NCBI GenBank assembly: GCA_030834695.1
Contig: JAUQXK010000144.1
Coordinates: 1 to 64,000, forward strand
Direction of reading: 5' to 3'
DNA: 64,000 bases
Source: Desulfobacterales bacterium
GTDB taxonomy: Bacteria > Desulfobacterota > Desulfobacteria > Desulfobacterales > SpSt-501
Below, in pieces: positions 1 through 64,000 of the stretch. The notes beneath the pieces were generated by a model. It was not told the DNA's origin. It saw only the letters and a program-made list of their open reading frames with translations, and did not search any database. A program made the position numbers and the translations under genes. The stretch's first letter is position 1, and every line of letters starts with the position of its first letter.

Positions 1-542
1 CCGCCATGGGAAAAGAAGGCATCCTCACCGAAATCGCGAATGATTTGATCCTTGAGCTGCATCAGGCCATATGTCAGTTCCAGCGGCGTCAATGGCTTTT
101 TGAACTTGACCATCTCCTTCCCGCGCGCCATCGCTATTTGCGATTGGCAAACCACGGTTCCAATTATTTGAGCCTCAATCTCCTTTTCGTTATTACTCTT
201 GGCCTGTTCCAAGCGGCGTTCGCCATCAATAAGGATATACAGTTCCTTATCGTCCGTAATTGCGACTTTGATCGGATCAAGCTCGGTGATGGTGCTAAGG
301 TCATCGAAGGAATCGTGAACCTTGGAGCGAACGAAGAAGGCTGAGGTCACGATTTTTTTGATGTTCACCGTTGTAATGACAGCCTTTTTCATGGGCTTCA
401 CAGATAGGTTCTGTTCGATCAGTTTTTGCTTATCCTTGTCCGTCGCCTTGCCAATGATTTTATCGATTTCGGCGAGCTGTTTGGCGGCCTTGGGGTTCAA
501 CTTTGACGGCGTAAAACTTGAAAAATCAGGCTTCTTACTCAT
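1..542 (-). CDS. ParB-like partition/nuclease-domain protein (C-terminus cut by window edge)
   Basis: Leftward open frame of about 180 codons running off the left edge. The start ATG at 540-542 is preceded by a clear GGAGG ribosome site about 8 bases upstream. The N-terminal half is lysine-rich. The middle holds the motif ILIDGERRLEQAK (around residue 105), the arginine-rich box of ParB/Spo0J N-terminal domains, which in known family members lines the CTP/DNA-binding pocket. ParB proteins bind parS-like sites for partition, and relatives act as plasmid regulators or nucleases. The C-terminal helix-turn-helix and dimer domains would lie outside the window. Its place beside a tRNA fragment suggests it belongs to an integrated element (inference). 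The family call rests on one motif and general fold pattern, so its exact role is open. Confidence 0.7.
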   Translation of the reverse strand, partial: MSKKPDFSSFTPSKLNPKAAKQLAEIDKIIGKATDKDKQKLIEQNLSVKPMKKAVITTVNIKKIVTSAFFVRSKVHDSFDDLSTITELDPIKVAITDDKELYILIDGERRLEQAKSNNEKEIEAQIIGTVVCQSQIAMARGKEMVKFKKPLTPLELTYGLMQLKDQIIRDFGEDAFFSHG

Positions 543-561
543 AGGACAACCTCCATTTAGG

Positions 562-595
562 AAATAAAAAAGGCCGCCTCATCAAGAGAGCGGCC
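562..595 (-). terminator. Rho-independent terminator or attenuator upstream of the ParB-like gene
   Basis: On the minus strand GGCCGC pairs with GCGGCC around a small loop (plus strand 572-577 and 590-595), and the stem is followed at once by a T-rich run (plus-strand A-run 564-571). It lies only about 20 bases before the start codon of the ParB-like gene and in the same direction. It therefore either ends an upstream transcript or attenuates this gene. Confidence 0.65.
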
Positions 596-672
596 CTGGC
601 ACAGTGTTAATTTTATGAACAGTTGGACGGTTGGAACGGGAACGTGGTCAACCTGCTATCAAGTTAGACCCG

Positions 673-696
673 TCAGCAAATTGTAGGTTTTTGCAT
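673..696 (-). CDS. Possible 7-residue leader peptide before the terminator
   Basis: A minus-strand ATG at 694-696 follows a very strong purine-rich ribosome site (GGAAGGAGAT) and opens a frame of only seven residues, MQKPTIC, ending in TGA at 673-675. About 80 bases further on comes the terminator hairpin, then the ParB-like gene. Ribosome site, tiny ORF, terminator and gene is the order of an attenuated leader. No regulatory codon run is obvious, so function is inference. Confidence 0.3.
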   Translation of the reverse strand: MQKPTIC

Positions 697-1032
697 AGGC
701 GCGATCTCCTTCCTTGGTTAGGTGTTAATGTTAACTCGAAAGAGGGTTAACGCCCCCTTCACCGGTGCTATTTGCGCATCCTAAATATCCGGATTAAAAA
801 TGGCGCTGTTCTGTGTTAATGACGTTGGAGTCCATTTTTAGCAGAGCGTCCCAGCAATGGCAGTCTTGGAAAGAGGGGCTTTTTTTCTATCCTGGGTGTA
901 ACGGTTTTGTAACGGTTGGCAACAAAATTAATGCATGAAACCTAAGATAAACAAAAATAATATTTGATTGAAAAAATCAATAATTACTTATAGATAATTG
1001 ATATTGCTGATTTTTCGATTTTCCTCGTTTTC

Positions 1033-1090
1033 GGACTCAAAATCCTCCGGGGGCAACCTCATGCCGGTTCAAGTCCGGCCTCCGGCACCA
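1033..1090 (+). other. 3' fragment of tRNA-Leu (CAA), probable attachment site of an integrated element
   Basis: The sequence begins in the anticodon stem, has the loop CTCAAAA (anticodon CAA at 1038-1040), a long class II variable arm, a perfect T-arm (GCCGG-TTCAAGT-CCGGC) and an acceptor 3' strand ending in encoded CCA at 1088-1090. The 5' acceptor strand, D-arm and most of the 5' anticodon stem are absent, and the sequence upstream is unrelated AT-rich DNA. Tyrosine recombinases often integrate at tRNA 3' ends and leave exactly such a fragment at one end of the element. The element would lie to the left, with the chromosomal flank to the right. Confidence 0.7.
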
Positions 1091-1099
1091 TAATAAAAG

Positions 1100-1140
1100 C
1101 GGGCACTTATGTATAACGGATAGTGCCCGTTTTCTTTTTT
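1100..1140 (+). terminator. Rho-independent terminator of the tRNA-Leu locus
   Basis: CGGGCACT (1100-1107) pairs perfectly with AGTGCCCG (1122-1129) and is followed by a T-rich run (1130-1140). It lies ten bases after the CCA end of the tRNA-Leu fragment and was probably the native terminator of that tRNA gene. Confidence 0.85.
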
Positions 1141-1282
1141 GCGGCGGAAGAATGGCTGAAGCCGAACATTTAATCGCTGCTCGCCCAAAGATTCATCGCA
1201 GACATGCAGCCGGAGCTTGAGTCCTTGCAGCAGCAAGAGAATCTTCTGCTTAACCAAATCCATAAAACTGAAGCCGTCTCAT

Positions 1283-2005
1283 TCAATTAGTGAGGCTGCC
1301 TATCTTTTTCCCCTTGTATTCGTCATCCTTTAGCGGCTCGATGCATGCCTTTGAGTTGTTTTCCACTCGATTGACCAATCTCGATACCGGATATCCCGTG
1401 AGGTCCTTCACGTGATAGGATTTCAGCAGTTCTTCGATTTTGGCAGGATCCTTGTTATCTGGATCAAGCCACTCATCAAAAGCCTCCGGTTTGAGGATCA
1501 ATGGCATTCTGTTGTGGATATCCCTGACCGAGTCACTGGCCTCCGTGGTGATGATCGTGCAGGATTTGTATGGGCTGGCCCCCGGAGGCGCTTCTTTGCC
1601 CTCCCATATCTCATACAGGCCGGCAAAGGCGATGGGTTCGCCAGAAGGCAGGCAGATGAAGTAGGGCTGCTTACTTCCCGCGTTCCCCACCCACTCATAG
1701 AAACCGTTCGCGGGAATCAGGCACCGACGATATTTCAAGGCGGCTTTGAAGGCAGGTTTAGAAGATAAAGTCTCAATCCGAGCGTTGATCATTCTGGAGC
1801 CGATGGAAATATCCTTGGCCCAGAAAGGCACCAGTCCCCAATGGCGCTTCTTGATGTGCCTGGTATCCTCGAGTTGGATGATTACAGGCATTTCTTGCGT
1901 GGGAGCGGTGTTGTAGTTAGGCTGGATCTCGAAAGATGGCGGCAAGGCGTTGAAGTATCGTTCCAGTTCGCGTGAGAGGCTGTACCGGGCAAAACGTCCG
2001 CACAT
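1283..2005 (-). CDS. yedK: SRAP/YedK family DNA-protein crosslink protein (HMCES homologue)
   Basis: The family attaches covalently to abasic sites in single-stranded DNA through Cys2, protecting them during replication and SOS repair. The protein begins MCGRFARYS, so removal of the first Met exposes the catalytic Cys. This fixes the start at 2005 rather than at the longer upstream frame, and a strong GGAGGAGG ribosome site lies just before it. Other family signatures are an NARxE motif in the middle, PANGFYEW with the conserved Glu, and a late HxRMP motif with the active-site His. Length, 240 residues, is normal for the family. It stands alone, next to the putative integrated element. Such genes are common as accessory or phage-linked copies. 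Confidence 0.93.
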   Translation of the reverse strand: MCGRFARYSLSRELERYFNALPPSFEIQPNYNTAPTQEMPVIIQLEDTRHIKKRHWGLVPFWAKDISIGSRMINARIETLSSKPAFKAALKYRRCLIPANGFYEWVGNAGSKQPYFICLPSGEPIAFAGLYEIWEGKEAPPGASPYKSCTIITTEASDSVRDIHNRMPLILKPEAFDEWLDPDNKDPAKIEELLKSYHVKDLTGYPVSRLVNRVENNSKACIEPLKDDEYKGKKIGSLTN

Positions 2006-2287
2006 AAACCGGTCCTCCTCCTTCAGGCTGAAAAAAGAGGTGGCCTGGAAAAGGAGGTTAAACAGACCACCCCGGATCACAAGACCGTCACGATGTCGAA
2101 AGCGGATAGTGGTGGACTCTCGGCATCTGAAACCATCTCTTCAATCCATTTGGAAAGTGGGTCTTGCCGGAATGGGTGTCAACCTTCTTGGGTTTCCCGG
2201 TTCCTTGTAATCCCTAAGCCCGATGTAAACCCTCCTATCCAGGGTTCCGTCTAACCGGACTAAATTCAGCGGGAAGAGGGGGACACC

Positions 2288-2608
2288 ATGAAAATCAGCA
2301 TTGTGAAAATATTCGCAATAACGGCTCTTATGATCTTTATCGGCGCCAGCGCATCTTTAGCAGACGACGACCGTGGGCATCACCGGAGTCACGCATACGG
2401 CCACTACAAGCATAGGGTTCATCACCATTACCACTATGCGCCGCCTCGACCGGTCTATGTCGAGCATCGCTATCGTCCTGTGGTAGTGGAACGGAATTAT
2501 TACCCGGCGCCAGTCTATTATTCGGCTCCGGCTCCGAGCGGATTTTTTTTCGGGATGTCAGTTGCGGATGCAGGATCGGCGTTCAGTTTCGGTTTGTCTG
2601 GGCGGTAA
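2288..2608 (+). CDS. Small secreted His/Tyr-rich protein
   Basis: 106 residues. The N-terminus is a typical Sec signal peptide (basic start, hydrophobic core at about residues 6-22, probable cleavage after ASA or SLA). The mature part starts with an acidic/His-rich stretch (DDDRGHHRSH), continues with many His and Tyr (HHHYHYAPP, PVYVEHRY) and ends in a Gly/Ser/Phe-rich tail. A GGGAAGAGGGG ribosome site precedes the ATG. His-rich secreted proteins of this kind may bind metals in the periplasm, but no defined family is recognised, so function is unknown. It appears monocistronic, with a terminator about 170 bases downstream. Confidence 0.75.
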   Translation: MKISIVKIFAITALMIFIGASASLADDDRGHHRSHAYGHYKHRVHHHYHYAPPRPVYVEHRYRPVVVERNYYPAPVYYSAPAPSGFFFGMSVADAGSAFSFGLSGR

Positions 2609-2780
2609 AAAAGGCTTTCAAGATACTTGACACCAAAAGTATGAAATCTTAGCTTTGATTCAAGGTCACGGGAAACTGTGATCTGAGGAAGAGGGTGGGG
2701 AGCAAAGGCAAAAAAGGTGAGAAATCATCCGAACTGTACAGCTCATAACCCATCCGCTTCCTGAACTAAATGCAACACCC

Positions 2781-2817
2781 GGGCGGCCTCAGAAAATCAA
2801 TTGGGGCCGCCCTTTTT
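2781..2817 (+). terminator. Rho-independent terminator
   Basis: GGGCGGCC (2781-2788) pairs with GGCCGCCC (2805-2812), followed by TTTTT. It lies downstream of the small secreted protein gene, on the same strand. Confidence 0.85.
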
Positions 2818-3411
2818 GTTCTCAAATTCCATCCATGCCAGCGCTAACTGTAGAGCTTGGTAGTCCAGAGTTACTCCGTTCTGTCCCACGCTAACAGCCG
2901 AAGTTTCGAGAACCTCGCGACTGGGTCAATTCCATGGTTTGATTCAAGGATTTTTTGACAGATCGCGCAAAAGGGCAGATTTTCGCTGATAGAGACCGAA
3001 AACTGCAAGAAGATAGAGAGAAGAAAGCCGAAAAACGCCGCATCGTACCAAGAGGCTATCAAGGCCTAATGGCCTCGGCACCGGATCCGGCGGCAGGATA
3101 GAAATCAAAAAATGCTGCTTAGACCAAAACTGGAATTCTCCAATTCACGCTGAACCAGGACAAAATGTGTTATGTTTATTAATGTATGGCCACTCTGGCT
3201 ATTTCAGGGTAGCGGATGCACACATTTTCCGTTAATTATTCGCAAATCCTTTCGTCTCTGAATTTTTTTTCCGCGATGGTGATTTTTTTGATGGGCTATT
3301 CCCAGATCATGATTTGCGCCGGCTTGATCTGACCGTATTAATGTCGGCGGGCTTTGAACCGATATTCTCTCTGATACCTTGTGAAAGGCATATCCCAAGA
3401 TTGAAAACCGA
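2818..3411. other. Gap of about 590 bases without a secure gene
   Basis: No frame here looks clearly coding. The best candidate is a 48-codon plus-strand frame from TTG at 2955 (an AGGA lies four bases before it) to TAG at 3101. It is rich in Lys, Arg, Glu and Asp and could be a small gene or the tail of a decayed one. The rest (3102-3411) shows nothing recognisable apart from the leader of the following gene. Confidence 0.3.
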
Positions 3412-4020
3412 ATGAGCGAATACCAGTTCGAACAACTTGAGACCTTATCGCTCGTGCGCATGTACCTGAAGGCGCTGCCCAGCGGTGAAAAAGACAAGCT
3501 GCGGCTGACGGCCGCTGACTACCTCGAATTCCGCCGCCGGGTGGACCGTTTTCTTGAGAGGTATTGCGGAAGCGTTTGCGACCAAAGTTGCTATCAGAGC
3601 CGGCTCAGCGCCTGTTGCTCACGAGAAGGCATCATTACGTTTTTCGCCGATGTGGTCCTCAATCTGCTGTTTTCCGAAGAGGATGAGATCGATGGGCTGG
3701 TCGGCGTCCTGCGCCAGGAATCCGACGGATTCAAGTGCGTGTATCTCGGCTCCGCCGGCTGCCGATGGAGGATCAAGCCAATTGTCTGTCTGATGTTTCT
3801 ATGCGAGCCGGCAAAAGCCAAGGTGTTCCGCCAGCATCCGGAGGCCGAATCCGAATGGCTCGAACTCGAACGCCAGCGCAAGAAATTCACATGGCCGGAC
3901 CGGCCTGTTTTATTCGACATTCTTGAAAAGTATTTCATCGCCATGGGCTGCTCATCGCCGCTGATGTACATGCACCAGAGCCCGGGTCTGCTGCGGGTCA
4001 AAGAAAAAGCCGGCATCTGA
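3412..4020 (+). CDS. Cysteine-cluster protein, YkgJ-like zinc/iron-chelating type
   Basis: 202 residues, cytosolic. Two cysteine groups are seen: an N-terminal group (YCGSVCDQSCYQ followed about seven residues later by CC, residues about 50-70) and a second one in the middle (GCRWRIKPIVCLMFLC, about residues 115-133). This pattern resembles YkgJ-type proteins (a CxxCxxCC family thought to bind zinc or an iron-sulfur centre), in which a late GCR...VCR.FPC segment completes the cluster. The remainder is helical and charged. Biochemical function of the family is unknown. It stands alone and converges with the zinc-ribbon gene on the opposite strand. Confidence 0.6.
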   Translation: MSEYQFEQLETLSLVRMYLKALPSGEKDKLRLTAADYLEFRRRVDRFLERYCGSVCDQSCYQSRLSACCSREGIITFFADVVLNLLFSEEDEIDGLVGVLRQESDGFKCVYLGSAGCRWRIKPIVCLMFLCEPAKAKVFRQHPEAESEWLELERQRKKFTWPDRPVLFDILEKYFIAMGCSSPLMYMHQSPGLLRVKEKAGI

Positions 4021-4071
4021 CGATGCGGTCGGGCCAACTGCTTGGTGCAGAAGGCCCTCGCTAGAGCAGGT

Positions 4072-5304
4072 TCATAGATGGCATGAAAGGCTTAAAAGGT
4101 TCTTGTTCACAGCCTGCCCGGTTTGGACCTGGATGTAGTCGTGCTGGTCTTCACGGAAAGGCAGGTAGGCCAGGCGGAAGTGGGTGGGGTGAATGGTGAT
4201 GCGGGTGAGCATTTCGGCTATCCGGCGGCGGGGTTTCAAAAAACCGGCCAGCACCACTTTCAGGCTTTCGCAGGCTTCCTCGACGGGCAACGTGACCGCA
4301 TGATGGCGTTCGGGCGGCAGTGCCGGCGTCAGCATCTCCTGAGCTTGAGTCAGCGTGAAACTCTCTGCCAGCCGCATGAATGCCTGAGCGCGCAACTTGA
4401 AGGCCGGCGCCCAGAAGCGGAATTCTCGAGCTGCAACGGGCGCATCGACTATTCTCGGCAGGTTGGCGACTCTCACCAGATCGCCGTAGGTTTTCAGGGC
4501 AATATCTGAGATTTCGCAGGTAATCTGCCAAAACGGCAAGTAAAAAAGGCCCTCTTCGGCCTTTTCCATGCAATCGGATTGCACTCGCGTCAATTTCTCG
4601 CCCGAGGGATACCACGAGGACGTACAGTTCCGGCAGTGCAGTACCAACGCCGACCGCTGCCCCTCCAGGTCCCAGCCGCAGTCCGGACAAAGCGCCGGCA
4701 CGAAGTTGACGCGCCAATCCGGTTTTTCGTCCTTGAACCCGTTGTCGGCAAGGCTTCCTGACAGCATCCGGTTGCCGATCGGCCGGTCCAGGACCGCATC
4801 GTAGAGCCGGTCCCTGGCGTAAAAGGGGGAATAGAGCAACCCCATGGATTCTCCTAGATGGGCGCTGTAGAGAATCGGTTTGGGCAGCGTCTGACTGAAG
4901 CGCGTTTGAAATGCCGTGAAGGTATCTGAAAAGGAATGCGTCGGTGAAATAAAGCGGCCGGCCAGTTCCTGTGAAAGGAATTTGAGCTTCATGGCCTGTG
5001 CCCGCAGGCCGAGCGTTGCCGGCATCCCGGGGAGGTCGGCGGCGCACTGGTTTACATCCAGGAACTTGTGGTCGTTTCCGGAGGGCAGGCTGAACAACAG
5101 GGTACCCTTGAAGCGCCAGTAGGGGAAGTAGAAAAGATCCTTATCCGCCGGATTTTTGGCGGGCAGCACGTAGCGGAAGTAATCCCGCGTCAGCAGGAAC
5201 GACCGCACGCGGCAGAACGGGCAGGCGAACAGTCGGTCGGTTTCCTCCAGGTTTGCGGGCGCCCCGCACTGCGGGCACTGGTGTTCGATCCGAATCGTCG
5301 TCAC
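4072..5304 (-). CDS. Zinc-ribbon protein of unknown function, partner of SPFH protein
   Basis: 410 residues. Two zinc ribbons can be read: CPQCG...CPFC at residues about 10-31 and CPDCG...CRNC at about 205-226. Each is followed by a beta-rich region that contains a repeated F/YF/LPFW/YW motif, so the protein looks like an internal duplication. There is no signal peptide and no membrane helix. The GTG start overlaps the stop of the upstream SPFH gene by four bases (GTGA), which indicates translational coupling and a shared operon. Nothing indicates enzyme activity. The partnership with a three-zinc-ribbon SPFH protein suggests a membrane-associated scaffold complex (inference). Confidence 0.7.
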   Translation of the reverse strand: MTTIRIEHQCPQCGAPANLEETDRLFACPFCRVRSFLLTRDYFRYVLPAKNPADKDLFYFPYWRFKGTLLFSLPSGNDHKFLDVNQCAADLPGMPATLGLRAQAMKLKFLSQELAGRFISPTHSFSDTFTAFQTRFSQTLPKPILYSAHLGESMGLLYSPFYARDRLYDAVLDRPIGNRMLSGSLADNGFKDEKPDWRVNFVPALCPDCGWDLEGQRSALVLHCRNCTSSWYPSGEKLTRVQSDCMEKAEEGLFYLPFWQITCEISDIALKTYGDLVRVANLPRIVDAPVAAREFRFWAPAFKLRAQAFMRLAESFTLTQAQEMLTPALPPERHHAVTLPVEEACESLKVVLAGFLKPRRRIAEMLTRITIHPTHFRLAYLPFREDQHDYIQVQTGQAVNKNLLSLSCHL

Positions 5305-6431
5305 AGCTTCTCGCCGCAGTCGTTACAATAAATCGATTCCGGCAGGTTTTCCGCCCCGCAGTTTTTGCACACGTTCTTTTGCGCCAGGCTTTGCACCTCC
5401 AATCCGCAACGCGAGCAGAATTTCGAGTTCGGAGCGAGGTTCTTGCCGCAACGGGCGCACTGAGTGAACACCACTACCTGATGCCCGCATTGGGGGCAGA
5501 ACTTGGCATCCGTCGGCACGCTGCTGCGGCAGTCCGGACAGACCGAACTCTCCGCGGCGTCGGCCTTCGCTCCGGGCGTCCTGGAGGAGTTGAAGTACTG
5601 GGCGAACATGGCCGGCAGCATCAGACCCAGACTCGTACCCATGCCCGATGAGCCCTCTCCCTCGCTTTCCGCCGATTTTTCCATGGCCATCGCCGCCTTC
5701 ATTTGCATGAGCTTCTCCATGTCCTTAAAAACGCCCATGCGGCTGCGGTCGTCGATCGCCTTTTGAACCTCCGGCGGCGGGGTAATGGCGCTGATGTAAA
5801 GATGGGTCAGGCGAATGCCGAAATGCCCGAGGTCTTCCTCCAGACGTTGATTCAGCCCCTGGGACAGCGCATCGTATTTCGCCGGGAGGTTGAGGAGCGT
5901 ATCTATCGTCTGGCCCATGTAATCATTGAAGCGGGAGACGATCACGCGATTGAGGTACTCCTCGATTTCTTCGGTGGTATAAATGCCTTGGGTTCCGACC
6001 AGCCGGTTGATGAAAAGAGCGGGCTGAACCACCTGTATATTGAAAACGCCATAAGCGCGCAGACGGACCAGGCCCAACTCGGTATCCTTATAGGCCACCG
6101 GGTCGCGCGTACCCCACTTGAGGTTGGTGAACACCTTCAGATTGACGAAATACACTTCGGCCCGCAAGGGGCTGCTCATCGCCCAGGGGATGCTGGCGAT
6201 TTTGGTCAGGATCGGGATATTCGCGGTTTTCAGGGTATGCCGGCCAGGCCCGAAGACGCCCACGGCCTTGCCCTTGTAAAAAAAGATCGCCGCCTGGCTT
6301 TCGCGGACAGTCAGCTGCGCACCCCATTTGATTTCCCCCGAGCCGTCCTGAGGGAGACGGTGAACCAGCTGTTTCCCGGTTTCGTCGAACCATTCTATGT
6401 TTTCCAAAAAAATGACGTTATTGGCGAGCAT
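5301..6431 (-). CDS. SPFH-domain protein with three C-terminal zinc ribbons (YdjI/virion-core-like family)
   Basis: 376 residues. The N-terminal part (about 1-230) is a band-7/SPFH domain of the kind annotated 'virion core protein' or YdjI, beginning with NVIFLENIEWFDETGK and including the GxF/GPGRHTL loop. A helical segment (about 235-290) follows, then three zinc ribbons (CPDC..CPQCG, CARCG..CSRCG, CKNCG..CNDCG). In Bacillus the family localises to membrane sites under stress. The start was set at 6431 because GGAGGAA lies immediately before it. A FliA-like promoter (6490-6517) would start transcription at about 6482, upstream of this ATG and downstream of the longer alternative start. The gene is coupled to the downstream zinc-ribbon gene. 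Confidence 0.85.
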   Translation of the reverse strand: MLANNVIFLENIEWFDETGKQLVHRLPQDGSGEIKWGAQLTVRESQAAIFFYKGKAVGVFGPGRHTLKTANIPILTKIASIPWAMSSPLRAEVYFVNLKVFTNLKWGTRDPVAYKDTELGLVRLRAYGVFNIQVVQPALFINRLVGTQGIYTTEEIEEYLNRVIVSRFNDYMGQTIDTLLNLPAKYDALSQGLNQRLEEDLGHFGIRLTHLYISAITPPPEVQKAIDDRSRMGVFKDMEKLMQMKAAMAMEKSAESEGEGSSGMGTSLGLMLPAMFAQYFNSSRTPGAKADAAESSVCPDCRSSVPTDAKFCPQCGHQVVVFTQCARCGKNLAPNSKFCSRCGLEVQSLAQKNVCKNCGAENLPESIYCNDCGEKL

Positions 6432-6489
6432 GATTCCTCCACTATCGTAATCACAGATTAAGATCGTAGGCTTCCTGTCGGCCATTTGA

Positions 6490-6517
6490 TTATCGGCGTT
6501 TCAACGGCTAAACTTGA
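6490..6517 (-). promoter_or_regulatory. FliA (sigma-28)-type promoter upstream of the SPFH operon
   Basis: On the minus strand TCAAGTTT (7/8 match to TAAAGTTT) is separated by 12 bases from GCCGATAA (8/8 match). Predicted start of transcription is near 6482, about 50 bases before the SPFH start codon. Two other candidate sites in this window also use a 12-base spacer, while fliC uses 11. Confidence 0.55.
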
Positions 6518-6679
6518 ACCACCCAGGCCGGGTTGCACGAGCCGGCGGTGATAGTTATGCTTGGTCGGGTATGCTGGACAGGGTTACCAATTGCATTTCA
6601 TATCATATTGATTAGTTATCAGTTTGTCCGGCAATGCTGAACGCAATGGTTGCGCTGGTATAGACAGGAGGAAAAGACC

Positions 6680-6922
6680 ATGCTCCGCATTTCAAAAGAA
6701 TCCCGATTGGCACCGGATGAGATCATTTCCAGCGCTTCGCGCTATTTCGGAAAGGGCGGGGAAGGGTTGGAAGAAACCGAGCGCGGCTCCTGCTGCATCT
6801 CTTTTTCGGGGGCGGGCGGATATGTCGCCGTAACGGTGTCCGAAGAGGGCAGTCATCGCGAGGTGAACGTGGAGAGCCGTGAATTCGAATATCAGGCCAG
6901 GCAGTTTTTAAGGTCTGTTTAA
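6680..6922 (+). CDS. Small conserved-type hypothetical protein
   Basis: 80 residues. The ATG at 6680 is chosen because AGGAGG lies eight bases upstream; the longer frame from 6650 lacks such a site. The sequence reads as a compact alpha/beta protein, MLRISKESRL followed by a strand-rich half (CCISFSGAGGYVAVTVSEE). It has no signal peptide and no membrane segment. I do not recognise the family. It stands between divergent SPFH genes and a convergent membrane-protein gene and shows no operon partner. Confidence 0.6.
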   Translation: MLRISKESRLAPDEIISSASRYFGKGGEGLEETERGSCCISFSGAGGYVAVTVSEEGSHREVNVESREFEYQARQFLRSV

Positions 6923-6965
6923 GGCTGTTCGAACTCGCGGGGAGCGCACAGGCTCAAGCAGCGAA

Positions 6966-7163
6966 TCAACGGCGGGCCAGCCAGTAGATCAACGGCACCG
7001 TCAGGGCTGCCAGGATAAGCAGCCCCGGAGGCGATAGATAGGCCGTGTGCCATGGCAGGTTTTGTCGACGGGCCTTCTTGAGTTCGGCAAGAAACCAGTT
7101 CCCGAGAAGTGTGGCTGCTGCGAGCACCGCAACCAGTTTGATGGTTTCGGATAGAGATGGCAT
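6966..7163 (-). CDS. Small membrane protein with two predicted helices
   Basis: 65 residues with two hydrophobic segments, at about residues 8-26 and 45-63, joined by a basic loop (KKARRQNLPWH), giving a helical hairpin with both ends on the same side of the membrane. No family is recognised. The ribosome site is weak, so the call rests on the clean membrane pattern and on the absence of a better frame. Confidence 0.5.
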   Translation of the reverse strand: MPSLSETIKLVAVLAAATLLGNWFLAELKKARRQNLPWHTAYLSPPGLLILAALTVPLIYWLARR

Positions 7164-7327
7164 GTCGCGTCAAACGGTTCGAGTGGTTTTTGCCCAAGTC
7201 CCGGGCCGTTGGTGCGTAGTGTGGCCGCCGTGAACGATTAAATTGTGATTGATATTTTCGGCGGCTCGTGTATATTTACACATTGGTACGCACATTGAGA
7301 GCCTGGCGATTCGGGGAGCTTCCCGAG

Positions 7328-7404
<77 letters not shown>

Positions 7405-7514
7405 ACAACGCGTTTTTCCTATCACATGCGCGATTGTCTGTCCATAGCGATCCGCCGGGCGGCACTCCCGCCTTTTTGACTTTTTCGAAGGGTATCTACG
7501 AGTTGAGCCGTGAA

Positions 7515-8852
7515 ATGAAAGTATCAGCCAGAGCCAAGAAAACAGAAAATCGGAAAAAAAGCGGAGTGGCGGCCAAACCAGCTGCTCTGAAAAAGGCATT
7601 AAAGGAAAAATGCTCTTCGAAATCAACTCGGCCGCAACCATTGGCTGTTAGCAAGACCAAACAGCTGCGGAAGCAGGCACCTTCCAAAGGCAAAAAACCC
7701 AGCCAAGCGGTTGAAACTATCGAATCTCAAAAAACGAGTCCCAGCGAAGAGCCGCAACCTCTCAAAAAGGCCGATAAAACAGAAAAGCATGTGAAGGCTG
7801 CCAAAGCAGGCAAGTCGGCCCGGGAGATCCGAACCTCCCCGGAACAACCCGCGATGGCCGCTGCCGAAGCCGAGGCGGTTGAAAGCCCCCTGATTGAAGA
7901 TGAGACCGCTGAGGTCCCGAAAACCAAACCGCAGAAATCGCAGAAAGCCGAGAAGAAAGATAAATCGGACGATTCCGACAAAGCGCTTGTCAAGTTCGAT
8001 CCGCTGCAACGCTACCTTTCCGAGATCAGCAGATACCGATTGCTCACACGTGATGAGGAGCGTGAATACGGCCTGCGGGTGAGGGAGCAGGGCGACAAAG
8101 ATGCTGCTTATGCCCTGGTCACTGCCAATCTCAGACTCGTAGTTAAAATTGCCCTAGAATTTCAGAGGGTTTGGATGCAAAACCTTCTGGATTTGATTCA
8201 AGAGGGCAACATCGGGCTTATGCAGGCCGTCAAGAAATTCGATCCGTACAAAAACGTCAAATTTTCTTATTATGCTTCCTTTTGGATTAAAGCCTATATC
8301 TTAAAATTTATCATGGACAACTGGCGCCTGGTTAAGATCGGAACAACCCAGGGACAACGCAAGCTGTTCTTCAAGCTGAAAAAAGAAAAACAGCACCTGA
8401 TCGATCAGGGGTTCGATCCGAAACCCAAACTGCTGTCTGAGCGGCTCGGCGTTTCCGAGCGCGAAATCGTTGACATGGACCAACGCTTGGACAGTTGGGA
8501 TGTTTCACTGGATGCGCCTCTGAAGAACGATTCCGAAACCGAACGTATCGAATTCCTCAGCACCGATAACGAGTCGGTGGAAGAGCAGGTGTCGAAGAAG
8601 GAAATCGAGCTGCTCCTGCACAACAAGATCACCGAGTTCCGCAAGAAAATGACGCCGCGGGAAATCGAGATCTTCGAACTTCGGATCTTTTCAGACAATC
8701 CTGTTACTCTTCAGGAGATCGGAGATCGCTACGGAATATCGCGCGAACGGGTCCGGCAGGTTGAGAAAAACATTATTCGGAAGATGCGCGAATTTTTCAA
8801 ACGCGAAATCCCCGACTTTGCTTCCTATGCAGAAGACACCGGCATGGAGTGA
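7515..8852 (+). CDS. rpoH: RNA polymerase sigma factor, RpoH (sigma-32)-like, with long basic N-terminal extension
   Basis: 445 residues from the ATG at 7515; an upstream in-frame TTG is possible and earlier starts would run into the tRNA. Residues 1 to about 160 are low-complexity Lys/Ala/Ser/Glu-rich sequence. Residues about 165-445 form a complete sigma-70 core: region 1.2 (YLSEISRY), region 2 (NLRLVVKIA, DLIQEGNIGLMQAV, FSYYASFWIKAYI), the RpoH-box-like segment NWRLVKIGTTQGQRKLFF, region 3 and region 4 (ISRERVRQVEKN). The RpoH-like box makes a heat-shock-type factor the best guess, although deltaproteobacteria also use such factors for other stress responses. It is followed at 50 bases by the TPR lipoprotein gene, probably in one operon. 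Confidence 0.85.
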   Translation: MKVSARAKKTENRKKSGVAAKPAALKKALKEKCSSKSTRPQPLAVSKTKQLRKQAPSKGKKPSQAVETIESQKTSPSEEPQPLKKADKTEKHVKAAKAGKSAREIRTSPEQPAMAAAEAEAVESPLIEDETAEVPKTKPQKSQKAEKKDKSDDSDKALVKFDPLQRYLSEISRYRLLTRDEEREYGLRVREQGDKDAAYALVTANLRLVVKIALEFQRVWMQNLLDLIQEGNIGLMQAVKKFDPYKNVKFSYYASFWIKAYILKFIMDNWRLVKIGTTQGQRKLFFKLKKEKQHLIDQGFDPKPKLLSERLGVSEREIVDMDQRLDSWDVSLDAPLKNDSETERIEFLSTDNESVEEQVSKKEIELLLHNKITEFRKKMTPREIEIFELRIFSDNPVTLQEIGDRYGISRERVRQVEKNIIRKMREFFKREIPDFASYAEDTGME

Positions 8853-8901
8853 CACTGCCGTCCACGTGACTCTCTTCGCCCAGCCATCAGGAACACTTCC
8901 G

Positions 8902-10656
8902 ATGAAACACCAGCGAACGGCCGCCGCGGTATTGATTTGCTTTCTGTGCATGCTGACCGCGTGCGGCTACCCGACCGGAACGGTCACCCCGAGCGGGGAT
9001 GAAAAGCCCCGGACCGCCGAAGCGTCTCGGCCCCCGTTTGAAAAACCGGAAAACGAATATTTCTATTTCTTAGCGACTCAGAAAGAGCGTCGATCCGGCC
9101 ATAGCGATAAGGCGATTGTATGGCTCCAAAAGGCCATTGAAATCGATCCGGATTCATCTTACTTGCGCCGCGAGCTGGCGACCATCTTTCTCCAGAACAA
9201 GGAGGAAGACAAAGCCCTTGAGGTGCTCGACGACCTGCTGGCCAAGCACCCCGACGACATCAAAGGACTGATCCTTTATGGCGGCATTCAACAAATTCGA
9301 AAACAAAACGATGCCGCGATCCGCGCTTACGAGAAAGTGATCGATTTCGATCCTTCCCAGGAGAAAATTTATGCACTCCTCGGCGGGCTCTACCTTGAGC
9401 GCAACCAACTGGACGCAGCGCAACGGGTGTTGGATAAGCTGGTGGAGAAATTTCCGAAGTCCTATGCCGGCTATTTCCTGCTGGGTCGCGTCTATTTGGG
9501 CAAGGGGAAGCCGGCGCTGGCAGAAGCCGCCTTCCGTCGGAGTGCGGAAGCAGATCCGGAGAGCCTGGACCCGCTGTTCGAACTGCTCAAGCTGGCACGC
9601 GAACAAGGCCGGCGCGAAGAGGTCTTAAAGCTCAATCGTGAGATCCTCAACCGCGATCCAGAAAACAGTCGTGCTTTTCTCGATCTGGCGCTTTATTATC
9701 GCCAGGTCGGGATGAAACCCGAATCCGAGGAGATTCTCAAGCGTCTCGGTGAGCGCAGCCGCAGTGAATTCGAAGTCCTCCTGCAAGTGATTCAGGTGTA
9801 TGTGGACGCCAAGCGATTCGAGGACGCGTTGTACCTTGTCAACGGAATGCTACGAGCGGCGCCCGACAGTGCGGACCTGCATCATCTCAAGGGGTATAGC
9901 CTGTTCGGTCTCAAAAAAAACGCGGAAGCCCTGCCCGAATTCCGCCAGGTTACTCCGGAGTCGCGGTTCTTCCAGGATGCGGTGGTTCACATCGCCTTTA
10001 TCCTGCAGGAGCAGGGCAACGTCCAGGAGGCGATCGAACAGCTTCAGGTGATGGTCCAAAAGAATCCGGAAAACGCCGAAATGAAGTACTACCTCGCTTC
10101 GATTTATGAAGAATCCGGACGTTACGACGAAGCTGAAAACTATCTCAAACAGGCGCTGGATAAAGACCCTGACAATTCCCGGTACCTTTTCAAACTGGGA
10201 GTCGTCTACGACAAACAGAAAAAGAAGGAATCCTCTATCGAGGCCATGCGCCGCGTGATCGCCGTGGATCCCCAAAACGCCAGCGCGCTCAACTACCTGG
10301 GATACACCTACGCCGATCTTGGTCAGAACCTGGATGAAGCCGAACAGCTGATCCTGGAAGCTCTCAAATACAAGCCAAACGACGGATTTATCACCGATAG
10401 TCTGGGATGGGTTTACTATAAGAAGGGTGATTACCAGAAGGCTCTGAATTACCTAAAAAAAGCTTCTGAAATCGTCCCGGAGGACCCCGTTATCCTGGAG
10501 CACGTGGGGGATGCTTACCTAAAACTGAACGACAAGCCGAACGCCCTAAAATACTATCAGAAGTCCATGGCCAAGCGTGAGAAAGAAAAAGACAAGGACA
10601 GTGAAAAACTCAAAGAGAAAGAAGAGCTGCAGAGAAAAATTCGGCAGCTCAAGTAG
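8902..10656 (+). CDS. TPR-repeat lipoprotein
   Basis: 584 residues. Signal peptide with lipobox: the hydrophobic segment VLICFLCMLTAC ends in the Cys that would be lipidated. The ATG at 8902 is chosen because it places this signal at the N-terminus. From about residue 50 to 560 there are around 14 tetratricopeptide repeats (patterns such as YAxLG..Y...G..xxAEQ and ALNYLKKA), then a Lys/Glu-rich coiled tail. TPR lipoproteins act as scaffolds for envelope assembly complexes. The LolB-like lipoprotein gene begins only 18 bases downstream, so the pair probably acts together at the outer membrane (inference). Confidence 0.9.
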   Translation: MKHQRTAAAVLICFLCMLTACGYPTGTVTPSGDEKPRTAEASRPPFEKPENEYFYFLATQKERRSGHSDKAIVWLQKAIEIDPDSSYLRRELATIFLQNKEEDKALEVLDDLLAKHPDDIKGLILYGGIQQIRKQNDAAIRAYEKVIDFDPSQEKIYALLGGLYLERNQLDAAQRVLDKLVEKFPKSYAGYFLLGRVYLGKGKPALAEAAFRRSAEADPESLDPLFELLKLAREQGRREEVLKLNREILNRDPENSRAFLDLALYYRQVGMKPESEEILKRLGERSRSEFEVLLQVIQVYVDAKRFEDALYLVNGMLRAAPDSADLHHLKGYSLFGLKKNAEALPEFRQVTPESRFFQDAVVHIAFILQEQGNVQEAIEQLQVMVQKNPENAEMKYYLASIYEESGRYDEAENYLKQALDKDPDNSRYLFKLGVVYDKQKKKESSIEAMRRVIAVDPQNASALNYLGYTYADLGQNLDEAEQLILEALKYKPNDGFITDSLGWVYYKKGDYQKALNYLKKASEIVPEDPVILEHVGDAYLKLNDKPNALKYYQKSMAKREKEKDKDSEKLKEKEELQRKIRQLK

Positions 10657-10674
10657 GGCGGCGGCGAGGGGACG

Positions 10675-11487
10675 ATGAGCGCAATCCGATTTCTAAATAG
10701 CTTCTTGGTGCGATGGATGGTGGTTGGGGTGTTGATTCTCGCGGCGTTGATGCCGACCGGCTGCGCGACCCTGCCCGAGCCTGCGGAGGGGCCTGCCGCC
10801 GCCATCGACAGCGCGGAAGCCCGGGCGGTTTTGGAACGGCTGCAGCAGACCAACGAAAAGCTCCGAAACTTCAAAGGCATTGGACGGCTGACGATCAAGC
10901 GAGACGGGAAGATCCAGATGGATGAGCGGGTGGCCTGGATCGGCTCCGATCCGCTGCGGCTCAGCGTGGTGCTCTTCGCGTCTGGTTTTCCGGCCGTTCG
11001 CATGGCGAGCGACGGCGAATGGCTGTACTACCAGGACGGCCAGGAGCCGGGGCTGCCGGTCAAAAAGATCCGATCCAGTGACCCGGACTTCGATCGGCTA
11101 TTGTCCATTCCGATTCAGGCCAGTGACATCCTTGCGCTCTTGCGCGGACGCATACCGATCCGGGAGCACCGCGTGGCGCGGCTGCAGCCGGTTGCGTCCG
11201 GAGACGGGTATGTTCTCTTGCTAGATCGAATCTGGGGTGCGCATCAGAAAATTTTTCTGGATGAACGGAAGACCGAGGTCCGACAGGTCGAGGTATACGA
11301 CATGTCCGGGAGCATGGTCTTCCAGGCAAACTTCCTTGAAATGCAACTAGTCGACGGCTACCGGGTGCCCAGCCGCCTGGTGGTCAGCAATTATCAGACC
11401 AAGGCCCAGGTTCAATTGGTGGTCGAAAAATACTGGGCCGACATCCCGGTCACCCCGTCCATGTTCGTGCTGGAGTCGCCGGGCTGA
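10675..11487 (+). CDS. LolB-like outer-membrane lipoprotein
   Basis: 270 residues. Signal peptide with hydrophobic stretch [15 protein letters not shown], lipobox Cys at about residue 30. The mature part begins with a helix ([23 protein letters not shown]) and continues as alternating beta strands, the pattern of the LolA/LolB/DUF4292 incomplete beta-barrel fold that binds lipids or lipoproteins. The pattern [21 protein letters not shown] near the end is also typical. Direct proof of LolB activity is absent because the family is diverse. It is tightly linked to the TPR lipoprotein upstream and to der 26 bases downstream. Confidence 0.7.
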
Positions 11488-11513
11488 TCGCAGCAGCGCA
11501 TTCCCTCAAACCC

Positions 11514-12845
11514 ATGAACCCCATCGTCGCGATCATAGGCCGACCCAATGTCGGCAAATCAACTCTTTTCAACCGAATAACGCGGACCCAGGACGCCCTG
11601 GTGGACGACGTCCCGGGGGTGACGCGCGACCGGCATTACGGCAGCGCGAGTTGGAACGAGATCGACTTCACGGTGGTCGACACGGGCGGCTTTGCCGATG
11701 TCGATGATTTTTCTGCCGAGATCCGCGTCCAGATTGACCAAGCGATCAACGAAGCCGATGCCATCTTGTTCGTCCTGGACGGGCGAGCCGGGCTTTCGCC
11801 GTTCGATCGGGATCTGCTCGACATCCTGCGGGGTATCCGCAAACCCGTACTCTATGCCGTGAACAAGATCGACGGTCCGGAGCAGGAGGTCCTGCTGGCG
11901 GATTTTTTCCGGTTGGGGCTGGGAACGCTGTACCCCGTTTCGGCCGAGCATCGCTATGGGCTGAACGATTTCCTTGATGCGCTCGTGGCGGCGTTGCCGC
12001 CGGCAGAGACGCCAGCCTCATCGGAAGACGATCCGGCTATTATCCGGATCGCTATCGTCGGGCGGCCGAACGTTGGAAAATCTTCGCTGATCAACTGTAT
12101 TCTTGGTGAAAATCGGTTAGTGGTCAGCTCCCGGCCCGGGACCACCCGCGACGCCATCGACACCTTCCATCAGCACCGGGACCGGTCTTATTTGCTCATC
12201 GATACGGCCGGCATCCGGCGCAAGGGGCGGGTGTCGCAAAAACTCGAAAAGTTTTCGGTGATCAAGGCGCTGCGCAGCCTTGAGCGTTGCGATGTCGCCG
12301 TCGTCGTCATGGATGCTGAGGAAGGCGTCACGGATCAAGACCTCGCCGTCGCCGGATATGCGTACGAAAGGGGCTGCGGCTGTGTGTTGGTGATCAACAA
12401 GTGGGATCTGGCCGAATCCAGCGGCCTTCGTGAAAATAAGCTGATCGACGATTTGCGGTTCAAGGCCAAGTTTCTCAGTTTTGCCCCGGTATTGACGGTG
12501 TCCGCCCGCACCGGCCGCAGAGTAAATCGAATTTTCAGTATGGTGAACACCGTCTACGATCAGTTCGAACAACGAATCGGAACCGGGAAATTGAACCGGA
12601 TCCTCGAGACCGCAACCCAGAAAAACCCTCCTCCGTTGCTCCGCGGCCGGCCGGTTAAATTCTATTACACTGCGCAAGTATCCGCCAAACCGCCGACGAT
12701 ATTATTCTTCGTGAACTATCCTCAAGCAGTGCATTTCTCCTACAAGCGTTATCTGCTCAACCAGATCCGCGAGCAGACCGGTCTGGACAAGACCCCCATT
12801 CGCTTGATCTTCCGGGAGCGCGAGCGCCGGGAAACAAAGGGCTGA
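11514..12845 (+). CDS. der: Ribosome biogenesis GTPase Der (EngA)
   Basis: 443 residues, normal length. Two tandem Era-like GTPase domains are seen, each with a P-loop GRPNVGKS (about residues 8 and 184), a switch sequence ([10 protein letters not shown] and [10 protein letters not shown]), DTGG/DTAG and NKID/NKWD motifs. They are followed by the C-terminal KH-like domain (about 355-440) with the RPVKFYY segment. Der is essential for 50S subunit assembly. The ribosome site is weak. The gene follows the lipoprotein genes closely and probably shares their transcript. Confidence 0.97.
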
Positions 12846-12930
12846 GCAATGAACACGGAGGACTGAGCAGCGGGTTCGCACCAGCCGTTTTTTCTCTTTC
12901 GGTTCTCAGCCCTCAGCCCGGATTGGATTC

Positions 12931-14277
12931 ATGGATCTCTTCGACTATCATAGCCAAACGGACCGTGAGGGACAGCGGCCCCTGGCCGAACGCATGCGGC
13001 CCCGGCGGCTGGCTGAGTTCGTCGGCCAGCTGCAGGTGGTCGGGGAGGGTTCGCTGGTCCGCCTGGCGGCGGAGCAGGACCGCGTCTTTTCCATGATCCT
13101 GTGGGGCCCCCCGGGGTGCGGCAAAACCACCCTGGCGCGGATCATCGCCGCCGACACCCGGTCGCATTTCGTGCATTTTTCAGCCGTGCTCTCCGGGGTT
13201 AAGGAGATTCGGGCCGTAATCGAGGCGGCGCGCGAGCAACAACGGCTTCACCGCCGGCGCACCGTGCTCTTCGTCGACGAGATTCATCGCTTCAACAAGG
13301 CCCAGCAGGATGCATTTCTCCATCACGTGGAAAGCGGTCTGATCACGCTGATCGGCGCCACCACCGAGAATCCGTCCTTCGAGGTGATCGCGCCCCTGTT
13401 GTCCCGTTGCCGGGTGATGACCCTGAATCGCCTGACCGATGAGGACCTGGCCGTTATTGTGACCCAAGCGGTGAAAGACGAGGAACGCGGACTCGGGCGG
13501 ATGCGATTGATCCTGGAAGACGAGGCGCTGGCGGCGATCGTGCGCCTCGCCGACGGTGATGCCCGCTCGGCCTTGAACAGCCTGGAGGCCGCCGCATCCC
13601 TGGCCGGGGCCGGAACGGACCCAGCGGTGCGCATCACTATGGCCCATGTGCAGCAGGCCGTGCAGAAAAAAGCCCTACTTTACGACAAGTCCGGTGAATC
13701 GCATTACAATCTGATTTCCGCCTTGCACAAGAGTCTGCGCGGCAGCGACCCGGATGCCGCTCTCTACTGGTTGGCACGCATGCTTTCGGCCGGCGAGGAC
13801 GCGTTCTACATCGCACGGCGCATGGTGCGGTTTGCCTCCGAGGACATCGGCAATGCCGATCCCCTGGCCCTAGGATTGGCCATGGAGGCCATGGAGGCCT
13901 ACCGGTTTCTGGGTGCTCCCGAGGGGGAATTGGCCCTGGCCCAGGCTGCCGTTTATCTCGCTACGGCTCCCAAGAGCAACAGCATCTACCGCGCATACGG
14001 CGATGTTCAGGCAGCGGTCGCCTCAGCCGGATCCCTGCCGGTGCCGTTGCATATTCGCAATGCCCCAACGGCGCTGATGAAGGACCTCGGCTACGGGCGG
14101 GGCTATCAATACGCCCATGATTTCAAGGAGGCCTATGCCCCCCAGGACTATCTGCCGGAGGATTTGAAGGGTCGAGTCTTCTATCGCCCGTCGGACCGAG
14201 GCTACGAGAAGACGGTCAAGGAACGCCTGGACCGATGGCGCCAGCTGCGGCGCAAGGCCGGCGACGGCGATGCGTGA
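12931..14277 (+). CDS. rarA: Replication-associated recombination ATPase RarA (MgsA/WRNIP1 family)
   Basis: 448 residues. N-terminal AAA+ domain with Walker A GPPGCGKTTLAR (about residues 56-67), Walker B VLFVDEIHR, sensor 1 IGATTENPSF and the arginine-finger region LLSRCRV. It is followed by the lid and the RarA-specific C-terminal tetramerisation region (AADxxRFASEDIGxAD-like VRFASEDIGNAD, then YRAY and YKYAHD-like YQYAHDF). The family acts at stalled replication forks with SSB. The gene lies 85 bases after der. Confidence 0.96.
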   Translation: MDLFDYHSQTDREGQRPLAERMRPRRLAEFVGQLQVVGEGSLVRLAAEQDRVFSMILWGPPGCGKTTLARIIAADTRSHFVHFSAVLSGVKEIRAVIEAAREQQRLHRRRTVLFVDEIHRFNKAQQDAFLHHVESGLITLIGATTENPSFEVIAPLLSRCRVMTLNRLTDEDLAVIVTQAVKDEERGLGRMRLILEDEALAAIVRLADGDARSALNSLEAAASLAGAGTDPAVRITMAHVQQAVQKKALLYDKSGESHYNLISALHKSLRGSDPDAALYWLARMLSAGEDAFYIARRMVRFASEDIGNADPLALGLAMEAMEAYRFLGAPEGELALAQAAVYLATAPKSNSIYRAYGDVQAAVASAGSLPVPLHIRNAPTALMKDLGYGRGYQYAHDFKEAYAPQDYLPEDLKGRVFYRPSDRGYEKTVKERLDRWRQLRRKAGDGDA

Positions 14278-14445
14278 CAGACAAAAGTGAACCGCATTGA
14301 CCCCGGCGTTGCAGGTGTGGTATAGGTGGCCTCTAATCGGAAGCAGAATTTTTTAAATGAAAATAGATAATTCAAACTGTTAGCGAACCCATCAAGCAAT
14401 AGCCGGCAACCAAAATCATAAGTGCTCCGGCAGGGAGGAAAAGCG

Positions 14446-15732
14446 ATGAGAGAGGCTGTGATTGTCAGTGGTGCGAGAACTGCGATAGGAGGATTCGGCG
14501 GCGCCCTCAAAGACGTTTCGGCGATTGACCTGGCCGCCCTGGTGATCAGAGAAACCCTCAAGCGTGCCAACCTTCGGCCCGCGGCAAGCCCGGCGATGAA
14601 AGACGCCGCTCCGGCCGCACTCAAGGAACAGGGGCTGATCGAGCTGGAAATGAAGGCCGGCGCCTGGAATGGTGATGCGCAACCAGTGGCCGTGGACGAA
14701 GTCATCATGGGCAACGTGCTGCAGGCTTCTCAGGGGCAAAACCCAGCGCGGCAAGCGGTTATTCGCGCCGGGCTGTCCAAGGAGACTCCGGCCGCGACCG
14801 TCAACAAGGTGTGCGGTTCCGGATTGAAGACCATTGCCATGGGGGCCGCCGCGATCATGACCGGTCAAGCCGAAGTCGTGGTAGCCGGTGGAATGGAAAA
14901 CATGAGCCTGGCGCCCATGGCGATGCCCAAAGCGCGCTGGGGCTACCGCATGGAGCTCACCGGCAAGGGCGAAGTGTTGGACTTGATGGTCTTCGATGGC
15001 CTTTACGAGATTTTTTATGGCTACCACATGGGGGTTACGGCTGAAAATATCGCCGGACTCTACAAGATCAGCCGAGCCGAACAGGATGAACTTGGCGTGC
15101 TGAGCCATCAGCGTGCGCGGGCCGCCATCACCGGAGGCCTATTCACAGAGGAGATCGTTCCCGTGGTCATCAAGGACCGCAAGGGCGATATTGTGTTCAA
15201 CATCGACGAGCGGCCCATGGACACCAGCATCGAGAAAATGGCCAAGCTCCGACCGGCCTTCAAGTCCGACGGAACCGTCACGGCGGGCAACGCCTCGGGC
15301 ATCAACGACGGGGCGGCTGCGGTCCTCATGATGAGCGCCGAGGAAGCCAAGCGGATGGGACTCACGCCGTTCGCCAAGGTCAAAGCCTTTGCCGCCGGCG
15401 CGCTGGATCCGGCCTACATGGGGCTCGGGCCGGTTCCGGCCGTGAAGAAAGCGCTGAAGGCCGCTGGGATGAGCTTGAAGGATATCGACATGATCGAGCT
15501 GAACGAGGCCTTTGCGGCCCAGGCGATCGGCTGCATGCGGGAGCTGGGCTTGCCGAACGACCGGCCCAACGAGCTTGGGAGCGGCATTTCGCTGGGGCAT
15601 CCGATCGGCGCTACCGGCGCGCGGCAGATGGTGACGGCCATTCATCACATGCGTCGCAAGAACTACCGCACGGGGCTGATCACCATGTGCATCGGCGGCG
15701 GCATGGGGATGGCCATGATCATCGAGCGTTGA
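14446..15732 (+). CDS. Acetyl-CoA C-acetyltransferase (thiolase)
   Basis: 428 residues. The ATG at 14446 has GGGAGG ten bases upstream, so it is preferred over the frame eight codons longer. The protein condenses or cleaves acyl-CoA in fatty-acid, acetoacetyl-CoA or aromatic-acid metabolism. Active-site motifs are KVCGSGLK (nucleophilic Cys at about 123), GHPIGATGAR (His, about 385) and CIGGGMG (second Cys, about 416). The first Cys normally lies near residue 90. Here an extra segment of about 33 residues, rich in Ala, Glu and Lys, is inserted at about 45-82 between the first helix and the usual VDEVIMGN. No other beta-oxidation gene is adjacent, so the physiological substrate is unclear. Confidence 0.93.
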   Translation: MREAVIVSGARTAIGGFGGALKDVSAIDLAALVIRETLKRANLRPAASPAMKDAAPAALKEQGLIELEMKAGAWNGDAQPVAVDEVIMGNVLQASQGQNPARQAVIRAGLSKETPAATVNKVCGSGLKTIAMGAAAIMTGQAEVVVAGGMENMSLAPMAMPKARWGYRMELTGKGEVLDLMVFDGLYEIFYGYHMGVTAENIAGLYKISRAEQDELGVLSHQRARAAITGGLFTEEIVPVVIKDRKGDIVFNIDERPMDTSIEKMAKLRPAFKSDGTVTAGNASGINDGAAAVLMMSAEEAKRMGLTPFAKVKAFAAGALDPAYMGLGPVPAVKKALKAAGMSLKDIDMIELNEAFAAQAIGCMRELGLPNDRPNELGSGISLGHPIGATGARQMVTAIHHMRRKNYRTGLITMCIGGGMGMAMIIER

Positions 15733-15750
15733 TGCGGCGCCCGCTTCTGT

Positions 15751-15779
15751 TTGACAATTTTTCTTTACATGAATTGTAA
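15751..15779 (+). promoter_or_regulatory. Sigma-70-type promoter before a small membrane-protein gene
   Basis: A perfect TTGACA (15751-15756) is followed after 17 bases by TTGTAA (15774-15779, weak -10). A short palindrome TTACA-TGAAT-TGTAA overlaps the -10 area. Transcription would begin about 40 bases before the 51-residue ORF. Confidence 0.4.
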
Positions 15780-15782
15780 ATA

Positions 15783-15800
15783 TTGCTAATCGGTTAGCAA
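15783..15800. promoter_or_regulatory. Inverted repeat, possible operator
   Basis: TTGCTAA (15783-15789) and TTAGCAA (15794-15800) form a perfect seven-base inverted repeat with a four-base centre, just downstream of the predicted promoter and about 25 bases before the small membrane-protein start. This is a typical position for a repressor site; no regulator is identified. Confidence 0.35.
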
Positions 15801-15825
15801 CGAATTCAAAAAAGGGGATGGTCGC

Positions 15826-15981
15826 ATGGATGTCGCCCGGAAGCTGGGAATTCTGGTGTTTTGTGCAGTTCCCGCCATTGTCGGTGGCGGTGTCGTTTAC
15901 TATACGTTTCACTCATTGACCGCAGTCTTCATATATGAGGTCATGCTTTTGCTGGGAGCCGGCGCGTTCGTCAGCAGGTAG
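15826..15981 (+). CDS. Small membrane protein, 51 residues
   Basis: A short frame MDVARKLGILVF...ending in SR. It has an AGGGG ribosome site about nine bases before the ATG, a predicted promoter and an inverted repeat upstream, and a strong hairpin 32 bases after the stop. Two hydrophobic helices (about residues 7-26 and 31-49) make a membrane hairpin. No family is recognised. The ordered set of promoter, ribosome site, frame and terminator supports a real gene. Confidence 0.55.
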   Translation: MDVARKLGILVFCAVPAIVGGGVVYYTFHSLTAVFIYEVMLLLGAGAFVSR

Positions 15982-16012
15982 GCCTGCCACTCCCTGACCT
16001 GTCTCGTTGCGT

Positions 16013-16065
16013 CGCCACGGCGGCCGGGACCCGTGCGGGAGCCCAGGCGCCGTGGCGTGTTTTAT
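16013..16065 (+). terminator. Hairpin, probable terminator of the small membrane-protein gene
   Basis: CGCCACGGCG (16013-16022) pairs perfectly with CGCCGTGGCG (16048-16057); the 25-base loop is itself GC-rich and can fold. The stem is followed by TGTTTTATT. It lies between the 51-residue ORF and gyrA. Confidence 0.6.
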
Positions 16066-16223
16066 TGACCCTCAGCAACGATGCCGTTCAGCGGCCTCTT
16101 CCGGAATTCCGCTCCGCGCCCGTGATGCCGTGCATCGAATCCGCTTTCCGCCGGCACGATCGAGAACCGCCGACCGATAACCCTTAGCCCATTAGGATTC
16201 GAGCAGAGAGGATTCAGATTCAG

Positions 16224-18689
16224 ATGGATCGAGCACCTGAAGTCAGCATCGAAAAGGAGATGAAGAAATCCTATCTCGATTACGCCATGAGCGTGATCAT
16301 CGGGCGGGCGCTGCCGGATGTTCGCGACGGACTCAAGCCCGTTCACCGGCGTGTGCTCTATGCCATGGGAGAACTCAATAACGATTGGAACAAGGCCTAC
16401 AAGAAATCGGCGCGTATTGTCGGAGATGTGATCGGCAAATACCACCCCCACGGAGATGCCGCGGTTTATGACACCATTGTGCGCTTGGCTCAGGACTTCT
16501 CCATGCGCTACCCGCTGGTGGACGGCCAGGGCAATTTCGGATCGATCGACGGCGACCCCGCCGCCGCCATGCGTTACACCGAGATTCGGATGCAGCGCCT
16601 GGCACACCAAATGCTGGAAGACCTCGACAAGGAGACGGTGGATTTCAGTCCCAATTATGATGAGTCGCTCACCGAACCCGCCGTGCTCCCCGCGAAAATT
16701 CCGAACCTGCTCATCAACGGGTCCTCCGGCATCGCCGTCGGCATGGCCACGAATATCCCGCCGCACAACCTGTCGGAGGTCGTCAACGCCCTGCGCGAAC
16801 TCATCGACAACCCTCGGATGACGAGCGACGAACTGATGGCTCTCGTTCCCGGGCCGGACTTTCCGACCGGCGGCATCATTTATGGAAAAAAAGGCATCCA
16901 CGACGCCTACAGCACCGGGCGCGGCATCATCCGGGTTCGCGCGCGGGTGATGGTGGAGACGGACAAACGCAATCAGGCCGACACCCTGGTCGTCACCGAG
17001 CTTCCTTATCAGGTCAACAAGGCCAAGCTGATTGAACGGATTGCCGAATTGATCCGGGACAAGGAAATCGATGGCGTCAAGTACGTTCGCGACGAATCGG
17101 ACCGAGAGGGAATGCGCATCGCCCTGGGGCTCCGGAAAGAGGCGGCGACGCCGGTGATCATCAATCAGCTCTACAAGAACACCCGGATGGAGACCACGTT
17201 CGGCGTTATCTTCCTGGCCATCGTCAACAATCGACCGGAGCTGCTGAACCTCAAAGAGGTGCTGGAGCACTTTGTCCTGCATCGCAAGGACATTGTCATC
17301 CGGCGGACGCGGTATGATCTGGCCAAGGCCGAAGCGCGCGCTCACATTCTCGAAGGGCTTCGGGTGGCGCTGGACCATCTGGACGAAGTGGTGGCATTGA
17401 TCCGAAGATCGGCGTCGCCGGCCGAAGCCCGTGAACGGCTCATGACCACCTACGGGCTCTCCGAAATTCAGGCCCAGGCTATCCTGGACATGCGCCTGCA
17501 GCGACTGACCGGGCTTGAACGCGACAAAATCATCGAGGAATACAAGAAGGTCCTGATGGATATCGCGCGCTTCAAGGAGATCCTGGCCAGCGAGCGTCTG
17601 GTGCTGCAGATCATCAAGGACGAACTGGCTGACATCCAGCAGCAGTTCGGCGACCAGCGGCTGACCGAGATTGTCGAGGAGGCGCGGGAGATATCGATCG
17701 AGGACATGATCGCCGAAGAGGACATGGCCGTCACCATCTCCAAACGCGGCTACATCAAACGCAACCCCATCACGCTCTACCGCAGCCAGCGCCGCGGCGG
17801 CAAAGGGGTCACCGCCATGGGCACCCGCGAGGACGACTTCGTGGAGCGGCTCTTCGTGGCGTCGACCCACCACATGTTTTTGTTTTTTACCAACCTGGGC
17901 AAAGTTTACTGGTGCAAGTGCTACGACATCCCCCAGGCTGGCCGCCTGAGCATGGGCAAGGCCATCGTCAACCTGCTGAACATGGAAGAGCACGAAAAGC
18001 TCGCCACCGTGCTGGCGGTGCCGGAGTTTACCCCGGGCGCCTTCGTGCTGATGGCCACGAAAAAAGGGCTGGTGAAAAAGACCGACATAATGGCTTACAG
18101 TCGGCCGCGAGCCGGCGGCATCATCGCCATCAATTTGCTGGAAGGCGACGAATTGATCGCTGCGCGTATCAGCGACGGCACCATGAACGTCTTCCTGGGC
18201 TCGGCCGAGGGCAAAGCCATCCGTTTCCATGAGTCCGACGTGCGGCCCTCCGGTCGCACGGCCAGCGGCGTGCGCGGCATGAAGTTCTCCGAAGGCGATC
18301 ACCTCGTCGCCATGGAGGTGCTGAATTACGGACAGACCCTGTTCGCGGTCACCGAGAACGGCTTCGGCAAACGAACCTCGATCGACGAATATCCGGTGCA
18401 CAAACGCGGGGGCAAGGGCGTCATCGCCATCAAAGCCACACCGCGCAACGGAAAAGTGGTGGCGATCCTGGTGGTGGACGAAGAGGACGATGTCATGCTC
18501 ATGACGACCATCGGCAAGGTCATCCGCACCCGGATCAGTGAAATTTCGGTCATCAGCCGCAACACGCAGGGTGTCAAACTCATGGGCATGGACGTCGGCG
18601 AACGGGTGGTGGGAGCCGCCCGCCTCGGGGAAAAGGACGAAGACGACAAGCCGGACGAGGAATTGGAGGAAGATGCGCCATCGACATGA
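16224..18689 (+). CDS. gyrA: DNA gyrase subunit A
   Basis: 821 residues. The breakage-reunion domain holds the catalytic Tyr118 in MRYTEIRM, and the C-terminal beta-pinwheel includes the GyrA box QRRGGKG (about residue 518), which distinguishes GyrA from ParC. With GyrB (not in the window) it introduces negative supercoils. The quinolone-resistance region reads [10 protein letters not shown]: the position equal to E. coli Ser83 is Ala (residue 79), and Asp87 is kept (residue 83). The tail is strongly acidic ([14 protein letters not shown]). The last 17 bases overlap gpsA. Confidence 0.98.
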
Positions 18690-19710
18690 CCAGGATCCGG
18701 CCGCCACGCGCATCGGCGTGATCGGGGCCGGCAGCTGGGGTACGGTACTTGCGGATCTTCTGGCCGTCAAGGGTTTCAGTGTGGATCTGTGGGCGTTCGA
18801 ACGCGAGGTGGTTGAGCAGATCCATACCCACCGGGAAAACCGCTTCTTCCTGCCCGGCATCCCGCTGTCGCCGCGGCTGACGGCCTCAAGCAATCTCGCG
18901 GAGGCGGCGTCCGGCAAGGATTTGTTGGTGGTGGTCGTGCCGTCCCATGTGATCCGCGAAACGATGACGGCGCTGACCGGCCGTCTGGATGCGAGGACAT
19001 CGATCGTCTCCGCCTCCAAGGGCATTGAGAACCAGACTCACCTCACCATGACCGGCGTCCTGAAAGATACGCTGAAGATCGCCGACGACCGTTTGGCGGT
19101 GCTGTCGGGGCCGAGTTTTGCGGCGGAGGTGGCCAAAAAATATCCGACCGTCGTGACGGTGGCATCCCGCAATCCGGCGTTGGCCCGACTCCTTCAGCAG
19201 GTGTTTGCAACACCTTATTTCCGGGTATATACCTGTGACGACACCATCGGCGTCGAGCTGGGCGGGTCGGTGAAAAACGTGATCGCGATCGCGGCCGGAA
19301 TCGTAGACGGTCTGGGTCTTGGATTGAACACCCGCGCGGCCCTCATCACCCGCGGGATGACCGAAATCCGGCGCCTGGGCAAGCGCATGGGAGCCAATCC
19401 GCGGACCTTTACCGGGCTGGCGGGCTTTGGCGATCTGATCCTGACCTGCACCGGCGACCTCAGCCGCAACCATGCCGTGGGCCGTAAAATAGCTTCCGGC
19501 CAGCCTTTAAGCGACATCCTGGCTCAGATGCGAATGGTGGCCGAAGGGGTGCGCACCGCGAAATCGGTGTATAACCTATCCAACCATCTGGGTGTCGAGA
19601 TGCCGATTTGCCATCAGATCTACCGAATCCTTTATGAAGATCTTGGGCCGCGGGAAGCGTTATTCCAGTTAATGACGCGCGATCTCAAACAGGAACTGGA
19701 CGAAGACTGA
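18673..19710 (+). CDS. gpsA: NAD(P)-dependent glycerol-3-phosphate dehydrogenase
   Basis: 345 residues. It reduces dihydroxyacetone phosphate to sn-glycerol-3-phosphate for phospholipid synthesis. The start at 18673 has GGAGG a few bases upstream and overlaps the 3' end of gyrA by 17 bases; the longer upstream frame lies within gyrA. Motifs are the N-terminal Rossmann [10 protein letters not shown] (about 16-25), a GPSFAAEV segment, the catalytic-Lys region [15 protein letters not shown] and the [11 protein letters not shown] segment. Translational coupling to gyrA is likely. Confidence 0.97.
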
Positions 19711-19757
19711 ACCCATGCCAACCCGGAAGCTCGTATGAATCCGCAGGGAGTTTGCCT

Positions 19758-20504
19758 ATGGATCGCAAACCGGATCACCCCGGCGCCGGGCATCGCCAAC
19801 GGTTGCGGGAGCGTTTTCTTGCAGCCGGGCTCGACGGCTTTCTGGACTATGAGGTGATCGAGCTGCTGCTGACGCTGGCCACCCCGCGCAGGGACTGCAA
19901 GGCGGCCGCCAAGCTTGCCCTGAAGAAGTTTAAAACCCTCCAGGGGGTCTTGGAGGCGGACCCGCGCGAGTTGCAGGAAGTGCCGGGCATTGGCCCCACC
20001 AACATGCTGGGCATCAAGCTGATCAAGGCGGTTTCGGATCGGTTTCTCGCGAAGAAGATCATTGGCAAGAACGTGATCGCCAATTCTCGAGACCTCTACA
20101 CCTATCTGAACGGCGCCATCCGGGATAAGACGCGCGAGTGCTTCATGGCGATATTCTTGGATTCAAAAAACCGAGTGCTCGCGATGGATACGCTTTTTGA
20201 AGGAACCCTTACCGCCAGCGGCGTGTATCCCCGTGAAGTTATTCGCGCCGCACTCCAGCATCACGCGGCGGCCATCATCTTTGCCCACAATCATCCCTCG
20301 GGTGAACCCCGGCCGTCGGCTGAAGACGTCGCCGTCACGCGGCAGCTCGTCTTCGCCGGCCGAGTCATGGGGATCACGGTTCATGAACATTTGATCATCG
20401 GTGAGAATCATTATTACAGCTTCGCGGATCAGGGGCACTTGGCACGAATGAACTCCGAATTTGAAACTGGACCGGCTGGCCGATCGCCGCAGCCGCCGAA
20501 ATAG
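19758..20504 (+). CDS. radC: RadC family JAMM-domain protein
   Basis: 248 residues from the ATG at 19758 (GGGAG about eight bases upstream); the TTG two codons earlier is less likely. An N-terminal helix-hairpin-helix region contains VPGIGPTN (residues about 76-83), and the C-terminal JAMM metalloprotease-like domain carries HNHPSGEPRPSAED (about residues 177-190), the zinc-binding signature. Despite the name, a role in DNA repair is unproven for the family. It follows gpsA by 47 bases. Confidence 0.95.
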   Translation: MDRKPDHPGAGHRQRLRERFLAAGLDGFLDYEVIELLLTLATPRRDCKAAAKLALKKFKTLQGVLEADPRELQEVPGIGPTNMLGIKLIKAVSDRFLAKKIIGKNVIANSRDLYTYLNGAIRDKTRECFMAIFLDSKNRVLAMDTLFEGTLTASGVYPREVIRAALQHHAAAIIFAHNHPSGEPRPSAEDVAVTRQLVFAGRVMGITVHEHLIIGENHYYSFADQGHLARMNSEFETGPAGRSPQPPK

Positions 20505-20513
20505 CTAAAGCCC

Positions 20514-20837
20514 ATGTCAGCCATGGCCGATTTAAAACTCAAGGCGCCACCGGGGTGTTTCGCTTCCATCGAAAAGGTTTTCCCCCTGGGCTCCGATGGT
20601 TTGCGGCAAACACCGCCGGAATGCCTTGAATGTGATATTAAAACCGAATGCCTGCGTGCGGCGTTGAATGCGCAACAGGGGGTGGCCGTGCATGAGGAGC
20701 GCCTGGCCCGCTCTTATCAGGCCGGCCACGTCGGGTTTCTCGAACGTTGGGCGCAGCAGAAGGAACTTGAACAGCGCAAGAAAGCGAATAGTCGCTGGCG
20801 GCGTTTTCGGATGCGTTTCCAGCATCATGATCGTTGA
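20514..20837 (+). CDS. Small four-cysteine protein of unknown function
   Basis: 107 residues. Cysteines appear as C at about 15, then CLECDIKTEC at about 37-46. This is a C-(N21)-C-x2-C-x5-C array that could bind zinc or an iron-sulfur cluster. The C-terminal half is helical and basic (RRFRMRFQHHDR). I do not recognise the family. It starts ten bases after radC, whose ribosome site would serve both, and is followed by the VTT-domain gene, so these three may be co-transcribed. Confidence 0.6.
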   Translation: MSAMADLKLKAPPGCFASIEKVFPLGSDGLRQTPPECLECDIKTECLRAALNAQQGVAVHEERLARSYQAGHVGFLERWAQQKELEQRKKANSRWRRFRMRFQHHDR

Positions 20838-20884
20838 GAGGCAAGGATGGGCGATCGACCGGGTACGACCGGTCATCGATTGAA

Positions 20885-21601
20885 ATGGGCAGAACATTCA
20901 TCACGTTGGTGGCGGTCATCTTCCTGGCATCCTGCCTGATCGTATTTGTGTTTTTGAATTCCGGACTGTGGGACCAGCTTCTCTGCTATTACGATGTGAT
21001 GACGGACCGCGAATGGGTGCGGCAGGCCGTCAGCTCATCGGGCTGGTCCGCGACCCTTGTGTTTGTGGGCCTGCAGATCGGCCAGGTCCTTTTTGCCCCC
21101 ATTCCGGGCGAACTGACCGGGTTTCTGGGGGGCTACATGTTCGGCGCCCTCAACGGATTTCTTCTGTCCACTGTCGGTTTGACCATCGGTTCCGTGATCA
21201 ATTTCGGTATCGGGCACTTTTTGGGTGAACGGATCGTCCGAAAACTCGTGCGTTGCGAAACGTATGAAAAGTACAACCAGATGGTTCAATACAAGGGTAT
21301 TTTGGTTATCTTCATTTTTTTCCTGATTCCGGGTTTCCCCAAGGACTACCTGTGCATGTTCCTCGGATTGACCACCTTGCCGGCCCGTGTTTTTTTCGTT
21401 CTCTCCACCGTGGGCCGGCTGCCGGGCACGTTGGCGCTGAGTCTGCAGGGTGCGTCTATCTTTGAAAAAAACTACATCTTTTTCGTGATCATCACGGCAT
21501 TGTCTCTGCTTTTCGCTCTAGTCAGCTACCTGACACGCGATTCGCTCTATCGTTGGATCGCTCGGCACAGCAAGAAGAAGGTCTGTGAGCCGTTGCTTTA
21601 G
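20885..21601 (+). CDS. TVP38/TMEM64 (VTT-domain, DedA-like) membrane protein
   Basis: 238 residues from ATG 20885; a TTG frame beginning at 20834 is possible but would add a polar leader. Several membrane helices are seen (residues about 5-25, 55-80, 88-108, 140-160, 165-190, 195-215). The VTT core contains FAPIPGELTGFLGGYMFG, GSVINFGIGHFLG and IFFLIPGFPKDYLCMFLGL, the re-entrant loop pattern. Family members move or scramble phospholipids or undecaprenyl phosphate, but the substrate cannot be read from sequence. Confidence 0.88.
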   Translation: MGRTFITLVAVIFLASCLIVFVFLNSGLWDQLLCYYDVMTDREWVRQAVSSSGWSATLVFVGLQIGQVLFAPIPGELTGFLGGYMFGALNGFLLSTVGLTIGSVINFGIGHFLGERIVRKLVRCETYEKYNQMVQYKGILVIFIFFLIPGFPKDYLCMFLGLTTLPARVFFVLSTVGRLPGTLALSLQGASIFEKNYIFFVIITALSLLFALVSYLTRDSLYRWIARHSKKKVCEPLL

Positions 21602-21722
21602 CGGCTTTAAATCGATTCGTTATCGACCTTGCGGCCTTGTGATGCAGGAGAAAAGTGGCCCTCGCAGCGGCCGGTCGGCCAGGCGCAGCACCGTATGTCT
21701 TTTTCACCGAGAGGAGAGCCCT

Positions 21723-22784
21723 GTGGCATTTTGGCAATACCGCGAAGAACTGAGCCTGGCCAACAAGCTGCGGCGATCCTACTACGAGCTTCTGCGGGAT
21801 GACCTTGATCAGTTCCTTATCCAATACGCGCTGATCGACTCCTATCATAATTTCATCAGCCACCAAATTCCGTATCCCTTTGCAGAAAAGCGCGAACTTA
21901 AGCCCCGCGCGCGCATACCCGACCAGGAATACGATCTGCACCATTCCTTCCTGATCATCTTCGCCGAGGACTCGATTCCGTCCGAGCATAAGAAATACAT
22001 CCGTTTTTTCGACGAAAACCGGACGACCAAGGTCAACCTGATGAAGTCCGAGATCGTCTCTTTGATGGGGCTTCGCGACCGCCAGGCGCGGTATTTGGAA
22101 TCGGTCCATTTTCGGAATTTCATCCGGGGTCTTTTGCCGGTAGACTATGCGATTATGATCCAGCGCGACCCCGCCGGCAAGTCGCGCAACCGGTATTACC
22201 TCTCCCATTACCACGTGCGGATCGACTGGCCGATCAGCGATGCGGCCGAGGACTTGGCCCGCAGTCTGCGCTACATATCCAAGGAGCTTTACGAAAAAGG
22301 GGAAAAAACCGCCGAAGATCTTCAGCGGAAGCTGTTCGAATACTACAACCAGCCCTTCATGTCCGGGGGGCGCCGAACCGCGGCGATCGTAGCAGCTCAG
22401 TACATGCGTCGAATGCGCGGGATCACCACGGTCTATGTCAGCAGCAGCGCCTCTCGCGCCTTGATCCGTATTTGCGAGCGCGGGGTGGCCAAATTGGCGC
22501 TTATGAAGTTTCTGAAAACGGACCTGGAGCAGATTGCCGCCGCCAACGGGTTGTCTCCTCACAAGGTGAAGAAATACTATGTGGTGGCGAGAGAGGGGAA
22601 AGAGCGGATCTGCACGGTTCAGGCGACCTATTCGCTCACCTCGCAGGCGCGACCACCTGAAGACGGCAAGCTGCGCGACCTCAAATCGGATCTGAACTGG
22701 CTGACCGTCGGCGAGCAGCACATTCTGCCGAAGCCCGGCGTGTGGAACTACCCGCCGCTGCCGGTCAACGTCATCTATACTTAG
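21723..22784 (+). CDS. Uncharacterised protein, about 353 residues
   Basis: The GTG at 21723 follows a GAGAGGAG ribosome site; the frame is open for 46 more codons upstream but that part overlaps the VTT gene. The sequence is cytosolic and mixed alpha/beta, with many Tyr and Arg (YYELLRDDLDQFLIQYALIDSYHNF, read in parts). It has a C-terminal helix-turn-helix-like segment (LEQIAAANGLSPHKVKKYYV, about residues 288-307). No catalytic motif is recognised. A DNA-binding or RNA-associated role is only a guess. Confidence 0.6.
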   Translation: MAFWQYREELSLANKLRRSYYELLRDDLDQFLIQYALIDSYHNFISHQIPYPFAEKRELKPRARIPDQEYDLHHSFLIIFAEDSIPSEHKKYIRFFDENRTTKVNLMKSEIVSLMGLRDRQARYLESVHFRNFIRGLLPVDYAIMIQRDPAGKSRNRYYLSHYHVRIDWPISDAAEDLARSLRYISKELYEKGEKTAEDLQRKLFEYYNQPFMSGGRRTAAIVAAQYMRRMRGITTVYVSSSASRALIRICERGVAKLALMKFLKTDLEQIAAANGLSPHKVKKYYVVAREGKERICTVQATYSLTSQARPPEDGKLRDLKSDLNWLTVGEQHILPKPGVWNYPPLPVNVIYT

Positions 22785-22812
22785 GGGCAGAGGCGGTTCG
22801 GTTCGGTGGTGG

Positions 22813-24006
22813 TCAAAAAACTCCGGTGAAGCCGGTGAACTGGTCGAACTTGGGGTCCATTTTCAGGCCGTAGATGTCTTTGCCGGAGAATTTGAACTCG
22901 ATGTGGGCCGGGTCGATGGTCGCGTTGGCGGCGGCGTTTTGGGTAGCGGTGAAATAAACGGTCGCGGTCAGGTTGTCTGCATCCCAGGTGACGGCGTTGG
23001 GGATAGGGGCCAGGTTAGCTTCGCTCGGGGATACAGAGAGGCCGAAATTATATGCCTGCCCCGGGCCTTGGCCGACCGCCCGGCTGATCTGCCAGTTAAT
23101 TGGGTTTTCGATCGAATCGCGATCCATCTGTTTGTCGAACTGAATGGTCATCGATAGCGTCTTGGATGCATTGGGGTTCACGAGGTAGCTGTTGAGGGCC
23201 GCCAGCGGTGTGCCCCGGCCCATGGGGTAGGGGAAAGAACTTGATGAGGCCGCATAGACCATCTTAGGCGGATCGACCTTGTACATATAGCGGCTGAGAG
23301 TGTCTGCAAGATCGGTTTGTTCAAGCCCTTCCAATGTGTCTACCATCTTCTGAGCGTTTTCCATGTCGCCCATGTCTGCGTAGCTGTATCCCATTTCGCT
23401 ATAAGCGTCATAAAGGTCCGGGTCCAAGCTGGTTGCTTGCTGAAATTGCCGGATCGCCTCTTCGTGCTCCCCCTGACGACTATAGACCTGCCCCATGCCT
23501 AAATATCCGCCTGCCTCCTGGGGCGCCAATCGCTGGATCTCGTCGTATTGTGTCTCGGCTTCGGAATAGCGCCCCAACTCGATATAGGCCTGGCCGAGCG
23601 AATAGCGGTTCACCGTGCTGGGGTTCAACCGCACGGCCTCGGCATACTGCCCGCGGGCATCGTCGTATTTTTCCTGGGAAAAATAAATATTACCGAGTTT
23701 GACCCGGGTGTCGTCGCGGTAAGGATCGATCTGCAGGGCCGATTGGTAAGCTTTGATCGCGTTTTCGGTATCATCCATCTGCAGATAGGCCATAGCAAGA
23801 TATTGAGCGGCATCGGCGCCATACGTCGAGCTGCGTCCGAGGCCGGACGCCCGTTTGAATTCCCTGACGGCGGTTTCGTAGTCCTGATTCGTATAAGCAT
23901 CAATGCCGCGTTGCAAGGCGGCGTTGGTGAGGCTTTCCAGCCCGTTCGACTGAGTCAGCGTGGCTGAAAACAGACTGTCTGCTAAAACGGCATTGGAAAT
24001 CTCCAT
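22813..24006 (-). CDS. TPR protein with C-terminal beta-sandwich domain
   Basis: 397 residues, no signal peptide. Residues about 30-235 form six TPR units (AYTNQDYETAVREFKRA, AYQSALQIDPYRDD, AEAVRLNPSTVN and so on). The C-terminal region (about 250-397) is beta-rich with an immunoglobulin-like pattern (LSMTIQFDKQMD, LTATVYFTATQN, HIEFKFSGKDIYG). A GGGGAA ribosome site precedes the ATG. Upstream is a FliA-like promoter (24082-24109), suggesting a flagellar or chemotaxis link. It is convergent with the 353-residue gene and divergent from the glycan block. Confidence 0.75.
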   Translation of the reverse strand: MEISNAVLADSLFSATLTQSNGLESLTNAALQRGIDAYTNQDYETAVREFKRASGLGRSSTYGADAAQYLAMAYLQMDDTENAIKAYQSALQIDPYRDDTRVKLGNIYFSQEKYDDARGQYAEAVRLNPSTVNRYSLGQAYIELGRYSEAETQYDEIQRLAPQEAGGYLGMGQVYSRQGEHEEAIRQFQQATSLDPDLYDAYSEMGYSYADMGDMENAQKMVDTLEGLEQTDLADTLSRYMYKVDPPKMVYAASSSSFPYPMGRGTPLAALNSYLVNPNASKTLSMTIQFDKQMDRDSIENPINWQISRAVGQGPGQAYNFGLSVSPSEANLAPIPNAVTWDADNLTATVYFTATQNAAANATIDPAHIEFKFSGKDIYGLKMDPKFDQFTGFTGVF

Positions 24007-24081
24007 GATGGTTCCCCGGTTTGGAATCCTCCAGTCATCGATCGTTCGCTTTTGCTCAGCGGCTACCCCGTTCCTAATTCT

Positions 24082-24109
24082 ATATCGGTTGCAAGGCTGC
24101 TGAACTTTA
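24082..24109 (-). promoter_or_regulatory. FliA (sigma-28)-type promoter for the TPR gene
   Basis: On the minus strand TAAAGTTC (7/8) is separated by 12 bases from ACCGATAT (6/8). Transcription would begin near 24074, about 70 bases before the TPR gene start. Confidence 0.5.
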
Positions 24110-24241
24110 CCTCATTGTACAAGATGCGCCACGATAAAAGCGGCCATGCCCATGTCACAAAATTGACAAAAAGACGATCTTAGCTGTGGTAGGCGACTTC
24201 ATGTCCTTGAAAAAGTTGGATATCGCTTGATAGGCCGTTAA

Positions 24242-24257
24242 TGGCACATAATTTGCT
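24242..24257 (+). promoter_or_regulatory. Sigma-54 (RpoN) promoter of the glycan block
   Basis: TGGCACATAATTTGCT fits the -24/-12 consensus TGGCAC-N5-TTGCW in full, with GG and GC exactly ten bases apart. It lies about 175 bases upstream of pseB on the same strand, with a long untranslated leader. No enhancer site is identified. Confidence 0.7.
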
Positions 24258-24433
24258 CATCCAAGAACGTCAGTTGTGTTTGGCCGCAGTGCAGCCGCGG
24301 ATTTCGGCGGGATAGGATTTTTCGCACGGCCTAAGATTTGGTTGCTGACGAATTTACACGTTACCGATCGGAGGTCGGCGAGTTTGTTGGTCGGGCTTGA
24401 ATTGGCGGACCTCACAGCATTCAGGGAGCAGCC

Positions 24434-25540
24434 ATGTTGAACGGAAAAAATATCTTAATCACCGGCGGAACGGGATCGTTCGGAAAAAGATGCGTTGACA
24501 TCCTTATTGATAGGTGCCGACCTTCCAAATTAATCGTGTTCAGTCGAGACGAACTCAAGCAGCATGAGATGAAGACCGGCGGATATGATCACCCGAGCCT
24601 GCGCTACTTTATCGGCGATGTCCGCGACAAGGATAGGCTGAAGCGCGCGATGGCCGGGGTGGATATCGTAATCCATGCGGCGGCTCTCAAACAGGTGCCT
24701 GTCTGCGAATACAACCCATTCGAAGCCGTTAAAACAAATATTCTCGGAGCCCAGAACATCATCGATACGGCTATCGACTGCGGGGTCGACCAGGTCATCG
24801 CGCTCAGCACGGACAAGGCGGTAAATCCGGTAAACCTTTACGGTGCAACGAAGCTCTGCGCCGAAAAGATCTTCATTCAAGGAAATGTCTATTCCAGAAA
24901 ACAATCGGCCCGTTTCAGTTGCGTGCGCTACGGCAATGTTATCGGCAGCCGGGGCAGCGTCATTCCGCTCTTCCTGAAGCAGCGAAGCACCGGAATTATC
25001 ACCGTTACCGACCCGCGGATGACGCGTTTCTGGATAACGCTCGATGAGGCAGTGGAACTTGTCCTTAAAGGGTTGCGGCACATGCAGGGAGGAGAGATCT
25101 TTGTGCCGAAGATTCCCAGCATGAAAATCACCGACTTGGCCAAAGCCGTCGCTCCCGATTGCGAAGTGGAATTCATCGGCATCCGTCCAGGCGAAAAACT
25201 GCACGAGGTCTTAACAACGGAAGAAGAGGGCCGCAGCACGCTGGATTATGAAGGCATGTTTGTCATCACGCCGCACCGAGAATGGTGGAAGCAGAGAAAT
25301 TATAAGACGGCCGCTCCTGTTCCCGAAGGGTTTGTATATGCCAGCAATAACAATCGCCATATTCTCGGAGTCGATGAGCTGGAGAAAATTCTTCGCGTAG
25401 AATTGGAAGGCCGCAAGCCGCTCGAATTCAAGCGTGAAACGTCGATACCAAAATCAAACCGACAACGAGCATCGACTTCCCAACTCCCTGAGCGGGCCTC
25501 CCTGAGGCGACATGAAGAGATCACTCGCTGCATCACCTGA
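24434..25540 (+). CDS. pseB: UDP-GlcNAc 4,6-dehydratase (inverting), PseB
   Basis: 368 residues. It makes UDP-2-acetamido-2,6-dideoxy-beta-L-arabino-hexos-4-ulose from UDP-GlcNAc, the first step of pseudaminic-acid synthesis. Short-chain dehydrogenase fold: NAD(P) loop GGTGSFG (residues 11-17), then STDKAVNPVNLYGATK with the TDK dyad and Tyr136/Lys140, and FSCVRYGNVIGSRGSV, characteristic of the inverting PseB/FlaA1 group. A tail of about 40 residues after the usual end is polar, and its last 29 bases overlap pseC. It heads the rightward operon. Confidence 0.95.
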   Translation: MLNGKNILITGGTGSFGKRCVDILIDRCRPSKLIVFSRDELKQHEMKTGGYDHPSLRYFIGDVRDKDRLKRAMAGVDIVIHAAALKQVPVCEYNPFEAVKTNILGAQNIIDTAIDCGVDQVIALSTDKAVNPVNLYGATKLCAEKIFIQGNVYSRKQSARFSCVRYGNVIGSRGSVIPLFLKQRSTGIITVTDPRMTRFWITLDEAVELVLKGLRHMQGGEIFVPKIPSMKITDLAKAVAPDCEVEFIGIRPGEKLHEVLTTEEEGRSTLDYEGMFVITPHREWWKQRNYKTAAPVPEGFVYASNNNRHILGVDELEKILRVELEGRKPLEFKRETSIPKSNRQRASTSQLPERASLRRHEEITRCIT

Positions 25541-26693
25541 TCCGGTCCCGTCCCATTTCATTCCATATGCGCGACAGTTCCTTGATGCCGCCGATATAGA
25601 AGCTGTTTGTCGCGTAATGCAGACGGACTGGCTGACCACTGGGCCGAGTGTTCGGAAATTCGAGGAAACCATTGCCCTTTTTGCCGGGGGCGTTCCCCAC
25701 GCGGTAGCTGTATCCAGCGGCACGGCTGGCTTGCATTCGGCCATGTTCGCCCTGGGAATCCAGCCGGGAGACGAAGTGATCGTTCCGCCAATGACCTTTG
25801 CGGCAACAGCAAACTGCGTGCTGTACCAGGGCGGTATGCCTGTCTTCGCGGATGTGGACCCCGGCACGCTTTTGATCGATCCTGAGAAGGTTGAAAATAA
25901 AATTACTTCAAAAACCCGAGCGATCATCGGCGTAGACTATGCCGGGCATCCCTGCGATTGGGATGCGTTGAGGGATATCGCCGACCGCAACCATCTGGCC
26001 CTGGTGGCGGATTCCTGTCACGCTCTGGGGGCGGAGTACAAAGGCCGCAAGACCGGAACCCTAGCCGATATGACCGTGTTCAGCTTCCACCCGGTCAAAC
26101 ATATCACGACCGGCGAGGGTGGAATGGTGCTTACGCATAGTGCCGTCTTGGACAATCGCCTGCGCCTGTTCCGCAACCATGGAATTGCCTCGGATTCGCA
26201 TCAGCGTGAGCAGCAGGGAGTTTGGCATTATGAAATGACCGACCTTGGATTCAACTACCGGATCACCGACTTTCAAAGTGCATTGGGAATCTCCCAGCTT
26301 GCCAAGCTACCGGAATTCCTCAAACGGCGAAGAGAAATCGCAGCACGGTATGATGCCGCTTTTTCCGATGTCCTGCATGTCCGCCCTCTGGATGTACAAG
26401 GTGAAATCCGACATGCCTACCATCTTTATGTGGTGCGTGTTCCGGCCGAGGCACGGACAAGCATCTTTTTGAAGCTGAGGCAAGAGGGGGTCGGCACCAA
26501 CGTTCATTACATACCCGTTCACTTGCATCCCTACTATCGCCAGCGGCTGGGCACTGGACCCGGACTGTGTCCGGTCGCCGAGGATGCCTATAAAGAAATT
26601 TTGAGCATTCCAATCTACGCCCAGATGTCCGATGCCGAGATCGATCATGTGATTTCCCGGCTTTCCGTTGCCGTCCAGGAGGCGAGAGGATGA
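25512..26693 (+). CDS. pseC: PLP-dependent aminotransferase PseC
   Basis: 393 residues. It transfers an amino group to the 4-keto sugar made by PseB, giving the 4-amino-4,6-dideoxy-altrosamine. Motifs of the DegT/DnrJ/EryC1 family are SSGTAGLHSAMFALG (about 69-83), PPMTFAATAN, DSCHALGAEYKG, and the PLP-Lys196 in SFHPVKHITTGEGG, followed by RNHGI. Its start lies inside the end of pseB (29 bases overlap), and its stop overlaps the next start by four bases, so expression is tightly coupled. Confidence 0.95.
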   Translation: MKRSLAASPDPVPSHFIPYARQFLDAADIEAVCRVMQTDWLTTGPSVRKFEETIALFAGGVPHAVAVSSGTAGLHSAMFALGIQPGDEVIVPPMTFAATANCVLYQGGMPVFADVDPGTLLIDPEKVENKITSKTRAIIGVDYAGHPCDWDALRDIADRNHLALVADSCHALGAEYKGRKTGTLADMTVFSFHPVKHITTGEGGMVLTHSAVLDNRLRLFRNHGIASDSHQREQQGVWHYEMTDLGFNYRITDFQSALGISQLAKLPEFLKRRREIAARYDAAFSDVLHVRPLDVQGEIRHAYHLYVVRVPAEARTSIFLKLRQEGVGTNVHYIPVHLHPYYRQRLGTGPGLCPVAEDAYKEILSIPIYAQMSDAEIDHVISRLSVAVQEARG

Positions 26694-27547
26694 CGCCGAA
26701 TTTTGTCGCCGAAGTATCCAGCAACCACTTCCGTAACCTTGACCGCTGCCTGCGCTTTATCGACGTTGCTGCTTCGATCGGTTGTGGCGCAGTTAAGTTC
26801 CAACTGTTCAAGGTCGAAGAGCTATTTGCTCCTGAAATCCTCGCCAAGAGCGAAAAACTTCGCCGGCGGAAGAACTGGGAACTGCCTCCGGAGTTTCTGC
26901 CTTTGCTTTCCTCCCGTTGCCGCAGCAGGGACCTTTTGTTCTCATGCACGCCGTTTTACCTGGAAGCCGTCAATGAGCTTGCTCCGTATGTCGATTTTTT
27001 CAAAATCGCTTCATATGAGCTGCTTTGGAAAGAACTTCTGCAGGCCTGCGCAGCGGCCGGAAAACCGGTAGTCCTCTCTACCGGGATGGCGACTTTAAAT
27101 GAGATCGGCAGGGCCGTTGGGACCCTGCAGACGGCGGGCTGCCGCAACCTCACCCTGCTGCATTGCGTCTCTGGATATCCGACGCCGGTCCAGGAGTGCA
27201 ATTTATCGGCCATTGAAACTCTGCGGAAGACCTTCAACTGCGCCGTAGGCTGGTCCGATCACAGCGTTTCTGCAGCAGTGATCAACCGAGCCATCCACCG
27301 CTGGGGTGCTTCGATGGTGGAGTTCCATCTTGATCTCGATGGTCACGGCGAAGAATTCGCGCCAGGGCACTGCTGGCTTCCAGAGCCGATGGCCTCCGTC
27401 ATTCAGGACGTGAAGGCGGCGATGACCTCCGACGGTTCCGGCGAAAAAGTGCCTGCACCTGCAGAGCTACCCGACCGCGACTGGCGAGCCGATCCGAGCG
27501 ATGGCCTACGTCCTTTTAAGCAAGTGAGAGTTAGCTGGAATGGCTGA
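26690..27547 (+). CDS. pseI: NeuB/PseI family nonulosonate synthase-like protein lacking the SAF domain
   Basis: 285 residues, about 60 shorter than normal NeuB/PseI. The TIM-barrel motifs are present: VKFQLFK (about 43), SCTPFYLEAVNEL, FFKIAS, STGMATLNEIGRAV (about 126-139), LLHCVSGYPTP with the metal-ligand His, VGWSDHS, and EFHLDLDG (equal to the usual KHFTLD). The C-terminal antifreeze/SAF domain, which helps close the active site of the partner subunit in the NeuB dimer, is missing. The tail instead ends GLRPFKQVRVSWNG. The expected reaction is condensation of a 6-deoxy-hexosamine with phosphoenolpyruvate. The lysine of the usual KHFTLD has become Phe, so activity may be altered. Confidence 0.8.
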   Translation: MTPNFVAEVSSNHFRNLDRCLRFIDVAASIGCGAVKFQLFKVEELFAPEILAKSEKLRRRKNWELPPEFLPLLSSRCRSRDLLFSCTPFYLEAVNELAPYVDFFKIASYELLWKELLQACAAAGKPVVLSTGMATLNEIGRAVGTLQTAGCRNLTLLHCVSGYPTPVQECNLSAIETLRKTFNCAVGWSDHSVSAAVINRAIHRWGASMVEFHLDLDGHGEEFAPGHCWLPEPMASVIQDVKAAMTSDGSGEKVPAPAELPDRDWRADPSDGLRPFKQVRVSWNG

Positions 27548-29315
27548 AACGCTGGTCGCTGCAATTGTGCAGGCCCGCATGGGCTCCTCACGGTTACCCG
27601 GCAAGGTGCTGATGCCGTTGGCTGGGAAACCGGTGCTGTGGCATGTCATCCACAGGCTGCGAAAATGCCGCCGAGTTCAGCGCATCGTTATCGCGACCTC
27701 GGACCGAACCTCTGATGACCCGCTGGCGGAATTCGCCTGCGCGCAGGGAGTCGAACTCGTGCGCGGTCCCGAAGACAACGTCCTGCAGCGATTCGCACTA
27801 GCCGCTCGGCAGATTGCCCCGGATGTTATGGTGCGTGTGACCGGCGATGCTCCTCTGATTGACCCCGTGACGTTAGATCTCTTTATTTCGAGACTCACCT
27901 CGGAGAATGCCGACTATTGCACCAGCGATCCGTCGTCGCCTCGTGTGATTCACGAGGGCTTTTGCACTTTCACGCGCACTGCATTCGAGCGGCTGTTGCA
28001 GGAAGCTCCCGACGATCCGGCCGCCCGCGAACACATCACGGCCTATTTCAAAGAGCACCCTGAGTCATACCAAATCGCCTATCAACCCAAAGATCCAAGG
28101 CATGTGTTCGAGGGGGCGCGGCTATCGGTAGATACCCCGGCCGATCTCCAATTTTTGGAAACTATCTATCAGCGCCTTAACGCCGCTCCGGGGGAAGCTG
28201 CGGTGGCAGATGTCGTCTCACTGTTGCGGAAGCAGCCCGAGCTGTTATGCATTAACGGCCACATTCACCAGAAACAGGCACGCGAAAGAACCCGTCGAAT
28301 CCTGGTCCGGTGCGACGGAGACGAACAAATCGGTCTAGGGCATGTAGTCAGGAGTATTGCGCTCGCGGATGAACTGCGGGAGCGTCACGGCTTTGGGGTG
28401 ACGTTCGCAATGGCGACCGGCAGGGTCGGCCGTGAAATGGTCGAACAATCCGGCTTTCCGATCGAGATCAAGCCCAAGCAAGCGGAAGAAACGAAATGGA
28501 TTAAAGAGATCTTCGCTCGCCAACCGACGGACGCTCTCATCTTGGACATCCGCACCGCGCTACCCCCTGAGGCGCTTCAGAAGTATCGCCAACAAGGGAT
28601 TTTGGTTGTGGCGATCGACGATACCAGCGAACGACGACGAGAGGCCGATTTGGTGTTTTTCCCGCCGATCCCGCAGCTTGAGCAAATGGATTGGACCGGT
28701 TTTTCCGGAAAGATTTTCGTCGGGTTGCAGTATGTTCTCCTGCGTCGGGACTTTGCCGGACCGGTACCCGACCCTGGCAATACCCTCCCGAAAGTCCTGG
28801 TTTCTATGGGAGCGAGCGATCCGGCGGGGCTGGTATTCAAGGTGATCGATGCGCTGGAAGCCTTACGGGAAGAATTCCAGCCAACCATAGTGGTGGGGCG
28901 GGCGTTCAATCAACGCCAGGCCCTGGCAGAACGAATGACGCGTGTCCACCGATCGTACGACATTCGCGAGAATGTCGAAGACATGGCGGCTCTCATGGCG
29001 GAAGCGGATCTGGCCGTCGCCTCCTTTGGAATGACGGTGTACGAACTGGCTGCAACCGCAGTCCCCGCAGTCGTGATTTGCTTGACTATCGATCATGCGC
29101 TTTCCGCCCGAACCCTCGCAAGGGCAGGGTCGATCGTAAACTTGGGCGTCCATGAGCACCTGCGGCCGGAGGAAATCGCGAGTGCCGTCAGAGAGTTGCT
29201 GAACAATCGTGCCCAGCGGCGGGAAATGCGCGAGCGGGCCCGGCAGCATCGGCTCGCCGAAGGCAGACGGCGAGTCGCCGAAGAAATAGCCCATTCGCTT
29301 GAGTCGCGACCATGA
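27540..29315 (+). CDS. pseG: Fusion of a SpsF/PseF-like cytidylyltransferase and PseG UDP-sugar hydrolase
   Basis: 591 residues. Residues 1 to about 240 form a nucleotidyltransferase of the SpsF/PseF type (AAIVQARMGSSRLPGKVL at 6-23, VMVRVTGDAPLIDP), which in the pathway charges the nonulosonate with CMP. Residues about 252-591 are PseG: RCDGDEQIGLGHVVRSIALADEL holds the catalytic His near 268, and GMTVYELAATAVPAVVI closes the GT-B-like fold. PseG removes UDP from the altrosamine. The two activities are usually encoded by separate genes. The gene overlaps the previous by eight bases and the following by four. Confidence 0.85.
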   Translation: MAETLVAAIVQARMGSSRLPGKVLMPLAGKPVLWHVIHRLRKCRRVQRIVIATSDRTSDDPLAEFACAQGVELVRGPEDNVLQRFALAARQIAPDVMVRVTGDAPLIDPVTLDLFISRLTSENADYCTSDPSSPRVIHEGFCTFTRTAFERLLQEAPDDPAAREHITAYFKEHPESYQIAYQPKDPRHVFEGARLSVDTPADLQFLETIYQRLNAAPGEAAVADVVSLLRKQPELLCINGHIHQKQARERTRRILVRCDGDEQIGLGHVVRSIALADELRERHGFGVTFAMATGRVGREMVEQSGFPIEIKPKQAEETKWIKEIFARQPTDALILDIRTALPPEALQKYRQQGILVVAIDDTSERRREADLVFFPPIPQLEQMDWTGFSGKIFVGLQYVLLRRDFAGPVPDPGNTLPKVLVSMGASDPAGLVFKVIDALEALREEFQPTIVVGRAFNQRQALAERMTRVHRSYDIRENVEDMAALMAEADLAVASFGMTVYELAATAVPAVVICLTIDHALSARTLARAGSIVNLGVHEHLRPEEIASAVRELLNNRAQRREMRERARQHRLAEGRRRVAEEIAHSLESRP

Positions 29316-30418
29316 ACCGGAGGCCTGGCAAACCACGGGCAGTTATCTGCCTGGCGGCGGGAAAATCCCAGTTGGTGGTGATCCGAAAGGCCAAGGAATT
29401 GGGATTGTCCGTCATTGCGGTTGACCGAAACCCGGCCGCGCCCGGGTTTCAGTTGGCCGATGAAAGGATCATCGCCAGTACCTACGAGGCGGCTCCCATA
29501 CTATCCGAACTGAGCCGGTTCATGAACGGCTATGAGATCGTCGGAGTGGTCAACCGATCCTCGGGGCCACCGGTGGTGACCGCCGCCGATTTGAGTGAAA
29601 ACCTCGGATTGCCAGGCACGGCGCCGGAAATCGCCCGCCGAGTAATCGACAAGGAGCGATTGAAAGAGGTGTTTCGTGATAGCAGCGTGCGGGTTCCGAG
29701 AGGACAATCCATTTCCGGCCTTGCGGAACTATCCGAACCGCAGGTTGAATTTCCTTGCGTGGTGCGGCCTGCTCTTTCGCTCATCGGCAAAAGCGGCGTG
29801 CGGCTGGTCGCTGAACGAGAGACCCTCCCGCAGGCGATCCAGCAGGCACGTGAGGTTTCCTTCAACGGCCGGGTCATGGTGGAGGAATTCATCTGCGGAT
29901 ATAATCTGTCCCTTTATGGGTTCGTGCAAAACGGAGAGCTTCAGCCCCTTGTCCTCATCGACGAGTTGAATGGAAGCAGCCCGGTAGGGGATGTCAAAGG
30001 CGTTGGAATGGTCGTCCCGAGCCGCTTCCGGCACAGCGAGGAGAGCCGGCGGATCGAGGCCGCTGCTCGCCACGCGGTCGCTCGGTTAGGCATCGGAACA
30101 TCCGTTTGCTATCTGTCCTTCCGCTGTCCAACGGGCGGGGAGCCCACGCTGATCGAAATGCATCTCGACATGGGAGCCGACCTATTACTGGACGAATTGC
30201 TTCCTGCGAGCACTGGTTTCGATTTTTTCACTTATTTTATCCGAGGACTTACCGGGCAACGGCTCAATCCGGCGGCGTTCAATCCGAAGCCTGTGGCCTT
30301 ACTATATGGCGACCGGACGGAAGCGAAATGCGAACGGTCATTCCACCTGCTTCCAGCAGAAACCCGCGACGAACTCGACAGGCGGATCCTCAGCGAGGAG
30401 GAGAACATCCATGCCTAG
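29312..30418 (+). CDS. ATP-grasp domain ligase-like protein 1
   Basis: 368 residues. N-terminal Rossmann-like pre-ATP-grasp region (AVICLAAGKSQLVVIRKAKELGLSVIAVDRNP), then an ATP-grasp domain (residues about 110-320) with ATP-binding Lys-like VRPALSLIGKSGVRLV and the glycine-rich loop, and the metal-binding EMHLDMGADLL. The family forms amide or phosphate bonds using ATP. The substrate is unknown, but neighbours suggest acylation of an amino sugar. Start ATGA overlaps the previous stop. It is the first of three consecutive ATP-grasp-like genes. Confidence 0.85.
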   Translation: MNRRPGKPRAVICLAAGKSQLVVIRKAKELGLSVIAVDRNPAAPGFQLADERIIASTYEAAPILSELSRFMNGYEIVGVVNRSSGPPVVTAADLSENLGLPGTAPEIARRVIDKERLKEVFRDSSVRVPRGQSISGLAELSEPQVEFPCVVRPALSLIGKSGVRLVAERETLPQAIQQAREVSFNGRVMVEEFICGYNLSLYGFVQNGELQPLVLIDELNGSSPVGDVKGVGMVVPSRFRHSEESRRIEAAARHAVARLGIGTSVCYLSFRCPTGGEPTLIEMHLDMGADLLLDELLPASTGFDFFTYFIRGLTGQRLNPAAFNPKPVALLYGDRTEAKCERSFHLLPAETRDELDRRILSEEENIHA

Positions 30419-31388
30419 CGTATTGTTCCTGGGCTGCAACCACAATCAAACCCCCTATATCGGCGCCGCACGACGAAATGGGTTTCAGGTCATCGCCACG
30501 GATTTGAACCCTAAAGCACCCGGCGCTGGCCAGGCCGATCGTTTTCATTGTGTCGGGTATGACGATGTGGATGCGCTTTTGAAAGTCGTCCGAGAGGAAG
30601 GAATGTCTGCGGCGGACCGAATTTTCACTGCAGCCGCCCACTTTGCCTGGGAGGGCGCCGCGCAGGTCGCCCGGGCGGTAGACATCCCATTCATCAGCCC
30701 TACCAGTGTCGATGTCTGCCTGGACAAAGTCAAATTTTACGGACTGCTGGGGGAGTACGACCTTCTGCCGCCGACTGAGCTCTACCAACCGGGTTCGGCT
30801 TTCGTGCTGGACAAGTCCAAGGTTTATTACCTGAAATCCGATTACGGCAAGAGCCCACACTACTGCTTCCGTGTGGCCGGTGGAAACTGGCCCGCGATCC
30901 CTGCGATCCACGATCGGTACTTCCGGAAGCATTTCATCCTTCAGGAGGAAATCCTCGGCGCGCATTACCGGGTGGATCTCTACGGGAATCAGATGGCCGT
31001 CTTTCTGAAAATCAGAGACGATGTCTGTCTTCCGATTCCATGCCTCGGCCCAGGCCATTCTCAGATTCATGCTGCTTTGGCCGATATCGTCAGACGGTTG
31101 GGCCTTGGAACGATTATAACCAAATTCGACCTTGTCGCCAGCGTCAAGAAGGCTTTTGTAATTGACATCGGCCTGGACCCGCCCTTTCGCCTGAAATCAC
31201 TCTATGCCTGGCTGGGGCTCGATTTTGCCGATGCCTACGTCCGGCATACCCTGTTAGGAGACCTAACGGCCCTTCGCCCCTGGAGCGAGCTCTGCCGGCC
31301 GCTCTTGATAGGCGGTACGCCCGCTGACGGTTTGGGGTATTTGGACGTGACCGCATTGGCGGCCGATGCAAAAGGATCTTTGAATTGA
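30411..31388 (+). CDS. ATP-grasp domain ligase-like protein 2
   Basis: 325 residues. The ATG at 30411 is preceded by a strong GAGGAGGAG ribosome site inside the end of the previous gene (eight-base overlap); the longer frame is a shadow of that gene. The N-terminus reads SVLFLGCNHNQTPYIGAARRNGFQVIATDLNP, a Rossmann-like sugar/nucleotide fold, followed by a divergent ATP-grasp region ending in KFDLVASVKKAFVIDIGLDPP. It lacks some of the usual glycine-loop residues, so ligase activity is inferred from fold and context only. Confidence 0.7.
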   Translation: MPSVLFLGCNHNQTPYIGAARRNGFQVIATDLNPKAPGAGQADRFHCVGYDDVDALLKVVREEGMSAADRIFTAAAHFAWEGAAQVARAVDIPFISPTSVDVCLDKVKFYGLLGEYDLLPPTELYQPGSAFVLDKSKVYYLKSDYGKSPHYCFRVAGGNWPAIPAIHDRYFRKHFILQEEILGAHYRVDLYGNQMAVFLKIRDDVCLPIPCLGPGHSQIHAALADIVRRLGLGTIITKFDLVASVKKAFVIDIGLDPPFRLKSLYAWLGLDFADAYVRHTLLGDLTALRPWSELCRPLLIGGTPADGLGYLDVTALAADAKGSLN

Positions 31389-32365
31389 GTGAATTTGAAA
31401 CCACCAAGGCTACAGGAATTCGCCCGCACTTGCTGGTGTTAGGGTTGAGTTCCTCCAATATCCCACTGCTCCGGGTGGTTCGGGACAACTATGAAATCAG
31501 CCTCATCGGCAGCGACCGGTCCCCGCAGGCCGCCGGGAGGGACTACGTCGATATATTCCTGAATATCTCTCACCAGGACGCCGACGGTATCGCTAGATGC
31601 CTTTATCAGCGCGGAATCCATGCCTGCGAAATCCTGCTGGGCACTACGACGGATGCCGCGTTTGAAACGCTCGTCTTTTTAGGGGAAGCCTTTTCATCCA
31701 AGGGCTTTCCGCCTTTATCGACCATCCGGAGATGCCGCGATAAGCTTCTCCTGGATCGCTGGCTGGCGCAGAACGGATTCAACTATTTGCTTTCAGGCTC
31801 GATTTCATCTGAGATCCCCGAACGATACCCAATCGTTGTAAAAGGCATCAATACCAAGAACGGTCCGGTCCACCGCCTGCAAACGGCGGAGCAATTGGCC
31901 GCCTTCAAAACGAAGAACTCCTCCGAACTGGGAAAATGGATGGCGCAGCGAGAGGTTCGTGGCATCGAATACCGGATTGACCTATTTCCGGGTGGGTCCT
32001 TCCTCATCTTGCGTCACGAGGGTGCTGAAACCTACCGAAATCTGCTTGCGAAAGATCTTTGCACGGAAAGCGCACTTGCGCTGGAATGTGCAAATGCTTT
32101 TCATCGCAAAAGCGAGCTGGAAGGCCAGATTGTCAAATACGACGTCATTGTGGAAGGCGAGGAGACATACTTGATCGATGTCGGGTTTGACCACCCCCTA
32201 CGTTTTGAAGCCATCTGCAAAGCCATCGGAGCTTCATACTGGAAAGCCTATTTATCGTTCGGCTTGGATAATCGTAATTTGTTCTCCGATATCATAGAGG
32301 GGATCCAGGATAGTTATTACATCAAAGGCAGCGCCTGCACGACGAGGGTCGGTGATTTGCCATGA
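31385..32365 (+). CDS. ATP-grasp-like protein 3
   Basis: 326 residues starting with TTG (AAAGGAT upstream; TTGA overlap with the previous stop). N-terminal Rossmann-like region (LLVLGLSSSNIPLLRVVRDNYEISLIGSDRSP) parallels those of the two preceding proteins. The middle and end hold a shortened ATP-grasp pattern (YPIVVKGINTKNGPVH, REVRGIEYRIDLFPGGSF, KYDVIVEGEETYLIDVGFDHPLRF). The tail DVGFDHP resembles DIGLDPP of protein 2, suggesting that the two are related. Substrate unknown. Confidence 0.65.
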   Translation: MSEFETTKATGIRPHLLVLGLSSSNIPLLRVVRDNYEISLIGSDRSPQAAGRDYVDIFLNISHQDADGIARCLYQRGIHACEILLGTTTDAAFETLVFLGEAFSSKGFPPLSTIRRCRDKLLLDRWLAQNGFNYLLSGSISSEIPERYPIVVKGINTKNGPVHRLQTAEQLAAFKTKNSSELGKWMAQREVRGIEYRIDLFPGGSFLILRHEGAETYRNLLAKDLCTESALALECANAFHRKSELEGQIVKYDVIVEGEETYLIDVGFDHPLRFEAICKAIGASYWKAYLSFGLDNRNLFSDIIEGIQDSYYIKGSACTTRVGDLP

Positions 32366-34035
32366 GTGTTGTGTTCCGCAGACCTACCGCCGTAGCTGTG
32401 AGCTCGGATAGCCGTCTTTACGTGGCCGATCGTGACAGCAACGGCTTGTTTTTATTCGAGCCCGACGGCAACCTCCTACGTTTTTATTCAAGCGCTGAGT
32501 TGGGGGGCTTGAAACGGCCAAGGGGGCTGTGCTTTGACAACTCAGGCCGTCTGCTGGTTTCAGACAGCGGAAACGGTCGTATCCTGATCTTCGACGACGC
32601 GCTTCGCCTCACGGCACGCATCGACCTGAGCCGACATCGACCTTTGCTGGATTCCCTCGCGCTTGCCGATCGCACGCTTTTCTGTTCGGATCTAAACCAC
32701 CATGTGATCTATGCGATCGACCTGCGCGACGGCGCGGTGAAGCACACGCTGGGCGGAGTGGGCTCCGTCACGGGCAGGCTCCGTTCTCCCCGGGGGATTT
32801 GTGTGGTCGGCGATCGCCTGATCGTAGCTGATCGCGACAATGACCGCATCTGCGCATTTGATCTGAACTCTGGAAAAGCCCAATCGTTTCTCGGCTTCGG
32901 CCGAGGTGAGGGATTCGTCCGAAAGCCAACGGATGTCAAGTTCATCGAAAACCAACTTTACGTAAATGACAGCAATAATTACCTGATTCAAGTTTATACT
33001 CTGGAGTTTGAATTCTTGTCCCAGTTCGGCGGAAAGGGGGCAGCACTAGGGAAGTTCGATTTGGCGAGCACTTTATCCGTTCATCAGACGGCGCTCTACA
33101 TCTGCGACCGGAACAATGATCGCATTCTGCGCTACCGTCCGGAGCATGCGGCTATTGAAGCGCTCGTGGCACCGGGCTTCATCCCCGGAGTGTTGCGCAG
33201 ACCTTGCGGTGCGGCCGTCGATCAGCACGACCGAATCTATGTGGCGGATCGGGACAACGACTGCCTTCAAGTCTTCACCCCCGATGGTCGCATTCTGGAT
33301 ACGATCAGGGAAGTGAGCCGTCCGGCAGCTGTCGCCCTGACGACAGACACTCCTCCGATGCATTGGGTCGTCGAGCGCGGACGGCATCAGCTATCCCTCC
33401 TGAGGCCATCGGGTGAACGGATACAAACCATTCGTTCAGCGGCAAGAGGGGTGTGCCTCACCCATCCGCACGATATCGCCATGGATTCTCTCGGCCGACT
33501 TATTATCGCCGATTCCGGTAACCGGGCCCTCCAGCAGTTCAGTCGTGTCGGAGAACATTTGGCAACGATCGATATGGCGAAAGTGTCGAGCAACCCGTCG
33601 ATCCAAATCCGCAGCGTCTGCACGGCGCCTGACGGGAGCATATACACTGCGGATTTCGACCGGGGTGTCGTTTACTGTCTATATCCGAACGGGGCCTCAA
33701 GGTGGCTTTTGGACCTGAAGAATCGTTTCCCTGAGATAAACGTGCTTAGAGGCGTAACCGTTCATGAAAATCGGATCATTGCCTGCGTCCGCGGACCTCA
33801 CTTCATCTACATTATTTCATTCGACGGGCAGCTGATCAAAAAATTCGGTACGCGGGGTAATGGGGTAGATCAATTTCGCAATCCCGCAAAGGTTATCCGC
33901 ATGCATTGCGGAAACCATTTGGTCGTCGACAAAGAAAATGATCGACTCGTTGTATATGACGATGCCTGGACGTATCGAGGCCATTTAGGGAATCGATTAC
34001 AATCCTCGTTGGCTGCAGAATCAGGAGGCAAGTGA
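32362..34035 (+). CDS. NHL-repeat beta-propeller protein
   Basis: 557 residues, no signal peptide or membrane helix, so probably cytosolic. Many NHL repeats are visible as blades with the pattern G(I/V)xx...DxxG..(Y/L)VADxxNxR(I/V)xxF, for example RLYVADRDSNGLFLF, GRLLVSDSGNGRILIF, RLIVADRDNDRICAF, ITYVADRDNDCLQVF-like and GRLIIADSGNRALQQF, together enough for two or more propellers. Propellers of this type usually bind proteins or small ligands. Its position between ligase-like genes and a methyltransferase suggests a scaffold role in glycan assembly, or a hydrolase/lyase-type role (inference). Confidence 0.85.
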   Translation: MSVVFRRPTAVAVSSDSRLYVADRDSNGLFLFEPDGNLLRFYSSAELGGLKRPRGLCFDNSGRLLVSDSGNGRILIFDDALRLTARIDLSRHRPLLDSLALADRTLFCSDLNHHVIYAIDLRDGAVKHTLGGVGSVTGRLRSPRGICVVGDRLIVADRDNDRICAFDLNSGKAQSFLGFGRGEGFVRKPTDVKFIENQLYVNDSNNYLIQVYTLEFEFLSQFGGKGAALGKFDLASTLSVHQTALYICDRNNDRILRYRPEHAAIEALVAPGFIPGVLRRPCGAAVDQHDRIYVADRDNDCLQVFTPDGRILDTIREVSRPAAVALTTDTPPMHWVVERGRHQLSLLRPSGERIQTIRSAARGVCLTHPHDIAMDSLGRLIIADSGNRALQQFSRVGEHLATIDMAKVSSNPSIQIRSVCTAPDGSIYTADFDRGVVYCLYPNGASRWLLDLKNRFPEINVLRGVTVHENRIIACVRGPHFIYIISFDGQLIKKFGTRGNGVDQFRNPAKVIRMHCGNHLVVDKENDRLVVYDDAWTYRGHLGNRLQSSLAAESGGK

Positions 34036-34874
34036 CGAACATGAATGTCTTGCTATTCGGAGCAGGGGATGCGGGCGAAAGGGTCTTCCAGATCGTCGAC
34101 AGAAAATACAGCGTCGTATCTTTTGTGGACAATGACTCTCAGAAACATGGAACAACCGTTTGCGGCAAACCGGTTATCCCGCCCACAAAGATTCGCGAGT
34201 ACGAGTACGATTTAATCATTGTATCCAATGTGCATGGTGACGCCGTCAGAAACCAACTCGTACATGAGTTCAATGTTCCTGAATCAAAGATCAAGGATTT
34301 TTTCAACCAGGACTTGAACGATGCGCGTGCGGCTTCACTGAAAATGGTGGTCCATGAAATCTATGATGCAGGCGTAAAAGGGAACGTAGCTGAGCTAGGA
34401 GTTTACAGGGGAGACTTCGCGGTTCGAATCAATGAGTTGTTCCCGGAACGGATGTTGTATCTTTTCGACACGTTCGAAGGATTCAACGCGGCCGACGTCG
34501 AGATTGACAAGCGCAACGGGCTATCTTCGTCGCAAAAGGGAGATTTTTATTACAACGATATCGACTCTATACTCATGCGAATGCCTTTTGCAGATAAGTG
34601 CATAGTGCGGAAAGGCTTCTTCCCTGAATCGGCAGCCGATGTGAATGATTGTTTCGCTTTCGTCAGCCTCGACGTCGATCTTTACCAGCCTACCGTCGAA
34701 GGCCTTAAGTATTTCTTTACGAGGATGGTGAAAGGCGGCTACATTTTTGTGCATGATTATAACAATTCGAGATTTCAAGGAGTTAAGAAAGCTGTGCGAG
34801 AGTTTTGCCGTGAAGAAAACGTTTCATATTTCCCGCTTCACGACATATCGGGAAGCGTTGTAATCGCGAAGTGA
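34032..34874 (+). CDS. Rossmann-fold/TylF-type methyltransferase fusion
   Basis: 280 residues; GTG start overlaps the preceding stop (GTGA), with an ATG three codons on. Residues about 4-100 form a small nucleotide-binding domain (VLLFGAGDAGERVFQIVD, then FVDNDSQKHGTTVCGKPVI), like the N-terminus of PglD or of sugar-sensing domains. Residues about 105-280 are a TylF/MycF macrocin-O-methyltransferase-like domain with VAELGVYRGDFAVRI, LYLFDTFEGFN, SLDVDLYQPTVEGLKYF and KGGYIFVHDYN. The likely reaction is S-adenosylmethionine-dependent O-methylation of a sugar hydroxyl in the glycan. Confidence 0.85.
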   Translation: MTNMNVLLFGAGDAGERVFQIVDRKYSVVSFVDNDSQKHGTTVCGKPVIPPTKIREYEYDLIIVSNVHGDAVRNQLVHEFNVPESKIKDFFNQDLNDARAASLKMVVHEIYDAGVKGNVAELGVYRGDFAVRINELFPERMLYLFDTFEGFNAADVEIDKRNGLSSSQKGDFYYNDIDSILMRMPFADKCIVRKGFFPESAADVNDCFAFVSLDVDLYQPTVEGLKYFFTRMVKGGYIFVHDYNNSRFQGVKKAVREFCREENVSYFPLHDISGSVVIAK

Positions 34875-34909
34875 AGCTCTCAAAATGAACCCATTGCACG
34901 GAGCCTCAT

Positions 34910-36139
34910 GTGAAGCATGAAGAGTATTTTTGGGTCATCGGCGGAGGAATGCTGCAGATTCCATTGATCGCCGAAGTTCGCAAAGCGGGATACCAAGTCA
35001 TCGTTTCCGACCGAGACGAGACCTGCGTTTGTCGAGAGTTGGCCGATGTTTTTCTCCAAAATGACATTTTCGATATAACCGGTCATGTGGCGCGCGCCAA
35101 CGCATTTAGGGCGCAAGGGGGCAAGATCTCCGGTGTGCTTGCTGCGGGCATTGATGCCCCGGAGACCATGGCGGCGGTGGCGGAAGCGCTTGGCCTCCCG
35201 TCGGTCGAACGGTTCATCGCCCATTTAGTCAACAACAAGGATCAATTTCGAAGCGTGCTCCGTCGCCTGGGCTATCCGTCGCCGAAATTCGAAGTGATCG
35301 CAAAAGAGCAATTGTCGAATTTGGAGCCGGTCGTCGCGCGCGTCGGACTCCCGCTGATCGTCAAGAACACGGACAGCAGCGGAAGCCGGGGGACCCGAAT
35401 ATTCCATGCGAAAGATCTTCCCGGCATCCATTCAGCCGCGCTTGCGGCCATGGCCGTTTCACGCTCCAAACGAGCTCTTATCGAAGAGTATTGGGACGGT
35501 CCGGAGCAGACCGTCGAAACGCTCTTCGACTGCGAGGGCCGGTTCCATCCCTGCTTTATTACGGACCGGGTGTTCGACAAACGTCAGGGGTACGCTATCG
35601 AAACCGGATTAAGGCATCCTTCCGCCTTGGCGGAACCGGTGCAGAAGGAAATGTTTGCGCTGGCGGAGAAGGTCGCTCGTGATTTAGGGGTCACAATCGG
35701 TGCCGCCAAGTACGACATGATCCTCACGAGTGCCGGTCCCAGAATCATCGAAATGACCGTGCGCCTTTCGGGAGGTTTTGACTGCCAATACTTGGTGCCG
35801 GCCGCAACCGGCAAGAACGTGCTCCGGGCTGCCATCCAAACGGCGCTCGGCCGGCCTTTCGATGCTTCGCTCCTGACCGATGTCAAGCACCGGGTCGGTC
35901 TCAGCGAATCGCTCTGGCCGGCTCCAGGGAGAATCGAATCCATCTCCGGAATCGAAAAGGCAAAAACCGTCCCTGGATTTGAAGCGGTATTTTTCCGCTA
36001 CCGGGTAGGCGATGTCGTAGATCCTTACACGGATTGCACGAAACGTGTTTGCTTCATCATCACGACCGGTCGGGATGAACTCGAAGCGCGTCAAGCGATG
36101 GACACCATAAAAGGTCTTATTCGGATTCAGACAGTATGA
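34910..36139 (+). CDS. ATP-grasp ligase-like protein 4
   Basis: 409 residues with GTG start (GGAG upstream). Clear ATP-grasp protein of the carbamoyl-phosphate synthase/PurK style: N-terminal WVIGGGMLQIPLIAEVRKAGYQVIVSDRDE, ATP-grasp domain with PLIVKNTDSSGSRGTR (P-loop-like, about 145-160), LIEEYWDGPEQTVETL, IEMTVRLSGGFDCQYL and a C-terminal beta-rich domain. It is the most complete of the four ATP-grasp proteins in the block. The substrate is not shown by sequence. Its stop overlaps the next gene's ATG by four bases. Confidence 0.9.
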   Translation: MKHEEYFWVIGGGMLQIPLIAEVRKAGYQVIVSDRDETCVCRELADVFLQNDIFDITGHVARANAFRAQGGKISGVLAAGIDAPETMAAVAEALGLPSVERFIAHLVNNKDQFRSVLRRLGYPSPKFEVIAKEQLSNLEPVVARVGLPLIVKNTDSSGSRGTRIFHAKDLPGIHSAALAAMAVSRSKRALIEEYWDGPEQTVETLFDCEGRFHPCFITDRVFDKRQGYAIETGLRHPSALAEPVQKEMFALAEKVARDLGVTIGAAKYDMILTSAGPRIIEMTVRLSGGFDCQYLVPAATGKNVLRAAIQTALGRPFDASLLTDVKHRVGLSESLWPAPGRIESISGIEKAKTVPGFEAVFFRYRVGDVVDPYTDCTKRVCFIITTGRDELEARQAMDTIKGLIRIQTV

Positions 36140-37251
36140 AAAAAAATGCCAAAAAAAAATTGGTGGTATATGGGGCCGGCGCTATTGGGAGAGGCTATCT
36201 GCCCTGGGTGTTTGATCCGGAGGTATACGACTACTTCTATGTGGAGAACAATCTTCGGCTCGCGGCCCGATTAAGGGAACGCAAGCAGTTCACCACTCAT
36301 AAAACGGTCAACGGCCGGTATCTTTCCAAAATTGTCGGCATCGCAGAGTGTTTTGAATCCGGTCAAGAAGCGGAAGTGCTCGGGAAAGCCGATCTGGTCG
36401 TCACCGCCGTCGGTCCTCGGAACATGCTCCCACTCGCGGAACGATTGAGGCCGGTCCGTGCACCGATCATCTGTTGCGAGAATGACGCTTCCATTCCATC
36501 TCTCATGAACGCGGCCACTGGAAATGACAACTTCGTGTTCGCGATCCCGGACGTAATCACTTCGAACTCTGCTCCGCCCGAGTTGCTCGCCCAAGACGAT
36601 CTGAGCGTCGTCACCGAGGACGGTGTGTGCTTCATCGACAAAAAAGTCGAGGGGGTCGCGGCCAGCGGACGGTTTGTCGATACCCTCGAATTGAATACCC
36701 AGTGGCTGGCTAAGCTCTACATCCACAACACCCCCCATTGTATTGCGGCTTATCTCGGCGCATTGATCGGGGTGCGCTATCTTCACGAAGCCTTGAAAAA
36801 TAAGAATGCCGCCGAAATCGTCAGCGGGGCAATGGCGGAAATGGAACAGATGCTGATGAAGCGGTATCGTCTCGAGGAAGGTTTCGTAAGGTGGTACGGC
36901 CATAAGGAGATCCAACGGTTCCGGAATGATCTGTTGTTCGATCCGATCCACCGAGTAGCACGAGAGCCGTTTCGCAAACTGGCCCAGAATGATCGTCTGA
37001 TCGGAGCCGCTCAACAATGCTTGGGGGCCGGCATCATTCCCTCAAACCTCTTGCTGGGGATCATGGCGGCCTTCTGCTATCAAGACGGCAATGATCCCGA
37101 TCACAACATTAAGTATTTGATCAACGCCTTGAGGCCTTACGATTTCTTACGGATCATCATCCGACTGAATCCTCACGAAGCCCTGTTTGCCCTGCTACAT
37201 GCAGAATGGAATAATAACCTGCAAATTTTGAAGGAACTAAAGGATGAATAG
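36136..37251 (+). CDS. Mannitol-1-phosphate 5-dehydrogenase-like oxidoreductase
   Basis: 371 residues. N-terminal NAD-binding loop VVYGAGAIGRGYL (about 9-21), then the C-terminal helical domain of the mannitol dehydrogenase family, with KLYIHNTPHCIAAYLGALIG resembling the catalytic KLFTLNTGHAITAYLG segment of MtlD; the Lys and the His are kept. MtlD interconverts fructose-6-phosphate and mannitol-1-phosphate. In this setting it may reduce a sugar phosphate to a polyol phosphate for use in the glycan. The next gene is a phosphatase and overlaps by eight bases, so the two may act in sequence. Confidence 0.75.
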   Translation: MKKNAKKKLVVYGAGAIGRGYLPWVFDPEVYDYFYVENNLRLAARLRERKQFTTHKTVNGRYLSKIVGIAECFESGQEAEVLGKADLVVTAVGPRNMLPLAERLRPVRAPIICCENDASIPSLMNAATGNDNFVFAIPDVITSNSAPPELLAQDDLSVVTEDGVCFIDKKVEGVAASGRFVDTLELNTQWLAKLYIHNTPHCIAAYLGALIGVRYLHEALKNKNAAEIVSGAMAEMEQMLMKRYRLEEGFVRWYGHKEIQRFRNDLLFDPIHRVAREPFRKLAQNDRLIGAAQQCLGAGIIPSNLLLGIMAAFCYQDGNDPDHNIKYLINALRPYDFLRIIIRLNPHEALFALLHAEWNNNLQILKELKDE

Positions 37252-38032
37252 GGAAAGTCGTCTAGAAACGGCCATTCGTGCGGCGGTTGCGGCGGGGGAC
37301 ATTTTGATCCGGCACTACCATGAAAAGGTGGATGCGACCTGCAAGGAGTCTCTGCGGGATATCGTCACCGAAATCGACCGCATGGCGGAGTCTTGCGTCA
37401 TCGACATCATCCGCGGGGCGCGGAGTGATGAGTCGATCATCACCGAGGAGCGAGGGAGTGTTTCTGGATCAGGTGAAAATGGGTTCTGGTTGGTCGATGC
37501 GCTCGACGGGACCGTAAACTTCGTCAATCACATACCGTTTTTCTGCGTTTCGATCGCCTACATCGAGGATCGGCAACCGGTCCTGGGGGCGGTCTACAAT
37601 CCGATGGCCAACGATCTTTATTACGGTGCGGAAGGGATCGGCGTTTTCAGAAACCAGAGCCCGATTAAGGTCAGGAACCGTTCCGGCTCCGAAAGCCTTT
37701 TTGCGGTCGCCTTCTCGGGGAAAAATTATGACCCGGAGAGGAGAAAAGATGAGTTCGGAATTATGGCCGACATCAACGATTCCTCCCGAGGCTGCTTACG
37801 TACCGGATCGGCGGCTATGAATCTGGCCTTCCTTGCCGAAGGCCGTCTGGGCGGATGCTGGGGGAAAGCGAACAAGTTTTGGGATATTGCCGCCGGCCTT
37901 CTTCTGGTGAGGCTTGCGGGAGCTTCTCTAAGGTATTCATGTGTGGATACGGAGAAAATGCTGGTCAGTTATGCCGCATCCAATCCCTTTGCGTGGGATT
38001 TTTTAAACGACCGGGTCGGAGCGATTCTGTAG
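37244..38032 (+). CDS. Inositol-monophosphatase family phosphatase
   Basis: 262 residues. Motifs are EERGSVSGSG, VDALDGTVNF (the DxxDG metal site, about residues 85-94), SIAYIEDRQPVLGAVYNP and a late WDIAAGLLLVRLAGA segment. It hydrolyses a phosphate monoester with magnesium; substrates of this family include inositol-, histidinol-, fructose- and mannitol-phosphates. An upstream AAAGG and the eight-base overlap with the preceding dehydrogenase point to joint expression. A polyol-phosphate substrate is inferred from that pairing. Confidence 0.9.
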   Translation: MNRESRLETAIRAAVAAGDILIRHYHEKVDATCKESLRDIVTEIDRMAESCVIDIIRGARSDESIITEERGSVSGSGENGFWLVDALDGTVNFVNHIPFFCVSIAYIEDRQPVLGAVYNPMANDLYYGAEGIGVFRNQSPIKVRNRSGSESLFAVAFSGKNYDPERRKDEFGIMADINDSSRGCLRTGSAAMNLAFLAEGRLGGCWGKANKFWDIAAGLLLVRLAGASLRYSCVDTEKMLVSYAASNPFAWDFLNDRVGAIL

Positions 38033-38107
38033 AATACTTTATCCATCGCGACGTTGTGTTGAGAACGCCTTTCGGTTGATCAACAAGAAGGGAAAGAGAT
38101 CTGAGAA

Positions 38108-41100
38108 ATGGACATCCTATTTTGGCTGGAACCAATGGCCGAGTTGCATTCACCGTTCTTGATGAAAACCTGGTATACATGGTTTTCGTGTATCGATCAG
38201 CAATTGGCCCTGAAGCTGACGAACTATCGGTCCGCCATCATCGCGTTTGAAAGCATGAGATTTTATGAAGGTCACGGAAACTTTAAAAATTCCGTGATGT
38301 TGAGCCACTCGGATCTAAGATCGAATTGGTCCGAAAAGGGAAGTCTTTCTTTGAAATATGAAAAGGATCTGGCGCATAGCAATGAGATCGAACTTGTTGA
38401 TTTAATCCGTAGACGAACGGAAGGACTGTCTCCGGATGTTGTTATATTGCTGAGCGAGGCTCCGTGGTTGAGACGCGCGTTTCCCGGCGCACTATTCATA
38501 AACATCGAAGTCTCCTGGATTCATCGAGCTCCTTTTCCGACCCTCTACTCGCTGGACCCGGTCGGCAAAGGGAAAGGCAGGGTGCTGGCGCAATACGCCG
38601 ATGAACTTCTATCGAACTTTGAGGTGAACGACAACGAGAGAAACATAGTAAACCAGATATGTGGCCCCGCAATAGGGAAATTAAAAGCGGGCCAGAGAGC
38701 AAGAGATGCGATTGGCGCCATAAGACACCGCTTCGAACGGGTCGTCCTGCTGCCGATATCCGGAAGGTATGTCACGGACGGAGAGACGCCGGTATTTGCG
38801 GCACTTGAATGGTACATGGAGCGCAGAGCGGATGACCGCACATTCTATGTGATCACCCAACACCCCTTGGATAAAGCACTGAGCGATTCCGAGGCCGCAT
38901 ATTTGAAAGTAAAATTTAGTAATCTTGCACTGGACCTGCAAGAAATCGGTTCCCAATCCATCGTTCCGCACGTCGATGCGGTCATCGGGGATTTCAGCAG
39001 TGTTGCCAACCAAGTTCTATTTTACAACACAGAGATGATTTCGATCCTGCATGAACTCCCCTACGTGGATGGGAGCTTCGGTATACGAAACCCGTTGTGC
39101 CGGCTGATCGCTGACGCCAGCACGGAAAACAAGGAAAAGATATTATGCTGGCTGTTAACCAAATATGACACCAAAAAGGAAAACATCTTTAACAACGGGA
39201 AATGGTTCGCAACGTATCTGGAAGCCATGAAGCATTACAAGGAGACCGATTCGATTCCAAAATTCTACCAGGCGGTCGAGCCGCCCGGCTCCAAAGCGAT
39301 CAGTCGATCCATTCGGCACTCCAAACCCTGCCCGGGCAACCAAGCCCGGATAATGAATAAGGGCGCAGCAGATATCAAGGCTATTGCTTTTTATTTGCCG
39401 CAATACCATCCGATCCCGGAAAACGATACCTGGTGGGGCAAGGGCTTTACGGAGTGGACTAACGTAAGTAAAGCCAAACCATTATTCGAAGGCCACTACC
39501 AGCCGCATCATCCCGCCGAACTCGGGTTTTACGATCTGCGGTTGGCCGAAATTCGGAAAACCCAAGCCGATCTGGCCAAGGCTTATGGGGTTTACGGCTT
39601 TTGCTATTATCACTACTGGTTTGGCGGCAAGCTATTGCTGGAGCGGCCACTTCAAGAAATTTTAAAATCGCAAAAACCCGATTTTCCGTTTTGCCTCTGC
39701 TGGGCGAACGAAAACTGGACACGCACATGGGACGGAGGGGATCAGCATATCCTGATTGCCCAGAATTACAGCGAAGACGATGACCTCCAGCATATTCGGT
39801 ACCTTTCAAGGATTTTCCGGGACCGGCGCTACATCCGTATTCATGACAAGCCCCTTTTCCTTGTTTACAGAGCCAATCTCTTGCCCAACCCGATGCGAAC
39901 AGCCGTCCTATGGCGAGAGGAAGCGAAACGGCTAGGAGTCGGCGAGATCTACCTTTGCCGGGTTGAAAGCTTTGCGGACGAACACACCGATCCTGCTGCG
40001 ATCGGCTTTGATGCAGCGGTCGAATTTCAACCGGACTGGACGCTTTTATCCGAGGATCTGCGCGATAGACGGGTTCCGAACCTGAGAGCGTATCACTATG
40101 AAAAGGTAGTTGACCGAATGCTCGCCAAGCCGCTTCCGGCCTACAAGCGGTTTCAATGCGTTACGCCTTCATGGGACAACACGCCAAGACGTAACGGCAA
40201 TTCTTTGTTCTTTACGGAAGCTTCACCGGCCCACTACGAAAGGTGGCTCACCAGCGCCTGCAGCAAGTTGAGTGCTACGAAGGCAGAAGAACACCTTGTC
40301 TTCATCAACGCTTGGAATGAATGGGGAGAAGGCAATCACCTAGAACCCGACGAAAAATTCGGCTATGGTTATCTCGAGTCCACTCGAAGAGCTCTCGAAA
40401 CTTCAAAGAGTAACCTGCGGAAAGACGCCGAGGCCTTTCACGAGAGGATCCGGTCCGGTATAACGCCGAACGAAAGCCCGCAGGATGCCTTGGTCCGTCT
40501 GCTGGAGCTGGTTGAATTTCATCCGGATTATGCCCCTGCCTATTTGGATTTGGGCGCGCTCTTCAAACAAGCCGGCAACACGCAGAATGCCTTGGCGGCT
40601 TACGAGAAGGCCTGCTCCCTTGAACCTTTGAATTCCAGTTTTCTGAGATGCCTGGCAGACTTCAATTTCGTTGAACTGAAGCGGGTAGAAGATGCGGGAG
40701 CTCTCTACGAAAAGATCCTATCCCTGAATCCAGAAGACGAAGATGCCCTTCTCATGCTGGGGAATCTTTCAACGATTCAGCACCGATTTGAAAAGGCGCT
40801 CCAGGCTTTTCTCAAGGTTCTTGTGCTAAACCCCGTGCATGAGTTTGCCGGCAGGATGTTTGATGAACTGGTAGTTAAAGTTAAGAACCGATCGATGGTG
40901 TCGGCCCCGGCCCAACTGCTGGAGGAGGCTCGGGTGCTCGCTCAAAGGGGAAGAAGCGATCAGGCCATCTGCACGATAGAGAAGCTCCTCAGCGCCTTTC
41001 CGGATCACGCGGAGGCTCACAACGACCTCGGTTGTCTCTTTTATCAAGCGGCGGATATGGAGAAGGCCTTGGCTCACTACGAAAGGGCGGTGGCGCTCGA

Positions 41101-44100
41101 TCGCGCGAATACCACCTATCGGAAGAACCTGGCGGACTACTATTTTATCGAAGGGGGCGAACTGGATAAGGCCGTCAAGCTCTATCTCGAGGTCATCAGC
41201 GCAAACCCCAAAGATACAGAAGCATTGTTCGCTTTAGGCGTCATCAGCGAAACACTTGGCAAGTGCGGCGATGCCGTTGCCTTCTACCGAATGGTGCTAT
41301 CCGCGGAGCCCGACCATGCTGCCGCGCGCGAACGTCTGGAATTGGCGTCCCGAGGCAACGAATCAATCCATACTGCGCCGGATATAAGCCTCACACCGTC
41401 AACCCCCACAAGCGTCAGCATCATCATCGCGGTGTTCAACAAGCTTGAGTACACAAGAAAATGTATTGAAGCAATTATCCGCCACGCCCGCTCCGTTCCT
41501 TGTGAAATAATCGTCATCGATAACGCTTCCAGTGATGGGACCCCTGAATACCTGAGTTCGCTTTCCGAGACGATCAAGCTAATCCGCAACCCAACCAACG
41601 TCGGTTTCACGCTGGCTTGCAATCAAGGCGCCCGGGTCGCAACCGGCGAATACATTCTTTTCTTGAACAATGATACGGAGCCGGCAGCCGGATGGCTGGA
41701 CCATCTGCTTGACCTGGCAGAGGCCGATTCCAAGATCGGCATCGTCGGCTCCAAACTCGTATTCCCCGACGGCAAACTCCAAGAAGCCGGAGGGACTATT
41801 TTCAGTGACGGGACCGGATGGAATTACGGCCGCCACGGCGACCCCGACGATCCTTCGTTCAATTATGTGCGGGAAGTCGATTACGTGTCCGGTGCATCGC
41901 TTCTGGTTCGGCATCGGTTGCTCAAGCAGCTGAACTACTTCGATGAGCGCTATTCCCCGGGCTACTATGAGGATACCGATCTTTGCTTCGGAGCCAGGTT
42001 TCTCGGGTACAAAGTCATGTTCTGTCCCTTTTCCGTTGTTGTGCATCATGAGGGGGTATCGAGCGGCACCGATCTGAAGCAGGGGATGAAAAAGTACCAG
42101 GCCATCAACCGGGAAAAATTCAAAGCCAAGTGGGAAAAGGAACTGCGCAATCAATACCTTGCCGACTCCAAAAATGTGATCCAGGCCAGCGAGCGAAACA
42201 CTTCCGGAAACATCCTGATCATCGATCCCTTTCTGCCCATGTTCGATCGTGCGTCAGGATCTCTACGGCTCTTCACCATCATATCGCTTTTGCGAAAGCA
42301 GGGCTACCATATCACGTTCATCGCCCGGAACGGTCAAGAGCAGGAAGGCTACTCCGAAGCCCTTCGCAAAATGGGAGTTGAAGTTTATGCGACCGACAGC
42401 GATATGCTCAGACAGATGGGGTATGCTGTCTACGCCCGTCCATTCGATCTCAAACGAATCTTGGAGGCTCGGCCGTACCAATTAGCCATTCTCTCATTCT
42501 ACGTCATCGCCGAGCAATATCTGTCTATCATCCGCAGCGCCTCCCCCGAGACGAGAATTCTGATCGATACCGTGGATATTCACTTCGTCAGAGAAATGCG
42601 CCAAGCCGAGCTCAGCGGAGATCCGGCAGCCTTGAAGCGCACTTCCGCGACAAAGAAACGGGAACTGTCCATTTATTCGCAGGCGGATGGCGTGATAACC
42701 GTGACGGAACAGGATTGGGACCATATCCGGGCATTTCTGTCTGGCAAGCACCATTTCGTCATTCCAAACATCCATCCAGCAGACGTTTCGCCGATTGATC
42801 CAAGCGGGCGAAAGGGACTCCTGTTCGTCGGCAATTTCAATCATCAGCCCAACATCGATGCCATGCTGTATTTCGTCGCCGAGATTTTTCCGAACGTACA
42901 GCGCATCCTGCCCGAGATGACCCTCACCATCGTCGGAAACAATCCGCCTGAAACGGTTCTTGCTTTAAAGAGCAGCAACGTATTTGTAACGGGGTATGTG
43001 CCTTCGACCGAGCCCTATCTGAAAACATCCCGTGTATCGATTGCACCGCTTCGCTATGGGGCCGGCATGAAAGGAAAGATCGGTGAGGCAATGGCACACG
43101 GGCTGCCCGTGGTAACCTCATCCATCGGAGCTGAGGGCATGGGTTTGGTCTCCGGTCAAAACGCTCTTATTGCGGACTCGGCCCAAAAATTCGCGGACCA
43201 TATTGTCTCGCTGTGCACGAACGACGAGACATGGCGGTCTATCGCGTCCGCTGGGCGAGCGCTTGTTTTGGACAACTATTCACCAGAGAAAGTCGGCCAG
43301 ATAATTGCGGAGATGATAAAACAGGTTGCACTAATTCCACCGGAAAAGGGTATTTCTGATAAACACGCCATTCAGCCCAGCCAAAACAAGACCGTAACAA
43401 AAGACTTTACCTCGATTGTCATTCTTACCTTTAACCAGCTCAAATACACAAAGGAATGCGTTCAAAGCATTCAACAGAATACACCCGAGCCGCATGAGAT
43501 TATCTTTATCGACAACGGTTCAAGCGATGGTACCGTTAAGTGGCTGAGACGGCTTGTCGGCCGGAACACGAATTATAAACTGATCGAAAACGACAGCAAT
43601 CTCGGTTTTTCGAAAGGCTGTAACCAGGGAATCGATTCATCCGCAGGTGATCGCGTCGTTCTTATCAACAACGATGTCGTGGTAACCAAAGACTGGCTTT
43701 CCGGTCTGCTCGAATGCCTTCATAGTGCCGACGATATAGGTATCGTAGGTCCCATGACCAACGCGATCAGCGGCCCTCAGAAGGTCCCCTTTGTGGCTTA
43801 CTCCTCCGTCGACGGCCTGGCGGAATATTCCCAAGAATTCCGGGTAAGGAATCGACACCGAAAAATACCCACCCGGCGCGTCGTCGGTTTCTGCATGCTT
43901 TTCAAGCGGCAGCTCATAGAGGAAATCGGTATCCTGGACGAGAGCTTCGGATCGGGCAATTTCGAGGACGACGATTTTTGTCTGCGTGCCTTGCTGGCAG
44001 GCTACCGGAACATGATTGCCGGAGACGTGTTCATCCACCATTACGGCAGCAGAACATTTATCGGCAACCGAATGGACTATGGCTGCTCCTTGACCGGCAA

Positions 44101-46249
44101 TCGTAAAATTTTCATGCAAAAATGGAATAGGGGAGATGTGGCCCGACGGTTTGGCGGAAAGCTTGTCGTCGAGGACACCATCGCTAAGGCCGATGATCAT
44201 ATCAATAGAGGAGAGATCGAAAAGGCAACGGCATGCATTCTCTCCACGTTGAAACAGTTTCCCTTTGAGCGCAGACTCTACACCAGAATCGCCGAGATGC
44301 TTATCGCCGTAAAGCGTTATCAGGACGCGGTCGACATACTGTATGCACTGCGCAAGGACGTCTCGAACTCGTTGCCGTCGGCGCTGTTGGGTTACTGTGA
44401 AGAAGCCTTGGGTCACAACGAAACTGCCCAGGAATATGCGAAGCGCGCCTTGGCCATCGATCCGCTGGCTACATTGCCGATGAATGTCTTGGGGGTGCTT
44501 GCCTTCAAGAAAGGCGATACCGAGGCCGCAGAGGGTTGGTTCAGAAAAGCGATCGAGGCAGGGCCGGGCTTTGGGGAGTCATACACGAACTTGGGTTCTT
44601 TGAAATGGGCTGTCGGAGAAACGGAAGAAGCCATCAGGCTTTTCGAGAGGGGCTTTATACTATCGCCAACCATCGACGATGTGGCGACGGCGTATCATAC
44701 GGCGATTGTTGAAACGAAGTCATTCGAAAAGGCCGAAGCGGTGTTTCGCGAAGCGAGAGCCTTGCATCCTAATCATAAACGTCTATCCTTTTTGATGATA
44801 GCCTTGCTGCTGCAACAAGAAAAGTATGAATCGGCCATGTCTGAAATCGAAAAGACCATGCTTCAGTTCGGAATCGATGACGGCATTCTATCCGCCGGCC
44901 TCGAAGTTCGAAAACGAATCGGTGCATTGCAGGTCGACAAGTCGAAATGCAAAATGGCCACGCTTTCCTTATGCATGATTGTCAAGAACGAGGAGCCCCA
45001 TCTGGCCAAATGCCTTATGAGCGTCAAGCCGGTCGTCGACGAAATGATCGTTGTGGATACGGGCTCCAGCGATCGATCCAAAGACATAGCCGCTGCATTG
45101 GGGGCAACGGTTTTCGATTATCCCTGGACGAACGATTTCTCCGAAGCCAGAAATTTTTCATTGTTGAAAGCGTCCGGAGACTGGATCCTCGTCCTGGATG
45201 CCGATGAAGTCATTTCAAGACTGGACCACGGCCTGCTGGAAAAAATTGCCAAAAAGCGGCCGGCAAAGCACCGTGCCTACATTCTGGTCACTCGAAACTA
45301 CACGAACAATCCAGGGTCTCGAGGGTGGGTCGCCAATGAGGGCCGGTATATCGAAGAGGAAGCCGGAGCGGGCTGGGTGCCGAGTCCCAAGGTCCGGCTG
45401 TTTGTCAATGACCAGCGAATCCGCTTTGTGAATCCGGTGCATGAGTTGGTTGAACCGACACTGACCAAGTTGGGAATTCCTATCAGGACGTGTGACGTCC
45501 CGGTGCATCATTACGGACGATTGAATCAGGAAAAGTTGATGGCAAAGGGAAAGGAATACTACCGGCTGGGGATCGCCAAAATCGACCAGACCCAGGGGGA
45601 CTGCAACGCGCTCAGTGAACTGGCCATCCAGGCATCTGAAATAGGGGAGTACGAAGAGGCGGTAGGGGTCTGGCAGAAAGTGATCGAGCGTCAGCCCAAT
45701 GACGCTGTTGCGCATATGAATCTTGGCTTTGCCTTTTTAATGATGAGACAACACGCCAAAGCTGCAGAATTTTCGAAGAAGGCCATGGCGATCGATCCGA
45801 AACTGCGGGAGGCGGCCTTGAACTATTCGGCGGCCGAAATGTTTGCAGGCGACATCCACACTGCGATCTCTACCCTTGAGCATTTATTGGAGCGTCATGC
45901 AGACTACCCGCCTGCCATGGGGCGACTGGCCGCTGCATATATCGTGTCCGGCCGGAAAGCGGATGGCCTTCGCTGTCTCGAAAAACTGAATTCAAGAGGG
46001 TTTGACTGCGCCGGCGCTTGCGAAGAACAAGCGCGGGCATTCCTTTCGGAGTCTAATCATGAAGCGGCGGCCCTCCTTTTAGCGGCCGCCATCGAAAAGG
46101 GGCTCGACAACGGCCGCATGAGTCATTTGCTGGCGGAATGCCGGTCGAGGATCGATGGCCGCCTTCCCATCTACGAACCACCGACCCTTTCTGCTGCCAA
46201 CTCGACGCTGGAATCCAGGGAGCCGGTCGAGAATAGGGCAGGGGTTTGA
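38108..46249 (+). CDS. Giant multi-domain glycosyltransferase/TPR protein (2,713 residues)
   Basis: No signal peptide. Domains in order (residues approximate): 1-400 a GT-B-like region with [13 protein letters not shown]; 415-775 a WbsX-type/GH99-like domain ([57 protein letters not shown]); 790-1090 TPR; 1100-1335 GT-A family 2 transferase ([25 protein letters not shown]); 1365-1740 GT-B transferase ([42 protein letters not shown]); 1765-2015 second GT2 ([25 protein letters not shown]); 2030-2255 TPR; 2280-2475 third GT2 ([18 protein letters not shown]); 2495-2675 TPR. Such fusions normally exist as separate enzymes. It would build several linkages of a surface or flagellar glycan. Confidence 0.9.
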   Translation: [2713 protein letters not shown]

Positions 46250-46254
46250 TAAGA

Positions 46255-48258
46255 ATGATGACCGAAACCGCAGAGTCCGTCATTCAGCGCGCCGATACGC
46301 TTCATTTTCAAGGCCGTTGCGATGACGCGGTCGGAATATTGGCGGATTTCATCGCGTGTGCACCCAATCCTGATGCAGCCATTATCCGTGTGGCCGAACT
46401 CCTGATTGACTCGGAACGGCATGAACGAGCCATGGAATTTCTGAACCGGATGCCTGCGGTTGAAGCCGATTCGCGAATTGCCTATTTGTATGGGGTGTGC
46501 CATCAAGCCTTGGGGAATGTTGATGCCGCTGACAGAATCGCGGACCGGATTCTGGTTCAGAAGGGCAGGGGTGCATTGGCACTCGTTCTCAAAGCACGGG
46601 TTGCCACTTTTCATGGCAACAACAACGAGGTCGAAGGCCTGCTCGCGGAGGCGGTTGAACGCGACCCGAGGTGTGGAATCGCTTGGCACGATTATGCCTG
46701 TCTGCGAAAGCGGCAGGGCGATACCGCGGCATGTGTTGAACTATTCACAAAGGCCTTCGCGTGCGCACCGGAGTCACGTGAAATCGTTAGAGCGTTTCAT
46801 GAAAGCAGCCTGGCTTTCCAGAGACTGGCTGAAGCGGAAACCGCTTTTCGAGAAGCGGTTTCCTGCCGAAGGATGGATCGGCGCCTTCGATATTTGTTGA
46901 TCGATCTCCTTCTGCGGCAAAACAAGTATGCGGAAGCCATGGCGGCCGTCGAGTCGGCCATCGTCGATTTCGGGGTCGATCAGGGCATTGTCGGCGCTGC
47001 GCTCAAAATCAGAGAGAAACTCGGACCCATGAGCGTCCCATTGGCGGCGAGGCCAGGCGGCAGCGTATCCCTGTGCATCATCACCAAAAATGAGAGAAGC
47101 CTTCTTGCTTGCTGCCTGGCCAGCGCGAAACCGGTCGTAGATGAAATCATCGTCGTGGACACCGGCTCTACCGATGAAACCAAAGACCTCGCCGTCGTAT
47201 TCGGTGCAAAGCTTTTTGATTTTGCATGGGTGAATGATTTTTCCAAAGCCAGGAATTTTTCGCTTTCCAAGGCTTCCGGGGATTGGATTCTGGTGCTGGA
47301 TGCGGACGAGACCCTATCGAGCAAAGATTATGAGGACTTCCGGCGCTTGCTGGAAGCATCTCAAGGCCGACCCGCTGCTTTCCGCATGCAGACGCGCAAC
47401 TATTCGAATCTGGTCAATACCGTCGGGTTCCGGCCGAACAGAGGCGAATACCCGGACGAAGCGGGGCTGGGCTGGTATCCGAGCGATAAAGTTCGTTTGT
47501 TTCCAAACGACTCCCGCATTCATTTTGATTACCCCGTTCACGAACTGGTCGAACCCAGCCTGAACAATTTGAAAATACCCATCCGTGAATGCGCGACCGC
47601 CATACATCACTTCGGAGTGTTGAATAACGCCCATGCGCTGCAAAAAACATCCGCCTATCAGAAACTCGGACGGAAAAAGATAAAGAATTTTAAGGATTCC
47701 ACCGCCCTGAAAGAAGCCGCCATCCAATCAGCTCGGGTCGGACGAAATGCGGAGTCCCTCGATCTCTGGAGGCGATTCCTGCTACGACACCCACGTTCAG
47801 CCGAAGCTTATTTGAACATCGGAGCCGTCTGCGCGAACATGGGGCGTCATGCGGAGGCGGTTACCAATGCCCGAAGAGCAATGGAGCTGGATCCAGAGCT
47901 GAAAGAGGCAGGGTTCAATCTGGCATTTGCGCTGCTGATGCAGGGCAAGGCGGAGGAGGCCCAAAAGGTATTGGAAGAGAGCACGGAGGAACACCCGAAC
48001 TACGCCGCGGCTCAATTTCTGCTGTGCGTTGCCTATGCCTGTCGGCAAGAGAGGTCGTCGGCGGAAAACATCTTCAAACAGGTTAGGGCTCTTCCCATCG
48101 GAAACTATATCGGCGAGTCATTTCTTGATATCGCCAGGCAGTTTTTGAAAGCTTCCCGCAGAGACTATGCCCGCCATACTCTTGAGGCCGCCTCGATTTT
48201 CGGTTGTTCGAATCCCGCGATGGAGAAACTGCTCGAAGATTGTGGCGCGACCACCTGA
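46255..48258 (+). CDS. TPR-GT2-TPR glycosyltransferase, paralogue of the C-terminus of the giant protein
   Basis: 667 residues from the ATG at 46255 (a TTG at 46246 would overlap the previous stop). TPR repeats occupy about 1-265, a GT2 catalytic domain about 270-465 ([39 protein letters not shown]), and further TPR 470-660. It matches the last third of the giant protein nearly segment by segment: both have VDTGSxDxxKDxA, NDFSxARNFSL and [14 protein letters not shown]. It is a tandem duplicate of that module. Function in the same glycan pathway is likely. Its 3' end converges with flaF. Confidence 0.9.
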   Translation: [667 protein letters not shown]

Positions 48259-48312
48259 ACCGCATGGGGACCGTTCCGGACTGTCAGGGGATTCATCGAT
48301 CTTAATTTGCAG

Positions 48313-48717
48313 TCACACCAGAGCCTTATCGGCTGGAGTCGTTTTCGGCCTGCTGCGCAATCCGGCAGCAATGTTGTGGTTGATATTGATGAGGATGGTG
48401 AGTTTTTCAGGAGCGGGGTAGGCAATCGTTTCCATCGTGCGCCGATCGATGAAGACGCTCAGACGGAGCAAGTCAACCTTCAGGGCATCGGGCAGTGGGT
48501 TCCCAGGTTTCTCCAACTCAGCCTGAAAAATGGTCCAGATCCGTTGGTTGTAATTCAGTGCAGCCTTGAGACGGGTATCCCGGTCCTTTGCGGTCCAATG
48601 GTCCTGGCAGTCTTTCAGCTTGAGTGCGGCTTTGGTGAGGACTTGGGCCTCGACATCCCGTCCGCTCATCGTGGACTTGTTGACGCTGTCATATGCTTTC
48701 AGTGCGGCCTGATACAC
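48313..48717 (-). CDS. flaF: Flagellar biosynthesis regulator FlaF
   Basis: 134 residues, small and helical. It begins MYQAALKAYDSVNKS, like FlaF (PF07309) proteins, and keeps ALKLKDCQ, AALNYNQRIWTIFQAEL and LPDALKVDLLRLSVFIDRRTMETI. In alphaproteobacteria FlaF is needed for flagellin translation and pairs with FlbT. It overlaps the end of flbT by 29 bases, and the order fliC-flbT-flaF matches alphaproteobacterial loci. Confidence 0.9.
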   Translation of the reverse strand: MYQAALKAYDSVNKSTMSGRDVEAQVLTKAALKLKDCQDHWTAKDRDTRLKAALNYNQRIWTIFQAELEKPGNPLPDALKVDLLRLSVFIDRRTMETIAYPAPEKLTILININHNIAAGLRSRPKTTPADKALV

Positions 48718-49099
48718 GCTTGATAGTCTCCTGTTCGTATTCGATCAATTTCTTCGTCAGTTTCAATGCCGGATAGTAACGCCGTTGCAGGATGTGTTCG
48801 TTGATGGAGTCGATCAGACCGACTGTGCCCGGAGCGGCATGGACCAAATCCTTCACGAGGTCCCAGTATATCTCATGATACATGGCCAGGTTGCTTTCAT
48901 CGATGTACATCAGCTGAATCGCGTAGTAGATGCGGCGGCAGGGCGAGGTCGCTTTTTCTTCGGTCAAGATGTCTTTCTGCCGGAGGATAGGGGTTTTGTT
49001 TTCTATAACCAGATCGCAGCTCGAAGGGCCGCCATTGGTCAGAACCGCTCCTCCGATAATCATGCGTTCGCCGGACTTCAGAGTGATTTTCAAGGCCAT
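48689..49099 (-). CDS. flbT: Flagellar biosynthesis repressor FlbT
   Basis: 136 residues: ALKITLKSGERMIIGGAVLTNG is the typical FlbT N-terminus, followed by a helical part (RRIYYAIQLMYID, YYPALKLTKKLIEYEQE). In Caulobacter FlbT binds the 5' leader of flagellin mRNA and slows its translation until hooks are complete. It lies just downstream of fliC on the same strand, with a terminator hairpin between them, and is unusual outside alphaproteobacteria. Confidence 0.92.
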   Translation of the reverse strand: MALKITLKSGERMIIGGAVLTNGGPSSCDLVIENKTPILRQKDILTEEKATSPCRRIYYAIQLMYIDESNLAMYHEIYWDLVKDLVHAAPGTVGLIDSINEHILQRRYYPALKLTKKLIEYEQETIKRVSGRTESI

Positions 49100-49128
49100 G
49101 GTTTTATGTGGTGACCCGTAAATTTTTT

Positions 49129-49167
49129 TAAAAATTGAAAAGCGGGAGGGGAAAGATTCCCCTCCCG
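49129..49167 (-). terminator. Rho-independent terminator after fliC
   Basis: CGGGAGGGGAA (49143-49153) and its exact complement (49157-49167) form an 11-pair stem with a three-base loop, followed on the minus strand by CTTTTCAATTTTT. It separates fliC from flbT; some readthrough may feed flbT-flaF. Confidence 0.9.
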
Positions 49168-49182
49168 TTAAGATGACTCTGG

Positions 49183-50013
49183 TTAGAACAATCTCAGGAC
49201 TGCCTGGGCCGCCTGCGAAGCGAGGCTCAACGATGTCGTACCCAGACTCTGTCGGGTCTGGAGCATGAGCATGTTGGCGCCCTCCTCGTTCATGTCGGCG
49301 TTGGTCAGTGAGGCCGCCCCATCCTTGAGGACGTTGATCATCCCCTGGGTGAACTCCTGCCGGGCGGTGATGATGCTCAGGTTGTTGGCCAGTTTGCTCG
49401 ATTGGGTCCGCAGGGTGTTTTTCGCATCATCGAGCTCAACAATTGCGGTATCGATCGAGCTGGCAACGACGCTGGTGCCTGTTACCCAGCCTGTTCCTTC
49501 GCTGATGCTAAGACCGGTTGTGCTGGCATCGAAGCCCGTGATTCCAAGTTTCGAATCCCCCAGTTCGTCGAACTTGACCGTGAGAGAGACGGATTCGCCG
49601 CCGAGCAGATTGACGCCTTTGTAACCCGAATCAGCGGCCATTTCATCGATCTGGGTCCGGACGGTATTGAACTGAGCCATCAGCGAGGTAGCGGTCGTCG
49701 AATCGGCGGATAGAGCGGACGTCGCCAGGGACTTGGCCGCTGCGATCAGGGTGTTGATCGATGAGATGCCGGCATCCCCCGCTTTGATTGTCTGGACCGC
49801 CTCGGACATCTCGTCCTTACGAGCGGCCAAGTCGCTGGAGCGTTGTTCGTGGTTCACCGCGGTAAAATAAGCCACGGGGTCGTCCAAAGCGCTGTTGACC
49901 TTCTTGCCGGAGGCCAGTCGCTTCTGGGTGGTCTCCAACATGCTGTTGGTGTTCTGAAGGCTGACCAGGTTGGCCCGCATGCCTGAGGTTAGGGTGATGG
50001 GTTGCATTGCCAT
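49183..50013 (-). CDS. fliC: Flagellin
   Basis: 276 residues, short. The N-terminal D0/D1 helices begin MAMQPITLTSGMRANLVSLQ and include SGKKVNSALDDPVAYF (the S-G-K-R/K-V-N-S segment). The C-terminal D1/D0 helices hold NNLSIITARQEFTQGMINVLKDGA and end SLASQAAQAVLRLF. The central variable part (about residues 130-185) is small and Ser/Thr/Gly-rich, with many candidate O-glycosylation sites. The next starts, M1 and M3, lie within seven bases; AGGAG is nearby. A FliA promoter and a leader hairpin lie upstream. Confidence 0.95.
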   Translation of the reverse strand: MAMQPITLTSGMRANLVSLQNTNSMLETTQKRLASGKKVNSALDDPVAYFTAVNHEQRSSDLAARKDEMSEAVQTIKAGDAGISSINTLIAAAKSLATSALSADSTTATSLMAQFNTVRTQIDEMAADSGYKGVNLLGGESVSLTVKFDELGDSKLGITGFDASTTGLSISEGTGWVTGTSVVASSIDTAIVELDDAKNTLRTQSSKLANNLSIITARQEFTQGMINVLKDGAASLTNADMNEEGANMLMLQTRQSLGTTSLSLASQAAQAVLRLF

Positions 50014-50045
50014 TGTCTGTGTTCTCCTTTTCTGGTTTTGTTATT

Positions 50046-50061
50046 TTGGCATTCTTGCCAA
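50046..50061 (-). promoter_or_regulatory. Inverted repeat in the fliC leader
   Basis: TTGGCA-TTCT-TGCCAA is a perfect six-base inverted repeat about 35 bases before the flagellin start, inside the predicted transcript leader (promoter at 50162-50188). It could be an mRNA hairpin recognised by FlbT, since FlbT acts on flagellin leaders in Caulobacter. This is inference. Confidence 0.4.
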
Positions 50062-50161
50062 GTTGGTGGTGCCGTTGTTAGTTTGATTTTAGGTTCGGCG
50101 CAGCCGGGTCAGGTTCCTCCCCCCTCCTTTCAGACCCGTGATTCTGCCGCCTTCGCAGACA

Positions 50162-50188
50162 TTATCGGAAGCTTTCCGGTAAACTTTA
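50162..50188 (-). promoter_or_regulatory. FliA (sigma-28) promoter of fliC
   Basis: On the minus strand TAAAGTTT (8/8 match) is followed after 11 bases by TCCGATAA (7/8). Transcription would begin near 50155 and give a leader of about 140 bases before fliC. It is the best FliA match in the window. Confidence 0.85.
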
Positions 50189-50232
50189 GCTGTTTTTGCG
50201 CCGGGCCGATCGACTGTCAAAGGTTTTGCGGA

Positions 50233-50248
50233 TGGTACGGTTCGTGCT
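50233..50248 (+). promoter_or_regulatory. Sigma-54 promoter of the HDOD operon
   Basis: TGGTACGGTTCGTGCT keeps TGG at -24 and GC at -12 with ten bases between, and TGGTACG fits the usual T/CGGYACG variant. It lies 85 bases upstream of the first HDOD-operon gene and diverges from fliC. Confidence 0.6.
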
Positions 50249-50332
50249 AAGATCAACACCAATTGATGGCTGAGCCAGGTGCATGACGGGTGAACGCCTA
50301 TCCATCGACTCCACACATTCGATCCATGACCC

Positions 50333-50683
50333 ATGCCGATATTGAGTATAGATGATATCAAGCCGGGAATGCTGCTGGCCGAGGCGGTGCGCAATCACCA
50401 AGATCAATTGCTGCTTGAAAACGGCCGGCGGATCACCGAAAAAAGCATTCGGGTTTTCAAGTCCTGGGGAATACGGCGCGTAACCGTTAAGCTCGGATCG
50501 GCTGTTGACGGGTCGGGCGATGGCGCCGCTTCACCGGGGCTGCCGCCGGCCATCGATGAGGCGCTCAAGGGACGTTTCTCCGATGTGGCGACGGACCCGA
50601 TCATGACCGCGATCATGCAAGCCGCCGCCCGCCAGCTTGCCGCCCGTCAACCCAAGAAGAAGACCGGATATGGCCGTCGCTGA
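50333..50683 (+). CDS. DUF3391-like N-terminal domain protein
   Basis: 116 residues. The first half (MPILSIDDIKPGMLLAEAVRN, then LLLENGRRITEKSIRVFKSWGIRRVTV) matches the small beta-domain found at the N-terminus of HD-GYP c-di-GMP phosphodiesterases. The second half is a linker. It does not contain the HD catalytic domain. The following HDOD gene begins within its last 14 bases, so the two probably form a pair or are a split version of one protein. Confidence 0.6.
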   Translation: MPILSIDDIKPGMLLAEAVRNHQDQLLLENGRRITEKSIRVFKSWGIRRVTVKLGSAVDGSGDGAASPGLPPAIDEALKGRFSDVATDPIMTAIMQAAARQLAARQPKKKTGYGRR

Positions 50684-51518
50684 CATCAAGCGTTTGATCG
50701 CGAAGGTCGAAGATCTGCCCACCCTGCCGCGCACGGTGCTCAGGATCACCGAGATGGTGAACGATCCGCGGGCATCGGCCCGGGATCTTTCGCGGATCAT
50801 CACCGATGATCAGGTGTTGACGGCGCGATTGCTGAAACTCGTCAACTCATCCTTCTACGGGTTCCCGCAGCGGGTCTCCACGGTCACCGGCGCCATCGTG
50901 CTGATCGGCTTCGACGCCATCCGCAACCTGCTTTTGACCACGTCCGTGTTCGACCTGTTTCCGTCGCCGACATCCAGAGGCCGGCGGCACCAGGAATCGC
51001 TCTGGGACCATTCGCTGGGTTGTGCCATCGGAGCCAAGGCCATCGGGGGGATCCTGCGCTATGAGAAACTGGAAGAGCTTTTTGTCGCCGGACTTCTGCA
51101 CGACATCGGCAAAATCGTGACGATGACGATGCTGCCGGAGCAATTCGAACGCATCACCAGCCGGGTCATCGAAGATCGCCTCCTGATTTCGAATGCCGAG
51201 GCCGAAATCCTGGGCTGTACGCACGCCGACATCGGGCGATTGCTGGCCCAGCGCTGGAACCTTCCCGCCAAGCTGATGGGGCTGATCGAACACCACCATC
51301 ATCCGTCGGCGGCGGGTGCCTGGGCGACTGAGGCCTCCATCGTGCACCTTGCGGACATCCTGACTCGCGCGCTCAGCCTCGGCTCCGGCGGAGACGACAA
51401 GGTCCCATCGGTCGATCGCTTCGCCTGGGAACTTCTCAAGCTGAAGGAGGGCTCGCTTGATTCCATCATGGCGGCCATGCTCGATGAGTTCGATGATATC
51501 GGTTCCTTTTTCCGTTAG
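50670..51518 (+). CDS. HDOD-domain signalling protein
   Basis: 282 residues from ATG 50670. The HDOD region spans about residues 10-215 and starts IAKVEDLPTLPRTVLRITEMVND, followed by LKLVNSSFYGFP, SLGCAIGAKAIG, LFVAGLLHDIGKI and EHHHHPSAAG. Although HD-like, it is expected to be catalytically inert and to act in protein-protein signalling, often with c-di-GMP or chemotaxis systems. It follows a sigma-54 promoter and lies next to flagellar genes. Confidence 0.9.
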   Translation: MAVADIKRLIAKVEDLPTLPRTVLRITEMVNDPRASARDLSRIITDDQVLTARLLKLVNSSFYGFPQRVSTVTGAIVLIGFDAIRNLLLTTSVFDLFPSPTSRGRRHQESLWDHSLGCAIGAKAIGGILRYEKLEELFVAGLLHDIGKIVTMTMLPEQFERITSRVIEDRLLISNAEAEILGCTHADIGRLLAQRWNLPAKLMGLIEHHHHPSAAGAWATEASIVHLADILTRALSLGSGGDDKVPSVDRFAWELLKLKEGSLDSIMAAMLDEFDDIGSFFR

Positions 51519-51528
51519 CAAAAAATTC

Positions 51529-51556
51529 TTTAGTCTCTTTTCGGAAGTGCCGATAA
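51529..51556 (+). promoter_or_regulatory. FliA-type promoter before cheX
   Basis: TTTAGTCT (5/8) lies 12 bases before GCCGATAA (8/8). It is 65 bases upstream of the cheX-like start and downstream of the HDOD gene. The -10 box is exact; the -35 box is weaker. Confidence 0.45.
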
Positions 51557-51621
51557 GGGCAGTGAAAACGAGAGTACTGCCAATCGACCCCTAACGAACC
51601 CCAAATTGAAAGAATGAGGGT

Positions 51622-52107
51622 ATGAGCGATATTCAAGCATTGGATTTAAAAGGTTTCGTCACCCATTCCGTCAAAAGCGTCTTCCAGACCATGCTGTCCG
51701 TGGAGATCGAGTTGGACAATCCGCCGGACAAGGAAGGCATATGCACGAACGGGCACATCGTCGGCACCGTCGGATTCGCAGGGGCGGTCATGGGAACAGT
51801 CAACCTTTTCGTCAGTCGAACCTTCGGACGCGAAATGACGGCCGCGATGCTGGGGATGACGGTGGACGACATCGGCAGCGACGAAGAGGTGAACGACGTC
51901 ATCGGGGAAGTGTGCAACATGGTGGGGGGGGACTTGAAGTCGCGCCTGTGCGATGCCGGGCTGACCTGCTCGCTCTCGATCCCCTCGGTCACCTACGGCA
52001 ACGGTTTTAGAATCGAATCCAAGGGGTGGGCGCGCCACGAACAACTGGGCTTCCGCAACAGCCAACATTCCGCCCTTGTGGAAATTTATGTCAAGAACGG
52101 CAATTAA
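51622..52107 (+). CDS. cheX: CheX-like chemotaxis phosphatase
   Basis: 161 residues. CheX/CheC/FliY-type fold with the active-site motif ExxN seen at residues 96-99 (GEVCNMVGGDLKSRL) and a beta-strand core (GTVGFAGAVMGTVNLFV). It would dephosphorylate a CheY-type regulator, here probably the REC-STAS protein encoded 18 bases downstream. Cytosolic; no signal peptide. Confidence 0.88.
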   Translation: MSDIQALDLKGFVTHSVKSVFQTMLSVEIELDNPPDKEGICTNGHIVGTVGFAGAVMGTVNLFVSRTFGREMTAAMLGMTVDDIGSDEEVNDVIGEVCNMVGGDLKSRLCDAGLTCSLSIPSVTYGNGFRIESKGWARHEQLGFRNSQHSALVEIYVKNGN

Positions 52108-52125
52108 CCCTGCGGGAGGAGCCAT

Positions 52126-52869
52126 ATGACCCTGAAAGTATTAACGGTTGACGATAGCAAAACCATTCGCATGATCGTCAAAAAAGCGTTTCAATCCTAC
52201 GACTGCGCGATTTGCGAGGCAGAAAACGGTGCCGAGGGCCTGGCCGCGGCAACCAAGGAGAAGCCGGGCCTTATTATTCTCGATATCACCATGCCGGTCA
52301 TGAACGGGATTGAGATGCTCGATCGCCTGAAGGGCGATCCGGACCTGAAGAACATCCCCGTCATCATGCTGACGGCGGAATCCGGCAAGGACAACGTGCT
52401 CAATATCGTCAAGAAAGGGATCAAAGACTACATGGTCAAACCTTTCAAGGGCGAAGACTTGATCGAACGCGTCCGGAAGATCATGCCGCTGGAATCCAAA
52501 ACCGAAGCCGATTCAGCCGAGAGCAAACCCGTCAAATACTTCACGCAAGTGGAGGATATCGTCGTTCTCAGCTTGCCGGCGAAAGTCACCCGTCCGGTGA
52601 CCGTCGAGGTGGAGGGGAAACTGCAGGCCAAGGTTCAGGAAATGACCGCGGCCCAGCTCAAGAAGATGATTCTCGACATGGGCGGGGTGTCGGAAACCAA
52701 TCTGTCGCTGATCAAGCTGATCATCGCGTCCTTTCAGCAGTGCCAGCAAGCCGGCATTGCCGTAAAGCTGGTGGCGAACCCCAAACAAAGCGAGGAATTA
52801 AAAGGCTTCCAGGAAACGAGCCAGATAACGGTGTCCCATTCGATCGAGGAAGCCAAGGCCGTCCTTTGA
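52126..52869 (+). CDS. CheY-type response regulator fused to a STAS-like domain
   Basis: 247 residues. Receiver domain at 1-120: VDDSKTIR (Asp9/10), phosphoacceptor Asp53 in LIILDITMPVMNG, Thr83 (MLTAESG) and Lys105 (VKPF) are all kept. After a linker, residues about 138-247 show a STAS pattern: DIVVLSLPAKVTRPVTVEV, KKMILDMGGVSETNLSLIKLIIASFQ, QQAGIAVKLVANP. STAS domains take part in anti-sigma or stressosome-type partner switching. The protein might link chemotaxis signals to another partner. CheX is its neighbour and likely phosphatase. Confidence 0.9.
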   Translation: MTLKVLTVDDSKTIRMIVKKAFQSYDCAICEAENGAEGLAAATKEKPGLIILDITMPVMNGIEMLDRLKGDPDLKNIPVIMLTAESGKDNVLNIVKKGIKDYMVKPFKGEDLIERVRKIMPLESKTEADSAESKPVKYFTQVEDIVVLSLPAKVTRPVTVEVEGKLQAKVQEMTAAQLKKMILDMGGVSETNLSLIKLIIASFQQCQQAGIAVKLVANPKQSEELKGFQETSQITVSHSIEEAKAVL

Positions 52870-53548
52870 TTTGATTGCTTTTTTTGCCGGATGAAGAAAC
52901 CGTTCTCCAATCCGGTTGAGGGTTATGGCAAAATGATAGGAGTCTTTTCGCAATTTGCATTTAAGACGGCTCGATACGGGGATCGGCACCGAAGTCCGGA
53001 TGCACGATGTGCATTAAGGGCTTTGAACGGGTGATGTGCAGTATAGATAACCAGCATAAATTATATGATATTTGAATCATTCCGGGATGTCCTGATGGCA
53101 GTGCCGGCGACGCTGGAATCGCTGGCCGGTTGGTTTGGGATTCCCGCATAAGCCGATCGAAAAGCCGTTAAACTGAATCCTCGGAGAGGCTTTTCCTTTG
53201 CAGCTTGCAAAAGGCTGGTGCTTGATGGCAATCCCGGCCACCGCTTATTTTCTTCGGCGACACACGAGGAGTAGTCTTTTTTTCAAGCGCCCAAGTCCAT
53301 TTGTTCTCAAACCCCACCCCAAATATGGTGGTGTCAAAATTACCGCATCCACCATACCTTGACACCTGCCTGACGGGGGCCGCATCGGCCCGCTACGGGG
53401 GAGGAGCCTGCGACCATTTTTTGACGCCTGCGGTATGGAACTTGCTATTAGCACGGTGCGTTTGATTTTTTGACGCCCTACCTGTCGCGACGGATGACGA
53501 GTTCAAGGAGCTTGCATTTCGTTCAGCAGGAGGGCAAAGGAGGAGCCC
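52870..53548. other. 679-base gap with repeated TTGACRCC motifs
   Basis: No good gene. The region before the first sigma-54 activator holds TTGACACC-type octamers: inverted at 53330-53337 (GGTGTCAA), then direct at 53359-53366, 53421-53428 and 53470-53477 (the last two are TTTTTTGACGCC). The first pair forms an inverted repeat with a 21-base loop. Spacing suggests a multi-copy operator rather than a terminator. The first 400 bases hold only an ATCCGG/CCGGAT repeat and no clear promoter. Confidence 0.4.
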
Positions 53549-54631
53549 GTGCAGAACGCTGCTGTCCGCAAAACCGCTTCGGAACAATTGGACCTGTTTT
53601 CCACTCCGACCGTCAATTCCGAATCCGACCCGCCCCCCTGCCGTTTTGAGCACATCATCGGCCGAAGCCCACGCATGGTCGAAATTTTCGATCTCATCGA
53701 AAAGGTGGCGGACTGCGACAGCACCATCCTCATCAATGGCGAGACCGGGACTGGCAAGGGTCTGGTGGCCCGGGCCATTCATCAAAAGTCGCGCCGGCGC
53801 ACCAAACCTTTCATTTCGATCAACTGCGGCGCCATACCTGAAAACCTGCTCGAAAGCGAACTCTTCGGCCATCTGAAGGGTGCCTTCACCGGCGCCACCA
53901 GCTCCAAGCCCGGCAAATTCGAATTGGCGGACGGCGGCACGGTGTTTCTGGACGAAATCGGCGACATGAGCCCCGATCTCCAGGTGAAAGTACTCAAGGT
54001 CTTGGAAGAAGGCGAGTTCGAGCCGGTCGGAGGCGCAAAGAGCGTCAAGGTGGACGTGCGCATCATCGCCGCCACGCATCGCGACCTTTCCGAAGAAGTG
54101 CAGAAAGGCAATTTTCGCGAAGACCTGTTCTACCGTCTGTATGTGATCCCCATGACGCTTCCCGCGCTGAGAGACCGGCCGGAAGACATTCGTTATCTGG
54201 TGCATTATTTCTTGCAGCAAGCCAACTGCAAGAACCGCCGCCAAGTAAAGGGCATCAGCGAGGATGCGCTGGAAGCCCTGGCGGCCCATGCCTGGCCGGG
54301 AAACGTGCGCGAACTGCGCAACCTCGTGGAACGCATGATCGTGCTCAAAGGCACCGGCCTGCTCGGTCGGCGCGACTTGCCGGAGGAATTGCGCGGCGAA
54401 GGCCGGGCGGTGGAGTGCCCGACCATGATCGAGATTTCCGAGGAAGGCATCTGCCTCAACAGCGCCGTCACGGAATTCGAGAAAGCGCTGATCCTGCAGT
54501 CGCTTGAAAAGACCAAATGGGTTAAAAACAAGGCGGCCAAACTACTCCATCTCAACCGCACCACCCTGGTTGAAAAGATCAAGCGCCACCAGCTCCGGCC
54601 GAGCGGAACGATCGAACCTGAAAGCGATTAA
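53549..54631 (+). CDS. Sigma-54 enhancer-binding activator without receiver (FlrA/FleQ-like)
   Basis: 360 residues, GTG start after GGAGGAG. Residues 1-35 are a short linker with no receiver or sensor domain. The AAA+ domain has Walker A GETGTGKG (64-71), the sigma-54 loop GAFTGA (111-116), Walker [10 protein letters not shown] and the sensor [10 protein letters not shown]. The C-terminal Fis-type helix-turn-helix runs at about 335-352 ([18 protein letters not shown]). FlrA/FleQ-type masters of flagella have an N-terminal domain that is reduced here, so it may be constitutive or controlled by interaction. Confidence 0.9.
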
Positions 54632-54707
54632 CCCGGCGGCGCGAATAACCATCCGCAAAGGCCGCTTCGTCTCCCCCCGCTGTAACAACGACCTTCCCGT
54701 TGTCGCA

Positions 54708-54723
54708 TGGCATGCTATTTGCT
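54708..54723 (+). promoter_or_regulatory. Sigma-54 promoter of the second activator
   Basis: TGGCATGCTATTTGCT has TGGCA at -24 and TTTGCT at -12, with GG and GC ten bases apart. It lies about 70 bases before the TTG start of the second activator, so the first activator may drive the second. Confidence 0.65.
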
Positions 54724-54793
54724 GAATTTCAATGGTTGATTAGCCCCTCCTTGTGCTCAAGCCTGGAGGAATCCGACGATGTGAGGAAAACAC

Positions 54794-56179
54794 TTGGGGG
54801 TCGAGCCAAAAACAATACTGATCGTAGGTGAGGACGCCGGCACGCGCTCGACATGGATGCGTGTGCTGCAGCAAGACGGCTGGGCGGTTGAAACCTCGGT
54901 CGACAGCCGCCAGGCCCTGGCACGGATGTCGCGGGGAGGGCTGAGTCTGATTATTGCCGTTGCTGAAAACGACCGAGCGACCGGGGCGGAACTGCTCCGG
55001 GCGGTCGGGCAGATGCGGACGCCGGTTCCGGTCATACTCGTGAGCGTGTGCGGATCGGTCTCAGAAGCCGTCGAGGCCATCCATAATGGTGCGCGTGATT
55101 ATCTGGTCATGCCGGTGGCGCCGGAGCGGCTGGCGGCGGCCGCCCGCACGGCCATGGCCGCGGCCGCGGCGACCGCCGCCGGCGCGCAGGTCCCCGAGCA
55201 CCGCGTCGGTCAGAAAGCCTTCATTACGCACGATGCGCACCTCCTGGAGGTGCTTGAAATGGCCCGGCAGGTCGCCCGCAGCACGGCTACGGTTTTGATT
55301 CAGGGTGAAAGCGGAACCGGCAAGGAGTTGCTGGCTGCCTACATTCATCGGCACGGCCTGTATCCGGAGGCCCCGTATGTGGCGGTCAACTGCGCAGCGT
55401 TACCGGAGACCTTGGCCGAAAGCGAGTTGTTTGGCCACGAGAAGGGCGCCTTCACCGGTGCCGTCATGCGCAAGATCGGCAAGTTCGAATTGGCGAAGAA
55501 GGGTACGCTGGTGCTGGACGAGATCGGCGAGATGGCGCTGCCGCTGCAGGCCAAGCTGCTGAGAGTCCTCCAGGAGCGCGAGATCGACCGGGTCGGCGGC
55601 GGCATGCCGGTGCCGGTCGAGGCGCGGGTCGTGGCCATCACCAACCGGGATATTTCACAGTCCGTTTTGAGCGGCACCTTTCGTGAAGACCTCTTTTTTC
55701 GCCTGAATGTCGTGCCGCTGGTCATTCCGCCGCTCCGGGAGCGGCCGGGGGATATTCAGTTGCTGGCCGATCACTTTCTGGCGCGCTTCAGCGCTCAGGT
55801 CGGAAAGGTTGTGAGCCGGTTCTCGGAGCAGGCCCTGCGGTTGTTAAACCAGCACGCTTGGAAAGGCAACGTGCGCGAGCTTGCCAATCGCATCGAGCGG
55901 GCGGTGCTCCTGGTTGAGGGAGACATGATCCAGCCCCGTCATCTCGGCCTGGAGCCGGCCGGCGAGAATCGGTCGGCTGTGAGGCCGACGGTGGTTTTCC
56001 GATCCGGCATCACTGTTTGGGAGATGGAGCGCCAATTGATTATGGGCACGCTGTCGGAAGTCGACCAGAACCGGACGCGCGCAGCGGAACTGCTGGGCAT
56101 CAGTATTCGAACCTTGCGCAACAAACTGCGTGAATACCAGGCGAACGCCGCAGCGCCGGCGGCCGTTCGCAGCGCTTGA
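54794..56179 (+). CDS. Sigma-54 activator with degenerate receiver (FlrC/FleR-like)
   Basis: 461 residues, TTG start with GAGGAAA upstream. Residues 1-115 form a receiver-like fold in which the phosphoacceptor Asp is replaced by Val56 (LIIAVAEND) and the invariant Lys by Met106 (YLVMPVAP); only acidic Glu13/Asp14 remain. The AAA+ domain follows: Walker A GESGTGKE (171-178), GAFTGA (218-223), DEIGEM, and a C-terminal Fis helix-turn-helix (TRAAELLGISIRTLRNKLREY). It should work without phosphorylation. It precedes the flgB operon and is a likely activator of it. Confidence 0.9.
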   Translation: MGVEPKTILIVGEDAGTRSTWMRVLQQDGWAVETSVDSRQALARMSRGGLSLIIAVAENDRATGAELLRAVGQMRTPVPVILVSVCGSVSEAVEAIHNGARDYLVMPVAPERLAAAARTAMAAAAATAAGAQVPEHRVGQKAFITHDAHLLEVLEMARQVARSTATVLIQGESGTGKELLAAYIHRHGLYPEAPYVAVNCAALPETLAESELFGHEKGAFTGAVMRKIGKFELAKKGTLVLDEIGEMALPLQAKLLRVLQEREIDRVGGGMPVPVEARVVAITNRDISQSVLSGTFREDLFFRLNVVPLVIPPLRERPGDIQLLADHFLARFSAQVGKVVSRFSEQALRLLNQHAWKGNVRELANRIERAVLLVEGDMIQPRHLGLEPAGENRSAVRPTVVFRSGITVWEMERQLIMGTLSEVDQNRTRAAELLGISIRTLRNKLREYQANAAAPAAVRSA

Positions 56180-56198
56180 GGATGGGCCGTGCAATGCA

Positions 56199-56214
56199 TG
56201 GTACGGAAATTGCT
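56199..56214 (+). promoter_or_regulatory. Sigma-54 promoter of the flgB operon
   Basis: TGGTACGGAAATTGCT matches the TGGYACG-N4-TTGCW consensus with ten bases between GG and GC. It lies about 110 bases upstream of flgB, directly after the FlrC-like gene. Confidence 0.75.
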
Positions 56215-56325
56215 GGTTTGAGGGATGGTGACGGCGACTGACAACGACTCAACCGGCCGCACCCGATTCAGCGGTTCCGCCAGCGACGGACGCATTTCCG
56301 CAAATCCAGTAGGGAGAGAAACGAT

Positions 56326-56748
56326 ATGCCGCAACCGACCGGCCTTTTCGATGGAACGATGTCGCTGCTGCAGCGCACATTGAATATCCGATCGGCCCAG
56401 CACCATGCCTTGTCCGCGAACATCGCCAATGCCGACACCCCGCGCTACCGAGCTTTCGAGGTGGCCGTCGATGAGGAGCTGCGCAAGCTGCGTCCGGACG
56501 GCCGCCGCCTGGAAATGGCGCGAACCCAAACCGTGCATAGGCCCCAGCCGGTTAACGCGGCTACGGACAGCGTGAGCCTGCGGGCCGGCGCCGTGCCCGG
56601 CTTCAGCCTGCGGGCCGACGGAAATACCGTAGACATCGACCGGGCCATGGGCGATTTGGCCGAGAACACCCTCAAATACAAGACCTCGGCGCAGCTGCTG
56701 TCCGCAAAGCTAAAATCCCTCAAGAACGTCATCCAGGGAGGTAGATAA
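56326..56748 (+). CDS. flgB: Flagellar basal-body rod protein FlgB
   Basis: 140 residues. It has the N-terminal rod signature (LQRTLNIRSAQHHALSANIANADTPRYRAFEV) and the C-terminal SAQLLSAKLKSLKNVI helix typical of proximal rod proteins. FlgB sits at the base of the rod next to FliE. First gene of the basal-body operon, with a GGGAG ribosome site and a sigma-54 promoter upstream; flgC starts two bases after its stop. Confidence 0.96.
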   Translation: MPQPTGLFDGTMSLLQRTLNIRSAQHHALSANIANADTPRYRAFEVAVDEELRKLRPDGRRLEMARTQTVHRPQPVNAATDSVSLRAGAVPGFSLRADGNTVDIDRAMGDLAENTLKYKTSAQLLSAKLKSLKNVIQGGR

Positions 56749-56750
56749 CC

Positions 56751-57188
56751 ATGGATCTGTATGATGCGCTGCACACCAGTTCAACCGGTTTGGCGGCCCA
56801 ACGGCTGCGGATGAATTTGATCTCCGCCAACCTGGCCAACGTCAATACCACGCGCACGCCGGAAGGCGGCCCCTATCGGCGCAAAGAGGTGGTCTTCGAA
56901 GCGCGCTCCCGGGCGAAATCCTTCCAGGACGTGCTGCAGTCACGGCAAAACCGGCGGCCGGCCGATGTTCAGGCCACGCGGATCATCGAAGACCAGCGGT
57001 CGCCGATCGTCAAATTCGCCCCGCACCATCCGGATGCCGACGAGAAAGGATACGTCGCCCTGCCGCACATCAACGTGATGGAGGAAATGGTCAACATGAT
57101 TTCGGCCACCCGCAGTTATGAAGCCAACATTACCGCCGTCCGGGCTGCCAAGGACATGGCCTTGAAGGCGCTGGAGATCGGGAAATAG
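56751..57188 (+). CDS. flgC: Flagellar basal-body rod protein FlgC
   Basis: 145 residues. N-terminal MDLYDALHTSSTGLAAQRLRMNLISANLANVNTTRTPEGGPY and C-terminal VNVMEEMVNMISATRSYEANITAVRAAKDMALKALEIG-like pattern (INVMEEMVNMISATRSYEAN) are typical of the FlgC rod family. It assembles with FlgB above FliE. Two bases separate it from flgB and from fliE. Confidence 0.97.
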   Translation: MDLYDALHTSSTGLAAQRLRMNLISANLANVNTTRTPEGGPYRRKEVVFEARSRAKSFQDVLQSRQNRRPADVQATRIIEDQRSPIVKFAPHHPDADEKGYVALPHINVMEEMVNMISATRSYEANITAVRAAKDMALKALEIGK

Positions 57189-57190
57189 AC

Positions 57191-57493
57191 ATGAACGACA
57201 TCGCGTTGACGCCCCCCGTGGGCAATTTGACTGCATTTCCGGAATTGAGCCGTATGCCGGCGGAGGGCGCCGGAGGGAATTTCGGCGAGCTGCTGCAATC
57301 CGCCCTGAACCGGGTCGGCACGCTGCATGCCGAGGCGGACCGAGCAGTGGAAGACCTGACGCTTGGGCGCGCGACCGACATCCATTCTACGATGATCGCC
57401 GTGGAGAAGGCCGGCATTGCCTTGGAGCTGGCCTTACAGGTCCGCAACAAGTTGCTCAACGCCTATGAAACGCTCATGCGGCAGCAGATCTAA
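57191..57493 (+). CDS. fliE: Flagellar hook-basal body protein FliE
   Basis: 100 residues, the usual size. The segment FGELLQSALNRVGTLHAEAD and the C-terminal IHSTMIAVEKAGIALELALQVRNKLLNAYETLMRQQI fragments (ALQVRNKLLNAYETLMRQQI) are the FliE signature. It links the MS ring to the rod. The start follows flgC by two bases. Confidence 0.97.
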   Translation: MNDIALTPPVGNLTAFPELSRMPAEGAGGNFGELLQSALNRVGTLHAEADRAVEDLTLGRATDIHSTMIAVEKAGIALELALQVRNKLLNAYETLMRQQI

Positions 57494-57505
57494 CCCGAGG
57501 ACGAT

Positions 57506-59107
57506 ATGGCGGCACTACCACAGGCACTGCAGCAGTTGGCGACCGTTGTCCGGGGCATGAGCCCGGCGAAACGCTTGACCATGATTACCCTGATTCTGGG
57601 CACGATCGCCGGGTTGGCCTTGCTCATGACCTGGTCCGGGGGTGTCGAACTGCGGGCGGTCTACACCAACTTGGATCCCCAGGATGCCGGTGCCATCGTG
57701 GCCCGGCTCAAGGAACAGAAGATTCCCTATCGCATCGGGGACGACGGGCGCACAGTTCTGGTTCCGACGGAGAGCCTGCATGAGATCCGCATGCAGATGG
57801 CCTCGGAAGGCTTGCCGCAGGGCAGCGGAGTCGGCTTCGAAGTGTTCGACAACACCAAACTCGGAATGAGCGAGTTCGCCCAGAACGTCAACTACCAGCG
57901 GGCGCTGCAGGGCGAACTGGCCCGTACCATTGCGCGCATCAGCGAAGTCGAGAGCTGCCGGGTGCATCTCGTCATGCCGGAAAGGACGCTTTTCGTGGAC
58001 AACGAGCAGCCGGCCAGCGCCTCGGTGGCCGTCAAGCTCAAGGCCGGCCGGCGCCTCAGCCAGGAACAGACCAACGGCATTGTGCATGTGGTCTCTTCGA
58101 GCGTCCCCCGCCTCAGCCCGGATCAGGTGACGGTGGTGGACAGCAGCGGCAAGCTTCTGGCCGGATCCCGCGCCAAGACCGCCACGGGCGGCTTGAGCAC
58201 GGATCAGCTCGAATATCAGGGTCAAGTCGAACGGAACCTCGAAACGCGGGTGAAGTCCATGCTGGAGCAGGCCCTGGGGGAAGGCAAGGCCATCGTTCGG
58301 TTGGCCTGCGCCCTGGATTTCCAGCGCCACGAGAAAACCGAGGAGCATTTCCTGCCGGACAACCGGGTCATCCGCAGCGAGCAGAGCCTGAACGAGTCTT
58401 CACGTAACGCCGACGCCCTGCCTCAGGGCGTGCCGGGCGTGCGGTCCAACACCCCCGGTCCGGACTTGATGCAGAACCAAGCCTCCGGTTCGGGTGCGTC
58501 CTCCTTCGAAAAACAGGACCGCACCGTGAACTATGAGATCGGCAAAGTCACCAGCCGCATCCTCGAGCCGGTGGGGCGCATCACCCGCGTCTCGGTGGCC
58601 GTGCTGGTGGACGGCACCTACAAGACGACGACGGAAAAAAGCGGTGCGGTGACCCGTGAATTCATTCCGCGCGGCGGCGAAGAGATTCAAAAAATCGAAG
58701 CGCTCGTCAAGCGGGCGGTGAACTTCGACGCCGACCGAGGCGATACCGTCGAGGTGGTCAATATTCCCTTCGAGACGTCCGAGTGGGCCAAGGCCGACGA
58801 GGCAAAGGGCCCCGCCGACTGGCTGACGCGGATGGAGCAGGCCACTCCCTATCTCAAACAGGTCCTAATTGGATTGTTCCTGCTGCTGACGTTTCTGTTC
58901 TTTGTCCGGCCGCTCGTGCGATGGTTGACGGAGAATTCCATCTCGGGAATCGACATCGTGCCGCAGCTGCCCAAGACCGTCGGCGAGTTGGAGAACGAAC
59001 TGAGCGGCGCAAAGCGCCTGCCTTCGTTGGATCAGGCGTCCATGTTGATCGCCAGCGACAGCGACGCCTCGGTCGGGGTCATGCGCAACTGGATCCGGGA
59101 AAAGTAG
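57506..59107 (+). CDS. fliF: Flagellar M-ring protein FliF
   Basis: 533 residues. First membrane helix at about 22-42 (MITLILGTIAGLALLMTW), a large periplasmic region with ring-building motifs (LHEIRMQMASEGLPQGSGVGFE, ARTIARISEVESCRVHLVMPE, PASASVAVKLKAGRRLS), a second helix at about 452-472 (VLIGLFLLLTFLFFV) and a short cytosolic tail binding FliG. The protein builds the MS ring that seats the export gate and rotor. Directly follows fliE. Confidence 0.97.
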   Translation: MAALPQALQQLATVVRGMSPAKRLTMITLILGTIAGLALLMTWSGGVELRAVYTNLDPQDAGAIVARLKEQKIPYRIGDDGRTVLVPTESLHEIRMQMASEGLPQGSGVGFEVFDNTKLGMSEFAQNVNYQRALQGELARTIARISEVESCRVHLVMPERTLFVDNEQPASASVAVKLKAGRRLSQEQTNGIVHVVSSSVPRLSPDQVTVVDSSGKLLAGSRAKTATGGLSTDQLEYQGQVERNLETRVKSMLEQALGEGKAIVRLACALDFQRHEKTEEHFLPDNRVIRSEQSLNESSRNADALPQGVPGVRSNTPGPDLMQNQASGSGASSFEKQDRTVNYEIGKVTSRILEPVGRITRVSVAVLVDGTYKTTTEKSGAVTREFIPRGGEEIQKIEALVKRAVNFDADRGDTVEVVNIPFETSEWAKADEAKGPADWLTRMEQATPYLKQVLIGLFLLLTFLFFVRPLVRWLTENSISGIDIVPQLPKTVGELENELSGAKRLPSLDQASMLIASDSDASVGVMRNWIREK

Positions 59108-59113
59108 GCCGTC

Positions 59114-60094
59114 ATGTCCAGCGAGTCTCGCCAGTTGTCCGGCTCGATCAAAGCGGCCATTCTCATCCGATCCATGGGTGAACAGGCCGCCGCCGCCCTG
59201 CTTCATCGTCTGACCCCGGAGGAACGGGAAGTGGTTCAACGCCAGTTGAACCAAATCGGCTCGCTCTCGCCCGACGTGGTCGACCAGGTCGCGCGCGAGT
59301 TTACGTTGATGGCCAGCCATGTGCGCTCCGGAGCCCCTGCGTTGCCGCAGCTGTCGTCAGGCGGTTCGCCCGGCGCCGCAGAAAATGAGGGCCAGAAAAT
59401 CCAAGGGCTCGAATCGCTTAAGACGCTGGGCCCGGACGATATTTTCGAACTGATCAAGGACGAGCATCCGCAGACCATGGCGGTCGTGCTGATCCACCTC
59501 AAGACGGCGGTGGCCAGTGAGATCGTCTCGCTCATGTCCGATGAAATCAAGACGGACGTGGCCATGCGCATTGCCAACATGGACAAGGTGGTCGCTTCCA
59601 TGGTGGACGATGTCAATGAAATCTTCAAGGACATTCTCAAGAACAAAAAGAGCACCGTCACGAGCATCAGCGGCGGTGTCGAGCGGCTGGCCGAAATCCT
59701 CAATCAGGCCGATGAGATTTCGAGCGAACTGATTCTCAATGAAATTGAGGAGGCGAACGCCGAGCTCGCGGCGCAGATTAAGCAGAAGATGTTCGTGTTT
59801 GAGGATCTGGTGCTGGTCGACGATCGCGGATTCCAAAAACTGCTGCGGCGGGTGGAGACGAAGGAACTCGCCGTCGCACTCAAAGCGGCCTCCGAAGAAG
59901 TCAAGAACAAGGTCTATCGGAACATGTCGGAACGGGCGTCCGAAATGCTGCGAGAGGAGATGGACACTCTCGGTCCGGTGCGCATGAAAGAAGTATCCGA
60001 CGCCCAGCAGGCTATCACGGCCATCATCCAGGAAATGGAAGGGAAGGGCGAGGTAATCATCAGCGGCCGACGCGGGGAACAAATTGTATCTTAA
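59114..60094 (+). CDS. fliG: Flagellar motor switch protein FliG
   Basis: 326 residues. N-terminal FliF-binding domain, middle domain with the EHPQTMAVVLIHL motif, and C-terminal torque domain (FVFEDLVLVDDRGFQKLLRRVETKELAVALK) that carries the charged residues facing the stator. The linker helix between middle and C-terminal domains can be seen (EILNQADEISSELILNEIEE). Its start lies six bases after the fliF stop. Confidence 0.97.
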   Translation: MSSESRQLSGSIKAAILIRSMGEQAAAALLHRLTPEEREVVQRQLNQIGSLSPDVVDQVAREFTLMASHVRSGAPALPQLSSGGSPGAAENEGQKIQGLESLKTLGPDDIFELIKDEHPQTMAVVLIHLKTAVASEIVSLMSDEIKTDVAMRIANMDKVVASMVDDVNEIFKDILKNKKSTVTSISGGVERLAEILNQADEISSELILNEIEEANAELAAQIKQKMFVFEDLVLVDDRGFQKLLRRVETKELAVALKAASEEVKNKVYRNMSERASEMLREEMDTLGPVRMKEVSDAQQAITAIIQEMEGKGEVIISGRRGEQIVS

Positions 60095-60118
60095 CGCCAA
60101 CGACCGGGTGGGAACACA

Positions 60119-60868
60119 GTGATGACACCCCCTTCCTTTTACTGCTTTCCGGACATCTCGCGAAAAGAGAGTCGGGCGGCGTCTCCGGCGGCGCGGACTC
60201 CGGCTGCTTTTCAGCGTCTGGCACCGGGGCCTCGCCCCGACGGATTGCGGTCTCAGCCGTTCGGAAGCATAGCGCCCGGCCGACCGGGGGCCGCAACGCA
60301 CGTCCATGCCGAAGACCTCGAACAGGCTGCCTTCTGCCGCGGGTTTTCCGATGGCGAAAAAAAAGGGTACGAGCAAGGGGAACGCGATGGCCGAGACGCC
60401 GCCCTGCAGCAACTCGATCCGGTCCTGCAGAGCCTGCGGCAGATGTTGGCGGAATTGGAATCCCTTCGCCGGCGCGAAAGTCGGAACGTCGAAAATGAGT
60501 TGGTCGAACTGGCGCTCGCCGTGGCGCGCAAGGTCGTCGGCCAGGAGGTGGCCGCCCGTCCGGACACCGTGGCCCATCTGCTGCGCGACGCCATCGGCCA
60601 GGTCGAACACGCCGGAACTCTCACGATTCGGTTGAATCCGGCCGATTTGGAGCGGCTGTCCGATGTATCCCCGCAGTTGCTGAACGGCTTGGTCGAGCCC
60701 GGACGGGTACGATTCGAGGCGGATGCCAGCCTCAGCGTCGGCGGTTGTTTTATCGAAAGCGAGGCCGGAGATATTGATGCGCGAGTGGAGCAGCGATTCC
60801 GGGTCGTGGAAGAGGCCTTCCAGGCCGCCGAGAGCACAGACGCAGACATGCCCGGAGCGCACGGATGA
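60119..60868 (+). CDS. fliH: Flagellar assembly protein FliH
   Basis: 249 residues; GTG start with GGTGGGA upstream (an ATG follows immediately). The N-terminal ~60 residues are variable and Ala/Pro-rich. The middle is a Glu/Gln-rich helix (FSDGEKKGYEQGERDG, a GxxxG-like region) and the C-terminal half matches FliH/YscL (VELALAVARKVVGQEVAA, LSVGGCFIESEAGDIDARVEQRF). It binds and regulates the export ATPase FliI. Its stop overlaps the fliI start by four bases (ATGA). Confidence 0.9.
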   Translation: MMTPPSFYCFPDISRKESRAASPAARTPAAFQRLAPGPRPDGLRSQPFGSIAPGRPGAATHVHAEDLEQAAFCRGFSDGEKKGYEQGERDGRDAALQQLDPVLQSLRQMLAELESLRRRESRNVENELVELALAVARKVVGQEVAARPDTVAHLLRDAIGQVEHAGTLTIRLNPADLERLSDVSPQLLNGLVEPGRVRFEADASLSVGGCFIESEAGDIDARVEQRFRVVEEAFQAAESTDADMPGAHG

Positions 60869-62193
60869 ACACCGCCATTCGCCTGGACAAATACTTCCGC
60901 TGCCTGGAAACGGTCAATCCCATCCAGGTCCAGGGGAAGGTCGCCCAGGTGGTCGGGTTGGTCGTGGAAAGCGTCGGACCGGCCTGTCGGCTGGGAGCGG
61001 TGTGCGACATTTACACCCGCGATAACGTGCGGCCGCTGGTCGCCGAGGCCCTGGGATTCCGCAATCAGCGGGTGCTGTTGATGCCGCTCGAAGAGATCCG
61101 CGGTATTTCTCCGGGCTGCCGCGTCGTTGCCCGCCAGCAGCGAGCGACGGTGGGCGTCGGTCTCGGATTGCTCGGCCGGGTGATCGACGGATTGGGGCTC
61201 CCGCTGGACGGCCGGGGGCCGCTGGACGTTGTCGAAGACTACCCGCTTTACGCGACCGGCATCAACCCGATGCAACGTCGTCGCATTCACGAACCGCTCG
61301 ATCTGGGCATCCGCGCCATCAATGGCCTGCTGACCGTGGGTTGCGGCCAGCGGGTCGGTGTTTTCGCGGGATCCGGAGTCGGAAAAAGCGTGCTGCTCGG
61401 CATGATCGCCCGCAACACCGTCGCGGATGTCAACGTCATCGCGCTGATCGGCGAACGTGGTCGGGAGGTCAATGACTTTATCGAAAAGGATTTGGGCCGG
61501 GAAGGGCTTCAACGCTCGGTGGTGGTCGTGGCCACCTCCGACCGGCTGCCGCTGATTCGCACCCGGGGGGCTTTCCTGGCCACAGCCATCGCCGAATATT
61601 TTCGTGACCAAGGCCTCCGGGTCAATCTGATGATGGACTCGGTGACCCGCTTTGCCATGGCCCAACGGGAAATCGGACTGGCCCTCGGCGAGCCGCCGAC
61701 GACCAAAGGCTACCCGCCGTCGACCTTCACGCTGCTGCCGAAGCTGCTCGAGCGGGCGGGGACCGGCAACGGTCCCGGCTCGATTACCGGGCTGTACACG
61801 GTCCTGGTGGAAGGCGACGACACGAACGAGCCGATCGCCGATGCGGCGCGCTCGATCCTCGACGGCCATGTCGTCCTCACCCGCGAGTTGGCCATGCAGA
61901 ATCATTATCCGGCGATTGACGTGCTGCGCAGCATCAGCCGCGTCATGGATGATGTGGTGGACGACCCCCAGCGGCGCAATGCCGGCCGCTTCAAGGAAGC
62001 CCTGGCAACGTTCCGCAAGGCCGAAGATCTCATCAACATCGGCGCCTATGTCGCTGGGAGTAATCCGAAGATCGACTACGCCATCAAGATGATCGATCGG
62101 ATCAATGCCTACTTGCGGCAGGACATCAGTGAGTCGGTACCCTTAACCGCGGCGGTTGCGCAGCTGGAGACGCTGTTCGGAACGGCGGCGTGA
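60865..62193 (+). CDS. fliI: Flagellum-specific ATP synthase FliI
   Basis: 442 residues. RecA-like ATPase with Walker A VFAGSGVGKS (about residues 170-179), Walker B LMMDSVTRFA, and GEPPTTKGYPPSTFTLLPKLLERAG, the type III export ATPase signature. It powers unfolding and delivery of flagellar substrates. Coupled to fliH by a four-base overlap. Confidence 0.98.
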   Translation: MNTAIRLDKYFRCLETVNPIQVQGKVAQVVGLVVESVGPACRLGAVCDIYTRDNVRPLVAEALGFRNQRVLLMPLEEIRGISPGCRVVARQQRATVGVGLGLLGRVIDGLGLPLDGRGPLDVVEDYPLYATGINPMQRRRIHEPLDLGIRAINGLLTVGCGQRVGVFAGSGVGKSVLLGMIARNTVADVNVIALIGERGREVNDFIEKDLGREGLQRSVVVVATSDRLPLIRTRGAFLATAIAEYFRDQGLRVNLMMDSVTRFAMAQREIGLALGEPPTTKGYPPSTFTLLPKLLERAGTGNGPGSITGLYTVLVEGDDTNEPIADAARSILDGHVVLTRELAMQNHYPAIDVLRSISRVMDDVVDDPQRRNAGRFKEALATFRKAEDLINIGAYVAGSNPKIDYAIKMIDRINAYLRQDISESVPLTAAVAQLETLFGTAA

Positions 62194-62320
62194 CATCCGC
62201 GCCGGGGTCGTCTTCTTAGAGCCGACTGCGGTGGCGCAACTGAAAGGCCCGGCCGGTATGTTCTATCATAGATTCCAGAAGCAAGCGACCTGACGACCCC
62301 TTACGGTTTCGAACACCGCC

Positions 62321-62764
62321 GTGTTTCATTTCCGCTTCGAAACATTACTGACCGCTCGCCGGCACGCAGAGGAATGCCTCCAGAAGGAGCTTGCCGAGGC
62401 GCGCCGCGCTCTCGTCGACGAACAATCCGCCCTGAAAGATAAGAAGAGCAGCCGCCGGCAGTGTCTGCAGGAGCAGCGGCGCAAACAGCGCCAGGGCTTT
62501 CGTGGGCCGGACATGCTGCTGTACCAGACTTATCTGCAGCGGCTGGAACACGACATCGACGTTCAACAGAAGCGCGTTGCGAGCGCCGAACGCAAGGCCG
62601 CCCAAAAACGCCAGACCCTGATCGAGGCGGTAAAGAAAAGAAAGATCCTTGAAAAGCTCAAAGAAAAAGATCAGGAGAGCCACCGTCGGGCGTTGGCTGA
62701 GGCCGAACGTAAATTCATCGACGAAATCGCCGCACGGAATTATTCCTCCGCACGATCCATCTGA
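62321..62764 (+). CDS. fliJ: Flagellar export protein FliJ
   Basis: 147 residues, GTG start. Almost entirely a two-helix coiled coil (HFRFETLLTARRHAEECLQKELAEARRAL..., ERKAAQKRQTLIEAVKKRKILEKLKEKDQ), the expected form of FliJ, which forms the central stalk of the FliI ring. It follows fliI after 127 bases that hold no gene and no strong promoter. Confidence 0.88.
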   Translation: MFHFRFETLLTARRHAEECLQKELAEARRALVDEQSALKDKKSSRRQCLQEQRRKQRQGFRGPDMLLYQTYLQRLEHDIDVQQKRVASAERKAAQKRQTLIEAVKKRKILEKLKEKDQESHRRALAEAERKFIDEIAARNYSSARSI

Positions 62765-63071
62765 TTGCCTTCCTCAGAACCGCTCGTAGTTGCACGGCGC
62801 TGCATGCGATTCAGGGAAAACTTTGCCACCGCGCGGAAAATCTTGCCTGCCGTTTATCCTGCGCTGGTGGCCGGGCGGGCCCGGACGGCCACGCAAAAAA
62901 AAAATAGTAAAACTCGTAGCCGCCCTAACCGTAATTTTTTCAAGCAGTTATGGAGAAGGCGCTGGCCGAGGCGAAAAGGTTGGCCATGGTAGTAAAGAAT
63001 GGCATGTTCCCTGCTAAACGGAAGACCATATGGAACGCAATACAGTCGAAAAAAAGGAATAGCGCTCAACA
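62765..63071. other. 307-base gap between fliJ and the fliK-like gene
   Basis: No convincing coding frame. The stretch holds a run of ten A (about 62894-62903) and several overlapping short frames with no family resemblance. The motE-like gene often found at this position in other operons is not seen. A sigma-54 promoter is present at 63000-63015. Confidence 0.4.
63000..63015 (+). promoter_or_regulatory. Sigma-54 promoter upstream of the fliK-like gene
   Basis: TGGCATGTTCCCTGCT keeps TGGCA at -24 and GC at -12 with the ten-base spacing. Transcription would begin near 63026, about 45 bases before the fliK-like start. Confidence 0.6.
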
Positions 63072-64000
63072 ATGACTTCAATGGACATGGGGTTTGAGGC
63101 TGCATTGAACGTGGGGTTGCCGCCGCCGGCCGTCGCAGGGCCTGCGGGATCCGACGCAACGGCGAACCGCGGGGCCATGTTTCGGGCCGATCGGGCGCAG
63201 GATGCGAGATCGGCATGCTTTAAGACAGCATTGCGCGCGGCCGCTCAAAAAGACAAAACCGACGCGGCGGTTTCACCTCCCTCGCCGCAAACGTCGGCCT
63301 CCGCTGTCTCGAGCGAAGGCGAACCGGCCCCGGAAGCCGATTCGCTTAAATGCGGTGATATGGATGGCGAAACGAAATCGACCGAACCGCCGGCTGAAAC
63401 GCAGACACGGGAGAGCATAGAGGCCGTTTGCGGCCAGTGGGTAGAGCCGCTGCAGGCCGCCTCGCCAGGCGAAGGTTCGGCGTGCAACGCGGTCGAAGGC
63501 ACAGATGATGCGGCGGACGGCCAAGCCGCCGAGGCAGCCATCCCCAAAGAATCTGCCGAGTTGCTGGATCTCTTACGCCGACTGCAGGAGTCTTTGGCAG
63601 GCAATTCCGCGGATGCGGTCGTTCTGGTCCGCCAGGTAGCCGAGCGGATCGAGCAATACCAGACTTCCATGGGCGGCGGCGTGGCCCCACGGACGGGCGA
63701 GATTGAGGCGGACTTGCTGAGCCAGTTGCGTGACGCACTGGCTGAAGCGGCGCCGGAACCATCAATCGCGGGTGATGGTGGTTCGGCGGCCCAAGCACTG
63801 AAAGCGGCTTCCGAAACAGAAGACCATGCGCCGGCCGGGAAGGAAGCGGACGGTGTCCGGCGCACGATCGAGGCTGCCGATATTCTTCCCGCGGCCCGTC
63901 GCGTTTTGGCCCAGCTTCGGGAGGCGGATCCGGCGCTGCCGAACAGCGCAGCGGCCACCGATGGTGACGGAGAAGCCCCGGCTGCGCCCGCTGGAACGGC
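63072..64000 (+). CDS. fliK: FliK-like flagellar hook-length control protein (C-terminus cut by window edge)
   Basis: Open frame of 309 codons running off the right edge. Alternatives for the start are ATGs at 63072, 63081 and 63087. The visible part is Ala/Glu/Pro/Ser-rich low-complexity sequence with little order, as in the N-terminal region of FliK, which acts as the molecular ruler for hook length. Short helical stretches occur (ELLDLLRRLQESLAG, VLVRQVAERIEQY). The conserved C-terminal substrate-switch domain would lie outside the window, so the call rests on composition, position after fliJ and the promoter. Confidence 0.7.
   Translation, partial: MTSMDMGFEAALNVGLPPPAVAGPAGSDATANRGAMFRADRAQDARSACFKTALRAAAQKDKTDAAVSPPSPQTSASAVSSEGEPAPEADSLKCGDMDGETKSTEPPAETQTRESIEAVCGQWVEPLQAASPGEGSACNAVEGTDDAADGQAAEAAIPKESAELLDLLRRLQESLAGNSADAVVLVRQVAERIEQYQTSMGGGVAPRTGEIEADLLSQLRDALAEAAPEPSIAGDGGSAAQALKAASETEDHAPAGKEADGVRRTIEAADILPAARRVLAQLREADPALPNSAAATDGDGEAPAAPAGT

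Follow-up and report, generated by a model that had tools for sequence, protein, structure and literature searches.

GmaR transfers GlcNAc to flagellin, and SunS and ThuS have a layout of a GT-A domain plus a TPR-like region; GmaR and SunS are both polypeptide transferases. In Caulobacter crescentus, the TPR domain of FlmG binds flagellin (PMC7591256). In a 2026 paper, the combination of GT2 and TPR is taken as a mark of flagellin transferases, and the TPR of Maf-1 is cited as conferring acceptor specificity (PMC13317340). In the open-access literature, an incomplete body of work in which absence carries little weight, we found no description of a fused multi-transferase, TPR+WbsX or megasynthase-like flagellin glycosyltransferase. 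Here, we describe a giant multidomain protein from a Desulfobacterales bacterium that, judging from its sequence and predicted structures, very probably has a role in flagellin glycosylation.

Results

A single frame encodes four transferases and three TPR blocks

The window, as we call the 64,000-nucleotide stretch of DNA analyzed here, contains no ambiguous bases (N) and carries on its plus strand a reading frame at 38108–46249 that starts with ATG and runs for 2,713 codons without interruption. The ORF is real, lying far beyond chance, and encodes a protein (the giant) of 2,713 aa and 304.8 kDa, in agreement with the roughly 300 kDa expected in a preliminary description of this DNA. That the giant is one frame, as claimed there, is borne out by long single-frame relatives in many independent genomes. 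From the N terminus, the giant comprises an orphan region (residues 1–418), a WbsX domain, TPR1, GT2a, a GT-B domain, GT2b, TPR2, GT2c and TPR3, all on the plus strand. Pfam searches detected WbsX, three Glycos_transf_2 stretches, Glyco_trans_1_4 (GT-B) at residues 1569–1705 and TPR families in three blocks, the limits of which were set in this analysis to 776–1090 (TPR1; 40433–41377), 2011–2275 (TPR2) and 2481–2713 (TPR3). GT2a (residues 1091–1375; 41378–42232; PF00535, E = 5.9e-28) and the GT4-type GT-B domain (1376–1755; 42233–43372; PF13692, E = 3.1e-26) follow TPR1, and each transferase domain was also confirmed singly when Pfam was applied domain by domain. The three TPR blocks and the fusion of several transferases in one polypeptide, both noted previously, are therefore upheld, the transferases being three GT2 domains and one GT-B by profile. 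The giant has no transmembrane stretch, its best 19-residue Kyte-Doolittle mean being 1.6.

Residues 1–418 (38108–39361) have no match in Pfam (E ≤ 1), NCBIfam, the PDB, 297 genomes of the phylum or any of the collected loci, and the AlphaFold model over this region lies mostly below pLDDT 50. The preliminary description had called it GT-B-like, a label that stays an impression because the region has neither a detectable homologue nor a confident model.

The WbsX domain resembles GH99 endo-alpha-mannosidases

The WbsX domain (residues 419–775; 39362–40432) matches PF14307 at residues 426–758 with E = 8.9e-141 and 469.8 bits, compared with a gathering cut-off of 25.1. When a profile built from 20 WbsX domains was compared with the PDB, GH99 endo-alpha-mannosidases were the sole matches; the match to 4acy (E = 0.0016) is weak, yet it is collinear in two stretches, including NEWxEG...EP. 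In addition, a Foldseek search with the predicted WbsX model, taken from an AlphaFold model that is confident over its WbsX half alone, returned GH99 structures as all of its best 22 matches, with E values from 3.5e-10. All 20 WbsX domains keep Glu738 and Glu741 unchanged; these residues align to the NEWxEG of 4acy and have the same spacing as E333 and E336, the catalytic pair of the Bacteroides xylanisolvens GH99 enzyme. PDB titles among the fold matches name both E333 and E336 as mutated positions, and from the spacing and the alignment the NEWxE pair would correspond to these two residues. The likeness to the GH99 endo-alpha-mannosidases (PDB 4ad0, 4ad1 and 6zfn) thus extends to the fold and the NEWxEG...EP catalytic motif; it differs in that identity is only about 14–17% and that WbsX sits inside a predicted cytoplasmic transferase chain.

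Because it has the GH99 barrel fold and both catalytic glutamates, WbsX need not be a transferase. The domain itself is present as previously described, but the transferase role assigned to it is not supported, since GH99 endo-mannosidases have this fold and the same conserved glutamates; it may cleave or transglycosylate rather than use a sugar nucleotide. The GH99-type fold and active-site motif also put in question the name "glycosyltransferase" for the widespread WbsX domain. Separately, in the Thauera loci L012–L014, genes for WbsX proteins of 1,244–1,290 aa lie some 2.5 kb from the gene for flagellin, and WbsX may therefore be part of flagellin loci in other organisms as well.

The tail places a GmaR-like GT2 domain between TPR blocks

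The C-terminal tail consists of GT2b (residues 1756–2010; 43373–44137; PF00535, E = 6.5e-27), with intact DNGSSDG, NND and EDDDFC motifs; TPR2 (44138–44932), delineated by alignment and the predicted tail model; GT2c (2276–2480; 44933–45547; Pfam E = 1.7e-18), the proposed flagellin-priming transferase, with DTGSSD, WTNDFSEARN and DADE motifs; and TPR3 (45548–46246), the proposed acceptor-binding block, supported by Pfam, the predicted model and the fold search. Alignment of relatives shows that GT2c is the most conserved domain, its DTGSxD, WxxxFxxARN and DADE motifs being invariant or nearly so; a few variants escape the patterns of the motif scan. The GT2b motifs, intact in the giant, are gone in many relatives according to the alignment and the scan. 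Loci L005, L006, L049 and others have a GT2b directly before TPR2 that lacks the catalytic motifs while those of GT2c are kept; the motif-less GT2b is a possible pseudoenzyme.

Among solved chains, GT2c is closest to GmaR (E = 9.7e-31) and SunS (E = 2.9e-13). The predicted model of the tail (pLDDT 86.8, pTM 0.78) has SunS/ThuS structures as its best five fold matches. GT2c scores 53.6 against a cut-off of 350 for the SunS family TIGR04195 and so is not a member, the likeness being one of fold only. Like the TPR+GT2 flagellin glycosyltransferases (FGTs), the giant has intact GT2 motifs, TPRs in the same chain and a flagellin locus. In a side observation, the chain at L133:6127–11556 contains tandem TPR2-GT2c copies, as though the giant and its neighboring paralogue had merged.

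The giant lies between pseudaminate genes and a flagellin gene

Immediately 3′ of the giant is a paralogue of TPR-GT2-TPR layout (46246–48258, plus strand; at most 670 aa, probably starting at the ATG at 46255 or 46258) that is 37% identical to giant residues 2021–2680 and probably primes other sites or other flagellin forms. It is followed by two convergent genes on the minus strand, flbT (48689–49099; PF07378, E = 4e-41), encoding a flagellin regulator, and the gene for a 276-aa flagellin (49183–50013; PF00669, E = 2.2e-13), the likely acceptor, and then by chemotaxis-type and flagellar genes. The previously suggested link to flagellin is thus strengthened both by this convergent pair and by the match of GT2c to GmaR.

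Upstream of the giant are pseudaminate pathway genes (24434–29315, plus strand). They encode PseB (24434–25540; TIGR03589, 489.4 bits, cut-off 407.75), PseC (25512–26693; TIGR03588, 449.1 bits, cut-off 423.5), a NeuB/PseI-type nonulosonate synthase that scores below the equivalog cut-offs (26690–27547) and a CMP-type cytidylyltransferase fused to a PseG-like hydrolase domain (27540–29315; 141.2 bits for the PseG-like domain, cut-off 153.55). Between these genes and the giant lie genes for ATP-grasp ligases, a TylF-type methyltransferase, a mannitol-dehydrogenase-type enzyme and an inositol-monophosphatase-type enzyme. Several ATP-grasp-type genes sit inside the pseudaminate cluster, at 29312–36139, including a ligase with an L-amino-acid-ligase C-terminal domain found by profile search (34910–36139, plus strand); these enzymes may attach an amino acid to the sugar. 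None of the giant's domains comes from a known nonulosonate transferase family, and the pseudaminate link is therefore one of neighborhood only. A Maf-type PF01973 domain was not found in the giant's own genome.

GC3 within the island at 24434–48258 is 0.55–0.67, compared with 0.72–0.82 in the neighboring housekeeping and flagellar genes, and the island may have been acquired horizontally. The giant's segments are alike in GC3 (0.57–0.65), so that no mosaic is visible within the gene.

Relatives share the tail and differ in the front

At E ≤ 1e-80, the GT2b-TPR2-GT2c-TPR3 block turned up in 20 of 297 genomes of the phylum, some as partial matches; with the whole giant as query, 25 of 147 genomes of the class gave matches at E ≤ 1e-60, some via other domains. 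In the relatives the block forms the C-terminal end of chains of 1,240–3,614 aa and aligns at 36–50% identity. Of the 28 distinct relatives whose downstream sequence extends for 1.4 kb or more, 21 have a convergent flbT and/or flagellin gene downstream, at a distance of 240–5,770 nt, as does the window itself; L001, L100, L134, L135, L136, L139 and L154 have neither in the available downstream sequence. Flagellin or flbT is present in 4 of the 94 collected loci that lack a strong GT2c match.

Each type of join in the giant occurs within a single frame elsewhere, namely TPR1-GT2 (L003, L131), GT2-GTB-GT2 (L009) and WbsX-GT2a-GTB (L135). In L135 (genome G071), the giant's module types are divided among three consecutive genes. 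The preliminary description held that the fused layout is unusual and that such enzymes are normally separate genes; split versions indeed exist (G071, G003, G004, G142 and G054), but many genera of this lineage have fused giants.

The fronts vary even within the genus. In a GT2c-TPR3 tree, the window tail clusters with those of the same-genus genomes G001 and G003, though support for this join is low (0.24); the window paralogue clusters with the G001 paralogue (support 0.98), and the tail and paralogue types are well separated. The window tail shares 46% identity with that of G001 across 926 residues, whereas the two fronts, despite the shared genus, have only superfamily-level similarity (25% in GT2). 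Fronts of other relatives carry methyltransferase, radical-SAM, B12-binding, GT9 and GT4 domains. Examples are L129:2393–10867, with radical-SAM, B12-binding and methyltransferase domains fused to the GT tail, and L130:3546–14387, with radical-SAM and GT9 so fused. The 3,377-aa chain at L003:7397–17527, which adjoins flbT and flagellin, combines the tail and TPRs with a GT-B domain, five GT2 stretches, a methyltransferase and a PF01973 domain of Maf type (36.3 bits, cut-off 34.6); the fusion of this last domain to the tail is a direct link to flagellin glycosylation. Since the giant adjoins a flagellin gene and its relatives have the same tail with swapped front enzymes, it probably builds a strain-specific sugar chain on the flagellum.

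Discussion

We consider it probable that the giant is a cytoplasmic modular flagellin O-glycosyltransferase, with a constant docking-and-priming tail and an exchangeable, glycan-specific front, a reading that does not require strict colinearity. We infer its substrate, linkage, sugars, order of action and single-chain channeling along the following lines. The TPR blocks of the tail (TPR2-GT2c-TPR3, preceded by GT2b) would dock flagellin in the cytoplasm, and GT2c would move the first sugar onto a flagellin Ser/Thr, as GmaR modifies flagellin and SunS modifies a peptide. The front (GT2a, GT-B, GT2b, the GH99-like barrel and the orphan region) would then extend or edit the glycan on docked flagellin before export, with sugar donors supplied by central metabolism and by the pseudaminate-type cluster next to the gene. 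The earlier idea of TPR units as docking sites is plausible by analogy with FlmG, whose TPR binds flagellin, with the acceptor specificity of the Maf-1 TPR and with the SunS/ThuS structures that head the fold search. The accompanying idea of an assembly line for an ordered oligosaccharide is compatible with the data but unproven, and we regard an ordered line in a single chain as a tentative reading, somewhat short of an even chance. A hydrolase family such as GH99 suits an elongation line poorly, and this counts against our best explanation, as do the seven relatives with neither flbT nor flagellin in the available downstream sequence and the purely neighborhood-based link to pseudaminate.

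The fused domains could instead act on flagellin independently of one another, fusion merely fixing their stoichiometry. This distributive mode, which we think on balance unlikely, would fit the occurrence of the module types as separate neighboring genes in L135/G071, L099, L100, L136 and L139 and the retention of the gene in many relatives with an inactive-looking GT2b; the recurrence of chains of 1,240–3,614 residues across many genera speaks against it, as it suggests an advantage of fusion. It is improbable that the front half makes surface polysaccharide or O-antigen and that the tail alone concerns flagellin. Modules of the GT2a-GT-B and WbsX kinds often occur in genomes and contexts lacking a flagellin-linked tail, but here they form one chain with such a tail, relatives with other fronts occupy the same flbT-flagellin site and the giant has no membrane segment.

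The position of GmaR as the nearest solved chain to GT2c raises the alternative that the giant, like GmaR, is bifunctional and serves first to regulate flagellar transcription and only secondarily in glycosylation; however, the similarity is limited to the GT2 domain, and a regulator would need neither the giant's size nor its array, making this a very slight prospect. Misassembly or a frame artifact joining separate genes likewise seems highly unlikely from the sequence: the genome is a draft of 149 contigs and relatives contain split forms, but the giant is a single clean frame, and the four-domain tail, TPR1-GT2, WbsX-GT2a-GTB and GT2-GTB-GT2 are each one frame in other genomes.

A modular flagellin O-glycosyltransferase might, more speculatively, exemplify a lineage-wide class of programmable, single-chain megasynthases for protein glycosylation, in which a constant tail docks and primes flagellin, the set of front modules, and perhaps their order, encodes the glycan, and transferase, methyltransferase, radical-SAM and hydrolase-type modules evolve by swapping at a fixed locus. 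We think this extension doubtful. If our main reading is right, whether domain order in one polypeptide encodes glycan structure would become testable by comparing the flagellin glycans of relatives with the same tail and different fronts, and the giant may be a cytoplasmic O-glycosylation machine complete in itself, open to engineering through the exchange of modules.

What is new here is how large the protein is, how many activities are fused in it and the pattern of a swapped front on a constant tail; the parts, and the principle of a TPR plus a transferase acting on flagellin, were already known. Like the giant, FlmG (PMC7591256) combines TPR and transferase in one chain, has a pseudaminate link and belongs to a genome with flbT and without Maf. 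However, FlmG has 596 aa and a single GT-B after an N-terminal TPR, whereas the giant has four transferases, with TPR blocks flanking a GT-A (GT2) core; its tail is thus GT2, and its GT-B lies upstream rather than at the C terminus. The predicted Clostridium FGTs share with the giant a GT2 domain with TPR repeats and a flagellar glycosylation locus, but, in the accessible part of that paper, no multi-transferase megaprotein is described (PMC13317340). The Maf flagellin nonulosonate transferases (PF01973) serve the same process and are connected to the tail through the L003 fusion, none being found in the giant's own genome. GmaR (PDB 22ao), the best solved relative of GT2c, is a single GT2 enzyme and anti-repressor without an array, and the SunS/ThuS peptide S-glycosyltransferases (PDB 7msn and 7msk), the best fold matches of the tail, have a bacteriocin as substrate. 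Finally, the chondroitin polymerase K4CP (PDB 2z86) resembles the giant in having more than one GT2 domain per chain but is a two-sugar polymerase with neither TPR nor protein acceptor.
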